A stretch of DNA of 64,000 nucleotides from Mitsuaria chitosanitabida ATCC BAA-476 = NBRC 102408 (lineage in GTDB: Bacteria; Pseudomonadota; Gammaproteobacteria; Burkholderiales; Burkholderiaceae_C), in assembly GCF_001598255.1 (NCBI RefSeq), contig NZ_BCYP01000005.1, forward strand, positions 1-64,000, read 5' to 3'. The notes beneath the pieces were generated by a model, which saw nothing but the letters and a program-made list of their open reading frames with translations, searched no databases and was not told where the DNA came from. Shown here one piece after another: positions 1-64,000 of this stretch (the stretch's first letter is position 1; every line of letters starts with the position of its first letter). Made by a program: the position numbers and the translations under genes.

Positions 1-44
1 CGCGGAGCGTCAATCGCAGGGGTGTTGAGGCTCTGGCATGCCAC

Positions 45-95
45 GACCCTCACCCCCACCCCTCTCCCGCGCAGCGGGCGAGGGGCTCAACGCGG
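45..95. repeat. REP-like inverted-repeat element, half copy
   Basis: This copy begins GACCCTCACCCC and continues into a CTCTCCCGC / GCGGGCGAG hairpin. The same sequence returns at about 36.9, 43.6 and 59.8 kb. Only the left half is present here. It lies 22 bp downstream of the xdhB stop codon, so it may act in 3'-end formation. The remaining bases from 1 to 44 show no gene. Confidence 0.7.
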
Positions 96-116
96 CGTCT
101 CTCACGTCACATCACG

Positions 117-2543
117 TCAGGTCGCCGACGAGACCGCCTCGATCGCGTCCAGCACCGCCTCCGGCGTCGCCGGCGCGCGTAGCGGCGGGTCGCACCGCTC
201 GGCCCCGCACGCCGCCACCGCATCCTTGATCGCCAGCAGCACCGAGAACGGCAGCAGCAGCGGCGGTTCCCCGACCGCCTTCGACCGGTGGATGCTGTCC
301 GCCGCATTCGGCGCGTCGAACAGCGCGACGCGGAAGTCCCTCGGCATGTCATTCGCCGTCGGGATCTTGTACGTGCTCGGCGCATGCGTGAGCAGCAGCC
401 CGCTCTTCGGATGCCAGACCAACTCCTCGCTGGTCAGCCATCCCTGTCCCTGGACGAACGCGCCCGCGACCTGTCCGATGTCCAGCGCCGGATTCAAGGA
501 CCGGCCGACGTCGTGCAGCACATCCGCCCGCGTGACCCGTGTCTCGCCGGTCAGCGTGTCCACCAGCACCTCCGCCACCGCCGCCCCGAACGCGTAGTAG
601 TAGAACGGCTTGCCTTGCAGCTTCGCGCGGTCCCAATGCAGCCCGGGCGTCGCATAGAAGCCGTCGCTCCAGAGCTGGATCCGCTCCAGATAGGCCTTCG
701 CGACCAGCTCCTTGAACCCGACCGCCTGTCCACCGCCCCGCACCTCGCCGCCGTCGAAGACCAGCGCGTCCTCGCCGCAGCCGAGCAGCCGCGCCGCCAG
801 CGGCATCAGCCGCTGCCTGATCTTGCGCGCCGCGTCCTGCGCCGCCTTGCCGTTCAGGTCCGACCCGGTGGACGCCGCCGTCGCCGACGTGTTGGCCACC
901 TTGCTGGTATCCGTGGCGCTGGCGCGCACCGACGCCGCGGGGATGCCGAGCTCATGCGCCACGACCTGCGCGACCTTGGTGTTGAGCCCCTGGCCCATCT
1001 CGGTCCCGCCGTGGTTCACCAGCACCGAGCCGTCGGTGTAGACGTGCACCAGCGCGCCCGCCTGGTTGAGGTGGACCACGTTGAACGAGATGCCGAACTT
1101 CACCGGCGTGAGCGCGAGCCCCTTCTTCAGCACGGGACTGCCCGCGTTGAACGCCGTGATCTCCGCGCGCCGCGCGTGATACCCGGAGGTCTCGATCAGC
1201 CGGTCGGTCAGCGGGCGGAGGAGGTTGTCCTCGACCTGCTGGCCGTAGGGGGTCAGTTCGTGCCCCTCGCGATAGAAGTTGCGCTGCCGCACCGTGAGCG
1301 CATCCACGCCCAGCCGCCGCGCGATGCCGTCGACGATCATCTCGATCGCCAGCGCGCCCTGCGGACCGCCGAAGCCGCGGAAGGCCGTGTTGCTCTGCGT
1401 GTTCGTCTTCGCGCAGTAGCCGTGCATGGCCACGTTCGGCAGCCAGTAGGCATTGTCGAAATGGCACAGCGCCCGCGCCATCACCGGCGCCGAGAGGTCG
1501 GCGCTGTGGCCGCAGTTGGAGATCAGGTCGATCTCCGCCGCGAGGATGCGGCCCTCGTCGTCGAAGCCCACCGACCAGCGGTAATCGAAGCCATGCCGGC
1601 GCCCCGTCACCAGGAAGTCGTCGTCGCGATCGACGCGCAGCTTCACCGGCCGGCGCAGCTGGGTCGCGGCGATCGCGGCCACGCAGGCGAAGAGCGCCGA
1701 TTGCGACTCCTTGCCGCCGAAGCCGCCGCCCATGCGCCGGCATTGCACCGTGACCTGATGCGCCTGCCAGCCCATCGCATGCGCGACCAGTTGCTGCATC
1801 TCCGACGGATGCTGCGTCGAGCAATGAATCAGCAGCGCCTGGTTCTCCTGCGGCAGCGCGTAGCTGATCTGACCTTCCAGATAGAACTGTTCCTGCCCGC
1901 CGACGGCCCACTCGCCGTCCAGGCGATGCGGGGCCGCGGCCAGCGCGGATGCGGGCTCGCCGCGCGTCAGGTGCATGGGCGGGATCACGTACTGGCCGAC
2001 GGCATGGGCCTCGCGCGCGGTCAGCACCGCGGGCAGGGGCGTCGCGACGATGGCCTGCTTGGCGAGCGCGGCGGCGCGGCGCGCCAGCTCCCGATCACGG
2101 GCGATCACCGCGAAGACCGGCTGGCCGACGTAGCGCAGCTCGCCCTCCGCGAGGATGGGGTCGTCGTGGAGCAGGGGACCGCAGTTGTTCTCGGCGGGGA
2201 TGTCGGCGGCGGTGAGCACCGCCACCACGCCGGGTTGGCGGCGCAGGAGTTCCAGATCGATGGACACCAGCGTCCCGCGCGCGATCGGCGACAGCCCGAG
2301 CGCCGCATGCAGCGTGCCGTGGGCTTCGGCGATGTCGTCGATGTAGACGGCCTCGCCGCTCACGTGCAGGTGGGCGGACTCGTGCGCGCGGCTGACACCG
2401 ACCTGAGGCCGCGACTCGGGCGTCGGGCCCGAGTCCAGGGCGGTGGAGGCGTGACCCGCTGCGGGATCGAGGATCGGATCGACGGTGCGATTGACGCGGG
2501 GATCGCCGGTGCGATCCATCGGCAGCTCGGCGGGCTTGTTCAT
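117..2543 (-). CDS. xdhB: Xanthine dehydrogenase molybdenum-binding subunit XdhB
   Basis: This is the molybdopterin-cytosine-dinucleotide subunit of bacterial xanthine dehydrogenase, which oxidises hypoxanthine to xanthine and then urate in the cytoplasm. The 808-aa product keeps the active-site signatures: GGGFGGKES near residue 272 (the Glu that contacts the purine), FRGFGGPQ near 388 (the substrate-orienting Arg) and VGEPPLLLP near 756 (the catalytic Glu). These residues favour a true purine hydroxylase over an aldehyde oxidase. The start at 2543 overlaps the xdhA stop as ATGA, so translation is probably coupled; a longer upstream reading frame only runs antisense through xdhA. An xdhC maturation factor is not seen, but it could lie beyond the left edge. 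Confidence 0.95.
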   Translation of the reverse strand: MNKPAELPMDRTGDPRVNRTVDPILDPAAGHASTALDSGPTPESRPQVGVSRAHESAHLHVSGEAVYIDDIAEAHGTLHAALGLSPIARGTLVSIDLELLRRQPGVVAVLTAADIPAENNCGPLLHDDPILAEGELRYVGQPVFAVIARDRELARRAAALAKQAIVATPLPAVLTAREAHAVGQYVIPPMHLTRGEPASALAAAPHRLDGEWAVGGQEQFYLEGQISYALPQENQALLIHCSTQHPSEMQQLVAHAMGWQAHQVTVQCRRMGGGFGGKESQSALFACVAAIAATQLRRPVKLRVDRDDDFLVTGRRHGFDYRWSVGFDDEGRILAAEIDLISNCGHSADLSAPVMARALCHFDNAYWLPNVAMHGYCAKTNTQSNTAFRGFGGPQGALAIEMIVDGIARRLGVDALTVRQRNFYREGHELTPYGQQVEDNLLRPLTDRLIETSGYHARRAEITAFNAGSPVLKKGLALTPVKFGISFNVVHLNQAGALVHVYTDGSVLVNHGGTEMGQGLNTKVAQVVAHELGIPAASVRASATDTSKVANTSATAASTGSDLNGKAAQDAARKIRQRLMPLAARLLGCGEDALVFDGGEVRGGGQAVGFKELVAKAYLERIQLWSDGFYATPGLHWDRAKLQGKPFYYYAFGAAVAEVLVDTLTGETRVTRADVLHDVGRSLNPALDIGQVAGAFVQGQGWLTSEELVWHPKSGLLLTHAPSTYKIPTANDMPRDFRVALFDAPNAADSIHRSKAVGEPPLLLPFSVLLAIKDAVAACGAERCDPPLRAPATPEAVLDAIEAVSSAT

Positions 2544-4153
2544 GCGACGCTCCGCTGCAGGTTGATGGCTTGCCAGACGCTGGCCGACGCGGCGGCGACC
2601 GGGGCATCGGCGCGGGTCTCCAGCCAGAAGCGCCGGATCAGGTTGGCCGCGACGCGCTGCCGGTAGCCGGCGCTCGCGCGCAGGTCGGTCATCGGCGTGA
2701 AGTCCTCGGTCAGCGCCAGCGCGGCGGCCGCCTGGCTCGCTTCGTTCCAGGCCCGGCCGCTGACGGCGGCCTCGGCCTTGGCGGCGCGGCGCACGGTTGC
2801 GGCCATGCCGCCGAAGGCGAAGCGCACGTCGCGCGCGACGCCATCCTCCAGCCGCAGGCTCAGCACGGCGCAAACGGCGGAGATGTCGCTGTCATAGCGC
2901 TTGGCGATCTTGTAGCCGCGCAGCCGGGTGCCGGCGGACGGCTCGGGCACCTCGACGGCCTCGACGAACTCGCCGGGCCGCAAGGCGTTCTTCATGTAGT
3001 CCAGATAGAAGTCCTCGAGCGGCATCGCGCGCCGCGTCGCACCCAGCCGCAGCACGAGGCGCGCGCCCAGCGCGATCAGCGCGGGCGGGCCGTCGCCGAT
3101 GGGCGAGCCGTTGGCGACGTTGCCGCCCAGCGTGCCGGCGTTGCGCACCGGCGGCGAGGCGAAGCGCAGCCAGAGCTCGCGCAGCGCCGGGACGCGTTCG
3201 GCCAAGGCGGCCCAGGCTTCCTCCAGCGGGACGGCGGCGCCGATGCGCAGCGTCGTGCGCGAAGCCGGCGCGGGCACCGCCGCCGCCGCGACGGCCGGCC
3301 CGGCGGACAGGTGGCCGTTGGCGCTCATCACACCCGGCGCGGCGCCCTGGCCGTGGACGGTGATCACGTCGATGCGGCGCAGGTCCTCGACGCGTCCGGT
3401 GAGGATCACGTCGCCCAGCTCGCGCTGCTGCTTGTTGACCCACAGGCCCACGTCGGTCGCGCCGGCGACCAGGCGAGCGTCCGGCATGGCCTCGCGCAGC
3501 GCCGCCAGTTCCTCCAGCGTGCGCGGCGCGAAGACGCGTTGCGGCGTGCCGGCGCGAGAGCGGGCTTCGTAGTGAAGCGCCGGGTCGTCCCGCAGCCCGC
3601 GCAGCGCGGCGACGATCGGCGCGCGGTCCAGCGTGCGGACGGGTTGCTCGAACATGCGCTCGCCGGCGTCCAGCAGCGGCCGGTAGCCGGTGCAGCGGCA
3701 GAGGTTGCCGGCGAGGTCGTCCGCCAGATCCTGTCGCGTCGGCCGCGTGCCGCAGGCCTGATGGCGCTCGTAGACCGCCTGCATGGTCATCGCGAAGCCG
3801 GGGGTGCAGAAGCCGCATTGCGAGCCGTGGCAGTCCACCAGCGCCTGCTGCACCGGACCGAGGTCGGTGCTCGCGCCCAGGTCCTCGACCGTCAGCAGCG
3901 CCTGGCCGTCCAGCATCGGCAGGAACTGGATGCAGGCGTTGACCGCGCGCAGCGAGACGGCCTCGCCGTCGGTGTCGAGCTCACCGACCAGCACGGTGCA
4001 GGCGCCGCAGTCGCCCTCGGCGCAGCCCTCCTTGGTGCCGGCGCAGCGGGCGTGCTCGCGCAGGTACTGCAACACCGTGGTCTGCGGCGGCAGTCCTTCG
4101 ACGGACTGCACGCGGCCCTGGTGGAAGAAGCGGATCGGACGAGGAGAGCTCAT
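2540..4153 (-). CDS. xdhA: Xanthine dehydrogenase iron-sulfur/FAD subunit XdhA
   Basis: The 537-aa product combines the two [2Fe-2S] domains and the FAD domain of xanthine dehydrogenase and passes electrons from XdhB to NAD+. The plant-ferredoxin-like cluster motif CAEGDCGAC is at residues 44-52. The second cluster motifs, CGFCTPGF and CRCTGYRP, lie roughly between residues 115 and 160. A CO-dehydrogenase-flavoprotein type FAD domain follows, with the AGATDVG and GGNVANGSPIGD segments. I chose the ATG at 4153 (MSSPRPIRFF) because the family starts close to this point; an upstream in-frame ATG at 4216 would add 21 residues of poor composition. The gene is divergent from the LysR regulator at 4354, which probably controls it. 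Confidence 0.95.
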   Translation of the reverse strand: MSSPRPIRFFHQGRVQSVEGLPPQTTVLQYLREHARCAGTKEGCAEGDCGACTVLVGELDTDGEAVSLRAVNACIQFLPMLDGQALLTVEDLGASTDLGPVQQALVDCHGSQCGFCTPGFAMTMQAVYERHQACGTRPTRQDLADDLAGNLCRCTGYRPLLDAGERMFEQPVRTLDRAPIVAALRGLRDDPALHYEARSRAGTPQRVFAPRTLEELAALREAMPDARLVAGATDVGLWVNKQQRELGDVILTGRVEDLRRIDVITVHGQGAAPGVMSANGHLSAGPAVAAAAVPAPASRTTLRIGAAVPLEEAWAALAERVPALRELWLRFASPPVRNAGTLGGNVANGSPIGDGPPALIALGARLVLRLGATRRAMPLEDFYLDYMKNALRPGEFVEAVEVPEPSAGTRLRGYKIAKRYDSDISAVCAVLSLRLEDGVARDVRFAFGGMAATVRRAAKAEAAVSGRAWNEASQAAAALALTEDFTPMTDLRASAGYRQRVAANLIRRFWLETRADAPVAAASASVWQAINLQRSVA

Positions 4154-4324
4154 GAACGGCTGGCCGGGGTCGAAGGCGGGCAATGAATGGCGTCGGAACG
4201 AATGCAAGAACCGCACCGCCCGGGACGGGCGTCCGAGACGGATCGAGCGTTTGTCGAACGCCCATCAAGCGCATGTCGCGCGCGGATGCAATGACTTGGA
4301 ACGGTACTCCTGTGCCGGAGTAAT

Positions 4325-4348
4325 GGTTATACGATGCGGCGTATAGCC
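4325..4348. promoter_or_regulatory. Palindromic operator candidate between xdhA and lysR
   Basis: Arms GGTTATACG (4325-4333) and CGTATAGCC (4340-4348) flank ATGCGG. They are complementary at eight of nine positions, and the inner TATACG/CGTATA is perfect. The site ends 5 bp before the LysR start codon, in the 200-bp divergent intergenic region, so it probably serves autoregulation. That is an inference; no binding data exist. Confidence 0.45.
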
Positions 4349-4353
4349 TACAT

Positions 4354-5313
4354 ATGTCATCGCTTATGCCGCAGGACCTGCCTTTCGACAAGATCGACCT
4401 CCTTCTGGTGCGGGTGCTGCAGACCTTGATTTCCGAGCGCAGTGTGTCCAGGGCCGCGATGCGGCTCGGCAGCACGCAGCCCGCCTTGAGCGCGCAGCTG
4501 CGGCGTCTGCGCACCCTGACGGGCGACCCGCTGCTGGTGCGCAGCGGCGCCGGCATGACGCCCACCGCGACCGCGCTGGAGTTGCTCGCCCCCGCCGAAC
4601 GCCTGCTGCGCGAGGCCGACGAGCTTTTCGGCACGCGCCTGCGCAAGACCGGCTTCGACCCCGCCACCGCGGACCTGCGCTTCCGGCTGGCCGCGAGCGA
4701 TTACCTGGATCCGCTGTTCCTGCCCCTGCTGGTGGCGCGGCTGCAGCGGCTCGCGCCCGGCGTGCAGCTCGACTTGCAGCCGCTCACGGCCGAATACGAC
4801 TACCGCGCCTCGCTCGCCCGCGGCGAGGTGGACCTGGTGATCGGCAACTGGCTGGAGCCGCCCGCCGAGCTGCATCTGGGCCGGCTGCTGGTGGACGAGG
4901 TGGTCTGCCTGGTCGGCAAGGATCACCCTGCCGCCCGCATGGCGCCGCGCGCCTGGACGCAGGAGCGCTACCTGGCCTGCCAGCACCTGGCGCCCATGCC
5001 GCTCAGCCCGGGCCAGCCCGGTGTGATCGAGCAGCACCTGGCCTCGCTGGGTCTGGAGCGCCGCATCGCCGTGCGCGGCGCGCATTTCAGCCAGCTGCCG
5101 CAGATGGTGGCGCGCAGCCTGCTCGTGCTGACCACCGGGCGGCTGTTCTGCAACCGCTTCCTCGATCAACTGCCGGTCACGGTGCTGCGCTGCCCCGTGG
5201 CCTTCCCGCCGATGACCTACTACCAGCTCTGGCACGACGTCAGCCACAACAGCGCCCCGTTGCGCTGGCTGCGCGAGCAGGTCCGGGAGACCGCCCGCGA
5301 GCTGGTGCCCTGA
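4354..5313 (+). CDS. LysR-family transcriptional regulator
   Basis: The 319-aa product has the LysR architecture: an N-terminal winged helix-turn-helix (about residues 15-70, with SVSRAAMRLGSTQPALSAQL as the helix-turn-helix) and a substrate-binding effector domain. It faces the xdhA promoter and precedes guanine deaminase and a nucleoside transporter. It is therefore a good candidate for the purine-responsive regulator of this block; the ligand is inferred from context only. The start codon sits almost inside a palindrome, leaving no room for a normal ribosome-binding site. The second ATG at 4366 (MPQDLPFDK) could be the true start. Confidence 0.9.
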   Translation: MSSLMPQDLPFDKIDLLLVRVLQTLISERSVSRAAMRLGSTQPALSAQLRRLRTLTGDPLLVRSGAGMTPTATALELLAPAERLLREADELFGTRLRKTGFDPATADLRFRLAASDYLDPLFLPLLVARLQRLAPGVQLDLQPLTAEYDYRASLARGEVDLVIGNWLEPPAELHLGRLLVDEVVCLVGKDHPAARMAPRAWTQERYLACQHLAPMPLSPGQPGVIEQHLASLGLERRIAVRGAHFSQLPQMVARSLLVLTTGRLFCNRFLDQLPVTVLRCPVAFPPMTYYQLWHDVSHNSAPLRWLREQVRETARELVP

Positions 5314-5325
5314 TCCCCGGCGCAT

Positions 5326-5387
5326 CGCGCGTCGGAGATGCCTCGCCGGCCCGAGGGACAGGGCCGAGCCGGCAGGACCGACGCGCG
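5326..5387. other. Long hairpin between the LysR gene and guaD
   Basis: CGCGCGTCGG (5326-5335) pairs perfectly with CCGACGCGCG (5378-5387) around a GC-rich interior. There is no clear T-run, so it may be a weak terminator for the LysR gene or leader structure ahead of guaD. Confidence 0.35.
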
Positions 5388-5430
5388 CGAGTCCGTCCCC
5401 TTATCCTTCTGTTTTCCTGATTGACCCCGC

Positions 5431-6744
5431 ATGACGATTGAACGCTCCGCCGCTCCGGCGCGCCTGGCCCTGAAGGGCGACCTGCTGGACTTCGCCGCCG
5501 CGCCGCAATGGGCGCGCGTGGACGATCCCGCCGTGCGCTTCTTCCCCGACCACTGGCTGCTGATCGAGCACGGCCGCATCGCCGGCCTCCAGGCCGCTGA
5601 TCCGGGCGAGGGCTGGCAGCGCGAGGACCACTCGGGCCGGCTCATCCTGCCGGGCTTCGTCGACACGCATGTGCACAGCCCGCAGCTGGACGTGATTGCG
5701 TCCTACGGGACCGAGCTGCTGGACTGGCTCAACACCTATACCTTCCCGGCCGAGGGCCGCTACATCGACCCCGAGGTCGCGCGCTTCGGCGCGGACCGCT
5801 TCCTGGACGCGCTGCTGGCGCACGGCACGACCTCGGCCGTCGTGTATCCGACGGTGCACAAGGTCTCGGCCGACGCGCTCTTCGACGCGGCCGCCGAACG
5901 CGGCATGCGGCTGATCACCGGCAAGGTGCTGATGGACCGCCACGCGCCCGAGGGCCTGCGCGACGACGTGGTCCAGGCCGAGCGCGACTGCCTGGACCTG
6001 ATCGCCCGCCACCACGGCCGTGAGCGCCTGTCCTATGCGGTCACGGTGCGCTTCGCTCCCACCAGCACGCCCGAGCAGCTGGCCATGGCCGGCGCGCTGT
6101 GCCGCGCCGATGCCAGCCTCTACATGCAGACCCACGTGGCCGAGAACCGCGGCGAGGTCGAGTGGGTGGCCAAGCTCTTCCCCGAGGCGCGCAGCTACCT
6201 GGACGTCTACGACCGCGTCGGCCTGCTGCATCCGCGCGCGGTGCTGGCGCACGGCATCTGGCTGGACGACGAGGACCGCCGCGTGCTGCTGCGCAGCGGC
6301 GCGCAGATCGCGCATTGCCCGTCGTCCAATCTGTTCCTGGGCAGCGGGCTGTTCGACTGGCCCGGCGCGCTCAACGCCGGTGTGCGCGTCAGCGCGGCCA
6401 GCGACGTGGGCGGCGGGACCTCGCTGTCGGCGCAGCGCACGCTGGCGGACGGCTACAAGGTGCAGGCGCTCAACGGCCAGCGCCTGACCGCCTGGGCGGG
6501 CCTGCACGCGGCCACGCGCGGCGCGGCCGAGGCCCTGGGTTTGTCGGAGGAACTGGGCCACTTCGGCGTGGCTACACTGGCCGACGTCTGTATCTGGGAC
6601 TGGGCCGTCGGGCCGGTCGCGCAGGCCCGCATGGACCTGGCCCGCGATCCGCATGAACGCGCCTTCGCCTGGATGACGCTGTCGGACGAACGCAACCTGG
6701 TCGCCAGCTATGTCGCTGGCGCGCTCCGTTACCGGAGACCCTGA
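5431..6744 (+). CDS. guaD: Guanine deaminase
   Basis: This cytoplasmic amidohydrolase converts guanine to xanthine and ammonia, feeding the xanthine dehydrogenase encoded next door. The 437-aa product has the metal-binding DTHVH motif (His80, His82) and the guanine-deaminase signature around SPQLDVIASYGTELLDWL. Later metal and active-site segments are MQTHVAEN, LAHGIWLDD and SDVGGGTSLS. Length and order match the GuaD family well. The start has no strong ribosome-binding site. The following ABC transporter ATPase starts 16 bp after the stop, so guaD and the transporter probably share a transcript. Confidence 0.95.
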   Translation: MTIERSAAPARLALKGDLLDFAAAPQWARVDDPAVRFFPDHWLLIEHGRIAGLQAADPGEGWQREDHSGRLILPGFVDTHVHSPQLDVIASYGTELLDWLNTYTFPAEGRYIDPEVARFGADRFLDALLAHGTTSAVVYPTVHKVSADALFDAAAERGMRLITGKVLMDRHAPEGLRDDVVQAERDCLDLIARHHGRERLSYAVTVRFAPTSTPEQLAMAGALCRADASLYMQTHVAENRGEVEWVAKLFPEARSYLDVYDRVGLLHPRAVLAHGIWLDDEDRRVLLRSGAQIAHCPSSNLFLGSGLFDWPGALNAGVRVSAASDVGGGTSLSAQRTLADGYKVQALNGQRLTAWAGLHAATRGAAEALGLSEELGHFGVATLADVCIWDWAVGPVAQARMDLARDPHERAFAWMTLSDERNLVASYVAGALRYRRP

Positions 6745-6760
6745 GGAGCCCCCGCCGCCC

Positions 6761-8395
6761 ATGACCCCGCCGCGCCTGGAACTTCGCCGCATCAGCAAGC
6801 AGTACCCGGGCGTGAGGGCCAATGACGCGGTCTCGCTGCGCGTCGCGCCGGGCGAGATCCACGCGGTCCTGGGCGAGAACGGCGCGGGCAAGTCCACGCT
6901 GATGAAGATCATCGCGGGCGCGGTGCGGGCCGACGGCGGCGAGCTGCTGTGGGACGGCGTCGCGCAGGCGGTGCGCACGCCCGCGCAGGCGAGGGCGCTG
7001 GGCATCAGCATGGTCTACCAGCACTTCTCGCTGTTCGACTCGCTGAGCGCGGCGCAGAACATCTGGCTGGGGCTGGACCGCTCGATCACGCTGGACGCGG
7101 TGCGCGCCCGGGTGCGCGAGCTCTCCGCCGAGTACGGCCTGCCGCTGGACCCCGAACGTCCGGTCCATGCGCTGTCGGTGGGCGAGCGCCAGCGGGTCGA
7201 GATCCTGCGCGCGCTGATGACCTCGCCGCGGCTGCTGATCCTGGACGAGCCCACCTCGGTGCTGACGCCGCAGGCGGTGGAGGCGCTGTTCGTGACGCTG
7301 CGGCAGCTGGCCGCGCAGGGCTGCGCGATCCTCTACATCAGCCACAAGCTCGACGAGATCCGCGCGCTGTGCCATCGCTGCACGGTGATGCGCGCGGGCC
7401 GCGTGACCGGCGAGGTCGATCCGCGCGAGCAGACCAACGCCGGCCTGTCGCAGCTGATGATCGGCGCGGAGCCGCCCAGGCTCACCGCGCGCGCGACCCA
7501 TGCCGACGCGCCGGTGCGGCTGCGGGTGCGCGGGCTGAGCCTCGCGCCGGAGACGCCGCATGGCACGGCGCTGGTGGACATCGCGCTCGAGCTGCGCCGC
7601 GGCGAGATCCTCGGCCTGGCCGGCGTGTCCGGCAACGGCCAGCAGGAACTGCTGCGCGCCCTGTCCGGCGAGGACCGGCGAGCGCCGCGCGGCGCGATCA
7701 CCTGGGTGGACGATGTGCCGCGCACCGCGCGTCGGGGCTCGGCCTCGCCATCGGCGGACCGCGACACGCCCGCCGACATCGCCCGGCGCCATGCCGCGGG
7801 AGGGGGCGGCGACGCGGGCGTCGTCGTCGACCTCGGGCCGCTCGGCCCCGGTCGCCGCCGCGCGCTGGGGTTGCACCATGTGCCGGAGGAGCGCCTCGGG
7901 CGCGGCGCGGTGCCGGCGATGTCGCTGGCGCAGAACACCTTGCTGACGCGGCGCGAGCCGGTCGGCGTGCTCGGCCATGTGTCGACGGCGAAGGCGACGG
8001 CCCTGGCGCGCCGGCTGATCGAGCGCTTCGGCGTCCGCGCCGCGGGGCCGCAGGCGGCCGCGCGCAGCCTGTCCGGCGGCAATCTGCAGAAGTTCATCAT
8101 GGGCCGCGAGATCGACGCCGCGCCCCAGGCGCTGATCGTCGCGCAGCCGACCTGGGGCGTGGACGTGGGCGCGGCGGCGCAGATCCGCGCGGAGCTGCTC
8201 GCGCTGCGCGAGGCGGGCTGCGCGCTCCTGGTGCTGAGCGAGGAACTCGACGAGCTCTTCGAGCTCAGCGACCGCCTGATGGTGATGGCGCGGGGGCGGC
8301 TCTCTCCGGCGATCCCGGTGGCCGAGGCCAGCGTGCAGCGCGTCGGCCTGTGGATGAGCGGACTGTGGGAGGAGGACGTCCATGCTGCGGCTTGA
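6761..8395 (+). CDS. Nucleoside/BMP-type ABC transporter, double ATPase subunit
   Basis: The 544-aa protein carries two fused nucleotide-binding domains, as in the RbsA/YufO (NupO) family that powers purine nucleoside import with BMP-type lipoproteins. The first domain has a complete Walker A (GENGAGKST) and the signature LSVGERQRVEIL, with LLILDEPTS as Walker B. The second has the degenerate GVSGNGQQELL usual for this family and LSGGNLQKF. An unusual stretch of roughly 35 residues rich in Arg, Gly, Asp and Ala interrupts the second domain just before LHHVPEERLGRG. I chose ATG 6761 (MTPPRLELRR) for its GGAG site; an ORF start at 6710 overlaps guaD. It overlaps the first permease by 14 bp. Confidence 0.9.
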   Translation: MTPPRLELRRISKQYPGVRANDAVSLRVAPGEIHAVLGENGAGKSTLMKIIAGAVRADGGELLWDGVAQAVRTPAQARALGISMVYQHFSLFDSLSAAQNIWLGLDRSITLDAVRARVRELSAEYGLPLDPERPVHALSVGERQRVEILRALMTSPRLLILDEPTSVLTPQAVEALFVTLRQLAAQGCAILYISHKLDEIRALCHRCTVMRAGRVTGEVDPREQTNAGLSQLMIGAEPPRLTARATHADAPVRLRVRGLSLAPETPHGTALVDIALELRRGEILGLAGVSGNGQQELLRALSGEDRRAPRGAITWVDDVPRTARRGSASPSADRDTPADIARRHAAGGGGDAGVVVDLGPLGPGRRRALGLHHVPEERLGRGAVPAMSLAQNTLLTRREPVGVLGHVSTAKATALARRLIERFGVRAAGPQAAARSLSGGNLQKFIMGREIDAAPQALIVAQPTWGVDVGAAAQIRAELLALREAGCALLVLSEELDELFELSDRLMVMARGRLSPAIPVAEASVQRVGLWMSGLWEEDVHAAA

Positions 8396-9464
8396 ACCGC
8401 GCGCGCAGCCGTCGACGGCGATGTCGCTGGCCTCGCCGCTGATGGCGCTGGCGCTGACCACGCTGATCGGCGTCGCGCTCTTCCTCGCGCTGGGCAAGGA
8501 CCCGGTGCAGGGCCTGCGCATGTTCTTCTGGGAGCCGCTGCGCAATGGGTACGCGCTGGGCGAGCTGGGCCTGAAGGCGACGCCGCTGGTGCTGATCGCG
8601 CTGGGCCTGGCCGTGGCCTTCCGCGCCAACGTCTGGAACATCGGCGCCGAGGGCCAGTTCGTCGCCGGCGCGATGGCCGCGGGCTGGGTCGCGATGCAGG
8701 CGGACGCCGGCAGCACGAAGCTGATCGTCCTGCCCATCCTGATCGCCGGCGCGCTGGGCGGCATGGCCTGGGCCTCGATCGCGGCCTTCCTGCGCGACCG
8801 CTTCCACGCGAACGAGATCCTGGTCAGCCTGATGCTGGTCTACGTCGCGGAGCTGCTGCTGCAGTACCTGGTCTACGGGCCGTGGAAGGACCCGGCCGGC
8901 TACAACTTCCCGCAGACCATCACCTTCCTGCCCGCGACGCAGCTGCCCAAGCTGTTCCCCGGCACGCGACTGCACATCGGCGTGTGGATCGCGCTGGCGG
9001 CGGTCGTCGGTGGCTGGTGGCTGCTGTTCCGATCGATGGCGGGCTTCGCGCTGCAGGCCGGCGGCATCGCGCCGATGGCGGCGCGCTATGCGGGCTTCTC
9101 CTCGCGCGGCGCGCTGTGGGGGGCGATGGCGCTGTCGGGCGGGCTGGCGGGACTGGCGGGCGGGCTGGAGGCGGCGGGACCGCTGGGGCAGCTCACGCCC
9201 TATGTGCCGGTGGGCTACGGCTTCGCGGCCATCATCGTGGCCTTCGTCGGCCGGCTGCATCCGGTGGGCATCGTGCTGTCGGGGATCCTGATGAGCATGT
9301 TCTACATCGGCGGGGAGCTCGCGCAATCGCGGCTGGGCCTGCCCAAAGCCATCACCGGCGTGTTCCAGGGCCTGCTGCTGTTCAGCCTGCTGGCCTGCGA
9401 CACGCTCATCCACTACCGGATCCGCAGCGTGCGCGGTCTCGGCGCTTCCGAGGAGGCGCGCTGA
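8382..9464 (+). CDS. BMP-type ABC transporter permease 1
   Basis: The 360-aa inner-membrane protein has about ten hydrophobic segments and the BPD_transp_2 family motif around NVWNIGAEGQFVAGA. It resembles the YufP/NupP permease of purine nucleoside importers. Translation is coupled on both sides: its start lies inside the end of the ATPase gene, and its TGA overlaps the ATG of the next permease by one base. The substrate is probably a purine nucleoside or base, judged by the adjoining guanine deaminase and xanthine dehydrogenase. Confidence 0.9.
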   Translation: MLRLEPRAQPSTAMSLASPLMALALTTLIGVALFLALGKDPVQGLRMFFWEPLRNGYALGELGLKATPLVLIALGLAVAFRANVWNIGAEGQFVAGAMAAGWVAMQADAGSTKLIVLPILIAGALGGMAWASIAAFLRDRFHANEILVSLMLVYVAELLLQYLVYGPWKDPAGYNFPQTITFLPATQLPKLFPGTRLHIGVWIALAAVVGGWWLLFRSMAGFALQAGGIAPMAARYAGFSSRGALWGAMALSGGLAGLAGGLEAAGPLGQLTPYVPVGYGFAAIIVAFVGRLHPVGIVLSGILMSMFYIGGELAQSRLGLPKAITGVFQGLLLFSLLACDTLIHYRIRSVRGLGASEEAR

Positions 9465-10384
9465 TGGAGACCTACGCGCTGCTCATCGCCGCGACGCTGA
9501 ACGCCGGCACGCTGATCGCCCTGGCCGCGCTGGGGCTGCTGATCAACGAGCGGGCCGGGGTGGTGAACCTCGGGGCCGAGGGGATGATGCTGGTCGCCGC
9601 GATCGCGGGCTTCGCCGCGGCGGTGCACAGCGGCAGCGACGTCGTGGGCTTCCTCGCCGGCATCGGCGCGGGCGCGCTGATGGCGCTGGCCTTCGGCCTG
9701 CTCGCGGTCTACCTCAACACCAACCAGTACGCGACCGGACTGGCGCTGAGCCTCTTCGGCGCGGGCTTCTCCGCCTTCGTCGGCCAGAACTACGTGCAGG
9801 CCAAGCTGACCGAGCGCCCGCACTTCGCGGTGCCAGGTCTTGCCGACCTCCCGTTCATCGGTCCGGCGTTGTTCCGCCAGCACCCGCTGGTCTACGGCGC
9901 GATCGCGCTGACCGCGCTGCTGGCCTGGGCGCTGGCCCGCACCCGCACCGGCCTGGTGCTGCGCGCGGTGGGCGAGTCCCCCGAATCGGCGCATGCGCTG
10001 GGCTATCCGGTGCGGCGCATCCGGCTCGGCGCGGTCGTGGTGGGCGGCGCGCTGTGCGGGCTGGCGGGCGCCTACTGCTCGGTCGTGTACACGCCGCTGT
10101 GGGTGGAGGGCATGATCGCCGGCAAGGGCTGGATCGCGCTGGCGCTGACCAGCTTCGCGACCTGGCGTCCGGCACGTGTCTTGCTCGGCGCCTGTCTGTT
10201 CGGGGGCGTGACCATGCTGCAGTTCCACCTGCAAGGGCAGGGCGTGCAGGTGGCCAGCCAGTTCCTGAGCATGCTGCCCTACCTGGCCACGATCGTGGTG
10301 CTGGTGCTGATCTCGCGCAACGAGAGCTTCATCCGCGCCAACATGCCGGCCTCGCTGGGACGCCCCTTCCACCCTGGCGGTTAG
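9464..10384 (+). CDS. BMP-type ABC transporter permease 2
   Basis: The 306-aa second permease of the importer is a BPD_transp_2 membrane protein of the YufQ/NupQ type. It carries the paired motif NERAGVVNLGAEGMM near residues 28-42, equivalent to NIGAEGQ of permease 1. Its ATG overlaps the stop codon of permease 1 (TGATG). A longer in-frame reading from 8882 is antisense-like filler from another frame of permease 1 and was not used. Confidence 0.9.
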   Translation: METYALLIAATLNAGTLIALAALGLLINERAGVVNLGAEGMMLVAAIAGFAAAVHSGSDVVGFLAGIGAGALMALAFGLLAVYLNTNQYATGLALSLFGAGFSAFVGQNYVQAKLTERPHFAVPGLADLPFIGPALFRQHPLVYGAIALTALLAWALARTRTGLVLRAVGESPESAHALGYPVRRIRLGAVVVGGALCGLAGAYCSVVYTPLWVEGMIAGKGWIALALTSFATWRPARVLLGACLFGGVTMLQFHLQGQGVQVASQFLSMLPYLATIVVLVLISRNESFIRANMPASLGRPFHPGG

Positions 10385-10459
10385 CCGCGACGGCCTGCGC
10401 GCCGGACCGCGTCGCCGTCCTCGTCGAAGCCTTCCTTCATCCGATCCTCTGGAGCCCCC

Positions 10460-11629
10460 ATGACCCCTCGCGCCCTGACCCGTCGTCCGCTGCTCGCCGC
10501 CACGGCGGCGGCCCTGTTGCTGCTGGCCGGCTGCGGCAAGAAGGACGAGGCGCCCGCCGGCGCGGCGTCCGCGCCCGAGGCCGGCGCCACCGCGGGCAGC
10601 GGCGCCACCGGCGAGCCGCTGAACATCGCCTTCGCCTATGTCGGCCCGGTCGGCGACGGCGGCTGGACCTTCGCGCACGACAACGCGCGCAAGGCGCTGG
10701 AGAAGGAATTCGGCCCCCGCATCAAGACCACCTTCGTCGAGAAGGTGCCCGAGGCCGCCGACGCCGAACGCGTCTTCCGCGACATGGTCCAGCAGGGCAA
10801 CACCCTGGTCTTCGGCACGACCTTCGGCTACATGGAGCCGATGCTCAAGGTCGCGGCCGACAGCCCGCAGCTGAAGTTCGAGCACGCCACCGGCTACAAG
10901 CAGTCGGCCAACCTGCGGACCTACGATTCCCGCACCTACGAGGGCGCCTACATGGCCGGCGTCGTCGCGGGCGCGATGACCAAGACCGGGACGCTGGGCG
11001 TGGTGGGCTCCATCCCCATCCCCGAGGTCATCCGCAACATCAACAGCTTCGCGCTGGGCGCGCAGAGCAGCAACCCCAAGGTCACGGTCAAGGTCGTGTG
11101 GGTCAACGACTGGTTCAACCCCCCGCAGGAGACCAACGCCGCGCAGACGCTGATCAACGCCGGCGCCGACGTGTTGATGCAGAACACCGATTCCAGCGCC
11201 GTGCTGCAGACCGCCGAGAAGAACGGCAAGTACGCCTTCGGCTGGGACTCGGACATGAGCAGCTACGGGCCGAAGGCCCACCTGGGCTCGGCGGTGATCA
11301 ACTGGGCGCCGTACTACATCGCGACCGTGAAGTCGGTGCTGGACGGCAGCTGGAGCGCCGGTCCCGGCAAGCACAGCTGGTGGGGCGTCAAGGAGGGCGC
11401 GATCGACCTGGTCTCGCTCAACGCCGCGGTGCCGGCGGAGGCGAAGGCGCGGCTGGATCAGGTGAAGGCCGGTCTGAAGGACGGCAGCTTCGTGATCTGG
11501 AAGGGCCCCATCGCCGGACAGGACGGCAAGGAGGTCCTGGCCAAGGACGCCGTCGCCGACGACAAGTTCCTGCAGGGCATCAAGTTCTACGTGAAGGGCG
11601 TCGAGGGACAGGTGCCGGCCGGCAAGTGA
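10460..11629 (+). CDS. BMP-family nucleoside-binding lipoprotein
   Basis: This 389-aa protein is the periplasmic binding component of the importer. A lipoprotein signal ends in LLLLAGC, with the lipidated Cys at residue 25, followed by an Ala/Gly/Pro linker to about residue 50. The rest is a BmpA/PnrA-like fold that begins NIAFAYVGPVGDGGWTFAHD. The start is preceded by GGAG. It lies 75 bp after the second permease in the same direction, so it probably belongs to the operon, perhaps with an extra promoter for the abundant binding protein. Confidence 0.9.
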   Translation: MTPRALTRRPLLAATAAALLLLAGCGKKDEAPAGAASAPEAGATAGSGATGEPLNIAFAYVGPVGDGGWTFAHDNARKALEKEFGPRIKTTFVEKVPEAADAERVFRDMVQQGNTLVFGTTFGYMEPMLKVAADSPQLKFEHATGYKQSANLRTYDSRTYEGAYMAGVVAGAMTKTGTLGVVGSIPIPEVIRNINSFALGAQSSNPKVTVKVVWVNDWFNPPQETNAAQTLINAGADVLMQNTDSSAVLQTAEKNGKYAFGWDSDMSSYGPKAHLGSAVINWAPYYIATVKSVLDGSWSAGPGKHSWWGVKEGAIDLVSLNAAVPAEAKARLDQVKAGLKDGSFVIWKGPIAGQDGKEVLAKDAVADDKFLQGIKFYVKGVEGQVPAGK

Positions 11630-11735
11630 CCCCGCGCCCGGCACGCCGGGTTCGACCGGGGCCATCCGCCCCGGCCCACGAGGTCGGTCCCACGAGGCCG
11701 GCCCACCGTATTTCCATCCAACTCAGGGAGACACG

Positions 11736-13775
11736 ATGAGAGAGCAGACCTTGCGCGCCGCCGTCGGCGCCCGCTGCGTGGCGATGGCCGCGGCCCTCGC
11801 GCTGAACGCCGCGGCGCAGGCCGCCGCGCCGCGTCCGGAGGCGCCCGCCGCCAAGTCCGCCGCGCAGCCGGTGGCGCCGCGCGCGGCCAAGCCCTACACG
11901 ATCGAGCAGTTCATGGCGACGACCTCGATCACCGGGGCCTCCTTCTCGGCCGACGAGAAGCGCATCCTGTTCAGCAGCAACGTGACCGGCGTGTTCAACG
12001 TCTACAGCGTCTCCGTCGACGGCGGCGAGCCGGTGGCGCTCACCCGGTCCACGACCGACACGCATTACGGCGTGAGCTATTTCCGCCATGACGACCGCGT
12101 GCTCTACACCCGCGATCGGGGCGGCGACGAGAACAACCACCTCTACGTGCGCGAGCTCGACGGCAGCGAGAAAGACCTGACCCCCGGCGAGAAGCTCAAG
12201 GCCGCCTTCATCGGCTGGAGCCAGGACGGCGACAGCTTCTACGTGACCACCAACGAGCGCGACGCCCGCTATCTCGACGTCTACCGCTACGACGCGAAGG
12301 GCTATGCGCGCGAGCTGGTCTACCGCAACGACGACGGGCTGGCGGTGTTCGGCGTCAGCGGGGACGGTCGCTGGATCGCGCTGGGGCGGACCAACACGAC
12401 GGCCGACTCCGACGTGTTGCTGCACGACACGCGCAGCAAGGAAACGGAGCACCTGACGCCGCACGAGGGCGTGGCCTCGTTCAACGCGGCGAGCTTCGAT
12501 CCCGAGTCCAGGACGCTGCTGATCCTGAGCAACGAAGGGCGCGAGTTCACGCGGCTGCAGGCCTACGACCTGGCCTCGGGCCGGACGCGCGAGATGGAGC
12601 AGGCGGACTGGGACATCGTCTACAGCGTGTTCTCGCGCGACGGCCGCTACCGCGTCACCGGCATCAACGCCGATGCCAGCCTGACGCTGCGCATCGTCAC
12701 CACCGCCGACGGCAAGCCGGTCGCGCTGCCCAAGCTGCCGGGCGGCGAGCTGCGCGGGGTGAGCTTCTCCCGCAGCAGCCAGCGCATGGCCTTCTACCTG
12801 AACGGGGACCGCTCGCCGAGCAACCTTTACGTCTACGACTTCGGGACCAGGCAGGCGAAGCAGCTGACCCACAGCCTGTCCCGCGAGATCGATCCCGAGG
12901 AGCTGGTGGAAGGCCGCATCGTGCGCTTCCGCTCCTTCGACGGGATGGTGATCCCGTCGGTCTACTACCAGCCCAAGGAGGCCTCGCCGACGCACAAGGT
13001 GCCGGCGGTGCTCTACGTGCATGGCGGCCCCGGCGGCCAGACCATGCGCGGCTACAACGCGACCATCCAGTACCTGGTGAACCACGGCTACGCGGTGCTG
13101 GGCATCAACAACCGCGGCAGCTCGGGCTACGGGAAGAGCTTCTTCACCGCCGACGACGGCAAGCACGGCCGCGAGCCGCTGTGGGACTGCATCGAGGCCA
13201 AGACCTATCTGGCGGGGACCGGCGTGATCGATCCGGAGCGCATCGGCATCATGGGCGGCAGCTACGGCGGCTACATGACGCTGGCGGCGATGGCCTTCCG
13301 GCCCGAGGCCTTCAAGGTGGGCATCGACATCTTCGGCGTGTCCAACTGGCTGCGCACGCTGGAGTCGATCCCGCCCTACTGGGAGAGCTTCCGCCAGGCG
13401 CTGTACCAGGAGATCGGCGATCCGGTGAAGGACAAGGAGATGCTGATCGCCACCTCGCCGCTGTTCCATGCCAAGGAGATCCGCAAGCCGCTGATGGTGA
13501 TCCAGGGCAAGAACGACCCGCGCGTGATCAAGCCGGAGAGCGACGAGATCGTCGAGGCGGTCCGGAAGAACGGCGTACCGGTCGAGTACGTGGTCTTCGA
13601 CGACGAGGGCCACGGTTTCACGAAGAAGAAGAACCAGATCGTGTCCAACCGCCAGATGCTGGCCTTCCTCGACCGCTACCTGAAGCCGGGCGTGCAGGCG
13701 ACCGCGCCCCCCGCGACGCCGGCCGCCGCGCCCGCGGCGGGCGCCGACGCCGCCACGCCGGCCAGCGTGCGCTAG
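11736..13775 (+). CDS. S9-family prolyl-oligopeptidase-like peptidase, exported
   Basis: The 679-aa serine peptidase has a Sec-type signal peptide over about residues 1-29 (cleavage after an Ala-rich stretch). A beta-propeller-like N-terminal region with WD40-like segments leads into an alpha/beta-hydrolase domain. The nucleophile is Ser509 in GGSYGGYMT, the acid is probably Asp594 in KNDPRV, and the base is His626 in DEGHGF. This matches periplasmic dipeptidyl/acylaminoacyl peptidases. The start has a GGGAG site 9 bp upstream. It is separated from the transporter genes by 106 bp and is probably its own unit. Confidence 0.9.
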   Translation: MREQTLRAAVGARCVAMAAALALNAAAQAAAPRPEAPAAKSAAQPVAPRAAKPYTIEQFMATTSITGASFSADEKRILFSSNVTGVFNVYSVSVDGGEPVALTRSTTDTHYGVSYFRHDDRVLYTRDRGGDENNHLYVRELDGSEKDLTPGEKLKAAFIGWSQDGDSFYVTTNERDARYLDVYRYDAKGYARELVYRNDDGLAVFGVSGDGRWIALGRTNTTADSDVLLHDTRSKETEHLTPHEGVASFNAASFDPESRTLLILSNEGREFTRLQAYDLASGRTREMEQADWDIVYSVFSRDGRYRVTGINADASLTLRIVTTADGKPVALPKLPGGELRGVSFSRSSQRMAFYLNGDRSPSNLYVYDFGTRQAKQLTHSLSREIDPEELVEGRIVRFRSFDGMVIPSVYYQPKEASPTHKVPAVLYVHGGPGGQTMRGYNATIQYLVNHGYAVLGINNRGSSGYGKSFFTADDGKHGREPLWDCIEAKTYLAGTGVIDPERIGIMGGSYGGYMTLAAMAFRPEAFKVGIDIFGVSNWLRTLESIPPYWESFRQALYQEIGDPVKDKEMLIATSPLFHAKEIRKPLMVIQGKNDPRVIKPESDEIVEAVRKNGVPVEYVVFDDEGHGFTKKKNQIVSNRQMLAFLDRYLKPGVQATAPPATPAAAPAAGADAATPASVR

Positions 13776-13806
13776 CGCACGCACCCGGTGCGCTGATCGC
13801 CGGGAA

Positions 13807-13831
13807 GCCCGTCGCCATCGGGGCGACGGGC
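13807..13831 (+). terminator. Terminator-like hairpin after the S9 peptidase gene
   Basis: GCCCGTCGCC pairs with GGCGACGGGC over 10 bp around a 5-nt loop. It lies 31 bp after the peptidase stop, and a T-rich but broken tail (CGATCGTTCTCTG) follows. A perfect 18-bp palindrome also overlaps the stop codon itself at 13765-13782. Confidence 0.5.
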
Positions 13832-14065
13832 CGATCGTTCTCTGAAATTCGTCTGAATTCTCCCAGTCGTTGCACGGCTTACAGGTCGTTGCCTGGCGCG
13901 TGCGCGGCCCAGGCAGGATCCATCCCCTACGCCCGGCCCACGCTGCCGGGCCATGTCCGATCAGAGAGAGAAGCGCCCGGCCAGGGCGCCTTGCGGGCCA
14001 CCTGCCCGCGGCGCAGGGACGGGCGACCACACCGGATCAAGCCGGTGGCATTGGGGGATTCAGAG

Positions 14066-14467
14066 ATGCGATTCGAAGGAACCTTGGATAGCTGGTACGC
14101 CGAGCGCGGCCATGGCATGGTGCGACCGGAGCAGGGCGGCGAAGCCCTGTTCGTGCACGTGTCGGCCTTCCCGCTGGACGGCCAGTCGCCTCAGGAAGGC
14201 GAACGCGTGAGTTTCGAGGTTGTGTCCAAGAGTGACGGCAGCAAACAGGCGGTCCGCCTGCAGCGCCTGTCGGCCTACAAGCTGCCGTCGCAGCTGCGCC
14301 CGGTGCGCCAGGGCTCGCGCCCGCCGCGGCCGATCGGCCGCCGCCGCACCTCGCCCCTGGTCTGGATGGTGCTGGCGCTGCTGGCCCTGGGCGTGGGCGC
14401 CACCGTGTGGTCGCCCGCCAGCCATGCGCTGGTCGCCTCGCGCGAGGCCGCGTCCGCGCGGCACTGA
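14066..14467 (+). CDS. Cold-shock-domain protein with a C-terminal membrane helix
   Basis: The 133-aa product begins with a cold-shock-like nucleic-acid-binding fold (about residues 1-66). It opens MRFEGTLDSWYAERGHGMVRP, a variant of the KGTVKWFN.KGFGFI pattern, and continues with ALFVHVSAF as the RNP2-like strand. A basic, Pro-rich linker with RPPRPIGRRR leads to one hydrophobic segment (about 92-112, LVWMVLALLALGVGATVW) and a short tail. Similar cold-shock plus DUF1294 fusions are known, but here the membrane part looks like a single helix. The ATG at 14066 is preceded by GGGGGA. It converges on the TonB receptor gene. Confidence 0.75.
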   Translation: MRFEGTLDSWYAERGHGMVRPEQGGEALFVHVSAFPLDGQSPQEGERVSFEVVSKSDGSKQAVRLQRLSAYKLPSQLRPVRQGSRPPRPIGRRRTSPLVWMVLALLALGVGATVWSPASHALVASREAASARH

Positions 14468-14487
14468 CACCGACAAGTTGACTCCTG

Positions 14488-14510
14488 GGGGGCCGGCAAT
14501 CGCGGCCCCC
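14488..14510. other. GC-rich hairpin downstream of the cold-shock gene
   Basis: GGGGGCCG and CGGCCCCC pair around a 7-nt loop, without a T-run. It lies between convergent genes just before a clear terminator. Confidence 0.45.
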
Positions 14511-14543
14511 GTCGCCCTCGCGGGGCTCCCGTGCCCCGCCTTC

Positions 14544-14569
14544 AGGCTGCCGTCATGGCAGCCTTTTTT
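14544..14569 (+). terminator. Rho-independent terminator
   Basis: AGGCTGCC and GGCAGCCT form a perfect 8-bp stem with a GTCAT loop, followed by a run of T. It ends transcripts from the cold-shock gene just before the convergent TonB receptor gene ends. Confidence 0.8.
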
Positions 14570-14584
14570 GCGTCCGACGCGCGC

Positions 14585-16957
14585 TCAGACCTTCATTTCC
14601 AAGCGCACCTGCCAGACGGTGAAGCTGCGGCCGGTGCTCTCGCTGGTGACGATGCGGCCCGGCGTGATCGACAGGCTGCCGTTGCCGTAGCTCAGCGGCT
14701 CCAGGTTGCTCGCGGAGACGCGCAGCGCCACCGCGGGCGAGAAGGTCCACATCGCGAAGGCGTCGATGACGCGCTTCTTGTCGATGTCGGCCAGCACCTG
14801 GTTGCTCTGCTGCAGCAGGTTGGACGGCGTGTAGTTCAGCGAGGCGCCCAGCGTCAGCGGGAGCGTGCGCAGGCGGTAGTCGGCGCCGAGGTTGGCCGTG
14901 TAGCGCGGCTGCTGGTCCAGCCGGTTGTTGGGCCCCTGGATGCCGTCGACCGCCGAGTGGAACAGCGACAGGTTGCTGCGCAGGTTGACGGGCAGCGCGT
15001 CGGTCAGGTACTCGTCGAGGCGGAACTTGGCCTCGAGCTCGACGCCGTAGGTCGTCGCGTCGCCGATGTTGCGCGGGCGCACGACGTAGCGGGGGACCGG
15101 CGAGTACGGGACCGGCTCGAGCATGGCCTGGCTGCGGATCAGGTCGGTGATGCGGCGGTAGAAGAAGTTGGCGCTGAGCAGGCCGCCCTTGCTGAGGTAC
15201 TTCTCGTAGCCGATCTCGACGCCGGTGGCCATCTCGGGCTTGAGGCCCGGATTGCCCATGCGGTCGGGCGAGTCGATGGTGTTGGTGGTGCAGGGCGGCT
15301 GCGTCGGGTCGCCGCAGGCGTAGCGGTTGCTGATGCTCAGGCGGCCGACGATGTCGTTCAGGTTGGGCGCGCGGTAGCTGCGCGTCAGGCTGGCGCGGAT
15401 CTGTTCCTTGCTCTTCTCGTCGAGCTTGTAGACCGCGTGCAGCAGCGGGGTCAGCACGCTGGAGGTGTTGCTGATCGGACCCAGGTTGCTGGTGCTCTCG
15501 GTCTTGATGCCTTCCCAGCGCAGACCGGCGTAGAAGCCCCATTGCTTGCCCAGGCTCCACTCGTCCTGCGCGTAGGCGGCGAAGCGGCGGGTCGATGCGT
15601 TGACGTTGTCGCCGAAGTCGGCCAGGTAGACGCAGGGCGCGCCGGCCGAGCCCTCGACATAGCTCTGCAGGCAGGTGCGCGTCTGGTTGCGGCGGGTGCC
15701 TTCGCCCTCGAGCCCGGCGACCAGGTTGTGCTCGTTGTCGAGCTGGTGGGTCAGCTTGGTGCTGAAGCTCCAGGAGGTGTCGCGGCTGCGGGTGTCGTCG
15801 TCCTGCGTGCGGTAGAACGCCAGGCCGTTGTCCTCCTCGCGGTGCGAGGCGCTGTTCATCGTCATCCGGCCGACGCCGACGCGGGACTCCAGGCGCGAGT
15901 GCTCGTCGATGCGCTTGTTCCACTGCAGGTTGAGCCGGGCCATGGCGGCGCGGCTGCTGCCGTCGGTGGACGCGTCGGTGTAGCGGATGTGGTCGAGGTC
16001 GGTGGTCGGGAGCGCCGGCGTCTGGTCCTGGTTGAACTGGCTGGCGCTGGTGCCGCGGTTGACCATCACGAAGGGCTGGATGGCGAGGGTGTCGCCGCCG
16101 TCCAGGCGCAGCTGCAGGCGGCCCGTCATGTTGAGCGACTTGCGCTGGTCGTCGGCGTGGCCGAGGTTGGTCAGCAGGGTCTGGCGGGTGACGTTGCCCT
16201 GCGGATCGACGAGCTGGGTCAGCGAGGTCGAGTGGATGTCGTCGACGCGCTTGTGCTGCATCGCGTTGACGGTGAAGTTGTAGGCGCCGCCGTTGTCGTC
16301 CAGCTTGTCGTTGCGGGTCCAGCTCAGGTGCGGGGTGACGTGGTCGCGCTCGAAGGCGGCGGCGACGCGGACCTCGTTGAGGCGGCGCTGGAGGGCCTCG
16401 CGGAGCACGACGTTGATGGTGCCGGCGATGGCGCGGGCGCCGAACTCGGCGGTGGGCGCGCGCATGACCTCGATGCGCTCGATCTGCTCGGGCGGCAACT
16501 CGTCGAGCGAGAAGCCCGGCGGCATGCGCTCGCCGTTCACCAGGATCTGCGTGTAGCCGCTGCCCATGCCGCGCATGCGGATCTCGCCGCCTCGGCCGGG
16601 GCGGCCGCCGGTGGTGACGCCGGGCAGGCGCTTGAGGACTTCACCGATGGTGCTGTCGCCGTAGCGTTCGATCTCCTCGCGGCCGATGATGATCTTCGAG
16701 GCGGTGGAGGCGCGGCGCTGATCGTCGTCGCGCGAGGTGCCCTGGATCTCGACGCGATCCAGGCGGGCGTCGGGCTTGACCGGCGCGGCGTCGCTGCGGG
16801 CGCGCGACGGCGGGGAGGCCGGTGCCGGCGGGGAGGTGGGCGCCTTCTGCGGGGGCGCTTCGGCGGGGGGCGCGGTCTGGGACCAGGCGGAGCTGCCGAG
16901 GGCCAGCAACAGGGCGAACGAAAGAGGCTGCAGGGCAGGGCGGCGGGTGCGTGTCAT
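14585..16957 (-). CDS. TonB-dependent outer-membrane receptor
   Basis: The 790-aa product has a signal peptide (about 1-26), a Pro/Ala/Lys-rich linker and a TonB box-like start near VEIQGTS. The plug domain includes RLPGVTTGGRPGRGGEIRMR, and a 22-stranded-type barrel ends in the aromatic-rich FTVWQVRLEMKV. It imports an unknown ligand through the outer membrane using TonB energy. No riboswitch or Fur-like site is obvious upstream, and no neighbour suggests the ligand. I chose ATG 16957; an in-frame TTG at 16972 is the only longer option. Confidence 0.85.
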   Translation of the reverse strand: MTRTRRPALQPLSFALLLALGSSAWSQTAPPAEAPPQKAPTSPPAPASPPSRARSDAAPVKPDARLDRVEIQGTSRDDDQRRASTASKIIIGREEIERYGDSTIGEVLKRLPGVTTGGRPGRGGEIRMRGMGSGYTQILVNGERMPPGFSLDELPPEQIERIEVMRAPTAEFGARAIAGTINVVLREALQRRLNEVRVAAAFERDHVTPHLSWTRNDKLDDNGGAYNFTVNAMQHKRVDDIHSTSLTQLVDPQGNVTRQTLLTNLGHADDQRKSLNMTGRLQLRLDGGDTLAIQPFVMVNRGTSASQFNQDQTPALPTTDLDHIRYTDASTDGSSRAAMARLNLQWNKRIDEHSRLESRVGVGRMTMNSASHREEDNGLAFYRTQDDDTRSRDTSWSFSTKLTHQLDNEHNLVAGLEGEGTRRNQTRTCLQSYVEGSAGAPCVYLADFGDNVNASTRRFAAYAQDEWSLGKQWGFYAGLRWEGIKTESTSNLGPISNTSSVLTPLLHAVYKLDEKSKEQIRASLTRSYRAPNLNDIVGRLSISNRYACGDPTQPPCTTNTIDSPDRMGNPGLKPEMATGVEIGYEKYLSKGGLLSANFFYRRITDLIRSQAMLEPVPYSPVPRYVVRPRNIGDATTYGVELEAKFRLDEYLTDALPVNLRSNLSLFHSAVDGIQGPNNRLDQQPRYTANLGADYRLRTLPLTLGASLNYTPSNLLQQSNQVLADIDKKRVIDAFAMWTFSPAVALRVSASNLEPLSYGNGSLSITPGRIVTSESTGRSFTVWQVRLEMKV

Positions 16958-17451
16958 CGAGGTCAATGGCAAGGCAAGCGCGGCCAGTCTGGCGACGGCT
17001 AGGACGGAAGCGCGGGGAGTGGACGGAGCGTCGGCGCACGTGTCGGGATGGACACGGCGCGAGCGGGCGCAAGGATCGCACGGTGTACGTTTGGTGACGA
17101 AGGTCGCGCCCGACTTTCATCCTTCTTTACCTGAGGTGATGGGGATGCGCGACGGGACTGCGGGCAAACCCCGACGGCAGGCCCATGGCTGCGGGGTTGC
17201 GGGGCGAGGCGAGCCGCCAATGAAGAAGGCCACCCGTGTGGGTGGCCTTCGGAAGAGGGTATCCGTGACGCTGGTGACGGGTTCCAGCTTTCTGCCCTAT
17301 GTCGCAGCCGGTTGTTGTCTCGGATGCCTTGCATTCTGCCGACGCTCTGTGACGGTGCCTTGACGAACAGCAAGGCAAGTCCGGCCCAGTTCCAGCGATG
17401 GGCGATTGGCGCGCGGGCCCGCGGCGTCCGCGCGCCGGGGCGTTCGGCCGC
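16958..17451. other. Intergenic region with an orphan hairpin and no supported gene
   Basis: This 494-bp gap lies between the TonB receptor start and the end of the amidase gene, both on the minus strand. Small ORFs in it have no recognisable composition or ribosome-binding sites. It holds the hairpin at 17225-17250 and a second inverted repeat (TGCCTTG / CAAGGCA at 17356-17377). The promoter of the TonB receptor should be near 16960-17100. Confidence 0.6.
17225..17250 (-). terminator. Orphan terminator-like hairpin
   Basis: An 11-bp perfect stem (GAAGGCCACCC with its complement) has a 4-nt loop. On the minus strand it is followed by TTCATT. It sits about 200 bp past the amidase stop, which is far for that gene's terminator; a small RNA ending here is possible. 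Confidence 0.5.
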
Positions 17452-18555
17452 TCAGACCCCGGGCAGGCCGAGGAAGCGGAAGGGCTTGCTCGGCTTGAAC
17501 TGCGCGGACACCTCGCCGGCGAAGACGTTCTTCTGATGCTCGCCCAGGGCCAGCACGCGGACCTGGCCTGTCTTCTCGGAGAAGTCGATCTTCTTCAGGT
17601 CGACCCAGAACGCGTTGGGTGTCAGCGCCGATTCGAAGAAGTAGAGCCTGCGCTTGTGGTCGACCACGGTGCGCCAGCGCGTGGACGAGATGTTGGGCTC
17701 GTCGGGCGTGGTGATGCCGTAGGGCACCGAGGCGTTGCGGATCACGCTGAACATCGCGGCCAGCGCGAGGTCCGGATCCTCGTAGCGCGGGATGGCGTTG
17801 ACGTAGAAGCTCGCCCGCGCGAAGCGGTCGGCCGCGCGGTTCGTGCCCGGCAGCATCACGGTGCCGCCGATCTGCTTCCAGTACGCGTTGAGCGCGAGCT
17901 GATGGTCGAAGGTCGGCGAGTTGGTCATCACCTGGTACTGGCGGCCGTGGTGGATGACCTGCTTGCCGTCGATGTACTCGATGATGGCGCTGTCGCCGGT
18001 GGCATCGGAGAGCGAGAGATGCAGCGTGGCCAGCCGGTCCTCGCCGGGCACGTTGTCGGTGACCGGGGTGAAGGGCTCCTGCCGCAGCGCCTCGACGGCC
18101 TCGCGCACGCTGCCGAAGCGGTCGAGCACGTACTGCGCCCAGGCCGCGATGGTGAGTCCGGGCTTGCTGCCGTCGAACTTCGGGTACTGCGACTCCACCA
18201 GCCACAGCACGTTGGCGGCGAGCCCGGCCTCATTGACCCCGTCGGTGGTGGAGATGTCGTAGCCGGTGGCGATGACGCTCCCGTAGCGGGACGTCCACTT
18301 CAAGGTGTTCGGTCCGGCCTCTCCCGTGCGCGCCATGCCGCGCGGGAAGATCCAGAGGTTGGTGGCGACGTCGACCTTCCAGTCCATGGACCGGGCGGTG
18401 ACGATGTTGCCGTCGGGGCCGAGGTAGACCACCCGCGTGCAGGCGAGCGCGGCGTCGCCGAACGTGGCGGCGGTGAATGCCGTGACGGCGGTGGCGGCCG
18501 CGAGCGCGCACAGCGCCTGGCGGGTCCGGTTCAGGAGCCTCATCGATCGCGTCAT
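17452..18555 (-). CDS. Choloylglycine hydrolase / penicillin V acylase-family amidase, exported
   Basis: The 367-aa linear-amide hydrolase belongs to the Ntn-hydrolase family. A signal peptide runs to residue 38 (AALA), and removal exposes Cys39 (CTRVVY) as the N-terminal nucleophile, which is exactly the family requirement. The catalytic Arg and Asp (TARSMDW) follow about 17 residues later. Gram-negative periplasmic members hydrolyse penicillin V or long-chain acyl-homoserine lactones. Bile-salt hydrolysis is less likely for an apparently environmental organism. The ATG at 18555 has a GGGAGG site 8 bp upstream. The substrate cannot be told from sequence alone. Confidence 0.85.
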   Translation of the reverse strand: MTRSMRLLNRTRQALCALAAATAVTAFTAATFGDAALACTRVVYLGPDGNIVTARSMDWKVDVATNLWIFPRGMARTGEAGPNTLKWTSRYGSVIATGYDISTTDGVNEAGLAANVLWLVESQYPKFDGSKPGLTIAAWAQYVLDRFGSVREAVEALRQEPFTPVTDNVPGEDRLATLHLSLSDATGDSAIIEYIDGKQVIHHGRQYQVMTNSPTFDHQLALNAYWKQIGGTVMLPGTNRAADRFARASFYVNAIPRYEDPDLALAAMFSVIRNASVPYGITTPDEPNISSTRWRTVVDHKRRLYFFESALTPNAFWVDLKKIDFSEKTGQVRVLALGEHQKNVFAGEVSAQFKPSKPFRFLGLPGV

Positions 18556-18690
18556 CGTGTCCTCCCTGGACGAGCGGTGAAACAGGCATGCGGGACTCGG
18601 TCGACCGGCGACGCCAAGCGGTCGCGTGACGGCCGGGTCGAGGCGACCGTATCATGGCCCGCACTGTCATCGCCACCGGGAGTCCTCGCC

Positions 18691-19092
18691 ATGCGTCGCC
18701 TGTTTGCGTTTCCCTCCGCCGCGGCCTGGTCCGCGCTCGTGCTCGGGGTGTGGGTGTCGGTCGGCCTGACCACGCCCGCGCATGCGGCCGGCTGGATCGC
18801 CGCGCTGAAGAACACGCCCGCGGAGAACTTCGACGACGAGGACCTGCGCATGTTCCTCGACGCGGCCAACAAGACCCTGGCCGCCGAAGGCGCGCCCGAG
18901 GAAGTCCGCTGGAGCAACCCGGCGACGGGCGCCGCCGGCCGCTTCAAGGAGCTGCGCCGCAGCGAGGCCGACGGCCGCAGCTGCAAGCGCGTGCAGGTCT
19001 GGGTGTCGTCGAAGAAGCGGGCCGAGAAGTCCAGCGTCTGGAATGCCTGCAAGTCCGCGGAAGGCCGATGGGCGCTGTCGGCAGGCAAGTGA
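18691..19092 (+). CDS. Small exported protein related to the rickettsial 17-kDa surface antigen domain
   Basis: The 133-aa product has a signal peptide ending AHAA near residue 31. A domain follows with W-x-NP-x-TG-x-G (about residue 73), a CKR segment and a WNACKSAEGRWALSA tail. This pattern is typical of the C-terminal part of 17-kDa antigen-like and surface-antigen proteins, here without the glycine zipper. Two Cys are placed to form a disulfide. It probably resides in the periplasm; its function is unknown. It is divergent from the amidase gene, and the 135 bp between them should hold both promoters. Confidence 0.65.
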   Translation: MRRLFAFPSAAAWSALVLGVWVSVGLTTPAHAAGWIAALKNTPAENFDDEDLRMFLDAANKTLAAEGAPEEVRWSNPATGAAGRFKELRRSEADGRSCKRVQVWVSSKKRAEKSSVWNACKSAEGRWALSAGK

Positions 19093-19120
19093 CGATGCGA
19101 TCGGCGAGGGTACGCCGGCC

Positions 19121-19882
19121 GTGAGACGGCTGCTTCATTTGACGAGCCGCCATCGCGCGCCGTCGACCAACCAGGCGCTCGGCCTGCTGCTCGCCTTCTA
19201 CGCCGGCGCGGTGAACGCGGGCGGCTTCCTGGTGCTGCAGCGCTACACCTCGCACATGACCGGCTTCGCGTCGCAGCTCGCGGACGGCGCGGTGCTGGGC
19301 GAGGGCACGCTGGTGCTCAACGCGCTGGGCGCGATCCTGGCCTTCGTCTGCGGCGCCGCGGTGTGCGCGATGCTCGTCAACTGGGCGCGGCAGCGGGGCC
19401 TGCGCAGCGTCTATGCGCTGCCGCTGATGCTGGAGGCGGCGCTGCTTTTCCCCTTCGGCCTGATGGGCGCGATCACGCTCACCTGGCACACACCCTTCGC
19501 GGTGCCGCTGACGGTGCTGCTGCTGTCTTTCATCATGGGGCTGCAGAACGCGGTGGGGTCCAAGACCTCGGGTGGCAGCATCCGCACGACCCACATGACG
19601 GGCAACATCACCGACCTCGGGATGGAGCTGGGGAAGATGCTGTACTGGAATCGCCATCCCGGGCAGACGCAGCCGGCGGTGCGGCACGACCGCGCGCGGG
19701 CGAAGCGGGCCGGCGGATTGCTGGCGGCCTTCGTGGTCGGCGGGACGGCCGGGGCGCTGGGCTTCAAGCACGCGGGCTTCGTGTGCGTGATCCCGCTGGC
19801 GGCGCTGCTGTTCGTGTTGTCGCTGCCGCCGATGTCGAGGGACTGGGCCATGTGGCGGGCGTTGCTCAAGCGCGATCGATAG
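19121..19882 (+). CDS. DUF1275 (YoaK-family) membrane protein
   Basis: The 253-aa polytopic inner-membrane protein has about six hydrophobic segments. It carries the YoaK-family signatures GAVNAGGFLVL near the N-terminus, SHMTGF, and GLQNAVGSKTSGGSIRTTHMTGN in the middle. The function of the family is not established. I used GTG 19121 (VRRLLHLTSRH), preceded by GAGGG. An ATG at 19043 would add 26 residues that overlap the preceding gene and do not look like the family. Confidence 0.85.
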   Translation: MRRLLHLTSRHRAPSTNQALGLLLAFYAGAVNAGGFLVLQRYTSHMTGFASQLADGAVLGEGTLVLNALGAILAFVCGAAVCAMLVNWARQRGLRSVYALPLMLEAALLFPFGLMGAITLTWHTPFAVPLTVLLLSFIMGLQNAVGSKTSGGSIRTTHMTGNITDLGMELGKMLYWNRHPGQTQPAVRHDRARAKRAGGLLAAFVVGGTAGALGFKHAGFVCVIPLAALLFVLSLPPMSRDWAMWRALLKRDR

Positions 19883-19913
19883 ACGTCGCGCGGGGCGGGA
19901 AGGGAGGCTTGCG

Positions 19914-20525
19914 ATGCGAGTGATGGACGCTCGCCGCCGGACGATGGTCCTGGGCGGCGTGATGCTGGCGCATGTGCTGCTGCTCCAGCTGTGGATGATG
20001 GCGTCGCGGCGGAACGCCGCCTTCGAGGACTCGCCGACGATCCGGCTGAGCCTGCGGCAGCTGGAGGTCGAGCGGGATCGCGCCCGTGAACGCGAGCGCC
20101 CGTGGGAGCTGCCGCGCCTGGCGGTGCCACCGGTCCGCGTGATCACGGAGGTTCCGGCGTTCGACGTGGACGGGACGGTGGCCGGCACGCCTGTGGCGGG
20201 CGATTCGACGAGCGGCTCGACGACGGGTCGCGCGACGTCGGACGGGCCGGGCACGAGCCATGCGCCGTTACGGCTGGCGCCGTCGCGCGAGGCCATTCAG
20301 GGCGCGTTCGCGAATCCGGCCGCCGTCGACCCCCGGGCCAATTCGCCCAAGCCCAATTCGATGGAGCGCATGGCGATGGCGATCGACAGGGACCTGTGCC
20401 TGCTCGTGGATCGCGCGCCGGATGGCTCGGACAGGCGGCGCTGGGGGCGCTACACCGAAATGGCGCCGGCAATCACCGAGCAGACGGGACTCAAGGGCAA
20501 GCCCGTGAGGGTCTGCGTGGGATGA
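19914..20525 (+). CDS. Hypothetical membrane-anchored protein
   Basis: The 203-aa product has one hydrophobic segment (about residues 12-29) and then a charged helical stretch rich in Arg and Glu. A low-complexity Gly/Ser/Thr region lies at about 85-115, and a C-terminal part contains IDRDLCLLVDRAP. The layout suggests a bitopic protein facing the periplasm, but I do not recognise a family. The start has GGGAGG upstream. It ends 11 bp from the convergent cyclase-like gene. Confidence 0.65.
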   Translation: MRVMDARRRTMVLGGVMLAHVLLLQLWMMASRRNAAFEDSPTIRLSLRQLEVERDRARERERPWELPRLAVPPVRVITEVPAFDVDGTVAGTPVAGDSTSGSTTGRATSDGPGTSHAPLRLAPSREAIQGAFANPAAVDPRANSPKPNSMERMAMAIDRDLCLLVDRAPDGSDRRRWGRYTEMAPAITEQTGLKGKPVRVCVG

Positions 20526-20536
20526 GGGCGGGGAAG

Positions 20537-21313
20537 TTACGTTGGTATCCACGCATGGCTTCGCCCGCCCCGCATGAGACTGACGGCGGACCCGTCCACG
20601 AACTCAAGCATCCATCGCGACTTCTCGCGTACGGACTCGGATACATCACCCAGCTGTGAGGTCGCCTTGGCCCGGAGGGCGCTCACCAGGCCCTCATGGG
20701 TGAGTTCCAGCCCTTTCATGTCGATGCGCCCCTCCATCTCAAGGATGTAGAGCGGGTTCAGATGACGGACCTCCCCGTCCACTTTGACCAGCTCAGGCAG
20801 CGTGGTGCGCCGCATTGACGCCGGCAACTGCTCATTGATCGCGATGTGGCTGCGAATCGAATAGGCTCGAGCGCGTTCACCGAGTTCTGGTTCAACGACC
20901 AGCCGTGGCATGCCGCCCGCTTCGCACTCAAGTTGATATGCCTTCTCAAAGGCAGGCCCGAAGAATCCCAGCTCATCCATGAAGACATCGCCGAACGCGA
21001 TCCCTCCTCTGACGAAGTGCCCTTCGTTGAGCAATCGAAGGGTAGTGAGCGTCGTATTGAACAGCGCGGTCTGAATCAGGGCGTCATCTCTTTCGAGGGA
21101 CTGGGAATCGTCGCTCCGATGAGCGTGCACGAGATAAACGCAGTCCGAGAACGCGAAGGCCTTTCGGAAGTAGGCGGCCTCGGCGCGTTCCCTGAGCGCG
21201 AAGTCGCGCATGGACTCATGAAATGCGCGATGCACTCGAAGCTTGGCTTCGAAGTCCCGATTTGCCTTTGTTCCAAGAACATCAAGGAACGAAACGATCG
21301 CCTTCCGATACAT
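20537..21313 (-). CDS. Nucleotidyl-cyclase-like fold protein, orphan
   Basis: The 258-aa product resembles degenerate class III nucleotidyl cyclase domains. It begins MYRKAIVSFLDVLGTK (a first metal-site-like FxDxxG), followed by AFAFSDCVYLV, HFVRGGIAFGDVF and FFGPAFEKAYQLE, which parallels the NxAARLE helix of cyclases. Proteins of this pattern are common in bacteria and mostly uncharacterised; some true members make signalling cyclic nucleotides. No partner effector is adjacent. Its base composition is visibly less GC-rich than its neighbours, suggesting acquisition. I chose ATG 21313; longer forms have a run of shadow-type Arg/Ser residues. Confidence 0.6.
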   Translation of the reverse strand: MYRKAIVSFLDVLGTKANRDFEAKLRVHRAFHESMRDFALRERAEAAYFRKAFAFSDCVYLVHAHRSDDSQSLERDDALIQTALFNTTLTTLRLLNEGHFVRGGIAFGDVFMDELGFFGPAFEKAYQLECEAGGMPRLVVEPELGERARAYSIRSHIAINEQLPASMRRTTLPELVKVDGEVRHLNPLYILEMEGRIDMKGLELTHEGLVSALRAKATSQLGDVSESVREKSRWMLEFVDGSAVSLMRGGRSHAWIPT

Positions 21314-21386
21314 GGGGCCCCTCCCAGAGCAATGAATTTCCGAATCCGAATCTGACGACGGTGACTGGTGTGTCCGAAGGTGGTGC

Positions 21387-22019
21387 TCAGCGATCGCGGC
21401 GCTGCTGCTGCCACTGCGCCTTGCGCGCGGCCTCGCGCCGCTCCGCTTCCTGCTGGCGCGCGATGCGATCCGCTTCCGCGGCGTCGGCCGCGCTGTGCAT
21501 CGCCTCCGCGCGGCGTCGCGCATCGGCGCCGCCGGTCAGGCTGCTCTGCGCGTCGACCGCCTGCTTGCTGACGTTCCAGTCCGACGCGGTGTACTGACCG
21601 CGCCCCTTCTGGCATTGCCGGGCGCGGCGGATCTCGTCCTGGACGAATCGTTTCGCCTCCGCGCTCAGCGAGATGGAGCTGGCCTTGGTCTCCATGCCCG
21701 CGATGTCGCGATCGGAGGGGCAGACATTGGTGGGCGTGGTGGGCGCCACGGGCGAGCGATTCATGGCCGATGGCCGCTCGGCTTCCGCCGCGGCGTCGGC
21801 TTCGGCGGCCATCGCCGCGACGCGGGCGCGATCGGTGGAGGCGTCGACCGAGTTGCCCTGCAGCGTGCGCGAGGGCATGGCCTCGCCCTTGCTGGGACAC
21901 GGGACGTCGGAGTAATGGACCTTGCCATCGACGACGCATTTCCAGACTTCGGCCTGGGCCCCGATGCCGAAGCTCATGCCCATCGACAGCATCAGGACGG
22001 GAAGCAATGGAACTCTCAT
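21387..22019 (-). CDS. DUF4124-containing exported protein
   Basis: The 210-aa product has a signal peptide (about 1-23, ending GAQA) and a DUF4124 domain seen as EVWKCVVDGKVHYSDVPCP, a small two-Cys beta fold common in periplasmic proteobacterial proteins. The rest is a charged, Ala/Arg/Glu-rich helix that is likely coiled-coil (about 150-210). Function unknown. Confidence 0.75.
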   Translation of the reverse strand: MRVPLLPVLMLSMGMSFGIGAQAEVWKCVVDGKVHYSDVPCPSKGEAMPSRTLQGNSVDASTDRARVAAMAAEADAAAEAERPSAMNRSPVAPTTPTNVCPSDRDIAGMETKASSISLSAEAKRFVQDEIRRARQCQKGRGQYTASDWNVSKQAVDAQSSLTGGADARRRAEAMHSAADAAEADRIARQQEAERREAARKAQWQQQRRDR

Positions 22020-22079
22020 GTGTTTGATCTCCCTGAAGCTAGGTCGAACGCGCGAGACGCGATGACCGTTTACCGCGAC

Positions 22080-22259
22080 CTACTGCGGTCCCGCCGGATT
22101 GAAGGCCTCGTGATAGCTCACGATGCCGCGGGGCGAGTTGCCGTCGAATGACAAGGCCATGAAGTACTCCGGTGGGACATCGGGCAAGACCAGGCCGGGC
22201 TCCGGCTTGAATCCGAAAGCGCGCGTAGTAGCCCGGACAGCGCGGAAGGTGAGAGGCAT
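22080..22259 (-). CDS. Small conserved-looking ORF, 59 aa
   Basis: The product begins MPLTFRAVRATTRAFGFK and ends EAFNPAGPQ. It has an AGGACAG ribosome-binding site 4 bp before the ATG and codon use like the host (high GC at third positions), and it fills an otherwise empty 434-bp gap. I do not recognise the family. It could be the shortened end of an older gene. Confidence 0.45.
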   Translation of the reverse strand: MPLTFRAVRATTRAFGFKPEPGLVLPDVPPEYFMALSFDGNSPRGIVSYHEAFNPAGPQ

Positions 22260-22453
22260 GACCTGTCCTCGACATAGGTTAGACAGCGCCCATCAGACCA
22301 CGGGCGCCGGATCCGGCCAAAAGAATGGGACAGGCTCAGCCTCTGCTCGCCCACCATTCGTGGCGACCTGACCAATGTCAATCGCCATGGGGAATCCGAT
22401 CGATACATTGGACCTCGCACTCGCCGAAGTCCGGCGATATGAAAGGGACAGTC

Positions 22454-24433
22454 ATGACGAATGAGCGTGATCGCGCAATGCAATCCCCATCGCTGTCGAC
22501 GCCGGTCGAAGCCCATGTCGGAGAGCGCTTCTGGCGCAAGGGGCCGACCGACACGCTGCCGCCATCGGACATGACCGGCAACTACATGCGGCACCGACCC
22601 GTGCCCACCGAGCCGGTCGAGGGCCGCAAGGCCTGGATCATCGGCGGCGGCATCGCCGGCCTGGCTGCGGCCTTCTACATGATCCGCGACGGCGGCATGA
22701 AGGGCGAGGACATCACCATCCTCGACACGCTGAACATCACCGGCGGATCGCTGGACGGTGCCGGCAATGCCGAGGACGGCTACGTCGTCCGCGGCGGCCG
22801 GGAAATGAATTGGAACTACGACAACTTCTGGGACGTCTTCCAGGACGTGCAGGCGCTGGAGCTGCCGGAGGGATACAGCGTTCTCGATGAATACCGGCTC
22901 GTGAATGACAACGACCCCAACTGGTCGAAGGCGCGGCTCATGCACAAGCAGGGCCAGATTCGCGATTTCTCGACGCTGGGGCTGAGCAAGTCGCAGCAGT
23001 GGGAGGTCATCAAGCTGCTGCTCAAGCGCAAGGAGGAGCTCGACGACGTCACCATCGAGGAGTACTTCAGCCCGGGCTTTCTCGAGACCAACTTCTGGTA
23101 CCTCTGGCGCTCGATGTTCGCCTTCGAGAACTGGCAGAGCCTGCTCGAGGTGAAGCTCTACATGCATCGATTCCTCGATGCCATCGATGGCCTGACCGAC
23201 ATGTCGGCGCTCGTCTTCCCCAAGTACAACCAGTACGACAGCTTCGTCGTGCCGCTGACGCGGCATCTGAAGGAGAAGGGCGTCCAGGTCCGATTCGACA
23301 CGCGCGTGCGGGATCTCGATTTCGCTGAATCGAACGGCGAGCGCACGGTGACGGCGCTCCGCTGCAGGTCAGGCGGGCAGGATGACGTGATCACCGTCGG
23401 CGCGCGGGACGTCGTGTTCGCGCTGACCGGCTCGATGACCGAGGGCACGGCCTATGGCGACATGAACACGGTGCCAGTCCTTGCCCGAGGGAATGAGGAG
23501 CCGGGCGAGGACAGCGATTGGACCTTGTGGAAGAACCTGGCGAAGCGATCGCCGGTCTTCGGCCGACCGGAGAAGTTCTACGGGAATGTCGCGGGCTCGA
23601 TGTGGGAATCCGCGACCCTGACCTGCAAGCCCTCGCCACTGGTGGATCGATTGAAGGAGTTGTCGGTCAACGACCCGTATTCGGGCAAAACGGTGACGGG
23701 CGGGATCATCACCTTCACCGATTCCAACTGGGTGCTGAGCTTCACCTGCAATCGGCAGCCGCATTTCCCGACGCAGCCGGATGACGTGCTGGTGCTGTGG
23801 GTCTATGCGCTCTTGATGGACAAGGAGGGCAACTACGTTCGCAAGGCCATGCCGGCGTGCACGGGCCGGGAGATTCTGGAGGAGCTCAGTTATCACCTCG
23901 GCATCGTGGACCGCATCGACGAGATCGCGGCGAATACCAAGGTCCGCACGGCGCTGATGCCTTACATCACCGCGCAGTTCATGCCGCGCGCTGCTGGTGA
24001 TCGGCCGCATGTGGTGCCGGAGGGCTGCACGAATCTCGCGCTGGTGGGTCAGTTCGTCGAGACCAGCAACGACATCATCTTCACGATGGAGAGCTCGGTG
24101 AGGACGGCGCGGATCGGGGTCTACACCTTGCTGGGATTGCCGAAGGTCGTGCCGGACATCAGCCCGACGCAATACGACATCCGGAACATCCTCAAGGGCG
24201 CCCGCGCGCTCAACAACAACGAGCCCTTCCCGGGCGAGCGATTGCTGCATCGCCTGCTGGGACATACCTACTTCGCGCACATCCTGCCGCCGTTGCCGGA
24301 GAAGGAGGAATCCCTCGCGGAGCGCGCGGAGGCGGAACTCCATTCCTTGCTGGGGAAGGGGAGTCAGGCGGTGGGGGCGGTGTCGGGGTGGTTGGATCGG
24401 GTGAAGGCCGGCCTCGGAGGGAAGGCGGGCTAG
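22454..24433 (+). CDS. ohyA: Oleate hydratase (MCRA family)
   Basis: The 659-aa FAD enzyme adds water across the cis-9 double bond of oleic acid to give 10-hydroxystearate. It is often a detoxification step for free unsaturated fatty acids. The FAD-binding GGGIAG is at residues 64-69. The family signatures [23 protein letters not shown] and [10 protein letters not shown] follow, and length and order match the myosin-cross-reactive-antigen family. I chose ATG 22454, preceded by AAAGGGA; an in-frame ATG at 22439 is an alternative. The gene is less GC-rich than the window average and stands alone. Confidence 0.93.
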
Positions 24434-24478
24434 TTCGCCCATGCGCAGGGTGCGCTCCAAGCGGAGAGCACCAAAGAA

Positions 24479-24510
24479 AAAGCCCCGACGCGTTGCTGCG
24501 ACGGGGCTTT
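24479..24510 (-). terminator. Terminator of the first tRNA-Asn gene
   Basis: AAAGCCCCG pairs with CGGGGCTTT, with an inner CGC/GCG stem. On the minus strand a TTTTTCTTT tail follows. It also faces the oleate hydratase stop and may work in both directions. Confidence 0.8.
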
Positions 24511-24514
24511 GATT

Positions 24515-24590
24515 TGGCTCCTCGACCTGGGCTCGAACCAGGGACCTACGGATTAACAGTCCGGCGCTCTACCGACTGAGCTATCGAGGA
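24515..24590 (-). tRNA. tRNA-Asn (GTT)
   Basis: The minus-strand cloverleaf has acceptor arms TCCTCGA and TCGAGGA, a D arm with AGCTCAGTCGGTAGAGC, anticodon loop CTGTTAA (anticodon GTT), a TTCGA T loop, discriminator G and an encoded CCA. Total length is 76 nt. Confidence 0.97.
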
Positions 24591-24663
24591 ATTGTCGTTT
24601 CCAGATCCAATCGATCTGAATTCTTGGGCCAGGGCCTTCGGTGGGACTCTGGCTGAAAAAGAA

Positions 24664-24681
24664 GAAGGTCCGAAGACCTTC
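24664..24681 (-). terminator. Terminator of the second tRNA-Asn gene
   Basis: On the minus strand GAAGGTC, loop TTCG and GACCTTC are followed by TTCTTTTTC. It is a classic UUCG-loop terminator, 13 bp after the tRNA. Confidence 0.85.
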
Positions 24682-24693
24682 GTCATCTGATCT

Positions 24694-24769
24694 TGGCTCC
24701 CCGACCTGGGCTCGAACCAGGGACCTACGGATTAACAGTCCGGCGCTCTACCGACTGAGCTATCGGGGA
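24694..24769 (-). tRNA. tRNA-Asn (GTT), second copy
   Basis: It is identical to the neighbouring tRNA-Asn except for one compensated acceptor-stem pair (TCCCCGA/TCGGGGA instead of TCCTCGA/TCGAGGA). CCA is encoded. Each copy has its own terminator. Confidence 0.97.
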
Positions 24770-24805
24770 TCACAGCCTAAGAGTATACACAGAAAAACTA
24801 GCGCC

Positions 24806-26995
24806 TTACAAGACCCACTCCACCGAAGCACGCCATGTGCGATTGGCGAGCGGATACAGGTAGGCGTGACCGTACTGGTAAGGCGACTCGCGCCACGCGC
24901 GGCGGTCCGTCACGTTGTCCACGCCCACGCGCCAGATCAGCAGCTGGCGGCCCACGTTCTGCTCGTACTTCGCGCCCAGGTCCAGGCGCGTCCAGCCCGG
25001 GATCGCCACCGAGTTGTCCGGCAGCACCATGCGCTTGCCCTCGTAGACCAGGCCCGCCTGCAGCTCCAGTCCGGTGAGGAAAGCGTTCTGGTGCGCCTGC
25101 AGCTTCAGCGTCGTCTCGGGCACGTTGGCCGGCTTCAGGCCGTTGAGGCTCGCATCGCTGCTGCCCTCGATGCGGGCGCGCAGCTTCATCGCGCTGGCGA
25201 CCACGCCGCCGCCCGTCCACTTCAGGTCGGCCTGCGCCTCGATGCCGCGGTGATGCTGCGTGCCGTCCAGCACGCGCTCGACCAGACCGCCGCCCGCGTC
25301 GACGTCGCGCGCCGCCGCTTGGCGGATGTCGAAGTAGTTGATCGACCAGTCCACCGAGCGGCTGCCCGACTTCAGGCCGAACTCCCATTGCTTGCTGCGC
25401 AGCGCGGGCAGGGCGCGGCCCTTGTTGACGTACTCCGCGCGGTTCGGGGCGACATCGGACTGCACGCCTTCGCCCCAGCTCCCGTAGGCCATCAGCTGCG
25501 GATCGATCGCATAGCTCGCACCCAGCCAGGGCGTGGTCAGCGACTGGCTGTAGCGGGTGGGCTGCTCGGCGCCGGGCGCGGCGTTCACTTGCCAGCTCTC
25601 GCGGTGCAGGCGCGTGTGGCGCAGACCCAGCCAGCCTTGCCAGCGCTCGCTCAGCTGCACGGCGTCGCGCAGGTAGAACTCGGTGCTTCGCTCGGTGCGG
25701 TCGGTGTTGGTGCCGGTCAGCGAGGGATCGGCGACCGTCGGCAGCGTGCCCCAGATGTTGCCCGTGCCCGCGAAGTTGTAGGCCTGACCCTGCAGCCGGC
25801 TGCGGAAGCGCGAGAACAGCACCCCCGTCGACAGGTCGTGGCGCATGCCGCCGATGTCCAGCTTGCCTTGCGCGGACAGGTCCAGCGCGTCGGTGTCGCG
25901 GTGCTCGTTCTCGCTGCGGAAGTCGTACTGGTCGAAGGTGCCGTCGGGGCAGTAGCTGCTCGCGTAGTAGGTGCCGTCGCTCGCGGTGCAGCCGAAGGGG
26001 TAGGCGAGGCGGTCATCATTGACCAGGCGCTGGATGGCGCCATGCGCCTGCAGCTTCCAGTCGGCGTTGAGCTGATGCGTGACGCGCAGCGACGCGGTCT
26101 TGCCCTCGAAGACGACCGGCTGGCTCCAGGACTGGTTGTTCAGGTTGATGCGCGGGTCGATGGACTTCGCATCGGGCAGGGTGCTGCCGAGCAGGCTGAA
26201 GCCGGGCTGGCTGGGCTGGCTCTGGCGGCTGAGCTCGACCTCGGCCTCGACCAGCGTGTCGCGGCTGACGCGCCAGTCGCCGGCGGCGGACAGCAGCCAG
26301 CGGTTGCCGTCGGCGTCGCGCAGCTCGGGTCGGAGCTTGGCGGCCTCGACGTTGACGCGCAGGCCGAAGGCCTTGTCATTGCCGTGGCCGTCGGAGAAGC
26401 GGCGGCTCCAGTCCATCGCGGTGTCGATGGTGCCTCGCTCGCTCACGGCCAGCGTGACGCTGGTGAGCTCGAGCGTGGGGCGCTTCACGACGAGGTTGAC
26501 CAGGCCGCCCGGGGCGCTGGTGCCGGCCTGGATGCCGCTGGTGCCCTTGAGCACCTCGAGGCTGCCCTTGTTCGAGAGCGAGATCGCGGCCTCGGCGTTG
26601 ATGGGCAGCCCGTCGCGGCGGTAGTTGAAGCGGTTGTCGAGGTCGAACCCGCGGACCTTCAGATAGGAGACGTAGCCGGCCGAGTTGTAGGAGTCGCCGA
26701 CGCTGGCATCCAGCGAGGTCAGGCCCGCGAGGCTGATGAGGCCGCGATCGGTCATGCGCTCGGCGCTGACGATGCTGGCCTGCAGCGGGAGCTTGGCGAT
26801 GGGCGTGTCGCCGAAGCCGCCGACGGAGAGCGGTGCTTCGGACGCGCCCTTGACGACGACGCCGGGCAGGGCGGTGCTGGAGGGGGGCGAGTCGGACGGG
26901 TTGGCCGATTGCGCGGCCGCGTGCAGGCCGAGGCCGCAGGAGACGAGCGCGACGGCGAGACGGTGGAGGGAGAAGGGAGTGGACGAGCGTGCCAT
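24806..26995 (-). CDS. TonB-dependent receptor controlled by a TPP riboswitch, probable thiamin-compound receptor
   Basis: The 729-aa outer-membrane receptor has a signal peptide (about 1-28), a TonB-box-like ALPGVVVKG and a plug domain typical of the siderophore-receptor-like subfamily (LKVRGFDLDNRFNYRRDG, TSAPGGLVNLVVKRP). A barrel closes with the terminal WRASVEWVL. By sequence alone it would be called a siderophore receptor. A TPP riboswitch in its leader argues that it takes up thiamin, a thiamin phosphate or a precursor instead. Start ATG 26995 follows the leader; an upstream in-frame ATG at 27043 lies in the leader and was not used. Confidence 0.88.
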   Translation of the reverse strand: MARSSTPFSLHRLAVALVSCGLGLHAAAQSANPSDSPPSSTALPGVVVKGASEAPLSVGGFGDTPIAKLPLQASIVSAERMTDRGLISLAGLTSLDASVGDSYNSAGYVSYLKVRGFDLDNRFNYRRDGLPINAEAAISLSNKGSLEVLKGTSGIQAGTSAPGGLVNLVVKRPTLELTSVTLAVSERGTIDTAMDWSRRFSDGHGNDKAFGLRVNVEAAKLRPELRDADGNRWLLSAAGDWRVSRDTLVEAEVELSRQSQPSQPGFSLLGSTLPDAKSIDPRINLNNQSWSQPVVFEGKTASLRVTHQLNADWKLQAHGAIQRLVNDDRLAYPFGCTASDGTYYASSYCPDGTFDQYDFRSENEHRDTDALDLSAQGKLDIGGMRHDLSTGVLFSRFRSRLQGQAYNFAGTGNIWGTLPTVADPSLTGTNTDRTERSTEFYLRDAVQLSERWQGWLGLRHTRLHRESWQVNAAPGAEQPTRYSQSLTTPWLGASYAIDPQLMAYGSWGEGVQSDVAPNRAEYVNKGRALPALRSKQWEFGLKSGSRSVDWSINYFDIRQAAARDVDAGGGLVERVLDGTQHHRGIEAQADLKWTGGGVVASAMKLRARIEGSSDASLNGLKPANVPETTLKLQAHQNAFLTGLELQAGLVYEGKRMVLPDNSVAIPGWTRLDLGAKYEQNVGRQLLIWRVGVDNVTDRRAWRESPYQYGHAYLYPLANRTWRASVEWVL

Positions 26996-27040
26996 CGATG
27001 TGCCGGAGCCAGAGATGCGATGGCAGGTGGGCAGACCGGA

Positions 27041-27063
27041 CACGCCGATGAGACGGCGGCGTG
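27041..27063 (-). promoter_or_regulatory. Expression-platform hairpin candidate
   Basis: CACGCCG and CGGCGTG pair with a 9-nt loop between the TPP aptamer and the receptor start codon. It has no T-run, so the switch may act on translation or on Rho access. Confidence 0.35.
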
Positions 27064-27085
27064 GGCGACACGGAGGTGTCTGAAG

Positions 27086-27166
27086 GCATGCTTCCCTGCG
27101 CGAGGATTACCTCAATCAGGTTCAAAGGGACTTTCTCAGCCGGTCTCGACGACCAGCACCCCTAGC
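27086..27166 (-). promoter_or_regulatory. TPP (THI-box) riboswitch
   Basis: Read on the minus strand, this segment has the conserved thiamin pyrophosphate aptamer elements in order. GGGGTGC is at 27157-27163, GGCTGAGA at 27135-27142, CCCTTTGAACCTGAT at 27114-27128 and GGTAAT at 27105-27110, and the closing CGCGCAGGGAAGCA ends at 27089. TPP binding normally lowers expression of the downstream gene. Here that is the TonB receptor, 91 bp further on. Confidence 0.93.
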
Positions 27167-27169
27167 GAA

Positions 27170-27192
27170 ACTCGCCGGACGGGCCGGCGAGT
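27170..27192 (-). terminator. Hairpin between the upstream hypothetical gene and the riboswitch
   Basis: ACTCGCCGG and CCGGCGAGT form a 9-bp stem with a 5-nt loop, followed on the minus strand by TTCGC. It lies 19 bp after the preceding gene and 4 bp before the aptamer. The riboswitch promoter must overlap or precede it. Confidence 0.5.
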
Positions 27193-27210
27193 GGGTGGAA
27201 TTCTAGCGGC

Positions 27211-27726
27211 TCATGCCGAACCCGTTTCTCCATGCGGGGGAGAGCCAGGACGAGCGACCGATTGCAGCGGTTTCGCCTCCGGGTAGGCCAGACCGAACTG
27301 GTCGGCTTGAGATTCCGAGATCCCGATCAATATCGTGGCGCTGCTGTCCCAGCAGACCAACTCGAACGACGCGCCTGCCAATTGCGGACGAAGCGTGCCG
27401 TCGTCGACCCAGAAAGCGCGATTCCCGTCGGCAAAGGGAGCTTCGTCGATCTCGACGCGTGCTCCGCGCGGGAAGGCGCTGAAAACAGCCCAGATGAACT
27501 GGAAGTTGGCGTGCGACAGCACCTCCGCCAACTCGGGGCCTGTCATCCAGCGATCCGACCAGGAGAACCCCGCAGGATCGAAGTTGGTCTCGACATCGCT
27601 GAGGTACCAATCGAACTCGGAGGCCGAAACGCCCATCGCGCGCAAGGTGGCGTCGACGTCGGTGAAATAGGGAACGGCGGAAGACGAATCAAGCAGGAGG
27701 TTCATCGCGAAATTGGCTTGTCGCAT
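27211..27726 (-). CDS. Hypothetical protein, 171 aa
   Basis: The acidic, soluble-looking product has no signal peptide and no membrane helix. It is rich in aromatic residues (FDWYLSDVETNFDPAGFSW, FQFIWAVFSAFPRG). Size and composition recall immunity-type proteins that neutralise toxins, but no toxin gene is adjacent and I do not recognise a family. Base composition is below the local average. The start could also be the ATG at 27705. Confidence 0.6.
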   Translation of the reverse strand: MRQANFAMNLLLDSSSAVPYFTDVDATLRAMGVSASEFDWYLSDVETNFDPAGFSWSDRWMTGPELAEVLSHANFQFIWAVFSAFPRGARVEIDEAPFADGNRAFWVDDGTLRPQLAGASFELVCWDSSATILIGISESQADQFGLAYPEAKPLQSVARPGSPPHGETGSA

Positions 27727-27855
27727 CGCGGGGCTCGGCGATCTTAAGCGTCGCCTGATGTATGACAGCCCCGGGCAGTAGTAGAGTCCGCGGCAATCGC
27801 CGCCACGCGCGGCGATGGTCGAATCACATCGGACGCATTTGAAGAGGAGCCCAAG

Positions 27856-28008
27856 ATGGCAAAAGGCGAGCAGCGCAACGACAAGGCCAAGATGAAGCCG
27901 AAGAAGGACAGCGGCAATTCCAAGGAATCGTCCTTCGTCTCCGACCGTCCCGTCGCCCCGACGACGGCCGTGATGCCCAAGGGCAAGCTGAAGAACAAGC
28001 CGGGCTGA
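27856..28008 (+). CDS. Small Lys-rich basic protein, 50 aa
   Basis: The product starts MAKGEQRNDKAKMKPKKDSG and ends KGKLKNKPG. It has about 13 Lys, no hydrophobic core and probably no fold of its own. A GAGGAG ribosome-binding site lies 6 bp before the ATG, and a hairpin follows the stop. Short MAKGQ...KKPK proteins like this are common in proteobacteria; their function is unknown, and nucleic-acid binding is possible from charge. Confidence 0.7.
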   Translation: MAKGEQRNDKAKMKPKKDSGNSKESSFVSDRPVAPTTAVMPKGKLKNKPG

Positions 28009-28049
28009 CCCCCGGCTTCGCGCGGTTCTCCCGAACCGCCGCGACCCAA

Positions 28050-28083
28050 CCGCCCCGCGGATCGCCTCGCGACCGCGGGGCGG
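28050..28083 (+). terminator. Terminator-like hairpin after the small Lys-rich gene
   Basis: CCGCCCCGCGG and CCGCGGGGCGG form a perfect 11-bp stem with a 12-nt loop. The tail GTGTCGTTT is only weakly T-rich. It also lies 22 bp beyond the end of the convergent minus-strand gene. Confidence 0.55.
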
Positions 28084-28104
28084 TGTCGTTTCCGGGAGAG
28101 TTGT

Positions 28105-28578
28105 TCAGGCAGCGAGTGGCAACAGCTTGGGCTCACGCTGCTTCTTCAGCGCCACCCATCCCAGGCAGGCCAGGGCCACGGTGCGCGGTACGGGCTTCGT
28201 GCCGCTGCGGTAGTACGCCAGCATCCGGCGCGACATGCCGAGCGCCGCCGCGGCGGCGTCGAGACTCAGATTGTTCTCGTACATCCAGCGCCAGATGAAC
28301 TCGTGCGAGATGTCCCCCGCCTGCTCGACACCCCACGCGCGCAGGTTGTCCGCGGCGAGTTCCAGATCGTCGTGCCCCGGCCACTCGACGGTACGTCCGA
28401 ACTCCCCGATGCGAACCGTCGCGAACACCGCCTGGTCCTTGAGCGCGGACATCCAGGGTGTCGAGCGGATCAGATCCACAAGGCTCACGTCGAACCTGGC
28501 GCCGTCCGCGTACTCGAGTTCAAGGCTCGCCCGTGAGGTCGGGGTCACGCGCGTCAGGATGAAGTGCGGCGATTTCAT
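28105..28578 (-). CDS. DUF2442-like protein with C-terminal helix-turn-helix
   Basis: The 157-aa product begins with a DUF2442-like beta domain (about 1-85; LELEYADGARFDVSLVDLI). A helix-turn-helix region follows (about 108-145; LSLDAAAAALGMSRRMLAYY with a GTKPVPRTVALACLGW recognition-side segment). Its ATG overlaps the stop of the DUF4160 gene as ATGA. DUF4160-DUF2442 pairs are widespread and behave like toxin-antitoxin-style modules in their arrangement. The HTH would suit an autoregulating antitoxin, but the activity of either partner is not established. Confidence 0.75.
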   Translation of the reverse strand: MKSPHFILTRVTPTSRASLELEYADGARFDVSLVDLIRSTPWMSALKDQAVFATVRIGEFGRTVEWPGHDDLELAADNLRAWGVEQAGDISHEFIWRWMYENNLSLDAAAAALGMSRRMLAYYRSGTKPVPRTVALACLGWVALKKQREPKLLPLAA

Positions 28579-28805
28579 TGGTGCATGGCCCTCCAGGTGG
28601 ACATCAACAGCGCTTGGTTCTGGCTCGCCCACACCCTGGCCTCTTGCAGGGTGGCCGGGCGAACGGCGCCTCCGATCAGGTGCAAGGTCCGTATGTCCAT
28701 GATGGCCTCGTCCCCGTCGTTGGCGTAGATGTGAAGGTGTGGGGGAGGATGATCGCGGCGATGCATGACCAAGCGAGACTTCGGTAGACGGGCGAGTGTC
28801 GGCAT
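28575..28805 (-). CDS. DUF4160 protein
   Basis: The 76-aa product carries the family core MHRRDHPPPHLHIYANDGDEA, then IMDIRTLHLIGG and a C-terminal helix QEARVWASQNQALLMSTW. I chose ATG 28805 because family members start MPT(I/L). An ORF start at 28877 would add 24 residues that do not fit. It is the first gene of a two-gene operon with the DUF2442/HTH gene. Confidence 0.75.
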   Translation of the reverse strand: MPTLARLPKSRLVMHRRDHPPPHLHIYANDGDEAIMDIRTLHLIGGAVRPATLQEARVWASQNQALLMSTWRAMHQ

Positions 28806-28939
28806 GGATTCTGGTGCAATGGTTGCACTGCGGCAAGCGCCTTCCGGCGGGACGGTCACTGTCCGCGAGTCCCGCATTTCTCGCCTTGATCCTGATCAAA
28901 CGTCCCGGAGTCTCATGGGCACCCGCGCCGCCCATGAAA

Positions 28940-28968
28940 AAACCCGCCGGCTCTCGCCAGGCGGGTTT
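28940..28968 (-). terminator. Terminator of the ferredoxin reductase gene
   Basis: AAACCCGCC and GGCGGGTTT pair, and on the minus strand a TTTTTT run follows. It is 22 bp past the reductase stop. Confidence 0.85.
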
Positions 28969-28989
28969 CGCGTCGGAGCGGCGGGCCGC

Positions 28990-30093
28990 TCAGTCGAAGT
29001 TCGGCGACTCCACGCCCAGCACCTTGTGCAGCTTGGGGCTGGTGGTCGTGTACTGCAGGTGGACGCGCTTCTCGGGGTTGATGATGGGCATCGCGCCGAA
29101 AGCGGCCAGGGCGGCTTCGTGGAAGCCCGACAGGATCAGCTTCTTCTTGCCCGGGTAGGTGTTGATGTCACCCACCGCGAAGATGCCGGGCACGCTGGTC
29201 TGGAACTTCTCGGTGTCGACCTGGATCTGCTTCTTCTCCAGCGCCAGACCCCATTCGGCGATCGGGCCCAGCTTGGGCGACAGACCGAAGAACACCAGCA
29301 CCTGGTCGGCCGGGACCACGCGCGTGACGCCGTCGCCACCGGTGATCTTCAGACCCTTGAGCGCGTCCTCGCCCTCGTCCAGGTCCGCGACCTGGCCGAC
29401 GATGAACTGCATCTCGTACTGGTCGCAGAGCTCCTTCATCTTGGCCACCGACGCCGGCGCGGCGCGGAAGCCGTCGCGGCGGTGGACCAGGATGACGCTC
29501 TCCGCCTTGTGCGGGTTGCCGTCGGCGTTGCCGCCGCAGAAGTTCAGCGCCCAGTCCAGCGCCGAGTCGCCGCCGCCGATGATCACCAGGTTCTTGCCGG
29601 CGAACTGCGCGGGGTTGCGCACGCGGTAATGGACCTGCGAGCCCTCGTACTTGTCGATGCCCTCGACCTTCAGCGTGCGCGGCTGGAACGAGCCCACGCC
29701 GCCGGCGATGAAGATGGTCTTGGTCAGGAACTGCGTGCCCTTGCTGGTCGCGACGAAGAAGCGGCCGTCGTCCTGCTTCTCGACGGTGGTGACCTCCTGG
29801 CCCAGATGGAAGGTCGCGCCGAAGGGCTCGATCTGCTTCATCAGGTTGTCGGTCAGCTCCTTGCCCGTCACCACCGGCAGCGCCGGGATGTCGTAGATGG
29901 GCTTGTCGGGATAGAGCTCGATGCACTGGCCGCCCGGGTAGGCGAGCGAGTCGATGATGTGGGCCTTGATTTCCAGCAGGCCCAGTTCGAACACCTGGAA
30001 CAGGCCCACCGGGCCGGCGCCGACGATGACGGCATCGGTTTCGATCACGCCCGCGTGCGGGGCGGAGGTCGCTTCAGTCACTTGCGTTTCCAT
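28990..30093 (-). CDS. Ferredoxin--NADP+ reductase, thioredoxin-reductase-like type
   Basis: The 367-aa flavoprotein has an FAD site [16 protein letters not shown] near residue 25 and an NADPH site [14 protein letters not shown] near residue 172. It lacks the CxxC disulfide of true thioredoxin reductases, which marks the TrxR-like FNR family. It exchanges electrons between NADPH and a ferredoxin. The ferredoxin gene fdxA lies 25 bp upstream in the same direction, so the two probably form a redox pair. The location right after the sulfate assimilation operon suggests, but does not prove, a supply of electrons for sulfite reduction. Confidence 0.9.
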
Positions 30094-30118
30094 TCTTGAG
30101 ATGAGAGACCGACGGCGG

Positions 30119-30442
30119 TCAGCGTTGCAGCTGATCGAGCTTGCCGGTCTTGTCTTTCCACTCCTCGGCGTCGGGGAGCGCGGCCTTGCGCTTGGTGATG
30201 CTGGGCCATTTCTTCGCCAGGTCCGCGTTCAGCTTGATCATGATCTGCTGATCGCCGGGGACGTCCTCCTCCGGCATGATCGCGTTCACCGGGCACTCGG
30301 GGATGCAGACCGCGCAGTCGATGCATTCATCGGGGTCGATGGTCAGGAAGTTGGGGCCTTCGCGGAAGCAATCGACGGGACAGACATCGACGCAATCGGT
30401 GTACTTGCAGCGAATGCAGGCTTCGGTGACGACGTGGGTCAT
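30119..30442 (-). CDS. fdxA: Ferredoxin FdxA (7Fe-8S)
   Basis: The 107-aa protein has the two cluster motifs of seven-iron ferredoxins. [17 protein letters not shown] near the N-terminus holds the [3Fe-4S]/[4Fe-4S] ligands, and [12 protein letters not shown] at about 40-51 is the second site. A basic C-terminal tail follows. This length and order match FdxA of proteobacteria. It is co-directional with the FNR gene. Confidence 0.93.
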
Positions 30443-30538
30443 AGCGGCTCTTCTAGTGGCGGGGCCGGCGAATGGGCCCTCGGAAATCAGCGTTGCCCTG
30501 GCTGAAGCTTGGTGGGCGCTGACGGAAAACGGCGGATT

Positions 30539-31396
30539 TTAATCGTTCAGGGTTTGTGCCGACCAACCCGGCCCCCCGACGCCAAGGGTCTGGCTCCGGG
30601 CTTTGGTCGCGTATTCGCCCAAATCGGCCTCGGCAGGCGCGGCGATTGACGGGGTCGGGGCGGTCGACACGACCGTCGGCTCGGCCACAGCGTCGGCGGC
30701 CCCGGCCAGCGGCGCGGCGCCGGCGCCCACGATCACGACCGTCGGCCGACCCTTGTGCAGCATGGAGGCGGCGCCCAGCGCGGCGATGTCGTGCTCGCTG
30801 GACAGCGCATCGGCGCAGCCCGCGCGGGACACCACGCTCACCGGCGTGTCCGGCGCCCAGCCCGCGGCGATCAGCCGGCGGGAGAGGGCGGCCAGCTGCT
30901 GCCCGGCCATGTAGAAGACCTCGGTGTCGGCGGATTTGCCGGCCTGGAGCTCGCCCTCGCGGGTCATGGCGGTCGTCAGCGCGACGCTGCGGCCCGCGCC
31001 GCGCCGCGTCAGCGGACGGCCGGTCTGCGCCGCGGCGGCGATCGCGGCGGTGACGCCGGGCACGATCTCGTACGGGATGCCGGCCTCGGCCAGCGCGATC
31101 AGCTCTTCCTCCAGGCGGCCAAAGACGCTGGCGTCGCCGCCCTTCAGACGGACGACGACGTCATGGGCGAGCGCCTCGCGCACCAGCGCCGCGTTGATCG
31201 CGGTCTGCTTGGTCGAGTGGCAGAAGCCGCGCTTGCCCACGTCGACCCAGCGCGCCTCGGGCGCGAGCTCGCGCAGCGCGGGATCGGTCAGGGCGTCGAA
31301 GAGCACGACGTCCGCCTGCCCGAGCGCGCGCGCGCCGCGCAGCGTGATCAGGTCGGCGGCGCCGGGGCCGGCGCTGACGAAGAGGACGCGTCCCAT
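30539..31396 (-). CDS. cobA: Uroporphyrinogen-III C-methyltransferase
   Basis: The 285-aa SAM-dependent enzyme makes precorrin-2 from uroporphyrinogen III, the first step to siroheme. Family motifs seen are VSAGPGAADLITLRGA at the N-terminus, VRLKGGDASVFGR near residue 83 and GIPYEIVPGVTAA near 105. The C-terminal 40 residues are an extra Ala/Pro-rich tail. It is the last gene of the operon that encodes the siroheme-containing sulfite reductase, which explains its placement. It starts 51 bp after the cysN stop. The dehydrogenase/ferrochelatase step must be encoded elsewhere. Confidence 0.9.
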   Translation of the reverse strand: MGRVLFVSAGPGAADLITLRGARALGQADVVLFDALTDPALRELAPEARWVDVGKRGFCHSTKQTAINAALVREALAHDVVVRLKGGDASVFGRLEEELIALAEAGIPYEIVPGVTAAIAAAAQTGRPLTRRGAGRSVALTTAMTREGELQAGKSADTEVFYMAGQQLAALSRRLIAAGWAPDTPVSVVSRAGCADALSSEHDIAALGAASMLHKGRPTVVIVGAGAAPLAGAADAVAEPTVVSTAPTPSIAAPAEADLGEYATKARSQTLGVGGPGWSAQTLND

Positions 31397-31447
31397 GTCG
31401 TTTTCCTGTTGATGGCCTGAGGGCTGCGGGGCTTGCGCGACGCGCGC

Positions 31448-32740
31448 TCAGCGGACCAGCAGCGCGCCGCTGGTGCGGTTGCTGGTGGGGTCCACGACGA
31501 TCAGTGCGCCGCCGACGCGATTGTCCGCGTAGGGCTGCAGCGGCAGCTCGGCCTGCAGCTCCACGGTGACGTGGCCGATCTCGTTGACGGAAAGTTCATG
31601 GGCCTCGGTCTCGGCCAGGGTCTGGATGTCCAGGCGGTGATCGACGGCCGCGATGCGGGCCTGGACCCAGCGGTTGCCGTGACGGACCCAGTACTTGCGG
31701 CCGATGACGGCGGGCTCGGTGTCCAGCCAGGCCAGCGTGGCCTCGAAGCTGCGACGCGGCTGGGCGGCGCCGGGCGCCACGATCCAGTCGCCGCGCGAGA
31801 CGTCGATCTGGCGGTCCAGCAGCAGGCCGGCCGATTCGCCGGCCACGCTGGTGGTGACGGCTTCGCCGGCGCGGCGCAGCTCGGCCACGATCGCGGTCTG
31901 GCCGCTGGGCAGGATCTGGATCTCGTCGCCGACCTGCACCTGGCCTTGCGCGATCCGGCCCCACAGCACGCGCGGGTTGTTGCCGGTGCCGTCGCCGTCC
32001 TTGGCCACGTACTGGATGGGGAGCGCCAGCGGCGCTTCCACGGTTTCCTGCACGGTGGGCAGCGATTCCAGCACCTGCAGCAGCGAGGGGCCGTCGTACC
32101 AGTCGGCTTCCAGCGGCTGGGTGACGTTGTCGCCGCGCAGCGCGGAGACGGGGACCACCGCGGTCACGCGGATACCGGCCGCCGAGGCGAACTTCTCCAG
32201 CGCGGCCGAGACCTTGCGGAAGGCGTCGCCAGGACTCGCGGCGGCGTCGATCTTGTTGATCGCGAAGACGATGCTGGGCACGCGCAGCAGGTGGGCCAGC
32301 AGGCTGTGGCGGCGCGTCTGCGGCAGCAACGGGACGTCGTCCGCCGACAGGTCCAGCTTGGTCACGTCGACCAGCACCACGGCGGCATCGCTGCCGGCGG
32401 CGGCGGTGACCATGTTGCGGGTGTACTGCTCGTGGCCCGGGGCGTCCGCGATGATGAACTTGCGCTGCTTGGTCGCGAAGTAGCGGTAGGCGACGTCGAT
32501 GGTGATGCCTTGCTCGCGCTCGGCTTCCAGGCCGTCGGTGAGCAGGCTCAGATCGATGGGCTGGCCGGCGGCGCGCTTGGCCAGCGTGTCCAGCTGGTCG
32601 GCCAGGATGGCGCGGCTGTCGTAGAGCAGGCGCCCGATCAGCGTGCTCTTGCCGTCGTCGACGCTGCCGGCGGTCAGGAAGCGCAGCGCGCGGTGCGTGG
32701 TGTCGACGTCGGACTGGTGGATCTTGTTCACGGCGTTCAT
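31448..32740 (-). CDS. cysN: Sulfate adenylyltransferase subunit 1 (GTPase)
   Basis: The 430-aa EF-Tu-like GTPase drives the sulfate activation catalysed with CysD (ATP + sulfate to APS). G motifs are visible: GSVDDGKSTLIGR (about 25-37), the switch region REQGITIDVAYRYF, DAPGHEQY (about 96-103) and NKID (about 161). No APS kinase domain is fused. Together with a [4Fe-4S] CysH this suggests direct reduction of APS without PAPS. Its ATG overlaps the cysD stop by one base. Confidence 0.95.
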   Translation of the reverse strand: MNAVNKIHQSDVDTTHRALRFLTAGSVDDGKSTLIGRLLYDSRAILADQLDTLAKRAAGQPIDLSLLTDGLEAEREQGITIDVAYRYFATKQRKFIIADAPGHEQYTRNMVTAAAGSDAAVVLVDVTKLDLSADDVPLLPQTRRHSLLAHLLRVPSIVFAINKIDAAASPGDAFRKVSAALEKFASAAGIRVTAVVPVSALRGDNVTQPLEADWYDGPSLLQVLESLPTVQETVEAPLALPIQYVAKDGDGTGNNPRVLWGRIAQGQVQVGDEIQILPSGQTAIVAELRRAGEAVTTSVAGESAGLLLDRQIDVSRGDWIVAPGAAQPRRSFEATLAWLDTEPAVIGRKYWVRHGNRWVQARIAAVDHRLDIQTLAETEAHELSVNEIGHVTVELQAELPLQPYADNRVGGALIVVDPTSNRTSGALLVR

Positions 32741-33699
32741 CAGAAATAGCCCTCCTTCTTGCGACGCTCCATCGAGGCGTCGGAGGTGCGGTCGTCCATG
32801 CGGGTGGCGCCGCGCTCGGAGACGGTCACGGTCAGGGTCTCGGCCACGATGTCGGCGGCATTGGCGGCCGGGCTCTCCACCGGGCAGGTGCAGGTCATGT
32901 CGCCGACGGTGCGGAAGCGCACCTGCGCGGTCTCGACGGTCTCGCCCGCTTCCGGCGGGGTCACGTCGGTCAGCGGCACCAGCAGGCCCTTGCGGCGGAT
33001 GACCTGGCGGTCATGCGCGTAATACAGCGAGGGCAGCGGGATGTTCTCGCGGGCGATGTAGAGCCACACGTCCAGCTCGGTCCAGTTGCTGATCGGGAAG
33101 GCGCGGAAGTGCTCGCCCGGACGGATGCGGGTGTTGAACAGGTTCCACAGCTCGGGACGTTGTTCCTTGGGCTGCCATTGGCCGAAGCTGTCGCGGTGGC
33201 TGAAGATGCGCTCCTTGGCGCGCGCCTTCTCCTCGTCGCGGCGGGCGCCGCCGATGAGCACGTCGAAGCGGTGCTCCTCGATGGTCTCCAGCAACGTCAC
33301 CGTCTGGTGGCCGTTGCGCGACTCCAGCGGATGCGACAGCCGGATCGTGCCCTTCTTGATCGAGTCCTCCAGATGGCCGACGACCAGGCGCTCGTCCATC
33401 TCGGCGACGCGGCGGTCGCGGAACTCGATGACCTCGGGGAAGTTGTGGCCAGTGTCCACGTGGACCAGCGGGAAGGGCAGCTTGCCGGCGAACTCGTTGC
33501 CGGCGATGCGGCGCTTGAAGGCCTTCTCGGCCAGGCGCAGCACGACGCAGGAATCCTTGCCGCCGGAGAACAGCAGGGCGGGGCGCTCAAACGCCGCGGC
33601 GACCTCGCGCAGGATGAAGATCGCTTCCTCTTCGAGGTGGTCCAGATGGCGGTGGTCCGCCAGCGGCAGCAGTTGTTCGAGGTTCACGGGGGCGTTCAT
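32740..33699 (-). CDS. cysD: Sulfate adenylyltransferase subunit 2
   Basis: The 319-aa PP-loop ATP pyrophosphatase transfers AMP to sulfate. The PP-loop SGGKDSCVVLRLA is near residue 45, followed by LPFPLVHVDTGHNFPEVIEFRD, characteristic of CysD. The start overlaps the cysH stop (ATGA), and the stop overlaps cysN, a fully coupled arrangement. Confidence 0.95.
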   Translation of the reverse strand: MNAPVNLEQLLPLADHRHLDHLEEEAIFILREVAAAFERPALLFSGGKDSCVVLRLAEKAFKRRIAGNEFAGKLPFPLVHVDTGHNFPEVIEFRDRRVAEMDERLVVGHLEDSIKKGTIRLSHPLESRNGHQTVTLLETIEEHRFDVLIGGARRDEEKARAKERIFSHRDSFGQWQPKEQRPELWNLFNTRIRPGEHFRAFPISNWTELDVWLYIARENIPLPSLYYAHDRQVIRRKGLLVPLTDVTPPEAGETVETAQVRFRTVGDMTCTCPVESPAANAADIVAETLTVTVSERGATRMDDRTSDASMERRKKEGYF

Positions 33700-34481
33700 G
33701 CCGGGGCTCCGGTGGTCGCGTTGAACGTCAGGGGAGACGCTTGGGATTCAGATTCGCCGGCACTGGGCTCGGCGTGGGTCGCGTGCAGGCCGCATTCCTT
33801 GGACGAGTCCTCCCACCACCAGCGGCCGGAGCGGAAGTCCTCGCCCACCGCGATCGCGCGGGTGCAGGGCGCGCAGCCGATGCTGGGCATGAACTCGTCA
33901 TGCAGCGGGTTGTAGGGCACGTCGTTGGCCTGGACGTAGTGCCAGACGTCGGCCCAGGTCCACTCGGCCAGCGGGTTCACCTTGACGCGGCCCTGGCCGT
34001 CGTCCTCGCGGAACGGGACCTCGGCGCGGTTGCTGCTCTGCTCGCGGCGCAGGCCGGTGATCCAGGCGGTACGCCCGGTCAGCATGCGCGCCAGCGGCTC
34101 GAGCTTGCGCACGCCGCAGCAGGCCTTGCGCAGCTCGACGCTGCGATACATCGGCTCCTCGCCGTTGGCGCGGACGAAGTGCACGACCTGCTCGTTCACC
34201 GGGGCGAAGACCTCGACCTCGAGGCCGTAGCGCTGCTCGATGCGCGGGATCAGCGCCAGCGTCTGTGCGTGCAGCTTGCCGGTGTCCAGCGTCGCCAGCG
34301 CGATGGGCAACTGGTGGCGCGCGATCAGGTCGGTGATGACCATGTCCTCGACGCCCAGCGAGGTCGATTGCAGCGCGCCCGGACCGAAGTCGGCGGCGGC
34401 CTGCCGCAGGACCTCGACGGTGCGCGCCAGGCGCTCGTCGAAGCCGGCGGTCTTGCGGGCGTAAAGGTCGATCGCGCCCAT
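33696..34481 (-). CDS. cysH: Phosphoadenylyl/adenylyl sulfate reductase, iron-sulfur type
   Basis: The 261-aa enzyme reduces activated sulfate to sulfite with thioredoxin. The paired cysteines KACCGVRK and GCAPCTRAI are the [4Fe-4S] ligands of APS-using reductases. The catalytic C-terminal Cys is in KECGLH. The Ser/Thr-rich last 25 residues extend beyond the usual end. The absence of an APS kinase in the operon agrees with APS as substrate. Confidence 0.93.
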   Translation of the reverse strand: MGAIDLYARKTAGFDERLARTVEVLRQAAADFGPGALQSTSLGVEDMVITDLIARHQLPIALATLDTGKLHAQTLALIPRIEQRYGLEVEVFAPVNEQVVHFVRANGEEPMYRSVELRKACCGVRKLEPLARMLTGRTAWITGLRREQSSNRAEVPFREDDGQGRVKVNPLAEWTWADVWHYVQANDVPYNPLHDEFMPSIGCAPCTRAIAVGEDFRSGRWWWEDSSKECGLHATHAEPSAGESESQASPLTFNATTGAPA

Positions 34482-34483
34482 GG

Positions 34484-35002
34484 TCAGGCCTCGGCCTTGC
34501 CGCCCGCGCGGGCGAACAGCGGGCGGGTCTCGTTGACGTCGGCCTGGTAGTGGCCGGCGAAGAAGCCCAGCGCGCGCCGCGCCGCCTCGACGCTCTGATC
34601 ACCGCGGAGCTGGACCGCATCGACGCCGCAACGCTGAAGCAGCGGCAGCATGTCGACCAGCACCTCGCCGATGGCGCGCACCTCGCCCGCGAAACGCAGG
34701 CGTGAGCGCAGCACATGGGCCTGGCTGTAGGCGCGGCCGTCCACCCACTTCGGGAACTGCAGCACCACCAGCGCCAGGCGCGGCAGGTCGGACCGGAGGT
34801 CCAGCACGTCCACGTCGTTGGGCAGGATCACGCCGGTGGCCAGGCCCTCGGGCCAGGTGTCGCGCACGGCGTGCCACTGTTCCAGCGTCAGCAGCTTGTG
34901 GTCGGCGGCGGCGGGATGCGGCTGGGGGCCGTCCTCGCCGGCGCAGGTGTGCCAGGGATCTTGAGCCTTGGAGACGAACTTCATGATGGCGGCGGCGCTC
35001 AT
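34484..35002 (-). CDS. DUF934 protein of the sulfate assimilation operon
   Basis: The 172-aa DUF934 family member is nearly always found between sulfite reductase and CysH genes in proteobacteria and is thought to assist sulfite reduction. The biochemical role is not settled. The segment LPRLALVVLQFPKWVDGRAYSQAHVLR is the family core. The start overlaps the cysI stop (ATGA). A second start, MKFVSKAQD at 34984, resembles many homologues and could be used. Confidence 0.88.
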   Translation of the reverse strand: MSAAAIMKFVSKAQDPWHTCAGEDGPQPHPAAADHKLLTLEQWHAVRDTWPEGLATGVILPNDVDVLDLRSDLPRLALVVLQFPKWVDGRAYSQAHVLRSRLRFAGEVRAIGEVLVDMLPLLQRCGVDAVQLRGDQSVEAARRALGFFAGHYQADVNETRPLFARAGGKAEA

Positions 35003-36690
35003 GGTTTGGCCGCGGTGGTGCGGCGGATGGCGTTGGTCGACTGCTTGAAGGCGTCCAGGCCGATACGGCGGACCGTCTCGATGAAGCGCTCGCTGGCGGC
35101 GCGTTCACGGCGGTAGGTCGCGATCACGGCCTCGACGGCGTCGGCCGCTTCATCGGCGGCGAAGGACGGGCCGATGACCTTGCCCGGCACCGCGGCGCCC
35201 GACAGCGTGGAACCGTCCGAGCCGCCCAGCGTGATCTGGTACCACTCGCTGCCGTCCTTGTCGACGCCCAGCACGCCAATGTGGCCGCTGTGGTGGTGGC
35301 CGCAGCTGTTGATGCAGCCGCTGATGTGCAGGTCGATGTCGCCGATGTCCCAGAGCTCGTCCAGGTCCTGGAAGCGCTCGGTGATCTCGGCCGCGACCGG
35401 GATGGAGCGGGCGTTGGCCAGCGCGCAGAAGTCGCCGCCGGGGCAGACGATCATGTCGGTCAGCAGGCCGATGTTGGGCGTGGCGAAACCGTGCTGCTTG
35501 GCGGCCTCGAAGAGCGCGGGCAGGTCGGCCTCGCGCACCCAGGGCAGCAGCAGGTTCTGGTCGTGGGAGACGCGCAGCTCGCCGTGGCTGTAGCGGTCGG
35601 ACAGATCGGCGGCGGCGTCCATCTGGCCGTCGGTGATGTCGCCGGGCGGCAGGCCCACGCGCTTGAGCGACAGCGTCACCGAGCGGTAGCCGCTGACGCG
35701 GTGCGCATGGACGTTGCGTTCCAGCCAGCGGCGATAGGCCGGGGTGGCGCCCTCGAAGATGTCGATGGACGCGACCGGGGTCAGGCCTTGCGGCTCGACG
35801 AAGCTGGCGGCGACGCGCGCCAGTTCCGCTTCCGGAATGATCTGCTCGTGGCTGCCGGCGTCGTCGCTGAGGATGGACTGGTACTCGGCGTTGACGGCGT
35901 CGAAGTAGGCCTGGCCCTCGGCCTTGACCAGGATCTTGATGCGCGCCTTGTACATGTTGTCGCGGCGGCCGAAGCGGTTGTAGGTCCGCACGATCGCCTC
36001 GAGGTACAGCAGGATGTGCTGCCAGGGGACGAAGGGATTGATCTCCTGGCCGACGATGGGGGTGCGGCCCATGCCGCCACCCACCAGGACCTGGAAGCCG
36101 ATCTCGCCCGCGTCGTTCTTGCGCAGCTGCAGGCCGATGTCGTGCCAGCCGATGGCGGCGCGGTCCTCGGCGGCGCCGGAGATGGCGATCTTGAACTTGC
36201 GCGGCAGGAAGGCGAATTCGGGGTGCAGCGTCGACCACTGGCGCAGGACCTCGGCGTAGGGACGCGGGTCGATGAGCTCGTCGGCGGCCACGCCGGCGGT
36301 GACGTCGCTGGTGATGTTGCGGATGCAGTTGCCGCTGGTCTGGATGCCGTGCATGTCCACGTCGGCCAGCAGGTCCATCACGTCGGCCGACTGCGTCAGC
36401 GGGATCCAGTTGAACTGCAGGTTCTGGCGCGTGGTGAAGTGGCCGTAGCCGCGGTCGTGCTCGCGGGCGATGCGGCCGAGCTGGCGCAGTTGCTTGGAGG
36501 ACAGCACCCCGTACGGGACGGCGACGCGCAGCATGGGCGCGTGGCGCTGGATGTACCAGCCGTTCTGCAGGCGCAGGGCGCGGAAGTCGTCGTCGGGCAG
36601 CTGTCCCGCCAGATGGCGCTCGAGCTGGTCTCGGAACTGCGCCGCGCGGGCGTGAACGAACTGGCGGTCGAAATCGGTATAGGCGTACAT
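34999..36690 (-). CDS. cysI: Sulfite reductase hemoprotein (nitrite/sulfite reductase family)
   Basis: The 563-aa siroheme/[4Fe-4S] protein reduces sulfite to sulfide. It has the two-fold repeated ferrite-like and siroheme domains: GYGHFTTRQNLQFNWI near residue 85, TSGNCIRNITSDV near 120, and a second half with DMIVCPGGDFCALA and SGCINSCGHHHSGHIG, which hold the four cluster Cys. No flavoprotein subunit CysJ is present, so it likely takes electrons from ferredoxin or another donor. ATG 36690 (MYAYTDFDRQF) matches homologues; an ORF start at 36756 is too long. It is the first gene of the operon. Confidence 0.93.
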   Translation of the reverse strand: MYAYTDFDRQFVHARAAQFRDQLERHLAGQLPDDDFRALRLQNGWYIQRHAPMLRVAVPYGVLSSKQLRQLGRIAREHDRGYGHFTTRQNLQFNWIPLTQSADVMDLLADVDMHGIQTSGNCIRNITSDVTAGVAADELIDPRPYAEVLRQWSTLHPEFAFLPRKFKIAISGAAEDRAAIGWHDIGLQLRKNDAGEIGFQVLVGGGMGRTPIVGQEINPFVPWQHILLYLEAIVRTYNRFGRRDNMYKARIKILVKAEGQAYFDAVNAEYQSILSDDAGSHEQIIPEAELARVAASFVEPQGLTPVASIDIFEGATPAYRRWLERNVHAHRVSGYRSVTLSLKRVGLPPGDITDGQMDAAADLSDRYSHGELRVSHDQNLLLPWVREADLPALFEAAKQHGFATPNIGLLTDMIVCPGGDFCALANARSIPVAAEITERFQDLDELWDIGDIDLHISGCINSCGHHHSGHIGVLGVDKDGSEWYQITLGGSDGSTLSGAAVPGKVIGPSFAADEAADAVEAVIATYRRERAASERFIETVRRIGLDAFKQSTNAIRRTTAAKP

Positions 36691-36862
36691 GGCGTCAGCT
36701 GATCCGGCCGGGTTTCGTGTGGGGCCCGCCGCGTCATCTGACACCGCGGCTGGCACCCTGGGCTGGCCGGGAGACTGGACTCTATGAACGCTTTATATAT
36801 ATGAGAACTACAAATTCGTAGATTGCTTATGGCTGGATAAGCATATGAATGGGCCTGCAATA
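36691..36862 (-). promoter_or_regulatory. Promoter region of the sulfate assimilation operon
   Basis: An AT-rich patch in a GC-rich genome includes TTTATATATATGAGAAC around 36792-36808, a plausible -10 area. A perfect 7-bp palindrome, TGCTTAT...ATAAGCA, at 36824-36843 lies at an activator distance upstream. A CysB-type LysR activator would be expected for such operons; assigning this site to CysB is inference. Confidence 0.45.
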
Positions 36863-36993
36863 GGAAGACCCTCACCCCCGCCCTCTCCCGCGAGCGGGCG
36901 AGGGAGCCACCCCAGCAAGCGCGCACAACGCGGCCCGGAGCCGGTCGAACTCCCTCTCCCGCTTGCGGGAGAGGGCAGGGGAGAGGGTCTTCC
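36863..36993. repeat. REP-like inverted-repeat element, full copy
   Basis: This 131-bp element is bounded by perfect ends GGAAGACCCTC and GAGGGTCTTCC. Each half carries a CTCTCCCGC hairpin (CTCTCCCGCGAGCGGGCGAG and CTCTCCCGCTTGCGGGAGAG). It ends 21 bp from the ybiB stop codon. Confidence 0.8.
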
Positions 36994-37013
36994 AGCTGCC
37001 AGAGCCCGCGCTT

Positions 37014-37946
37014 TCAACCCATCGCCAGCCGCCGCAGCGCCGCCAGCTGATCGGCGATGCGGGGAGGAATCGGTTCCGCACCGGCCAGGATCGCCCGGAT
37101 CAAGGCCGCGTTCTCCGCCGGCTCGCACGCGGTCGACAGCGGCCAGTCCAGATCCTCGTTGCTTCCTGGATTGAGATCGATCGCTTGTCCGTCCGCGAAG
37201 CCTTGCAGGTGCGCCTTGCGCCGCAGATGCAGATAAGCCTCGCCCTCGCTGGCGCGCATCAGCAGCGCGCGGCCGCCGTCGGCGCTCAGGACGGGCAGGG
37301 CCTGCCCCATGCTGTCGACGTACTCGGGATGCGTCACCGCCACCACCCGCACGCTGCGGCCGGGCAACGGATCCAGCAGCTTGGCCACGCTGTGGCTGCT
37401 GTTGCGCAGACCCAGGCGCGGACGCAGCGCCATCATCGCGTCCAGGCCCGGATGGAGGACGCCCGTCGGCAGGATCGCGAGGCGCTCGCCGGCCAGACGG
37501 CGCGAGGCGTCCTCGACATCGGGAGACACCGCCAGCCCCAGCGCCTCGAAGAGCTCGAAGGGGCTGACGCGGCTGTCGAAGTCGTGGCGACCGTGGATCA
37601 GCACCGGGATGCCTTCGCGGGCCAGCAACAGCGCCACCAGCGGCATGAGGTTGGCTTGCTTGCGCGCGCCGTTGAAGGTCGGCAGCACCACGGTGCGGGG
37701 CGCGTCGGCCGGGGCCTGGACCCGGGCCGCCCCGTCCTGCATGGCCTCGACGAAGCCGAGCAGTTCCTCCTGGCTCTCGCCCTTGATGCGCATCGCGATC
37801 AGGATCGCGCCGCGCTCGAGGTCGGGGACCGTGCCGTCCAGGAGCTGGGAGAACAGCGTTCGCGCCTGATCGCGGGTCAGGTCCCGGGCGCCGCGCGCGC
37901 CGCGGCCGATTTCCTTCAGGAGGGGGGCGTAAGGGGCGGAGTCCAC
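37014..37946 (-). CDS. ybiB: YbiB/TrpD2-family nucleic-acid-binding protein
   Basis: The 310-aa product has the anthranilate phosphoribosyltransferase (TrpD) fold but lacks the normal TrpD active-site set. The segment LPTFNGARKQANLMPLVALLLAREG replaces the catalytic GTGGD region, as in E. coli YbiB, which binds single-stranded nucleic acids rather than making tryptophan. This gene is often near sulfite/nitrite reductase genes in Burkholderiales, which agrees with the context here. It ends next to a REP-like element. Confidence 0.85.
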   Translation of the reverse strand: MDSAPYAPLLKEIGRGARGARDLTRDQARTLFSQLLDGTVPDLERGAILIAMRIKGESQEELLGFVEAMQDGAARVQAPADAPRTVVLPTFNGARKQANLMPLVALLLAREGIPVLIHGRHDFDSRVSPFELFEALGLAVSPDVEDASRRLAGERLAILPTGVLHPGLDAMMALRPRLGLRNSSHSVAKLLDPLPGRSVRVVAVTHPEYVDSMGQALPVLSADGGRALLMRASEGEAYLHLRRKAHLQGFADGQAIDLNPGSNEDLDWPLSTACEPAENAALIRAILAGAEPIPPRIADQLAALRRLAMG

Positions 37947-38006
37947 GGCAGGGCGCGCTGAGGCGGGAGGCGATTGAAGCGTCGCATCTTAATCAGCGCG
38001 CCTGGT

Positions 38007-38561
38007 TCAGAAGTCCTGCCGCACGACGAGGTTGATCGAGCGCAGGAGGGAGGTCCGGTCCTGGATCCGGGCCCGCGTCAGGTCGAGCCCCAGTCCCAGG
38101 CTGAAGTCCCGGCCCACCAGATAGGTCGCCCCGATGCCGGCATAGGGCTGCACGCTGCGCTGGCGCAGCGTGACCGCCGGGGCCGCGGCTTTCCAGCTCG
38201 TGTCGGTGACCCGGTTCCAGGCCATGCCGGCGCGCAGGTTGAGGTCGAGCTTCGGCGCCAGCGGATAGCGGTAGGCGGGACCGACCGCGATGCCGTGGAA
38301 CTTCGTCGTCATGCCGGTGGCGTCGTCGCCGCCCCGCACGCGCCCGAGGTCCAGCCAGCTGAGCTCGACGCCGAGGCGCTCGTTGAACTGGTAGCCGATG
38401 CTGATGCGCGCGTCCGTGGTGCTGGCGTCGCACGGGGTCCGGCCCCGGCATGAGCCGTTGACCTGGCCGATGCCGACGGTGCCGTCGCTGTAGACCTGGG
38501 CCTGGGCGGCCGCGCCGAGCAGCGCGAGGGTCGCCAGGAGAGGGAGTGAGAGTCGCTTCAT
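38007..38561 (-). CDS. Outer-membrane beta-barrel protein (paralog A)
   Basis: The 184-aa product has a signal peptide (MKRLSLPLLATLALLGAAAQAQ, cleavage near residue 21) and alternating hydrophobic strands typical of an 8-stranded barrel. It ends with the aromatic C-terminal residue (VVRQDF) recognised by the BAM complex. Two Cys in an early loop (CRGRTPC) may form a disulfide. It is a paralog of the next gene (same start VYSDG/VYLEG, same AYRYPL/SYRYPL strand). The role is unknown; small OmpA/OmpW-like barrels are candidates. Confidence 0.75.
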   Translation of the reverse strand: MKRLSLPLLATLALLGAAAQAQVYSDGTVGIGQVNGSCRGRTPCDASTTDARISIGYQFNERLGVELSWLDLGRVRGGDDATGMTTKFHGIAVGPAYRYPLAPKLDLNLRAGMAWNRVTDTSWKAAAPAVTLRQRSVQPYAGIGATYLVGRDFSLGLGLDLTRARIQDRTSLLRSINLVVRQDF

Positions 38562-38725
38562 GCGGGATCGCCTTCTGGAAAGAGAAACGCCAGCGGGCGC
38601 TGGCGAGCGGATTCTGGGAAGGGCGTGGGCGGGCGGGAATGACTCCGATCGGCGGGACGTCGAACGGGACATGACACATCCGTGCCGGTGCTTCCCTGGG
38701 GCGATGGCGGGCCGCCCGGAAACGA

Positions 38726-38750
38726 CGACACCGGCGCGAAGCCGGTGTCG
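38726..38750 (-). terminator. Terminator-like hairpin after barrel paralog B
   Basis: CGACACCGGC and GCCGGTGTCG form a perfect 10-bp stem with a 5-nt loop. On the minus strand TCGTTT follows. Confidence 0.6.
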
Positions 38751-38773
38751 AGTGGGCCGCCGAGGGGCCGCGA

Positions 38774-39331
38774 TCAGAAGGTCTTGCGCAGCGTGACGCC
38801 GAGATTGGTGTAGACCCGCTGGCCGTTGTCGGCCTTCAGGCGGACCAGGTCCAGCATCCCGCCGACGCTGAGCCCCTCCGACAGCTTGTAGCTCAGGCCG
38901 AGTCCCAGGTAGGGGCCGGTGCTGTCGAGGTTCTTGTCATCGGCCTTGGTCTTGTTGGTCCACGACTCGGTGGCCACGCGTGCCCGGGTCAGGCCGACGC
39001 GCGCGTCGAGGTTCAGATCGTTGCCCAGCGGGTACCGGTAGCTGATGCCGAGCTGGCCGCCACCGACCCGGCGCTTGAGGCCCGTGGTGTCGTTGCCGGC
39101 CTTCACCGCGCCGTACCCGGCGAAGCCGGCTTCCAGACCCAGGCCGTTGCCCACCATGTAGCCCAGCGTGACGCGACCGTCCAGGCTGGTGGTCTTGCAG
39201 CTGCTCAAGCCGTTGCACAGGGACTTCGGGGCCTTGCCGAGGCTGGCCTGACCTTCGAGGTAGACCTGCGCCTGGGCGCTGCCGGCCGCGAGGGCCAGCG
39301 TCAGGATGGAGAGGGGAGCGAGGAACTTCAT
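38774..39331 (-). CDS. Outer-membrane beta-barrel protein (paralog B)
   Basis: The 185-aa product has a signal peptide (MKFLAPLSILTLALAAGSAQAQ), an early Cys pair (CNGLSSC) and a terminal Phe (LGVTLRKTF). It aligns along its whole length with paralog A, for example in GISYRYPLGNDLNLDARVGL against the corresponding AYRYPLAPKLDLNLRAGM. This indicates a tandem duplication followed by divergence. Each gene has its own ribosome-binding site and the two are 212 bp apart. Confidence 0.75.
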   Translation of the reverse strand: MKFLAPLSILTLALAAGSAQAQVYLEGQASLGKAPKSLCNGLSSCKTTSLDGRVTLGYMVGNGLGLEAGFAGYGAVKAGNDTTGLKRRVGGGQLGISYRYPLGNDLNLDARVGLTRARVATESWTNKTKADDKNLDSTGPYLGLGLSYKLSEGLSVGGMLDLVRLKADNGQRVYTNLGVTLRKTF

Positions 39332-39500
39332 GAGGGAATGCCTTGTGTCGAGAAAATCCGCCCAGCGGGCGCTGGACGGGGCATTCTCAAAACAGGCCCC
39401 TCTGCTGGCGATACCAACAAGTGGTGATCGCTTGCCGCGGGACTGACTCGGATGAGCGAACCCATCCCCAGAGGTGCTGGGCGCGTCTCCCGCGCGGCGT

Positions 39501-40568
39501 TCAGGCGGACACGGGTTCCCGCGTCGGCAAGGCCTCGACGCCCGGCCGGGCCCGCAGACCCAGTTCGCCGAACAGATCCTTGGGATCCGCCAGGTCCGGC
39601 ACCAGCGCGAGCTCCCGGCCCAGGCCCAGTGCCTGCGCGCGTTCGGCGAGCCAGCGCAGCGTCGCGAAGTCCTCCAGCGCGAAGCCGACCGAGTCGAACA
39701 CGGTGACCTCGTCCTCGCGCCGGCGGCCCGCGGCCTCGCCGCGCAGCACGCGCCACAGCTCGGTGACGGCGAAGTCGGCGGGCATCTGCTGCACGTCGCC
39801 CTCGATGCGGGATTGGGGCTCGTACTCCACGAAGACGCTGGCGCGCTCCAGCACGCCGCGGTGCAGCTCGGTCTTGCCGGGGCAGTCGCCACCGACGCCG
39901 TTGATGTGCATGCCGGGCTCGACCATCTCCGGGGTGAGGATGGTCGCGTTGCGCTTGTCGGCGGTGACCGTGGTGACGATGTCGGCGCCACGGACCGCCT
40001 CGGCGGTGCTCGCGCAGCGGATCAGGGTCAGGCCCTCGATCGTCGACAGGTGGCGGACCAGCTTGTCGGTCGCGGCCGGATCGACGTCGAACAGACGGAT
40101 CTCCGTGATGCCGAGCAGATGGTGGAAGGCGAGCGCCTGGAACTCGGCCTGCGCGCCGTTGCCGATCAGCGCCATCGAGCGGGCGCCGCGGCGTGCCAGG
40201 TGTTGCGCGGCCAGGGCGGAGGTGGCGGCGGTGCGCAACGCGGTGCTCAGGGTGAGCTCGGTGAGCAGGGTCGGGACGCCGGTCGCGACGTCGGCGAGCA
40301 CGCCGAAAGCCATCACCGTGGGCAGGCCCACGCGGTGGTTTTTGGGGTGGCCGTTGACGTACTTGAAGCCGTAGCGCGCGCTGTCCGAGATCGGCATCAG
40401 CTCGATCACGCCCTCCTCGGAGTGGTTGGCGACGCGGGCGCTCTTGTCGAACTCGTCCCAGCGGACGTAGTCGTCGGCGATGTGCCGCGCGAGGGTGGCG
40501 AGGCTGGTCGCCAGGCCGTCGTGGCGGACGATGCGCGCCACGTCGGCGGTCAACAGCATTCGGGTCAT
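39501..40568 (-). CDS. Ornithine cyclodeaminase
   Basis: The 355-aa NAD-dependent enzyme converts ornithine to proline and ammonia, or is a close relative in the mu-crystallin superfamily. Signatures are GFKYVNGHPKNH (residues about 68-79), FGVLADVATG, LSTALRTAATSALAA and the Rossmann motif LIGNGAQAEFQALAF. These match true ornithine cyclodeaminases of pseudomonads and Burkholderiales. It is divergent from an Lrp-family regulator, which probably controls it. ATG 40568 was chosen over an in-frame 40601 start. Confidence 0.88.
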   Translation of the reverse strand: MTRMLLTADVARIVRHDGLATSLATLARHIADDYVRWDEFDKSARVANHSEEGVIELMPISDSARYGFKYVNGHPKNHRVGLPTVMAFGVLADVATGVPTLLTELTLSTALRTAATSALAAQHLARRGARSMALIGNGAQAEFQALAFHHLLGITEIRLFDVDPAATDKLVRHLSTIEGLTLIRCASTAEAVRGADIVTTVTADKRNATILTPEMVEPGMHINGVGGDCPGKTELHRGVLERASVFVEYEPQSRIEGDVQQMPADFAVTELWRVLRGEAAGRRREDEVTVFDSVGFALEDFATLRWLAERAQALGLGRELALVPDLADPKDLFGELGLRARPGVEALPTREPVSA

Positions 40569-40639
40569 GGGCAGTCTCTCGGGTGGTGGGGATGACGCCA
40601 TTCTTCGGACCCGGCCTGTCAGCAGGAAGCCAATGAACC

Positions 40640-40689
40640 GATCAATAATCGACCCAGTTTGATCATTTCGTCAGATTTCTCTGACGTTT
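40640..40689. promoter_or_regulatory. Inverted repeats between ornithine cyclodeaminase and its Lrp regulator
   Basis: Two symmetric elements lie in the 242-bp divergent gap. GATCAA (40640-40645) and TTGATC (40659-40664) are 13 bp apart. CGTCAGA (40669-40675) and TCTGACG (40680-40686) are 4 bp apart and followed by TTTT. They are candidates for Lrp-type binding; the second could also be a small terminator. Confidence 0.4.
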
Positions 40690-40810
40690 TGCGAGGTGAT
40701 TCGGGTTAACCCGGGCGCTGTGCGCGCGTCCGGACCCACGATGCGCCAGGGTGGTGCGCGGCGCCCGGACCGTGCCGGCGCGGGCGACCGCCGGCGGAAA
40801 TGGAGGGGAC

Positions 40811-41236
40811 ATGGACACGCTCGACCAGCAACTGATCGCGCTGCTGCGGCAGGACGCGCGCGCCAGCGTCGCGACGCTGGCGCACAAGCTCAAGGTGTCG
40901 CGCGGCACGGTGACCAACCGGCTGACGCGGCTGGAGGACAGCGGGCAGATCGTCGGCTACACGGTGCGGCTGCGGGCCGACGTGGCGCAGCCGCACATCA
41001 CCGCGTGGATGAGCATCGCCGTCGAGGGCAACCGCACGCGCGAGGTCGTCGGCATCCTCCTGGGGGAGCCGGGCGTGGCCGGGCTGTTCGACACCAACGG
41101 CCGCTGGGACCTGCTGGCCGAGCTGCGTGCCGGCCACCTGGGCGAGCTCGCCGAGATCCTCGAGCGCGTGCGTCTGATCAAGGGCATCGGCGCGACCGAG
41201 ACCAGCATCCATCTGCAGACCTACAAGCTGGGCTGA
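40811..41236 (+). CDS. Lrp/AsnC-family transcriptional regulator
   Basis: The 141-aa regulator has an N-terminal helix-turn-helix (about 1-50; [20 protein letters not shown] then [16 protein letters not shown]) and a C-terminal RAM ligand domain. It faces ornithine cyclodeaminase and probably senses ornithine, arginine or a related amino acid. ATG 40811 has GGAGGGG upstream; an in-frame ATG at 40751 would add 20 atypical residues. Confidence 0.9.
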
Positions 41237-41298
41237 GGTCCCGGGCCCTGTCCGCCGCGACGATCGTCGCGGCGATGGTCGTCATGACCTGCGTGGAC

Positions 41299-42126
41299 TC
41301 ACGGCCGGCCGGCCGGCTCGTCCGTGTCGACCTCGGGCTCGGGGAGCAGATGGAAGCGCCCGTCCCGCAGTTCCATGCGCGTGCGCTGCACGACGGCGCG
41401 CGGCGACGGGCAGTCGCCTTCGTTGAAGCGCAGCACGATCTCGATGCGCGGGCCGGCCCCCGGGCTCAGCACATTGACGGCGGAGGCCTGGGGCGCCGCG
41501 CCCGAGCCGCAAGCGCCCGGACCGGGCTTGGACTCGAAGCCGAGCTCGGCCGCGAGCTGCAGCTCGCCGTCGCGCTCGAGGACCAGGCGCTCCTGGCGGT
41601 CCTCGACGCCACCGGCCACGTCGTAGACGCGGCTGCGGAGCAGCCAGCGGTCGTCGGCCAGCTGGACCATCTGCAGGTCCTCGTCGCCCGAGAACGGCGA
41701 ACCCGGCATCAGCAGGAGCCCGCGGGCCCGCAGCCGCCAATGGCCCTGCGCATCGGCGGCCAGCACCGCAGCCCCCAGCGCGGGGATGCAGGCATGGCAC
41801 TGGAACTGCGCGCGCGGGCCCGGCGTCAGTTGGTAGACCAGCATCAGCTTGTCGACGTCGGCCTCGACATAGCGAGCCCGGAAGACCTCGCGGACCTCAG
41901 CCCGCAGCGTCGGCGCGCGCCCGCCGAAGAACGCGGCGGCGCGCTCGTCGCGCCAGGTGTTGCCGCCGTAGACCATCTTCATCGCGACGTCGGCCTTGGG
42001 CGGCGGGTCGATGGCGATGGGGACCTGCGCCTGGGCGCGCGCGACCAACAGCAAGGCGGTGACCGTGGCCAGCGCGAGCGCTCCGGGGCGGAGGCGGGAA
42101 GGCGGAGAGTGGGGCAGGTCGATCAC
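41299..42126 (-). CDS. Hypothetical exported protein
   Basis: The 275-aa product has a signal peptide (hydrophobic [14 protein letters not shown], cleavage after ARAQA near residue 34). A mature domain with two Cys pairs follows (CHAC and a later GACGSG...GDCPSPR) and strands such as [19 protein letters not shown] do not recognise a family. GTG 42126 is the only suitable start seen. It is likely periplasmic and stands alone between the Lrp gene and pncB. Confidence 0.65.
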
Positions 42127-42276
42127 GGTGAAGCGGGCGGACGGAGCGGATGGGGGCGATCATCGCCGACGGCCGACGCCGACGCCGACGCCCGTCGGCC
42201 ATCGGCCTCGCGCCGGATGGGGATGAACGCGCAGGGCCCGCTGTGTTCCGGACGCCCCGGGTACAGTTCCCGCCTC

Positions 42277-43491
42277 ATGAGCCGTCCCTCGACCCACGCC
42301 CCGGTGATCCGCAGTCTGCTGGAGACCGATCTCTACAAGTTCACCATGTGGCAGGCGATGCTCCATCGCCATCCGCAGGCGCAGGCCGAGTACCGCTTCG
42401 CCTGCCGCAACACGCCGCAGTACCCGCTCGCCGAGCTGGTCGCGGACCTGGAGCGCGAGCTGGACCACCTGTGCTCGCTGACCTTCCAGAAGGACGAGCT
42501 CGACTACCTGCGCTCGCTGCGCTTCATGCGGCCGGACTTCATCGACCTGCTGCGCATCTTCCGCTTCCAGCGCGACTTCATCCACGTGGCCGCCGACGGC
42601 GACAAGCTGGACATCGTCGTGCGCGGGCCGCAGGTGCACGTGATGGGCTTCGAGATCTTCGTGCTGGCGATGGTCAACGAGCTCTACTTCCGCCGCTTCG
42701 ACCACGGGCCCGCGATCGCCGAGGGCCGGCGCCGGCTGACCGAGAAGGTGGCCGCGATCCGCGCGTTCGCGCGCGACGAGGCGCCGCGTCGTCACCCCTT
42801 CCAGTTCTTCGACTTCGGCCTGCGCCGCCGTTTCTCCGGCGACTGGCATGCGGAGGTGCTGCGCACCTTGCGCGACGAGCTGCCCGAGACCTTCCGCGGC
42901 ACGTCCAACGTGCTGCTGGCCAAGGAGCTGGGCCTGGTGCCCATCGGCACCATGGCGCACGAGTACCTGCAGACCTACCAGGCCACCGGCGTGCGCCTGC
43001 GCGACCACCAGAAGGCGGCGCTGGAGGACTGGGTGCAGGAGTACCGCGGCGACCTGGGCATCGCGCTCACCGACGTGATCTCGATGGACGCCTTCCTGGC
43101 CGACTTCGACCTGTACTTCGCCAAGCTCTTCAACGGCCTGCGGCATGACAGCGGCGAGCCGGTCGCATGGGGCGAGAAGGCGCTGGCCCACTACGACAAG
43201 CTGCGCATCGACACGAACAGCAAGCGGCTGGTGTTCTCCGACGCGCTGGACATGCCCAAGGCGCTGGCGCTGTACCGGCACTTCGCGGACCGCGTCCAGC
43301 TGGGCTTCGGCATCGGCACCAAGCTGAGCAACGACATGGGCCTGGCGACGCTGAACATCGTCATGAAGCTGACCCACGTCAACGGGCAGCCGGTGGCCAA
43401 GCTCTCCGACAGCCCCGGCAAGACCATGTGCGAGGACCAGACCTTCCTGGCCTACCTGCGCCAGGTGTTCCAGGTGCCGACGCCAACATGA
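42277..43491 (+). CDS. pncB: Nicotinate phosphoribosyltransferase
   Basis: The 404-aa enzyme makes nicotinate mononucleotide from nicotinate and PRPP in NAD salvage. Typical segments are [15 protein letters not shown] at the N-terminus, [14 protein letters not shown] and [25 protein letters not shown] in the middle, and LRHDSGEP with GIGTKLSND near the phosphoribosyl site. The length matches the E. coli-type PncB. No clear ribosome-binding site precedes ATG 42277. Confidence 0.94.
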
Positions 43492-43527
43492 CTGCGATCG
43501 GGGCGTGGGGCACCGAGGTCCGCGGGC

Positions 43528-43698
43528 GACCCTCACCCCATCCCTCTCCCGCGCGGCGGGCGAGGGGGCCACGCCGGCCAGCGGACGAAGGGGCCCGCTG
43601 ATCGACCGACGTGGCCGCATGGCGTGCTGCCAAGCGCGAGGCGCGGTTCCCGTCCACTCCCTCTCCCGCGCCGCGGGAGAGGGCGGGGGTGAGGGTCT
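43528..43698. repeat. REP-like inverted-repeat element, full copy
   Basis: The ends are GACCCTCACCCC and GGGGTGAGGGTC. Both halves carry CTCTCCCGC hairpins, with about 90 bp of unrelated sequence between them. It fills the gap between the convergent pncB and acylase genes and touches the acylase stop codon. Confidence 0.8.
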
Positions 43699-46122
43699 TC
43701 AGTCCCGGTGCGCCGTGATCCGATGGACCAGGGTGCCCGCCAGCAGCGGCGTGTGCTTCCCCTCGACCCAATCCTGATGCCCGGCGCCGTAGTACGGCGA
43801 CATCGGGTGTCCGCTCTGCCCGCCGGGCAGGCTCAGCCAGCCGCGGTCCTCGCGGCCCGGTGACACGACCAGCCGCTCCGATTGCCCGAAGGCCGGACCC
43901 GCCACATGCGGCAGATTGGTATCCCCGCCCTGCGGCACCGACGGCATGTCCAGCCAGCGCGACAGCGCCGGAATCGCCTTGGACAGCACATGCTGGATGT
44001 GGCTCGCGTTGGCCGCGCCCCAGGTCGCGCCGCCCAGGTTGCCGTCCGGCGCGACGTCCCGGGCGGCCGCGTCCAGTTGCGCCAGCAGCAGCGCGTCCCA
44101 GCTCGCGAAGGCCGGCGGCAGCAGATGCGCCGGCCGCTCGTCCACCGCGCGGGCGGCGCTGTACTCGAACTGGTTGCGCCAGCGGATGCGACGCTTGGGA
44201 TCGGCCTGCCGCTCGCCCAGCGCGGGCGCGGTCCAGGCGTCCCACAGCGTGTCCAGCACGCGCAGGCGCGCCTGACGCACCAGGCGATAGCCCGCGCTGT
44301 CGGCATCGGCGCGGCCATGCCAGTTCTCCAGCAGCTGCACGAAGGCGCGGTGCGTCGGATTCGTGCCCGCGTCGGTCCGCGCCGCCGCCAGCAGCCGCGC
44401 CGACCAGGTCTTCATGAAGCGCGCCTCGTCGTCGAGATGGATGGCGCCGATGCTGTCCTCGTCATGCTTGGGCTTCTCGCTCAGCCGATCGCGGATCTGC
44501 TGCGCGCGGGCGCCCAGGTCGAAGCCCCCGTCGCCCAGCAGCTCGCCCGCGTCGCCGCCGAGCTGCCGGTTGTTGGCCGTCCACAGCTGGCCCTGCGCGG
44601 GCGACAGCACCTGCGGCGCGCGGTCCGTCGGCAGCCAGTCGTGGCGGATCGCCGTCGGCGCGGTGAAGCGCCCGAAGGAGGACGCCAGCCCCGGCTGCGA
44701 CCACAAGCGGCCGGCGATGGTCCAGCCGATCTGGCCGTCGCGGTCCGCGGCGACCAGATTCTGATGCGGCATGCCGGCCCGCTGCGCGACGGCCAGCGCC
44801 TCGCTGACGTGGCGGACCTGCAGCATGCGGTCCAGCTCCAGGTTGTAGGCCGCGCCCTCGTGCGCGACCCAGTGCAGCGCGTAGCGCCGCTGGCCCTCGG
44901 TGGTGATGACGGGCGCGCCGTCCATCTCGACCACGACCAGGGGCTGCGTCGCGCCGCCCTTGACCTCGATCGGCTCCTGGTGCGTCTTGATCGCGGCGTT
45001 CTCCGGCACGTCCACCCAGTCGAACCACTTGCCGTAGGCATTGGTGAAGCCCCAGGCGACGGTGCCGTTGGAGCCCACCACCAGCGCGGGCAGGCCGGGC
45101 AGCGTCACGCCGGCGGCGCGCAGCATGCCGGGGCCGCTGCCGATCTGGAACTGCGCGCGATACCAGATGCTGGGCACGCCCAGTCCCAGGTGCATGTCGT
45201 TGGCGAGGATCGCGCCGCCGTGCGTGCTGCGCGACCCCGACACCGCCCAGTTGTTGCTGCCGAAGACGGTGGGCTCCTCGGAGACCGCGCCCGATGCGGT
45301 CGGCACGCGGGCCGGGCCCGGAGCCGCCGCCACCGGAGCGCGGGTCGCGCCGGCGGCGGGCGCGCTGACCGGCGTGCCGGGCACGGCTGGCCGCGCGCGC
45401 AGGTCGAGCTGGTCGGGCGTCGGCATCGTCGCGTCGGACACCGCGCTGCCGTCCAGTGCCGCGTCCCAGCGGCCGCCGCGCGGGCTCAGCCAGGCGAAGA
45501 CCGCATCGCCGGCCTTCTCGCGCAGCAGCGCGCGCTCGAAGCCCATCTCGATCGAGCCGGACTGCAGCATGAAGTACATCTCGCTGATCACCAGCAGCGA
45601 ATCGACCGGCGTCCAGTCGCTGGGCTTGGCGCGCAGCAGCAGGTACTGCCAGGGCCGCACCGGCAGCGCGTGCAGGCCGGCGTTGACCCCTTCCGCGTAG
45701 GCCAGCAGCAGCAGGCGGTCCTCGCCCGACAACTGCTCGAAGCGATCGGTCAGGCGCGCGCGCAGGCGGTGGACGCGGCGCGTACGGTCGCGCTCCAGCG
45801 CCTTCTCGCCGAACAGCGCGGAGAGTTCACCGGCCGCCGAGCGCCGGACCAGGTCCATCTCGAAGAAGCGTTCCTGCGCATGGGCGAATCCCAGCCCGCG
45901 CGCGACGTCCAGCCGCGTGCGGCCTTCCACCACCAGCGTGCCGCGATCGTCGCGGCCCAGGCTCAGCGGGGCGGTCAGGCCGGGCAGGGCGATCTCGCCG
46001 TCCAGCTGGGGCCGGCTGGCCCGCACCAGGCCCCAGGCCGCGGCGGCCAGCGCGATCACCAGGACCAGCAGCGCCAGCAGGCCCCGCAGCGTCCAGCGCC
46101 GCAGCGCGCTTGTTCGATTCAT
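43699..46122 (-). CDS. Penicillin acylase-family N-terminal-nucleophile hydrolase
   Basis: The 807-aa precursor should self-cleave to an alpha and a beta chain. An N-terminal hydrophobic segment (about 13-31) anchors or exports it. The autoprocessing site is FGSNNW, which makes Ser289 the new N-terminal nucleophile, and a low-complexity Ala/Pro/Gly linker (about 250-285) precedes it as expected for a spacer peptide. Relatives hydrolyse beta-lactam side chains or acyl-homoserine lactones (PvdQ/AhlM type). The substrate here is not known. A GGGAG site lies 5 bp before ATG 46122. It is divergent from a patatin lipoprotein gene. Confidence 0.88.
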   Translation of the reverse strand: MNRTSALRRWTLRGLLALLVLVIALAAAAWGLVRASRPQLDGEIALPGLTAPLSLGRDDRGTLVVEGRTRLDVARGLGFAHAQERFFEMDLVRRSAAGELSALFGEKALERDRTRRVHRLRARLTDRFEQLSGEDRLLLLAYAEGVNAGLHALPVRPWQYLLLRAKPSDWTPVDSLLVISEMYFMLQSGSIEMGFERALLREKAGDAVFAWLSPRGGRWDAALDGSAVSDATMPTPDQLDLRARPAVPGTPVSAPAAGATRAPVAAAPGPARVPTASGAVSEEPTVFGSNNWAVSGSRSTHGGAILANDMHLGLGVPSIWYRAQFQIGSGPGMLRAAGVTLPGLPALVVGSNGTVAWGFTNAYGKWFDWVDVPENAAIKTHQEPIEVKGGATQPLVVVEMDGAPVITTEGQRRYALHWVAHEGAAYNLELDRMLQVRHVSEALAVAQRAGMPHQNLVAADRDGQIGWTIAGRLWSQPGLASSFGRFTAPTAIRHDWLPTDRAPQVLSPAQGQLWTANNRQLGGDAGELLGDGGFDLGARAQQIRDRLSEKPKHDEDSIGAIHLDDEARFMKTWSARLLAAARTDAGTNPTHRAFVQLLENWHGRADADSAGYRLVRQARLRVLDTLWDAWTAPALGERQADPKRRIRWRNQFEYSAARAVDERPAHLLPPAFASWDALLLAQLDAAARDVAPDGNLGGATWGAANASHIQHVLSKAIPALSRWLDMPSVPQGGDTNLPHVAGPAFGQSERLVVSPGREDRGWLSLPGGQSGHPMSPYYGAGHQDWVEGKHTPLLAGTLVHRITAHRD

Positions 46123-46268
46123 GTGTACTCCCTGTGCTCCGAGGTCTTGCCGACGGGGACGAGACCGCCGGGGCGGGCGATTGTGCGTGCGCGGCGTCAC
46201 GGCGCCGCTACAGCGTTTCCCTAGAATCGCCGCCCATGTCTCCAGACCATACCAAGGACGGCGTGTCG

Positions 46269-47195
46269 ATGCCGTCGCGCCGACGCTGGCTCGGTGCCGC
46301 CGCGGCGTTCTCCCTGACGGCGCTGAGCGCCTGTTCCACGCTGCCCACCAAGGCGCCGGACGTCGTCCAGACGCCGTCGCCCGAGCTCCCCACCCCCGTC
46401 ACGCCCAAGCCCGTGCCCAAGCCGCCGCGCATCGGACTGGCGCTGGGCGGCGGCGCGGCGCGCGGCTTCGCCCACATCGGCGTGATCCAGGTGCTGGAGG
46501 AGAACGGCATCAAGGTCGACCTGGTCTGCGGCACGTCGGCCGGCAGCCTGGTGGGCGCGCTCTACGCGGCCGGCCGCAACGGCAAGGAGCTGCAGGCGGT
46601 GGCCGAGTCCATGGACGAGGGCGCCATCACCGACTGGACCTTCCCCATGCGCGGCCTGATCCGCGGCGAGGCCCTGGCCCGCTACGTCCGGCAGATGACG
46701 GGCGGCCGCGGCCTGGAGCAGTTGCCGCTGCCGCTGGGCATCGTGGCGACGGACCTGGGCGACGGCTCGCCCATCCTGTTCCGGCAGGGCGACGTGGGCA
46801 CCGCGGTGCGTGCGTCCAGCGCGGTGCCGGCGGTGTTCCAGCCAGTCAAGATCGGCACGCGCGAGTACGTGGACGGCGGCCTGGTCGCGCCGGTGCCGGT
46901 GCGCTTCGCGCGGCAGATGGGCGCGGAGCTGGTCATCGCCGTCGACATCGGCGAGCCGCCGGATCCCAAGATCCCCGGCGATGCGATGCGCATGCTGATG
47001 CAGACCTTCTCCATCATGGGCAAGTCCATCAACCAGTTCGAGCTGCGCGAGGCGGACGTGGTGCTGCGGCCCAAGCTCGACGGCTTCAGCGGCGCGGACT
47101 TCACCACGCGACGTCGCGCGATCACGCTGGGCCGCGAGGTGGCCACGGCGATGCTGCCGGAGATCCGCCGCAAGATCGCGGCGAAGACGCGCTGA
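46269..47195 (+). CDS. Patatin-like phospholipase, lipoprotein (RssA-like)
   Basis: The 308-aa lipase has the patatin dyad: Gly-rich oxyanion motif LALGGGAARGFAHIG, nucleophile GTSAG and the Asp in DGGLV. A signal with SRRRWLG and lipobox LSAC (Cys22) suggests an exported, possibly Tat-routed lipoprotein. A Pro-rich spacer (about 30-60) separates it from the catalytic domain. I chose ATG 46269, which has AAGGA 10 bp upstream; an in-frame ATG at 46236 without such a site is the alternative. Confidence 0.87.
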   Translation: MPSRRRWLGAAAAFSLTALSACSTLPTKAPDVVQTPSPELPTPVTPKPVPKPPRIGLALGGGAARGFAHIGVIQVLEENGIKVDLVCGTSAGSLVGALYAAGRNGKELQAVAESMDEGAITDWTFPMRGLIRGEALARYVRQMTGGRGLEQLPLPLGIVATDLGDGSPILFRQGDVGTAVRASSAVPAVFQPVKIGTREYVDGGLVAPVPVRFARQMGAELVIAVDIGEPPDPKIPGDAMRMLMQTFSIMGKSINQFELREADVVLRPKLDGFSGADFTTRRRAITLGREVATAMLPEIRRKIAAKTR

Positions 47196-47252
47196 GCGCG
47201 TGGCGCGCGACGGGCCTCACGGCCGCTCGCGCGTCGCTTCCGGTGGCGACGC

Positions 47253-47822
47253 TTACAGGCGCTCGCCGCGGGCGCTGGCCTCGATCAGCTTCTGCAACCG
47301 GACCAGCTGGGTCTCGGCCTTCTTGGCGCTGAGGATGTGCCAGATCGCCGTGCGCTGGTAGCTGTCGGCCTGCGCCTGGAAGAAGGCCCAGGCCTCGGGA
47401 TGGCGCAGGAAGACGACCTCGTGCGCGGGGCTGAGCTCGACGAGCTCCTTGGGCTGCTCGAAGGAGTAGACGCGGGACTTCTCCTCCTGCCGGCGCTCGA
47501 AGGCGGCCTGGCCGGCGGGCTTCATGCGGCCCTCCTGGATCAGCGCCTCGGCGCGGCCGATGTTGACCGCGCTCCAGACGGACACCGCCTTGCGCGGCGT
47601 GAAGCGGATCTTGTAGGTCTTGTCGTCGATGCGCGTGCGCACGCCGTCGATCCAGCCGTGGCACAGGGCCTCGTCGACCGACTCGGGCCAGTCGATGCTG
47701 GGCGTGCCGGTGCCGCGCTTGTGGAAGCCCACCACGACGTCGGTCGCCGTGTCGGCATGCTGGTCCAGCCAGTCGCGGAAATCCGCGGCGGTGGCGAAGA
47801 AGATCGGGGTGCGGGCGGCCAT
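47253..47822 (-). CDS. YdeI/OmpD-associated family protein
   Basis: The 189-aa protein belongs to the YdeI family. Characteristic segments are FFATAADFRDWLDQHAD at the N-terminus, GTPSIDWPESVDEALCHGWIDGVR and RFTPRKAVSVWSAVNIGRAEALI. It is cytoplasmic. Members are linked to stress and peptide resistance, but the biochemical role is unknown. It converges on the patatin gene. Confidence 0.85.
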   Translation of the reverse strand: MAARTPIFFATAADFRDWLDQHADTATDVVVGFHKRGTGTPSIDWPESVDEALCHGWIDGVRTRIDDKTYKIRFTPRKAVSVWSAVNIGRAEALIQEGRMKPAGQAAFERRQEEKSRVYSFEQPKELVELSPAHEVVFLRHPEAWAFFQAQADSYQRTAIWHILSAKKAETQLVRLQKLIEASARGERL

Positions 47823-47920
47823 GGGGCCGGAGTATGCCCGGCGGGCCGAGGCCCGACGGCGGCAGCGGGCGCGCTGTGGCCGCGGGACCGCGCCCCGGCG
47901 AGCGCCGGGGCGGCGGGGGC

Positions 47921-47942
47921 GGGCCGGTCGGGCGACCGGCCC
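47921..47942. other. Hairpin next to the chemoreceptor stop codon
   Basis: GGGCCGGTC and GACCGGCCC pair over 9 bp with a 4-nt loop, with no T-run. It lies 7 bp beyond the chemoreceptor stop and could assist 3'-end formation. Confidence 0.45.
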
Positions 47943-47949
47943 GGTGTCG

Positions 47950-49488
47950 TCAGGCCACCTTGAAGACCGAGACGACCTGCGCCAGGCGCTGGGCCTGCTC
48001 GCTCAGCGAGCTGGCGGCGGCGCTGGATTCCTCGACCAGCGCGGCGTTCTGCTGCGTCATCTGGTCCAGGTTGGCGACGGCCTGGTTGACCTGGTTGATG
48101 CCGTCGCGCTGCTCGGTGGCGGCGGCGGCGATCTCGCCCATGAGGTCGGTCACGCGGCCCACGCCGTTGACGATCTCGTCCATCGCGCGGCCGGCCTCGG
48201 CCACGTCCGAGGAGCCGGCTTCCACCGTCTCCACCGAGCGGGTGATCAGCTGCTTGATCTCCTTGGCCGCCTCGGCGCTGCGCTGCGCCAGCGAGCGCAC
48301 TTCCGACGCCACGACCGCGAAGCCGCGGCCCTGCTCGCCCGCGCGGGCCGCCTCGACGGCCGCGTTCAGCGCCAGGATGTTGGTCTGGAAGGCGATCCCG
48401 TCGATCGTGCCGATGATGTCGGCGATGCGGCTCGAGGATTCGGAGATCTCGCGCATGCGGTTCACCACCTGGCCGACCACGCGGCCACCGCGGGTGGCGG
48501 CCTCGGCGGCGCTGCCTGCCAGCTGGTTGGCCTGGCGGGCGGTGTCGGCGGACTGGCCGACGGCGCCGGTCAGCTGTTCCATGCTGGAGGCGGTCTCCTC
48601 CAGGTTGGAGGCGGTCTGCTCGGTGCGGGACGACAGGTCGGCGTTGCCGACGGCGATCTGCGAGGAGGCGCTGGACACGGACTCGACGCCGTCACGCACT
48701 TGCGAGACGACGGTCTGCAACTGGCCGACCATGCGCAGCAGCGCGGTCTGCAGCTGGGCCACCTCGTCGCGGCCGACGATGGTCAGCGTGCGGGTCAGGT
48801 CGCCGGCGGCCACCGCCTCGGCCAGCGCCACCGAGGCTTCCAGCGGGCGCACGATCTTGCGGGTGATCACGAAGGCCAGGCCCGCGCCGATCACGACCGC
48901 CACCAGCGTCATGCCGGCCACGATCCAGCGGCTGCTGGCGTAGATCTGGTCGCCCAGGTCGTTGGCGGCGTCGGCGCCCTGGGTGTTCAGGTCGACCAGG
49001 TCGTTGAGCGCCTTGCCCACGTTCTCGTAGGCCGACAGGTTCTCGACGGCCAGCATGCGCTTGGCGCCTTCGTCGTCGCCGTCGCGGGCGGCGGCCATCA
49101 TGCGGGCGCTCTTGGCGGCGTACTCGCCCCACAGCGCGCGGGTGTGCTTGAGCTTCTCGCCCTCGGCGGGGGAGGACACCAGCTTCTCGTAGGCGTCCAG
49201 GCGCTTCTCGACGGTCTGGCGCAGCTCGTCGGTCTTGGCCACCTCGGCGGCGCGGTCGGCCTTGTCGGCCAGCAGCAGGCGGTACTCGCGGGTGCGGTAG
49301 CGGGTGACGTCCTGGTTGGCGGCCTGCGCGGCGCGCGCGGACGGCATCCAGTTGTCGGCCATGTCGCTGGCCGTGTCATTGACGCGGCTCAACTGGAAGG
49401 TGGCGATCACGCCCAGCAGGGCGGTGATGACGAGGACGGAACAGAAGGCCAGCGTGAGCTTGGCCCCGACGGACAGGCGGTCGAGCAT
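47950..49488 (-). CDS. Methyl-accepting chemotaxis protein with 4HB sensor domain
   Basis: The 512-aa chemoreceptor has a transmembrane segment (about 10-32) and a periplasmic four-helix-bundle sensor (about 35-190). A second membrane segment (about 192-212) leads to a HAMP domain (VRPLEASVALAEAVAAGDLT) and the cytoplasmic signalling hairpin. The hairpin tip is IIGTIDGIAFQTNILALNAA and EAARAGEQGRGFAVVASEVR. It lacks the C-terminal NWETF tether. The ligand is unknown; no che genes are adjacent. Confidence 0.93.
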   Translation of the reverse strand: MLDRLSVGAKLTLAFCSVLVITALLGVIATFQLSRVNDTASDMADNWMPSARAAQAANQDVTRYRTREYRLLLADKADRAAEVAKTDELRQTVEKRLDAYEKLVSSPAEGEKLKHTRALWGEYAAKSARMMAAARDGDDEGAKRMLAVENLSAYENVGKALNDLVDLNTQGADAANDLGDQIYASSRWIVAGMTLVAVVIGAGLAFVITRKIVRPLEASVALAEAVAAGDLTRTLTIVGRDEVAQLQTALLRMVGQLQTVVSQVRDGVESVSSASSQIAVGNADLSSRTEQTASNLEETASSMEQLTGAVGQSADTARQANQLAGSAAEAATRGGRVVGQVVNRMREISESSSRIADIIGTIDGIAFQTNILALNAAVEAARAGEQGRGFAVVASEVRSLAQRSAEAAKEIKQLITRSVETVEAGSSDVAEAGRAMDEIVNGVGRVTDLMGEIAAAATEQRDGINQVNQAVANLDQMTQQNAALVEESSAAASSLSEQAQRLAQVVSVFKVA

Positions 49489-49680
49489 GACGGACTCTCG
49501 GGAGGTTGTGGACCCAGGGGAGGGCGGGAGTCGACATGCAACCGCACAAGGTCTTGCGGGGCGTCAGAGCGGGCGATGGCCCACGGGCATGCCGTTTGCT
49601 CGAATTGTCGTACTTGTACGGAATGCGGCGAAACCCGCACCGACGAGGGTTCGTGAGTATTTAACGTGGTTACCACTATG

Positions 49681-49704
49681 AGTTAACGTACACAAACGAT
49701 AACT
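49681..49704. promoter_or_regulatory. Operator candidate for the TetR regulator
   Basis: AGTTAACGT (49681-49689) and ACGATAACT (49696-49704) form an inverted repeat with eight of nine pairs, spaced by 6 bp. It lies 9 bp before the TetR start codon in an AT-rich patch. The size and position fit TetR autoregulation. A second small palindrome, CGTAC-TT-GTACG, is at 49609-49620. Confidence 0.55.
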
Positions 49705-49713
49705 TCTAACATC

Positions 49714-50445
49714 ATGAAACAAGTGCGAGACGACGATCTGGACGGCGGCCGGGGGGCGCCGCGACTGCGACGAGGCCCCACGGAGATGGAGGCCCTGAAG
49801 CGGGAGATGTTGGAGCGCGCCCGGCGGATCTACCGGGAAGAGGGCGTCGAGGCCCTGAGCATGCGGCGCCTGGCCCAGGAGCTGGGCATCTCGACGATGG
49901 CCATCTACAGCTACTTCGAGAGCAAGAAGGCGTTGCTGGACGGGCTGTGGATCGAGGTGTTCGAGGGGCTCACCGACGAGCTGCTCGATTCGTCCAAGGG
50001 CCAGCGCGGCCCGCGACGTGTGCTGGAGGCGCATGTCCGCTGCTTCCTGGACTTCTGGGAGCGTCACCCGGAGCAGTTCCGGATGATCTACATGTCGTCG
50101 ACGCAGACGGCCTCGCTGGACGAGATCGGCCAGTCGCAGCTGCCGGTCTACAACCGGCTGCTGGGCCTGGTGCGGGAGCGCTTGGCCGCCTGCGCGCCCA
50201 GCGGCGCCGAGCCCGACGAGCAGCGCATCCGCCTGCTGTGCGACCTGATGTCGGTGCGGCAGATGGGCTATCTGATGATGGTGGTCGGGCTGCCGCGCTA
50301 TCCGGTCCTGGACCGCGAGCTGCTGCGGGAGCGCACCGTCCAGGGCGTGCTGCGCGACGTCACCGAGGAGTACGAGGCGTCGCGTGGGACGCCGGCCGGC
50401 GGCGATCCCGCATCGTCGGCGCCGGGTGCCGCGGTCGGCGGCTAG
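49714..50445 (+). CDS. TetR/AcrR-family transcriptional regulator
   Basis: The 243-aa regulator has an N-terminal DNA-binding domain (about 25-75; ILERARRIYREEGVEALSMRRLAQELGIS-type helices, with TMAIYSYFESKKALLDGLW) and a mostly helical ligand domain similar to the WHG/TetR_C groups. The C-terminal 20 residues are low-complexity. It is divergent from the chemoreceptor gene, which is a possible target besides itself. Confidence 0.88.
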   Translation: MKQVRDDDLDGGRGAPRLRRGPTEMEALKREMLERARRIYREEGVEALSMRRLAQELGISTMAIYSYFESKKALLDGLWIEVFEGLTDELLDSSKGQRGPRRVLEAHVRCFLDFWERHPEQFRMIYMSSTQTASLDEIGQSQLPVYNRLLGLVRERLAACAPSGAEPDEQRIRLLCDLMSVRQMGYLMMVVGLPRYPVLDRELLRERTVQGVLRDVTEEYEASRGTPAGGDPASSAPGAAVGG

Positions 50446-50601
50446 ACGACCCGGAGACCGCGCCGCCCCTCTCGGCGGGCCGGTCGCACACGCTCGGCGC
50501 CCCCGGGCGATTGCCGGAGCACCGCCCTGGTGCCGGTGCCGTCTCCCGGGGCGGACCTCGCGGTGGCGGACCACGCGTCCGATCCAGCGCCTGCCGTCCG
50601 G

Positions 50602-50632
50602 GCAAAAAAAAGCCCAGCGGGACGCTGGGCTT
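50602..50632 (-). terminator. Rho-independent terminator of the phasin gene
   Basis: AAGCCCAGC and GCTGGGCTT pair with a 5-nt loop, and on the minus strand a run of eight T follows. It is about 70 bp past the phasin stop. Confidence 0.9.
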
Positions 50633-50702
50633 GAAGGGCACTTGGGAAGCGGTGCTTCCGTGGGTACCGAGGAGACAACCGGTCAGTGCAACCGTTCGGG
50701 CC

Positions 50703-51257
50703 TCAGGCGGCGCGCTTGGCGGCGCGCGAGGCGGTCTGGGTTGCCTTCACCGCCGTGGTCGTCACGGCGTTGAAGTTGGATTCAGCGATTTCGGAGGCTT
50801 GCTTGGCGGCCTTGTGCAGGCTTTCGTACGCGTTGTTGGCCGCGGCCACCGCCGACTTCACCAGAGCAACAGCATTTTCCGTGCCAGCCGGGGCGTTCTT
50901 GGTCACGTTCTCGACCACGGAGCCCAGCTTGGACTGCGCGTCGGCGACTTGGGCCTCGGCCAGCTTGGTGAACTCGGAGGACGTGGAGGCGGCGATGTCG
51001 TACAGGTGGCGGCTGTAGGCGACGGCCTTCTCGGCGGACGGTTGCAGCAGCGAGGCCTGCAGGGCCAGCAGCTCTTGAGCGTCCTTGACGGCCAGGGCGG
51101 ACTGCGCGGTCTCGGCGGCTTCACCCAGGGCGGTCTTGGCCACTTGCAGGTTCAGTTCGACCAGCTTCTCGACACCTTCGAACGCCTTGCTGGTCAGCCC
51201 GAACAGGGCTTCCAGTTGGCTCTTCTGGGCGGCGATCAGTTGTTCAGCGGTCAGCAT
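50703..51257 (-). CDS. phaP: Phasin (polyhydroxyalkanoate granule protein)
   Basis: The 184-aa alpha-helical, Ala-rich protein coats polyhydroxyalkanoate granules. The family start [21 protein letters not shown], the helix [18 protein letters not shown] and the Ala/Lys-rich tail are typical. There is no signal peptide. A GGAG site lies 8 bp before the start. Two palindromes that fit the PhaR repressor flank its promoter, so its level is probably tied to polymer content. The presence of a phasin implies that the cell stores polyhydroxyalkanoate. Confidence 0.94.
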
Positions 51258-51321
51258 GCGAAATCTCCTTGAGAGTTGAAATCAGCCAGATAGGGCAGGC
51301 TGAGAGCCGGGCTGCGAACTT

Positions 51322-51336
51322 TGTTGCGGTGCAGCA
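51322..51336 (-). promoter_or_regulatory. PhaR-type operator candidate 2, at the phaP transcription start
   Basis: TGTTGC and GCAGCA flank GGT, one mismatch from the upstream TGCTGC-GAT-GCAGCA site. It covers about +2 to +16 relative to the predicted start, a position that would block transcription. Confidence 0.5.
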
Positions 51337-51344
51337 TGGATCGA

Positions 51345-51372
51345 AGTATAGGACTGGCGAATCGGATTGCAA
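51345..51372 (-). promoter_or_regulatory. phaP promoter, sigma70-type
   Basis: On the minus strand, TTGCAA (-35, 51367-51372) and TATACT (-10, 51345-51350) are separated by 16 bp. The predicted start is near 51338, giving a leader of about 80 nt. Confidence 0.65.
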
Positions 51373-51376
51373 GCGG

Positions 51377-51399
51377 TTTTTGCTGCGATGCAGCAAAAA
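51377..51399. promoter_or_regulatory. PhaR-type operator candidate 1
   Basis: Perfect 10-bp arms TTTTTGCTGC and GCAGCAAAAA flank GAT. The core CTGC-N3-GCAG matches the published recognition pattern of the polyhydroxyalkanoate-sensing repressor PhaR of Rhodobacter sphaeroides. It lies 5 bp upstream of the -35 box. Confidence 0.65.
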
Positions 51400-51432
51400 G
51401 CCTGCAAGCCCCTGGGGACGGGGCTTGCAGGC
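51395..51432 (-). terminator. Strong terminator-like hairpin upstream of phaP
   Basis: GCCTGCAAGCCCC and GGGGCTTGCAGGC pair over 13 bp with a 7-nt loop, followed on the minus strand by TTTTT, which is part of the PhaR palindrome. No minus-strand gene lies upstream, so it may shield the phaP promoter from antisense transcription. Confidence 0.55.
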
Positions 51433-51558
51433 CCGCCAGGCGACCTCGCCGGCGGGGCGCGGACGCTGCCCGGGCGCGACGCGCGGCGCCGATCGGGCGG
51501 CGTCCGGAAGACGGCCCTCGCGCGCTGTCGCGACGCGGGGCGCGGTAAGGTCGCGGCC

Positions 51559-52551
51559 ATGCTCGCGTTCCACTACGACCATCTGAGCCTGGCGCTGCCG
51601 CCGGGCCACCGGTTCCCGCAGTCCAAGTACCAGATGCTGCGTGAACGCGTCGAGGGGCGTCCCGGCCTGTTGCGCCTGCGCCTGGCCGAGCCGGCGGATC
51701 CCGGCGCGCTGGCCCTCGTCCACACGCCGGACTACATCGACGCGGTGCTGCACGGCACCCTGAGCGCCGCCGCCCAGCGCGAGATCGGCTTCCCCTGGGC
51801 GCCCAGCCTGCCGCGGCGCTCGCTGTGCTCGGTCGGCGCGACGGTCGCCGCGGCCCGGGCCGCGCTGGAGGAGGGCGTGGCCGCCTCGCTCGCGGGCGGC
51901 ACGCACCACGCCTATGCGGACAAGGGCAGCGGCTTCTGCGTCTTCAACGACGTGGCCGTCGCGGCGCGGCTGATGCAGGCCCAGTGGCACCGCCGGCATC
52001 CCGACCGGCCGGGCCTGCGCATCGTCGTCATCGACCTGGACGTGCACCAGGGTAACGGCACGGCGCGCATCTTCCAGGGCGACGACAGCGTGTTCACGTT
52101 CTCCATCCACGGGGAGAAGAACTTCCCCTTCCGCAAGGAGTCGGGCGATCTCGACGTCGGTCTGCCGGACGCGTGCGGCGACGGGGTGTATCTCGATGCG
52201 CTGGCGACCTCGCTGGCGGAGGTCTGGCGTCGTCTGGCGGACCGGCCGGCGCAACTGGCCTTCTACCTGGCCGGCGCCGATCCGCACGAGGGCGACCGGC
52301 TCGGCCGCCTGAAGCTGAGCGCCGACGCGCTGCTGCGGCGCGACCGCCTCGTGCTGGAGGCGCTGTTCGAGCGCCGCATCCCGGTGGCGATCAGCATGGC
52401 CGGCGGCTATGGCGAGGACCTGAGCGTGACCGTCGATGTCCAGGAGCGCACGCTCGAGGCCGCCGCCCAGTCCTGGCAGCGCTGGCAGGCGCGGGGCGGG
52501 GACGACGATGCCGTCGCCCATGCCGGTTGCGGCGAGCCCCTCGACCCGTAG
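51559..52551 (+). CDS. Histone-deacetylase-family hydrolase, class IV-like
   Basis: The 330-aa zinc amidohydrolase has the deacetylase signatures: LPRRSLCSVGATVAAARAAL, the His pair in GGTHHAY, FCVFNDVAVAARLM, metal ligands DLDVHQGNGTA and GADPHEGDRLGRLKLS, and MAGGYG. The order and the GGTHHA form resemble the HDAC11-like class of bacterial enzymes. Substrates may be acetylated proteins, polyamines or, for some relatives, acetoin-linked targets; nothing here decides. ATG 51559 was chosen where the family begins. A run of thioesterase remnant sequence follows directly. Confidence 0.88.
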   Translation: MLAFHYDHLSLALPPGHRFPQSKYQMLRERVEGRPGLLRLRLAEPADPGALALVHTPDYIDAVLHGTLSAAAQREIGFPWAPSLPRRSLCSVGATVAAARAALEEGVAASLAGGTHHAYADKGSGFCVFNDVAVAARLMQAQWHRRHPDRPGLRIVVIDLDVHQGNGTARIFQGDDSVFTFSIHGEKNFPFRKESGDLDVGLPDACGDGVYLDALATSLAEVWRRLADRPAQLAFYLAGADPHEGDRLGRLKLSADALLRRDRLVLEALFERRIPVAISMAGGYGEDLSVTVDVQERTLEAAAQSWQRWQARGGDDDAVAHAGCGEPLDP

Positions 52552-52579
52552 CCCGCGCGACAGCCAGGCCGCGTCCGCG

Positions 52580-52682
52580 ATGGAAGAGCGCCGCCCACCC
52601 CGAGACCCGTCCCGCCCCCGAGCCCCGCGAGGCCTTCGCCCGTTTCGTCCCCGTGCCCACGCGCTGGATGGACAAGCGTTGA
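52580..52682 (+). pseudogene. Displaced 5' fragment of the thioesterase gene
   Basis: In frame, this fragment reads PEPREAFARFVPVPTRWMD and then KR and a stop created by the insertion. It is what remains of the original start of the thioesterase gene now at 55467. The nearest ATG (52580) is one base out of frame with this reading, so the fragment has either decayed or used another start. It ends in the 17-bp repeat. Confidence 0.7.
52659..52675. repeat. 17-bp direct repeat, left copy (attL-like)
   Basis: ACGCGCTGGATGGACAA is identical to 55539-55555. It encodes the conserved Thr-Arg-Trp-Met-Asp of the thioesterase in the same reading frame at both ends. Confidence 0.85.
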
Positions 52683-52969
52683 TTTTTTATAGAACAACAG
52701 CTTGTGAGGTGCTTGGACAAGTCCCTTGGTCAAAATCCTGGTGCCGCAGGGCAACTTGTCCATGCTCTGGGGTCACTATTAGGACCCGAAAGAGGGTGGG
52801 CAAGTTGTCCTCTCCGCTCGTTGTTGGGGCTGAGGATGAGGGACGCGAAAGCTAGGGTTTACGTTAGCCCTGCCTGTCGCCACAAACTCATTGCACTCGC
52901 TTACATATAGAGGTCACAACTTGGCAATGCCCGCACTTGACGGGGACATGGTTGAGGGAGCCTCTAAAA
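52683..52969. other. Left non-coding end of the element
   Basis: This 287-bp stretch has no credible ORF. It contains three TGGACA-type motifs in both orientations and an AT-rich segment near 52885-52915 that may hold the promoter of the nuclease-like gene. Confidence 0.6.
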
Positions 52970-55276
52970 GTGATTCATCGCATCAATCGCCTTCGGCAAT
53001 TCGGCATCTTTGCCGACTACAACGGTTCAGGTATTCAACAATTTGGCAAGTTCAACCTCATCTATGGTTGGAACGGCACAGGCAAATCAACCCTGTCGCA
53101 TGTGTTCTCTTGCCTTGAAAGCCGCTCTCTGATTCCCCGCTTCTTGGGGGGGCAATTCAACATCACACTTGAAGACGGCTCTTCAATCACTGAAGTCAAC
53201 TTGGCGGCTTCTCAGTTGAATATTCACGTGTTCAATCAAAGCTTCATCCGTGACAACATTGATTGGGATAAGTCGGTCAAGAGCATCCTCCTGATTGCGA
53301 AGGAGAAGATTGAAGACCTACAAGCCTTGGAGAAGATGAAGCTTGAGCTTGGAGGAAAGCGAACTGCTCACAGCACCAAGCTGAACGACATAAAGATCAA
53401 GACTGATGCACAGGATAAATTCCTGACCGGTGTCGCGAAGAAGATGAAGATTGGTCTTCAGGCGATTGACACCAGCGATAGCTACTACCTCAACTATGAC
53501 CGCCGCAAGCTGTCAAAGTTCATTGAGGGGAACGAACAAGCGGTCGTAAACAAAGATTCGGTGCTTAGCGGAGAGAAGGTCATAGAGTTGACCAATGCAG
53601 CCAAGCCCGACCATCTGCCCACCGTCACTTTTCTTGCGACGGTCATTCCCGAAGACTACTTCAAGAAGGCGGCTGGTCGTATCCGTGACCTGATTGCCAC
53701 GACCGCCGTTAATCAGGCGATTGAGCGACTCACTGAAAATCCTGACATCCGTGATTGGGTGCAAAAAGGCTTGGAGGTCCATGGGCATCATCATTCGGAA
53801 AAGTGCGAGTTTTGCGGCGAGCCGTTCACGAAGGCTCGTGCCGAAGCCTTGGCGGCTCATTTCAGCAAGGAATTTACTGCCTTCCAAACGAGATTGAAAG
53901 ATGCTGCGACTTGGATGCAATCCCAAGGTGCACCCGCGAATGAACTGCCCGTAGCGACAAGCTTCTATAAGGAGTTTGCAGCCGACGCCACCAAGCTGGA
54001 AGGCGAGTACAAAGCCGCGGCCGATAAAATCGACCAGCAGATTGAAGGATGGCGGGAAGCCCTCCAAGCCAAAATCACGGACCCAGCAAAAACCGACATT
54101 CAGATTGCGGATGTGGTTGAGGGTGATGTGATGGCTTTCAATGCCGTGTTGTCCTCCCTTGTGGTTCTCGTGCAGAAGCATAACAACAAAACCGACAACT
54201 TCAGTGCGGAGACCTCAAAAGCCAAGAAGGCACTTGAGCTTCATTTCGCAGCGGCAGAAATCCAAGAGTTTGACTATGCGGGCAATGAGAAGCAGTGCAA
54301 GGAGTTGCAGGCTGCTGCCGACACTGACAAGAAGGCGATTGATGAACTGCAAATGAAGGTCAACGACCTTGAGGCTCAGCTATCCAATGAAACGGTCGGA
54401 GCCAAGGAATTCAATGATGTCCTGCATCGCTTCATCGGTCGTTCGGAACTTTGCCTGAGCTTCAATCAGCAGAAGAAGGGCTACGAGATCATTCGCAATG
54501 GGGTGGGCGAGCATGACGGAAATCTGAGCGAAGGCGAGAAGACAGCGATTGCCTTCGTCTACTTCATCACCAAGCTTAGGGAGGGCGGAAACAATATTGC
54601 AGACACGATTGTTGTTGTGGACGACCCTGTTTCAAGCTTTGACTCCAATCACCTTTTTCATGCCTATTCGTTCCTGAAAACTCAGTGCATTGATTCCAAG
54701 CAACTGTTTGTCCTTACTCACAACTTCACCTATTTCAAGTTGGTGAGGGATTGGTTTACGACGACGAACAAAAATAGGGCAAAGAAGAATAAATCACCCG
54801 TCGCATTCTTCTACAGACTGGATGCCCCGCCAGGCTCTCCCCGTCATTCGCTGCTGGTTGATGCGGACGAGTCGCTTAAGAATTATGGCTCCGAGTATCA
54901 CTACATCTTCAAGAAGCTCTATGCCTACAAGGCCAAAACGACCTTGGACCGCGATGAGGCATTCTTAACCGCGAACCTCGCCAGAAAGCTGCTGGAGTCA
55001 TTCTTTACCTTCAAGTTCCCCAAGGGGCGGAACGATGTGAGTGCTCTAATGGATGCTGGACTAACGGGCTGCACCGTTACCACGGCGGAACTCAAGGAGA
55101 AGATCTACCGGTTCATCAACAAATATTCTCACAGTGATGTGATTGAAATCACCGAAGAGTCAGCGGAGAACCTTGCGGGGGAGAGTCATAGCGTTGTGGG
55201 CAACATCTTCCAATGGATTGAAGAGGTGGACAAGAAGCACTTTGACGAGATGGTAGAAGTCGCTGAAGCCGTCTGA
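52970..55276 (+). CDS. AAA_13 ATPase with zinc hook and ACNase-like triad, candidate RloC-type anticodon nuclease
   Basis: The 768-aa protein has an ABC-type ATPase split by a long coiled coil. Walker A GWNGTGKST is at residues 33-41, a CxxC hook (CEFC, Cys279-Cys282) sits in the middle, the signature LSEGEK is at 519-524 and Walker B VVVDDPVSSFD has Asp551-Asp552. The C-terminal domain carries Arg672-x3-Glu676 and His721 (RKLLE...NKYSH), the arrangement of the Arg/Glu/His catalytic triad of the anticodon nucleases PrrC and RloC. The size and zinc hook fit RloC, a stress- and DNA-damage-responsive tRNA nuclease, better than the shorter PrrC. I chose GTG 52970 (VIHRINRLRQFGIF), 9 bp after GAGGGAG; a TTG at 52937 is the longer alternative. 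Codon use differs from the host. No restriction-modification genes are adjacent. Confidence 0.78.
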   Translation: MIHRINRLRQFGIFADYNGSGIQQFGKFNLIYGWNGTGKSTLSHVFSCLESRSLIPRFLGGQFNITLEDGSSITEVNLAASQLNIHVFNQSFIRDNIDWDKSVKSILLIAKEKIEDLQALEKMKLELGGKRTAHSTKLNDIKIKTDAQDKFLTGVAKKMKIGLQAIDTSDSYYLNYDRRKLSKFIEGNEQAVVNKDSVLSGEKVIELTNAAKPDHLPTVTFLATVIPEDYFKKAAGRIRDLIATTAVNQAIERLTENPDIRDWVQKGLEVHGHHHSEKCEFCGEPFTKARAEALAAHFSKEFTAFQTRLKDAATWMQSQGAPANELPVATSFYKEFAADATKLEGEYKAAADKIDQQIEGWREALQAKITDPAKTDIQIADVVEGDVMAFNAVLSSLVVLVQKHNNKTDNFSAETSKAKKALELHFAAAEIQEFDYAGNEKQCKELQAAADTDKKAIDELQMKVNDLEAQLSNETVGAKEFNDVLHRFIGRSELCLSFNQQKKGYEIIRNGVGEHDGNLSEGEKTAIAFVYFITKLREGGNNIADTIVVVDDPVSSFDSNHLFHAYSFLKTQCIDSKQLFVLTHNFTYFKLVRDWFTTTNKNRAKKNKSPVAFFYRLDAPPGSPRHSLLVDADESLKNYGSEYHYIFKKLYAYKAKTTLDRDEAFLTANLARKLLESFFTFKFPKGRNDVSALMDAGLTGCTVTTAELKEKIYRFINKYSHSDVIEITEESAENLAGESHSVVGNIFQWIEEVDKKHFDEMVEVAEAV

Positions 55277-55466
55277 AAACTAGGCCACAAACAAAGCCAC
55301 CACAAGGGCGAGGTCTAGAGCGGGGAATTGAACAGGGCTTGCGGGGCATGGTCTTGGACGAGTCTTGGCTTGGACAGTCCGCCGCTTGGGCAGGTTCTTG
55401 GACAGACTCTCAAGTGTCCAAATCGGCAATCAAACAGAATCAAAAACTTAGCTCACGGATAAGTCC
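55277..55466. other. Right non-coding end of the element with repeated TTGGACA motifs
   Basis: Five TTGGACA-like motifs lie within about 70 bp (55353-55421), in direct and inverted orientation. They resemble arm-type recombinase sites. The following AT-rich 40 bp is the likely new promoter region of the thioesterase. Confidence 0.6.
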
Positions 55467-55919
55467 ATGACACAGGAAAATGAAAATCGCCCTCAGCCGT
55501 TGAATCGTAGTGACTTTCCCATTTTTGTGGCCCTGCAAACGCGCTGGATGGACAACGACATCTACGGCCACCTGAACAACGTCATCTACTACAGCCTCTT
55601 CGACACGGCGGTGAACCGCTGGCTGATCGAGCAGGGCGCGCTGGACATCCACGCCGGCGAGGTCATCGGCCTGGTGGTCGAGACCCATTGCAACTTCTTC
55701 GCCTCGCTGGCCTTCCCGCAGCAGGTGGAGGCCGGGATCCGCGTGGCGCGACGCGGGCGTTCCAGCGTCCGCTACGAGATCGGTCTGTTCGCCGAGGGCG
55801 AGCCGCTGTGCGCGGCGCTCGGCCACTTCGTCCATGTCTATGTCGAGCGCGACTCGCATCGTCCGGTCGCGCAACTGCCCGAGGCCTATCTGAAGGCGCT
55901 CGCGCCGCTGGAGCGCTGA
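55467..55919 (+). CDS. Acyl-CoA thioesterase, YbgC/4HBT family, with replaced N-terminus
   Basis: The 150-aa hotdog-fold thioesterase has the family core TRWMDNDIYGHLNNVIYYSLFD, where the Asp is the usual catalytic residue. HCNFFASLAFPQQVEAG and YVERDSHRPVAQLP segments follow. The first 24 residues (MTQENENRPQPLNRSDFPIF and four more) come from the AT-rich inserted element, while the rest has host composition. The displaced original 5' part is at 52580-52682. The gene is intact as it stands, but its promoter and leader have been exchanged. Confidence 0.85.
   Translation: MTQENENRPQPLNRSDFPIFVALQTRWMDNDIYGHLNNVIYYSLFDTAVNRWLIEQGALDIHAGEVIGLVVETHCNFFASLAFPQQVEAGIRVARRGRSSVRYEIGLFAEGEPLCAALGHFVHVYVERDSHRPVAQLPEAYLKALAPLER
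55539..55555. repeat. 17-bp direct repeat, right copy (attR-like)
   Basis: Identical to 52659-52675. GC content rises sharply immediately after it. Confidence 0.85.
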
Positions 55920-56126
55920 GCGGGAGGGCGCGCGTCGCCCCGACGCCCTGTCACGCTGTCGCCGCGGAGAGGGACAGGGCTTGCACCGGGGCGCAGCGGC
56001 GGCGTGACGCGCCGGGCGATCCGCGTCCGTGGCGAGCGCCCGTTGTGGATCCCCACAGCGCCGGGCGGTCGTGACTGCCTACAGTCGGCGATTCCTCAGC
56101 ATTGCCCTGACCCGAAGGAGAACGAG

Positions 56127-57110
56127 ATGAGCAAACCGCGCGTCCTGGTGGCCCGCAAGACCTTCGACGACGTCGTCGACCGGCTGCGGTCCCATTTCGA
56201 GGTCGAGGCCAACGGCAGCGACGACGGCTGGTCGCAGGACGAGCTCATCCGGCGCCTGCAGGGCAAGACCGGCGTCTACATCGCCGGCGGCGACAAGATC
56301 GACGCCAGGCTGCTCGACGCCTGTCCCGAGCTGAAGATCGTCAGCACCATGGCCGTGGGCTACAACAACATCGACGTGGCGGCCTGCACCGCGCGCGGCG
56401 TGATCGTGACCAACGCGCCCGACGTGCTGACCGAGACGACCGCCGACTTCGGTTTCGCGCTGATGATGGCCACCGCGCGCCGCATCACCGAGAGCGAACA
56501 CTTCCTGCGCCGCGGCGAGTGGAAGCAATGGGCGGTGACCATGTTCGCCGGGGCGGACATCCATGGCGCGACGCTGGGCGTGCTGGGCATGGGCCGCATC
56601 GGCGCGGCCATCGCCAGGCGCGGCCACCTGGGCTTCGGCATGCCGGTGCTGTATCACAACCGCTCGCGGCTGCCCGCCGATCAGGAAGCGCCGCTGGGCG
56701 CGCAATGGGTGGAGAAGGACGAGCTGCTGCGCCGCGCCGATCACCTGATCATCGTCGTGCCCTACAGCGCGTCCTCGCACCACCTGATCGGCCAGCGCGA
56801 GCTGCGGCTGATGAAGAAGACCGCGACGCTGACCAACATCGCGCGCGGGGGCGTCGTCGACGACGCGGCCCTCGCGGTCGAGCTCCAGGCCGGCACGATC
56901 GCCGCCGCGGGCCTGGACGTCTTCGAGGGCGAGCCCACGGTCCATCCGGCGCTGCTCGACTGCGAGAACGTGGTGCTCACCCCCCACATCGCCAGCGCGA
57001 CCATCGCCACGCGCCGCGCGATGAGCAACCTCGCCGTCGACAACCTGATCGCCGCGCTCACCGGTGGCGTGCCGCCCACGGCGCTGAATCCCGAGGTGCT
57101 CAAGCGCTGA
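56127..57110 (+). CDS. D-2-hydroxyacid dehydrogenase (glyoxylate/gluconate reductase type)
   Basis: The 327-aa NAD(P)H-dependent enzyme has the Rossmann motif LGVLGMGRIGAAIARRG near residue 150. Its catalytic residues sit in the usual contexts: Arg in NIARGGVVDD, Glu in LDVFEGEP and His in LTPHIASAT. The order and length match the glyoxylate/hydroxypyruvate or 2-ketogluconate reductases. The exact substrate is not determined by sequence. AAGGAG lies 8 bp before the start. rmuC begins 13 bp after its stop, so they may be co-transcribed. Confidence 0.9.
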   Translation: MSKPRVLVARKTFDDVVDRLRSHFEVEANGSDDGWSQDELIRRLQGKTGVYIAGGDKIDARLLDACPELKIVSTMAVGYNNIDVAACTARGVIVTNAPDVLTETTADFGFALMMATARRITESEHFLRRGEWKQWAVTMFAGADIHGATLGVLGMGRIGAAIARRGHLGFGMPVLYHNRSRLPADQEAPLGAQWVEKDELLRRADHLIIVVPYSASSHHLIGQRELRLMKKTATLTNIARGGVVDDAALAVELQAGTIAAAGLDVFEGEPTVHPALLDCENVVLTPHIASATIATRRAMSNLAVDNLIAALTGGVPPTALNPEVLKR

Positions 57111-57123
57111 GAGAATCGGGCGC

Positions 57124-58614
57124 ATGAATCTGCCCTTCTGGATGGTCGCGCTCATCGCGGGCGCGGCCCTGCTGTCCCTCCTCCTTCTCATCGTCATCGC
57201 GGTCGGCGTCAGGTTGCTGCGACGACAGTCCGGCGGCGACCCCGCGGCGGCGCTGGCCCCGCTGATGCAGCAGTCGGGGGAACGCCTCGAGCGCCTGGAG
57301 CGCGCGCTGCGCGACGAACTGGGCCGCGTGAACACCGGCCTGCGCGAGGAGGTCGGCCGCGGGAACGCCGGCCTGCGCCAGGAGACGCTGACCACGCTGA
57401 CGCAGTTCCAGCAGGCGCTGATGGCGCAGGGCGGCGACACGGCGCGCTCGCAGAACGAGCAGATCGACGCCTTCCGCGTGCAGCTGGCGCAGCTGCAGCA
57501 GGCGCTGGCCCAGCAGGCCGCGTCGGCCCGCGAGGCGCAGGACGCCGCGGCCTCGCGCACGACCACCGTGCTGACCGAGCAGCTCCAGACCCTGGCCCAG
57601 CGCAACGAGGCCGGACTGGCCGAGACCCGCCGGACGGTCGAGGCGCGGCTGCAATCGATCCAGCAGGACAACGAGAAGAAGCTCGAGCAGATGCGGGCCA
57701 CCGTCGACGAGAAGCTGCACGCCACGCTGGAGCAGCGGCTGGGCGAGAGCTTCAAGCAGGTGGCCGAGCGGTTGGAGCAGGTCTACCGCGGCCTGGGCGA
57801 GATGCAGACCCTGGCGCGCGACGTGGGCTCGCTGAACCGTGTGCTGACCAACGTGAAGACGCGCGGCATCTTCGGCGAGGTGCAGCTCGCGGGGCTGCTC
57901 GAACAGGTCTTCACGCCGGAGCAGTACGCCTCCAACGTCGAGACGCTGCCGGGCAGCGGCGCGCGCGTGGAGTTCGCGCTCAAGCTGCCGGGTCAGCGCG
58001 ACGACGGCAAGCCGCTCTGGCTGCCCATCGACGCCAAGTTCCCGCGCGAGGACTACGAGCGTCTGCTCGAGGCGCAGGAGCGTGCTGACGCGCCGGCCGC
58101 CGAGCTGGCCGGCCGCGCGATCGAGACGCGGCTGCGGCTCGAGGCCAAGACCATCCGCGAGAAATACCTGGGCCCGCCGCACACGACGGACTTCGCGCTG
58201 CTGTTCCTGCCCACCGAGGGCCTGTACGCCGAGGCGCTGCGCCGCCCCGGCCTGAGCGAGGCGCTGCAGCGCGAGCACAAGGTGATGCTGGTCGGCCCGA
58301 CCACGTTGCTGGCCACGCTGTCCAGCCTGCAGATGGGCTTCCGCACGCTGGCGCTGGAGAAGCGTTCGGCGGAGGTGTGGGACATCCTGGGCGCGGTGAA
58401 GACCGAGTTCGGCAAGTTTGGCGACGTGCTGGCCAAGACGAAGAAGAAGTTGGACGAGGCCAGCAACAACATCGAGATGGCCGAGCGCCGGACCCGAGTC
58501 ATGACACGACAGCTGAAGGCCGTCGAGGCTTTGCCCGAGGACCAGATCACGCGGGTGCTGCAGCTCGGCGCCGAGTCCGACGCGGACACCGATGAGGAAG
58601 GCGTCGCCGGATGA
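57124..58614 (+). CDS. rmuC: DNA recombination protein RmuC
   Basis: The 496-aa protein has an N-terminal membrane helix (about 5-31), a long coiled-coil region (about 45-220, rich in Gln/Leu/Glu) and the RmuC nuclease-like domain. The domain segments are NVKTRGIFGEVQLAGLLEQVF, VEFALKLPG, LPIDAKFPREDYERL and LVGPTTLLATLSSLQMGF. RmuC limits inversions at short repeats and is thought to be a nuclease. The stop overlaps the next start by 4 bp. Confidence 0.92.
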   Translation: MNLPFWMVALIAGAALLSLLLLIVIAVGVRLLRRQSGGDPAAALAPLMQQSGERLERLERALRDELGRVNTGLREEVGRGNAGLRQETLTTLTQFQQALMAQGGDTARSQNEQIDAFRVQLAQLQQALAQQAASAREAQDAAASRTTTVLTEQLQTLAQRNEAGLAETRRTVEARLQSIQQDNEKKLEQMRATVDEKLHATLEQRLGESFKQVAERLEQVYRGLGEMQTLARDVGSLNRVLTNVKTRGIFGEVQLAGLLEQVFTPEQYASNVETLPGSGARVEFALKLPGQRDDGKPLWLPIDAKFPREDYERLLEAQERADAPAAELAGRAIETRLRLEAKTIREKYLGPPHTTDFALLFLPTEGLYAEALRRPGLSEALQREHKVMLVGPTTLLATLSSLQMGFRTLALEKRSAEVWDILGAVKTEFGKFGDVLAKTKKKLDEASNNIEMAERRTRVMTRQLKAVEALPEDQITRVLQLGAESDADTDEEGVAG

Positions 58615-59801
58615 GCGATCCCGCCGCGGGCTCGACGACGCAGGACGCGGGCACCGGCTTCGCGTCGGTGATCGCGTCGCTGGTGGCGGTCCACGCCTGC
58701 ATGGCGACGACGCGGGTGGCGGCGACGCTGTGGGTCCTGCATCAGGGCTACGGCGGCTGGATCGTCGGCGTGCTGCTCAGCCTGTTCGCGGTCGCGCCGC
58801 TGGGGCTGTCGCTCTGGGCGGGTCGGCTCGCCGATCGCTTCGGTTTCCACCGCCCGGTGGGCATCGGCATCGCGATGGCCTTCTGCGGCGCGGTGATCGC
58901 CTTGCTGGCGCAGCTCGCCGGGGCGCTCTGGCTGATGGCCGTCGGTTGCCTGCTCTGCGGCGGCGCGGTGGCGGTCGCCGTGGTCGCCATCCAGCGCGAG
59001 GCCGGACTGATGGCCGCCGACGCCTCGCAGCTCAAGCGCGTGTTCAGCTGGGTGGCGCTCGGCCCCGCGCTGTCCAACGCGCTGGCGCCGGTGATCACCG
59101 GCATCGTCATCGACACCGCCGGCTTCAGCGCCGCGCTGGTGCTGTCGACCCTGCTGCCGATCGCGGCGTGGGGCGTCGCGCGGCAGGTGCCGCGTCGGGC
59201 GATCGCGGTGACCGAGTCCAAGAGCAAGCCGCGCCCCGCCTGGGACCTGCTGCGCGATCGCGGTCTGCGCCATCTGCTCATCGTCAACGTCGCGATGTCC
59301 TCCTGCTGGGACGCCCACAGCTTCGTCGTGCCCGTCGTCGGTCACGCGAAGGGGCTCTCGGCCTCCAGCATCGGGCTGGTGCTCGGCAGCTTCGCCACGG
59401 CCGCGACGCTGGTGCGCCTGGCCATCGTCCGCTGGGCCCATCGCATCGACGAGATCCGGGCGCTCAAGGTCGCCATGACCGTCGCGACGGTCGTGCTGCT
59501 GGTCTATGCGTGGTTGCCGGGAACGCTGGGACTGATGCTCGGATCGGCCGTGCTCGGGATCGCGCTGGGGGCGGTCCAGCCCATGGTCCTCGCGACCATG
59601 CACCAGGTCACGCCGCCGGATCGCCATGGACAGGCCCTCGGCCTGCGCATGCTCGCCGCCAACGGCGCGACGGTCGCCATGCCCCTGGGCTTCGGCGCCC
59701 TCGCCACCGCGAGCGTCGCGGCGGCACCGCTGTGGCTCATGGCCTCCATCCTCATCGGGGCCCAGTTCGCGGCGAGACAGATTCCGAGACCGAGACCTTA
59801 A
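58611..59801 (+). CDS. MFS transporter
   Basis: The 396-aa inner-membrane protein has about 12 hydrophobic segments and the MFS loop motif LSLWAGRLADRFGFHRP between helices 2 and 3. The substrate is unknown; drug or metabolite efflux is usual for this type. Its ATG overlaps the rmuC stop (ATGA). A REP-like element begins at the stop codon. Confidence 0.88.
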   Translation: MSDPAAGSTTQDAGTGFASVIASLVAVHACMATTRVAATLWVLHQGYGGWIVGVLLSLFAVAPLGLSLWAGRLADRFGFHRPVGIGIAMAFCGAVIALLAQLAGALWLMAVGCLLCGGAVAVAVVAIQREAGLMAADASQLKRVFSWVALGPALSNALAPVITGIVIDTAGFSAALVLSTLLPIAAWGVARQVPRRAIAVTESKSKPRPAWDLLRDRGLRHLLIVNVAMSSCWDAHSFVVPVVGHAKGLSASSIGLVLGSFATAATLVRLAIVRWAHRIDEIRALKVAMTVATVVLLVYAWLPGTLGLMLGSAVLGIALGAVQPMVLATMHQVTPPDRHGQALGLRMLAANGATVAMPLGFGALATASVAAAPLWLMASILIGAQFAARQIPRPRP

Positions 59802-59956
59802 GACCCTCACCCCAACCCTCTCCCGCAAGCGGGAGAGGGGGCCGGAAGCGCTCGGTCTTTCTCGCTCCCTCTCCCGCAAGTGGGCGAGGGGGCCGGAAGC
59901 GCTCGGTCTTTCTCGCTCCCTCTCCCGCTTGCGGGAGAGGGCGGGGGTGAGGGTCT
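59802..59956. repeat. REP-like element with an internal tandem duplication
   Basis: The outer ends are GACCCTCACCCC and GGGGTGAGGGTC. Inside, a unit of about 52 bp (CTCTCCCGC hairpin followed by GGCCGGAAGCGCTCGGTC) occurs twice, before a third CTCTCCCGC hairpin. It fills the space between the convergent MFS and hypothetical genes. Confidence 0.82.
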
Positions 59957-59973
59957 TTCGAGGCAGACCTCGG

Positions 59974-60939
59974 TCACTCCCCCGCCGCCTGCGCCATCTG
60001 CCGGCGCGCCTCCTTGTGCTTCATCGCGAGGTATTCCTCGAGCGGCTGCTCATGCAACTGCCGCGCATAGCGCTCGGTCGCGGCGAACCAATCCCTCAGC
60101 CGCTTGTCCAAGCGCTGATCCTGCGGCGCCGGCAAGGTATCCAGATACGACTCGATCGCCAGGAAGTACCGCATGGTGTTGCGCTCCGCGATGCCCTGGA
60201 TCCCGCCGACGTAGCGCGGCGCGCCGTCCTCCTCATGGCCGACGATGGTGAACCCCACCTTGCCCCGTCCCGTCGTCGCCAAATAGGCGCTCGTCGCCAC
60301 GCGCGCCGCGAAGTTGTTGGCATACGCATAGCGCAGCCGCACGAAGCTGCGCCGCGCGTCCAGCGGGATCGCCTCCAGCGTCATCCGATAGTCGCTCGTC
60401 CCCATCGGCCCCTTGGCCGCGCTCATCTCCACCAGCAGATAGTCCGGCCGCGAGGCGACGACCTGGAACCGGAAGTCCAGCGCATACGCGTCCTCGATCG
60501 GCTGATCGAACTTGCGCCCCACCGCCATGTGCAGCGTCGAGGGCCGCGCCTCGTCGTCGACCACGCACTTCTTGACGTTGGCCGGCAAGGTGAGCAGTTC
60601 GCACCACGCGTCCGCGTCGCGCAACGCGCCCGCCAGGGCCCCGAAGTCGTGATCGACCACCGCATGCATCTCGCCGGTCGGATGCTGCGTGTCATCCACC
60701 GAGCTCAGCACGATCGGCTTCTGGAAGGGGCTGTGCGCCAGTTGCGGCGCCATCTGCTCGTAGCGCGCCTTCAGGTCGCCCGCCTGCTGCGCGGACACCT
60801 CGGTCGCGATCAGCAGCAGCGCCAGCAGCAAGGCGGCATGCGAGAGCCAGAACACCACGCCGTGATGCGCCGGGCGATGACGCCCGGCCGCGTGATGGCC
60901 GAGATGGAAAACCTGCGGGAGGGGCGGGAAGTGGCGCAT
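59974..60939 (-). CDS. Hypothetical exported or membrane-anchored protein
   Basis: The 321-aa product has a His-rich N-terminus, then a hydrophobic segment (about 28-48, ending EVSAQQ) that is a signal peptide or anchor. The mature region includes PTGEMHAVVDHDFGALAGAL, FRFQVVASRPDYLLVEM and a C-terminal charged helix. The fold could be START/SRPBCC-like, but I cannot support that firmly. A GGAG site lies 6 bp before ATG 60939. Confidence 0.65.
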   Translation of the reverse strand: MRHFPPLPQVFHLGHHAAGRHRPAHHGVVFWLSHAALLLALLLIATEVSAQQAGDLKARYEQMAPQLAHSPFQKPIVLSSVDDTQHPTGEMHAVVDHDFGALAGALRDADAWCELLTLPANVKKCVVDDEARPSTLHMAVGRKFDQPIEDAYALDFRFQVVASRPDYLLVEMSAAKGPMGTSDYRMTLEAIPLDARRSFVRLRYAYANNFAARVATSAYLATTGRGKVGFTIVGHEEDGAPRYVGGIQGIAERNTMRYFLAIESYLDTLPAPQDQRLDKRLRDWFAATERYARQLHEQPLEEYLAMKHKEARRQMAQAAGE

Positions 60940-61354
60940 GACGTTCTCCGGCGAACCTGGCGATCAGCCTAGGCTCGGCGGCGGTGGAGCCGCGTCGGCT
61001 CCAGGCGCGCGGGCGTGTCGGACAAGGCCGCATCCTCGCCACCCCGCCATCGGGTCGTCGAGGGCCCCGTCAAGCCCTGGTCGCCGGCAGGGACTTGCAT
61101 CACCCTCGCGTGATCGAGGTGTGAACGCCTCGCCAAGGTCCGGCCACTGTGCGGCCGCCGAGCCCCGCGCGGTCGGGCGGCCTCGTGGCGAGCGTGCGCG
61201 CTGGCGCCGAGGGCGCCCGTCCGCGATCACATAGAGGGGGGAGTCGCCATCCGTGTTGCCGGGTGGCTTCAGGCGGCCGGCGGCTCTCCGGGAGCGCGCC
61301 GCGCTGCCCCCACAATCGCCGCGACGCCGCGCGTTCGCGGTACAGGAACGATCA
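60940..61354. other. Intergenic region without a supported gene
   Basis: This 415-bp divergent gap lies between the hypothetical exported protein and the M16 peptidase. I see only a small GGAGCC/GGCTCC hairpin near 60990 and no credible ORF. Promoters for both genes should be here. Confidence 0.55.
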
Positions 61355-64000
61355 ATGAGGAACGAGTTCTCGATGTCTCCGCGCCGCTGGGCGCTGCTCC
61401 CGCTGACGCTGGCGCTGGGCGCCGTCTGGGCCGGCGCCCAGGCCGATCCGCTCGACGCGAGGGCGACCCCGACCGCCAAGGCCGCCAAGGCCCCGAAGGG
61501 CACCGGCGCGACGCCGGCCGGTCCGGTCGCCTCGGCCCGGTTCGTGCGGGAGATCGGCGGCATCTCCGAGTACCGCCTGGCCAACGGCCTGCAGCTGCTG
61601 CTGTTCCCCGACGACGCGCAGAGCACCACGACGGTCAACATCACCTACCGCGTCGGCAGCCGCCACGAGTCGCCCGGCGAGTACGGCATGGCCCACCTGC
61701 TCGAGCACCTGATGTTCAAGGGCACGCCCGCGCACAAGGACATCTCCGACGCCTTCGCGCGTCGCGGCATGCGCTTCAACGGCACGACCACCTCGGACCG
61801 CACCAACTACTTCGCCAACTTCAACGCCGATCCGGCGACGCTGGACTTCGCGCTGACGCTGGAAGCGGATCGCATGGTCAACAGCTTCATCGCCAAGTCC
61901 GACCTGGACAAGGAGATGACCGTCGTCCGCAACGAGTACGAGCGCGGCGAGAACCAGCCCTTCGCGGTGCTGAACAAGCGCGTCATCGGCGCGGCCTACG
62001 ACTGGCACAACTACGGCCACGACACCATCGGCCCCAAGAGCGACATCGAGAACGTGCCCATCGAGCGCCTGCAGGCCTTCTACAAGCGCTACTACCGGCC
62101 CGACAACGCGACGCTGATGGTCGCCGGCCGCTTCGATCCGAAGGCGGTGCTGGCGCGCGTGAGCCAGCTGTTCGGCCCGATCAGGACGCCCGCGACGCCC
62201 ATCCCGCGTCCCTACACCGTCGAGCCGCCGCAGGACGGCGAGCGCACCGTGGTGGTCCGCCGTGTCGGCGGTCAGCCGGCGCTGATGGCCTACTACCACG
62301 TGCCCGCGATCACCCATCCGGATTCGGCGCCGCTGCTGGTGCTGGGCATGATGCTGTCGCTGCAGCCCAGCGGCCAGCTCTACAAGGAGCTGGTCGAGCC
62401 CAAGGTGGCGCTGGCCGCCGGCCTGCAGGGGCTGGGCGACGCGGACCCGGGCGGCGTGCGCGCCTTCGCCGTGCTGCCACCGGGCGGCGACGAGGCGGCG
62501 GTCGAGAAGAAGCTGCTCGACATCGCCGAAGGCCGCACCGAGGCCAGGTTCGACGAGTCCGAGCTCAAGCGCGTGCGCGACATGGCGCTGGTCTCCTACC
62601 GTGAACAGATGAAGCAGCCCGAGGCGTTGATCCAGCAGATCTCCAACCTCGGCGCGACCGACTGGCGGCTGCTGTTCCAGCTCATGGAGGACATCCCCAA
62701 GGTGACGCTGGCCGACGTCGAGCGCGTGCGCAAGGCCTACCTGCGCCCGGCCAACCGGACGCTGGGCCGCTACTTCCCGACCGACCAGGTCGAGCGCGTG
62801 GAGATCCCGGTGGCGCCCCCGCTGGAACAGCGCCTGGCCGACCTGAAGGGCCCGCCCAAGGTGGAGGAGGGCGAGCGCTTCGACCCCACGCCGCAGCGTC
62901 TGGCCGAGCGCAGCGCCGTCAAGCGCCTGCCCTCGGGCATCGAGCTGCTGACGCTGGGCAAGCAGACGCGCGGCAACACGGTGGAGCTGCGCATGCAGCT
63001 GCGCTGGGGGGAGCGCCACGAGACCTTCCGCCATCACGGCACCGACCTGATCGCCGCGCTGATGGGCGAGGGCAGTCCGTCCGTGTCCAAGCAGGCGCTG
63101 CAGGACAAGCTGATCGCCCTGCGCGCCGAGCTGAACGTCGTCAGCGAGGACCAGGGCGCGACGCTGACCATCAGCACCGAGAAGGACAAGCTGATCGAGG
63201 TGCTGGCCCTGGCGGCCGACCTGATGCAGCACCCGCTGCTGCCGGCCGATGCCTTCGACCGCCTGCAGCGCGCGTCGGTCGCGGGGCTGGAGGGCTCGCG
63301 CCAGGAGCTGGAAGTGCTGCGCCAGGCCGCCACGCGTGACCACTACAACCGGGCCCGCGGCGTGAAGTTGGGCGACCCGGACTACGTGATGTCGATCGAT
63401 GAGCAGCTCGCGTCGGTGAAGGCGACGACGCTGGACGACCTCAAGCGCTTCCATGCGGACTACTGGTCGGCCAACGACGCGCGCGTGTCGGTGGTCGGCG
63501 CGATCCCGGACGGACTGGACACGGCCGTGGAACAGCTGTTCGGCGGCTGGAAGAAGCCGTCGGCGCCCGCGTTCGTCCAGCCGGTGGACAAGGCCGACGT
63601 GATCCCGGCCGCGCGCTTCGACGCGATCGCGCGCGACAAGACCAGCGCGGCGATGAAGATGCGGGTGGACTTCCCTCTCAACGATCGGGATGCGGACTAC
63701 ATCCCGCTGAGCCTGGCGGTCCACATCCTGGGCGGCGGCGCGCTGGAGAACCGCCTGTCCGTGCGGATCCGCCAGCAGGCGGGCTTGAGCTACGGGGTGG
63801 GCGCGTCGCTGTCGGCCGCGCATTACGGCGACGAGGCCGACCTGACGATCTCCGGCACCTTCGCGCCGCAGAACCGTGAGCAGATGCTGACGCTGGTGCG
63901 CGAGGAGCTGGAGCGCCTGACCCGCGACGGCATCACCGCCTCGGAGCTGGAGCGTGCGAAGAAGGACGTGCTGGAAGGCCGCCGGCAGGCGCGCGCGTCG
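61355..64000 (+). CDS. M16-family zinc metallopeptidase, exported (partial, runs off the right edge)
   Basis: At least 882 aa are encoded, with no stop before the window end. A signal peptide ends near residue 30 (GAQA). The first M16 domain has the inverted zinc motif HLLEH (His114, Glu117, His118) and the downstream NEYERGEN segment that supplies the distal Glu ligand. A second, inactive-type M16 domain starts near residue 520 and contains the substrate-binding YGVGASL strand near 810. Such two-domain pitrilysin-like proteins degrade peptides in the periplasm. AGGA lies 8 bp before ATG 61355; an in-frame ATG follows at 61373. Confidence 0.92.
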   Translation, partial: MRNEFSMSPRRWALLPLTLALGAVWAGAQADPLDARATPTAKAAKAPKGTGATPAGPVASARFVREIGGISEYRLANGLQLLLFPDDAQSTTTVNITYRVGSRHESPGEYGMAHLLEHLMFKGTPAHKDISDAFARRGMRFNGTTTSDRTNYFANFNADPATLDFALTLEADRMVNSFIAKSDLDKEMTVVRNEYERGENQPFAVLNKRVIGAAYDWHNYGHDTIGPKSDIENVPIERLQAFYKRYYRPDNATLMVAGRFDPKAVLARVSQLFGPIRTPATPIPRPYTVEPPQDGERTVVVRRVGGQPALMAYYHVPAITHPDSAPLLVLGMMLSLQPSGQLYKELVEPKVALAAGLQGLGDADPGGVRAFAVLPPGGDEAAVEKKLLDIAEGRTEARFDESELKRVRDMALVSYREQMKQPEALIQQISNLGATDWRLLFQLMEDIPKVTLADVERVRKAYLRPANRTLGRYFPTDQVERVEIPVAPPLEQRLADLKGPPKVEEGERFDPTPQRLAERSAVKRLPSGIELLTLGKQTRGNTVELRMQLRWGERHETFRHHGTDLIAALMGEGSPSVSKQALQDKLIALRAELNVVSEDQGATLTISTEKDKLIEVLALAADLMQHPLLPADAFDRLQRASVAGLEGSRQELEVLRQAATRDHYNRARGVKLGDPDYVMSIDEQLASVKATTLDDLKRFHADYWSANDARVSVVGAIPDGLDTAVEQLFGGWKKPSAPAFVQPVDKADVIPAARFDAIARDKTSAAMKMRVDFPLNDRDADYIPLSLAVHILGGGALENRLSVRIRQQAGLSYGVGASLSAAHYGDEADLTISGTFAPQNREQMLTLVREELERLTRDGITASELERAKKDVLEGRRQARAS

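Follow-up and report, generated by a model that had tools for sequence, protein, structure and literature searches.

The window, that is, the whole stretch of 64,000 nucleotides that was analysed, carries a 2,880-bp insert in the start of a thioesterase gene. The insertion was judged to be beyond chance because its junctions recurred in a second species, Roseateles chitinivorans HWN-4, and the site was empty in 14 of 16 genomes of the genus. We consider the insert to be a non-autonomous, att-flanked integrative element that resembles a cis-mobilizable element (CIME) and entered the gene via a shared core, with a probability of roughly 0.7.

The insert and the gene that it entered

The G+C content was about 51% over the insert and about 70% in the surrounding DNA. 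In 300-bp windows, it was 0.47-0.54 between 52800 and 55499, compared with 0.68-0.78 at 51300-52499 and 0.67-0.73 at 55800-56699 in the flanks. The insert was bracketed by ACGCGCTGGATGGACAA, a perfect 17-bp direct repeat embedded in a 42-nt pair with 76% identity (Table 1). The composition step and the repeat coordinates confirmed the AT-richer segment between perfect repeats that a sequence-only reading of the window had described, and the translations agreed with its account of a broken 5' thioesterase fragment on the left and an intact thioesterase on the right with 24 insert-encoded first codons.

The left fragment resembled the thioesterase N-termini native to 14 genus genomes. No native ATG remained in its frame, and the stop that closes it (TGA, 52680-52682) belongs to the insert. 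Duplication of the gene, which the same reading had named as another possible source of the repeat, was ruled out, as the left side holds a 5' end and the core and the gene body is found on the right only. Its proposal that DNA was inserted between copies of a short core within the thioesterase start, with an exchange of the first codons, was supported by the junctions and the empty sites. When the 18 residues preceding the right core were compared with 94 native N-termini, the best score was 50; 2,000 shuffles gave a mean best score of 0.1, and none reached 50. Judged by its sequence, the right end of the insert codes for a thioesterase-like N-terminus. The hybrid frame was preserved likewise in R. 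chitinivorans HWN-4, and the hybrid gene is presumably expressed.

Both ends of the insert carry TTGGACA-type motifs, which were counted after the motif had been seen and occupy matching places in the window and the R. chitinivorans HWN-4 copies; they are candidate recombinase-binding sites. A scan of 45000-64000 detected no tRNA gene, an Rfam search of 52500-55700 gave no match, and a promoter and terminator scan gave nothing above shuffled sequence.

Table 1. Features of the insert and its surroundings (positions in the window)
Feature	Position	Strand	Evidence or remark
Histone-deacetylase-family gene, left host neighbour	51559..52551	+	PF00850, E 2.5e-48 on enclosing ORF 51367-52551
Left-over native thioesterase 5' end	52608..52682	+	translation ends RPAPEPREAFARFVPVPTRWMDKR, then stop
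Left 17-bp core copy (attL-like)	52659..52675	+	junction of core and GCGTTGAT kept in R. chitinivorans HWN-4
Left element end, 154 bp	52676..52829	+	three TTGGACA/TTGTCC motifs: 52713, 52756, 52805
Region upstream of the cargo gene, travelling with the cargo	52830..52936	+	similarity to cargo locus L037 from 52830, to L039-L041 from 52853-52854
Cargo, gene for an RloC-type ABC-ATPase / probable HEPN anticodon nuclease	52937..55276	+	PF13166, E 1.2e-190
Right element end, non-coding	55277..55466	+	five TTGGACA-type motifs: 55354, 55370, 55386, 55398, 55415
24 element codons replacing the thioesterase start, MTQENENRPQPLNRSDFPIFVALQ	55467..55538	+	similar to thioesterase N-termini of other genera
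Hybrid thioesterase, full-length frame, 4HBT family, 150 aa	55467..55919	+	PF03061, E 3.4e-13; PF13279, E 4e-12
Right 17-bp core copy (attR-like), codons TRWMDN	55539..55555	+	perfect repeat

The cargo gene

The insert holds one long ORF; a family search with this ORF gave no transposase, recombinase, integration or transfer match. The ORF list and the family match to PF13166 bear out the earlier description of a single defence-type ORF without a recombinase. The ORF encodes 779 aa when counted from TTG 52937; its invariant residues start at residue 13, and GTG 52970 was therefore read as the likely start. The protein matched PADLOC PDC-S06, itself only a candidate system, over the full length (E 5.2e-172).

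The protein was aligned with those of 38 of the 44 cargo-bearing loci, leaving out two interrupted copies (L057, L059) and four with stops (L056, L066, L078, L079). The triad R683-x3-E687-x44-H732, in which a Ser precedes the His, was conserved at Arg in 39/39, at Glu in 38/39 and at His in 39/39 of these proteins, and both Cys of the zinc hook CEFC (290-293) were present in all 39. The R. chitinivorans HWN-4 copy has a Lys in place of the triad Glu. An R725-x6-H732 motif was also found. The predicted structure, which was of moderate quality (mean pLDDT 71.7, pTM 0.42), showed long helices flanking the zinc hook and matched SMC/Rad50-type structures. A search of solved structures with the cargo sequence yielded one weak coiled-coil match, and a search of them with the cargo profile yielded no match.

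In parts of two reports, RloC is described as an ABC ATPase with a CXXC zinc hook, an Arg-X3-Glu-X36-52-His triad often with a Ser before the His, and an Rx4-6H motif (PMC2610378, PMC3710099). By these same parts, the cargo shares the ATPase, the hook, the triad and the Rx4-6H motif with RloC anticodon nucleases, and its size falls within their 658-897 aa; its tRNA cleavage is a prediction. The cargo is of RloC type and a probable anticodon nuclease, with a likely function in defence. Relatives of the cargo occur in other carriers, including 90 plasmid records with 60-80% identity; five relatives were found in viral contigs.

Occupied and empty sites

The thioesterase orthologue was present in 16/16 genus genomes. 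Fourteen had the native start, representing an empty site, and two were occupied, namely the window genome and R. chitinivorans HWN-4; a search for the insert ends returned the same number (2/16). Related strains with an empty site, which mattered to the sequence-only reading, were thus present. A 25-base match to the ends in another genus genome (G005) was that genome's own empty core. The R. chitinivorans HWN-4 element (cargo locus L038) measured 3,147 bp from core to core, and both junctions seen in the window were conserved there, including the core followed by GCGTTGAT. Its left and right cores differed at the first three bases. About 255 bp more DNA was found between the cargo and the right end. 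It contained an open piece on the minus strand, which gave weak family scores only (E 0.11 and 0.49) and matched neither plasmids nor phages.

Beyond these two copies, neither a search of 399 family genomes with the left end nor one of 299 nearest genomes and 399 order genomes with the joined ends revealed a further true case; these genome sets overlap. Neither insert end matched plasmids, the whole insert matched no phage, and neither the thioesterase protein nor the right-end pattern matched viral contigs. Several candidates were rejected. Two family matches were attributed to chance, one of 29 bases (G298) that by our reading lies at the end of a transporter gene and one of 24 bases (G029) lying in coding-looking DNA. 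An order-level match of 34 bases (G770) read as an unrelated gene. One viral contig had an 18-base left junction inside a long ORF without a thioesterase-like start, and eight with TRWMDN-type codons read as a phage structural gene.

The core pattern matched in at least 200 of the 399 family genomes, where one copy represents the normal gene and is little informative. Eighty thioesterase loci, taken from 180 matching genomes among 240 family genomes, were read for an insertion as judged from N-termini, G+C content and a second core, and none had one within the 4.5 kb upstream that the reading reached; a longer element with a native-looking start would escape it. The 14-base core at the gene was exact in 51 of these loci and had one mismatch in 14, two in five and three in 10. 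An upstream core with two mismatches was seen at 9/80 loci, and 20/80 had a loose integrase-like motif in at least one frame. The element had been expected to find a home in many species, which was not supported: its ends occurred in two of 16 genus genomes with no further true case, and in 0/80 family loci. The start of a thioesterase gene was not reported as an integration site in the literature searched, among the matches listed.

Origin of the insertion and comparison with known systems

The insertion pattern, together with the tree and the low divergence of the ends given below, agrees with site-specific insertion by a recombinase absent from the element, which may have acted in trans and was most likely a tyrosine recombinase of phage/ICE type. 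In the window genome, PF00589 matched two proteins only (contigs C12 and C17), XerD, over the cut-off, and a XerC-like protein with XerC as its best model (316 bits, below the cut-off of 335). In R. chitinivorans HWN-4, the matches were on contigs C20, C103, C217 and C219. They included orthologues of both Xer proteins, with 83% identity to the window genome, and, away from the element, a truncated frame resembling Xer and an integrase-like frame of 364 aa. The contigs with the element (C5 in the window genome and C113 in R. chitinivorans HWN-4) had no PF00589 match, and PF00239 had no match in either genome. Elements that use Xer (IMEX) have a dif-like core; the 17-bp core is, we assume, unlike dif. 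The searches returned no autonomous relative sharing the ends of the insert, and the recombinase is therefore unseen.

We propose that a circular form would carry an attachment site in which the 5' coding part of a captured thioesterase gene is joined to the conserved core with the codons TRWMDN. A tyrosine recombinase of phage/ICE type, encoded elsewhere or since lost, would join the core of the circle to that of the host. Insertion would sever the native 5' end, left behind on the left side, and on the right side the start codon and 24 codons of the element would refit the thioesterase and keep the gene readable. By analogy with studied RloC, the cargo protein may sense infection or DNA damage via a Rad50-like head and cut tRNA.

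In a sharper form of this explanation, which we hold as a tentative possibility, the element is an active satellite that has no recombinase of its own, moves by means of one from a phage or ICE in the same cell, and persists for the sake of its defence gene. Neither copy had a recombinase, yet a one-locus tree did not place their lineages as sisters: R. chitinivorans HWN-4 paired there with an empty genome (G013; 100/100), away from the window genome. Both copies retained the ends and the motif sets. The left end was 87.5% identical between the two copies (133/152) and the right end (55320-55466) 82.6% (119/144), equal to 0.14 and 0.20 substitutions per site. Divergence of the ends was at most about half of that at host synonymous sites; dS was 0.24 for the cargo versus 0.32-0.62 for six host genes, and the histone-deacetylase-family gene had a dS of 0.44. 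The two additional frames in R. chitinivorans HWN-4 also suit an active satellite. However, no helper with matching ends was found, the PF00589 matches of the window genome were of Xer type only, only two of 16 genus genomes were occupied, and the left fragment in the window had no native start codon, so this insertion is not fresh. Slightly more doubtful is the view of a recombinase-free, two-ended carrier of one defence gene. Its attachment DNA of about 0.4 kb, of which the captured gene start is a part, would allow an RloC-type gene into a conserved thioesterase gene that stays intact; the carrier would borrow the recombinases of resident phages or ICEs, and its cargo has relatives in other carriers.

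It is rather unlikely that a larger, integrase-bearing element entered a Roseateles ancestor once, shrank to its ends and cargo, and was cleanly lost elsewhere. The extra DNA with its minus-strand open piece in R. chitinivorans HWN-4 and the decayed left fragment in the window would suit such a remnant, constrained ends would appear young, and the tree represents one locus. However, the group holding both copies (joining fork, only 87/88) comprises eight genomes, of which six were empty (G002, G005, G006, G007, G011 and G013), and several precise losses would therefore be needed, each calling for a recombinase; the limited divergence of the ends also argues against it. The data suggest that the two copies arrived separately.

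We regard it as very improbable that foreign cargo and the first part of another thioesterase gene were recombined by homology at the conserved TRWMDN codons. The thioesterase-like N-terminus at the right end would be expected, but the same left junction in two species would not, and no donor arrangement with the cargo beside a thioesterase start was present among the 44 cargo-bearing loci (a thioesterase match was found in two, R. chitinivorans HWN-4 itself and L046, there about 9 kb away). The flanks adjoining the element were 83% identical to R. chitinivorans HWN-4 on both sides, which favours the main explanation. Over 374 bp of the dehydrogenase gene that lies downstream, starting at 56127, the identity was 90.6%, so there is a slight chance of a local transfer between these two lineages by homologous recombination. 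The least probable explanation was transposition with a 17-bp target-site duplication: several repeated motifs per end recall transposons that use multiple transposase sites, such as Tn7, but none of the nine inverted-repeat pairs listed connected both ends, a target duplication of 17 bp would be out of the ordinary, the right end suits the gene that was entered, and the position is the same in two species.

If the carrier with borrowed recombinases is right, an integrating element can be as small as two ends and one defence gene and can bring its target gene a start that was apparently taken from another genus. It would also be a well-defined system for testing how defence genes are moved by recombinases encoded elsewhere, because sites with and without the insert are available, together with the two junctions and a second species. 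If the element is only a remnant, the thioesterase start is still documented as an integration site.

In part of one report, a CIME has lost its integration and transfer genes and retains attL and attR (PMC5704250). As far as that part goes, the element described here shares with it the att-like end repeats, the lack of a detected recombinase or transfer gene and the empty sites in relatives. It differs in that the searches gave no related ICE or IME bearing these ends, nor a tandem with one, in its size of only 2.9 kb and in its target, the thioesterase start. According to portions of another report, dusA elements and SXT in prfC use a short core to integrate at the 5' end of their target gene, which thereby receives a new, related N-terminus (PMC8409611); the comparison with SXT made in the sequence-only reading was apt, as the element likewise appears to enter at the 5' end and provide a new start and N-terminus. 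In those portions, the dusA element IMEVchUSA3 is described as mobilizable, with int genes in its relatives (PMC8409611), whereas no integrase gene of its own was found in the present element, and its target gene is another one. We regard the element as one of a known kind, with an unusual target and cargo.

Junctions of the insert and empty sites in the genus

Two perfect copies of ACGCGCTGGATGGACAA, the core that encodes TRWMDN, bracketed the insert with a start-to-start distance of 2,880 bp, and the G+C content was 0.47-0.54 within the insert versus 0.67-0.78 in windows wholly inside the near flanks. The left neighbour of the insert was an HDAC-family gene. The 5' end of the thioesterase gene sat left of the first core copy, contained no native start in frame, and was ended after the core by an insert-derived stop (TRWMDKR*); the gene body resumed right of the second copy, with its first 24 codons located within the insert. 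The repeat, G+C content and ORF reading bore out the sequence-only reading of a core repeat, an AT-richer insert, a broken left thioesterase and an element-coded 24-codon start. A site-specific, recombinase-less insertion furnishing its target gene with a new start is well supported.

The thioesterase was detected in all 16 genus genomes examined, including that of the window. A native start (EPRxAFxRFxPVP-TRWMDN, with variations) was found in 14, with a G+C content of 0.67-0.81 in the 200 bases upstream; relatives with empty sites, as anticipated from the sequence, are thus present. The element-type start was found in the window's genome (G000; upstream G+C 0.49) and in Roseateles chitinivorans HWN-4 (G003; 0.48). 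From core to core, the G003 element spanned 3,147 bp; its two junctions were as in the window, and its left thioesterase fragment of 39 residues had a start codon and was still readable. Approximately 255 bp of additional DNA separated the G003 cargo from the right end; a minus-strand open piece of about 60 residues there matched nothing convincingly in Pfam, PHROGs, plasmids or phages, and may be the remaining tail of a gene that a larger parent once carried.

Coordinates of the element, its cargo and related segments
Feature	Sequence	Start	End
Insert with both core copies	window	52659	55555
RloC-type cargo gene	window	52937	55276
Match to Pelomonas sp. Root405 (from start onward)	window	52830	
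Additional DNA, cargo to right end	L038 (G003 element locus)	12375	12632

The RloC-type cargo and its relatives

The cargo protein matched AAA_13 (E 1.2e-190) and PADLOC PDC-S06 (E 5.2e-172). The RloC signature, given in the available part of PMC2610378 as Arg-X3-Glu-X36-52-His, often with Ser preceding His, plus a CXXC zinc hook, was located at R683, E687, H732, C290 and C293. All 39 aligned proteins shared the Arg, the His and both Cys, and 38 had the Glu; six of 44 loci were omitted as interrupted or containing stops. The sole exception was Lys at residue 687 in G003, and with this substitution the G003 copy may be inactive. R725-x6-H732 also agreed with the HEPN motif Rx4-6H (PMC3710099, part available). 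The structure model was moderate (mean pLDDT 71.7), its best matches being a Lamassu LmuACB chain, Rad50 and condensin/SMC heads with low TM-scores throughout, and it adds no proof of the putative nuclease part.

Ninety plasmid records contained cargo relatives (60-80% identity). Pelomonas sp. Root405 showed 94% DNA identity to the cargo segment, starting at 52830, in unrelated surroundings, and a native-looking thioesterase start was found in four named cargo-bearing genomes (Root405, two Variovorax and Paralcaligenes). In L042, L043, L044 and L046, the cargo relative was flanked by genes like the DUF932- and RadC-annotated ones on plasmid NZ_CP029142.1, on which a gene for a site-specific integrase lies some 2 kb from the cargo relative. 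This DUF932-type/radC-type flanking was a recurrent slot in these four loci and the plasmid (L199), where PDDEXK nuclease and site-specific integrase genes come after the slot. Within the 300 bp preceding the cargo, the left flanks of L039, L040 and L041 were similar by eye (GCCGTCGCTCAAATCGTCGAA type) ahead of its promoter region, pointing to yet another kind of carrier for this gene. In L057 and L059, intervening stretches of about 1.4 kb and 1.1 kb interrupted the matching DNA of the cargo homologues, possibly reflecting insertions inside the homologue.

Arrival, recombinases and site use

In the tree of the thioesterase plus downstream DNA, a single locus that may differ from the species tree, G003 paired with the empty G013 (support 100/100), and G000 fell in the same eight-genome group (87/88) with G002, G005, G006, G007 and G011, all empty. 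Between G000 and G003, the left ends were 87.5% identical (0.14 substitutions per site) and the right non-coding ends 82.6% (0.20); cargo dS was 0.24 versus 0.32-0.62 for six host genes, and the flanks adjoining the element were 83% identical, left and right alike. The tree, end divergence, cargo dS and flanks favour separate arrivals after the lineage split, though not decisively, because the ends may be constrained. A 374-bp stretch of the downstream dehydrogenase gene was 90.6% identical to G003, and because of it our confidence in the best explanation, a non-autonomous att-flanked (CIME-like) element whose recombinase is encoded elsewhere or lost, is slightly reduced and stands at roughly 70%.

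PF00589 matched two proteins in G000: XerD, which exceeded its model cut-off, and a second with XerC as best model (316 bits, cut-off 335). Four matches were obtained in G003: orthologues of this pair (83% identity), a 364-aa frame whose Xer-model scores were only weak, and a 156-aa Xer-like frame that is truncated. PF00239 had no match in either genome, and the cargo ORF had no recombinase match in the family search. The recombinase that the sequence-only reading proposed to act in trans on the element is unproven. GGACA, counted after the motif had been spotted, occurred six times on both strands of the 393-bp end sequence (0.78 expected; 0 of 2,000 letter shuffles reached 6). TTGGACA-type motifs occupied three left-end and five right-end places, with a like set in G003; across the window's first 52 kb, their background density was 1.7 per kb. 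These motifs are candidate binding sites of the absent recombinase.

The left and right ends were each found in two of the 16 genus genomes; a 25-base end match in G005 was its own empty core. No further true match was detected for the left end in 399 family genomes, or for the ends in 299 nearest relatives or 399 order genomes, these sets overlapping. Reading 4.5 kb upstream of the thioesterase at another 80 loci of the family revealed neither the element nor a second core with at most one mismatch. With so few end matches and none of the 80 loci occupied, use of the thioesterase site looks rare within the sample, and the earlier idea of a home in many species is not supported.

The replaced start and known elements

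The 18 element-coded residues before the core were compared with 94 native N-termini (80 family and 14 genus loci), giving a best score of 50 and a mean of 28; 2,000 shuffles averaged 0.1 (best) and -15.8 (mean), and none attained either observed value. Read in the two alternative frames, stops being scored as X, the segment reached best scores of 25 and -13. The nearest N-termini were from other genera of the family, e.g., RPKPLPRSAFPVFRTIT (L150), and the 14 Roseateles N-termini scored 17-32. Taken together, the scores suggest that a thioesterase start has been captured into the attachment site. Scanning the region for promoters produced no signal exceeding that of shuffles.

Among the literature matches listed, in which subscription journals were thinly covered, there was no thioesterase integration site or comparable recombinase-less defence carrier. 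The element is filed as CIME-like: by the description in the available part of PMC5704250, it has att-like ends and lacks recombinase and transfer genes, but differs in that its parent element is unseen. The available part of PMC8409611 reports that dusA receives from IMEVchUSA3 both a new promoter and a replacement N-terminus (61% identity across 35 residues), and describes a similar replacement for SXT and prfC; the window element likewise supplies its target's N-terminus, forming a predicted hybrid gene.
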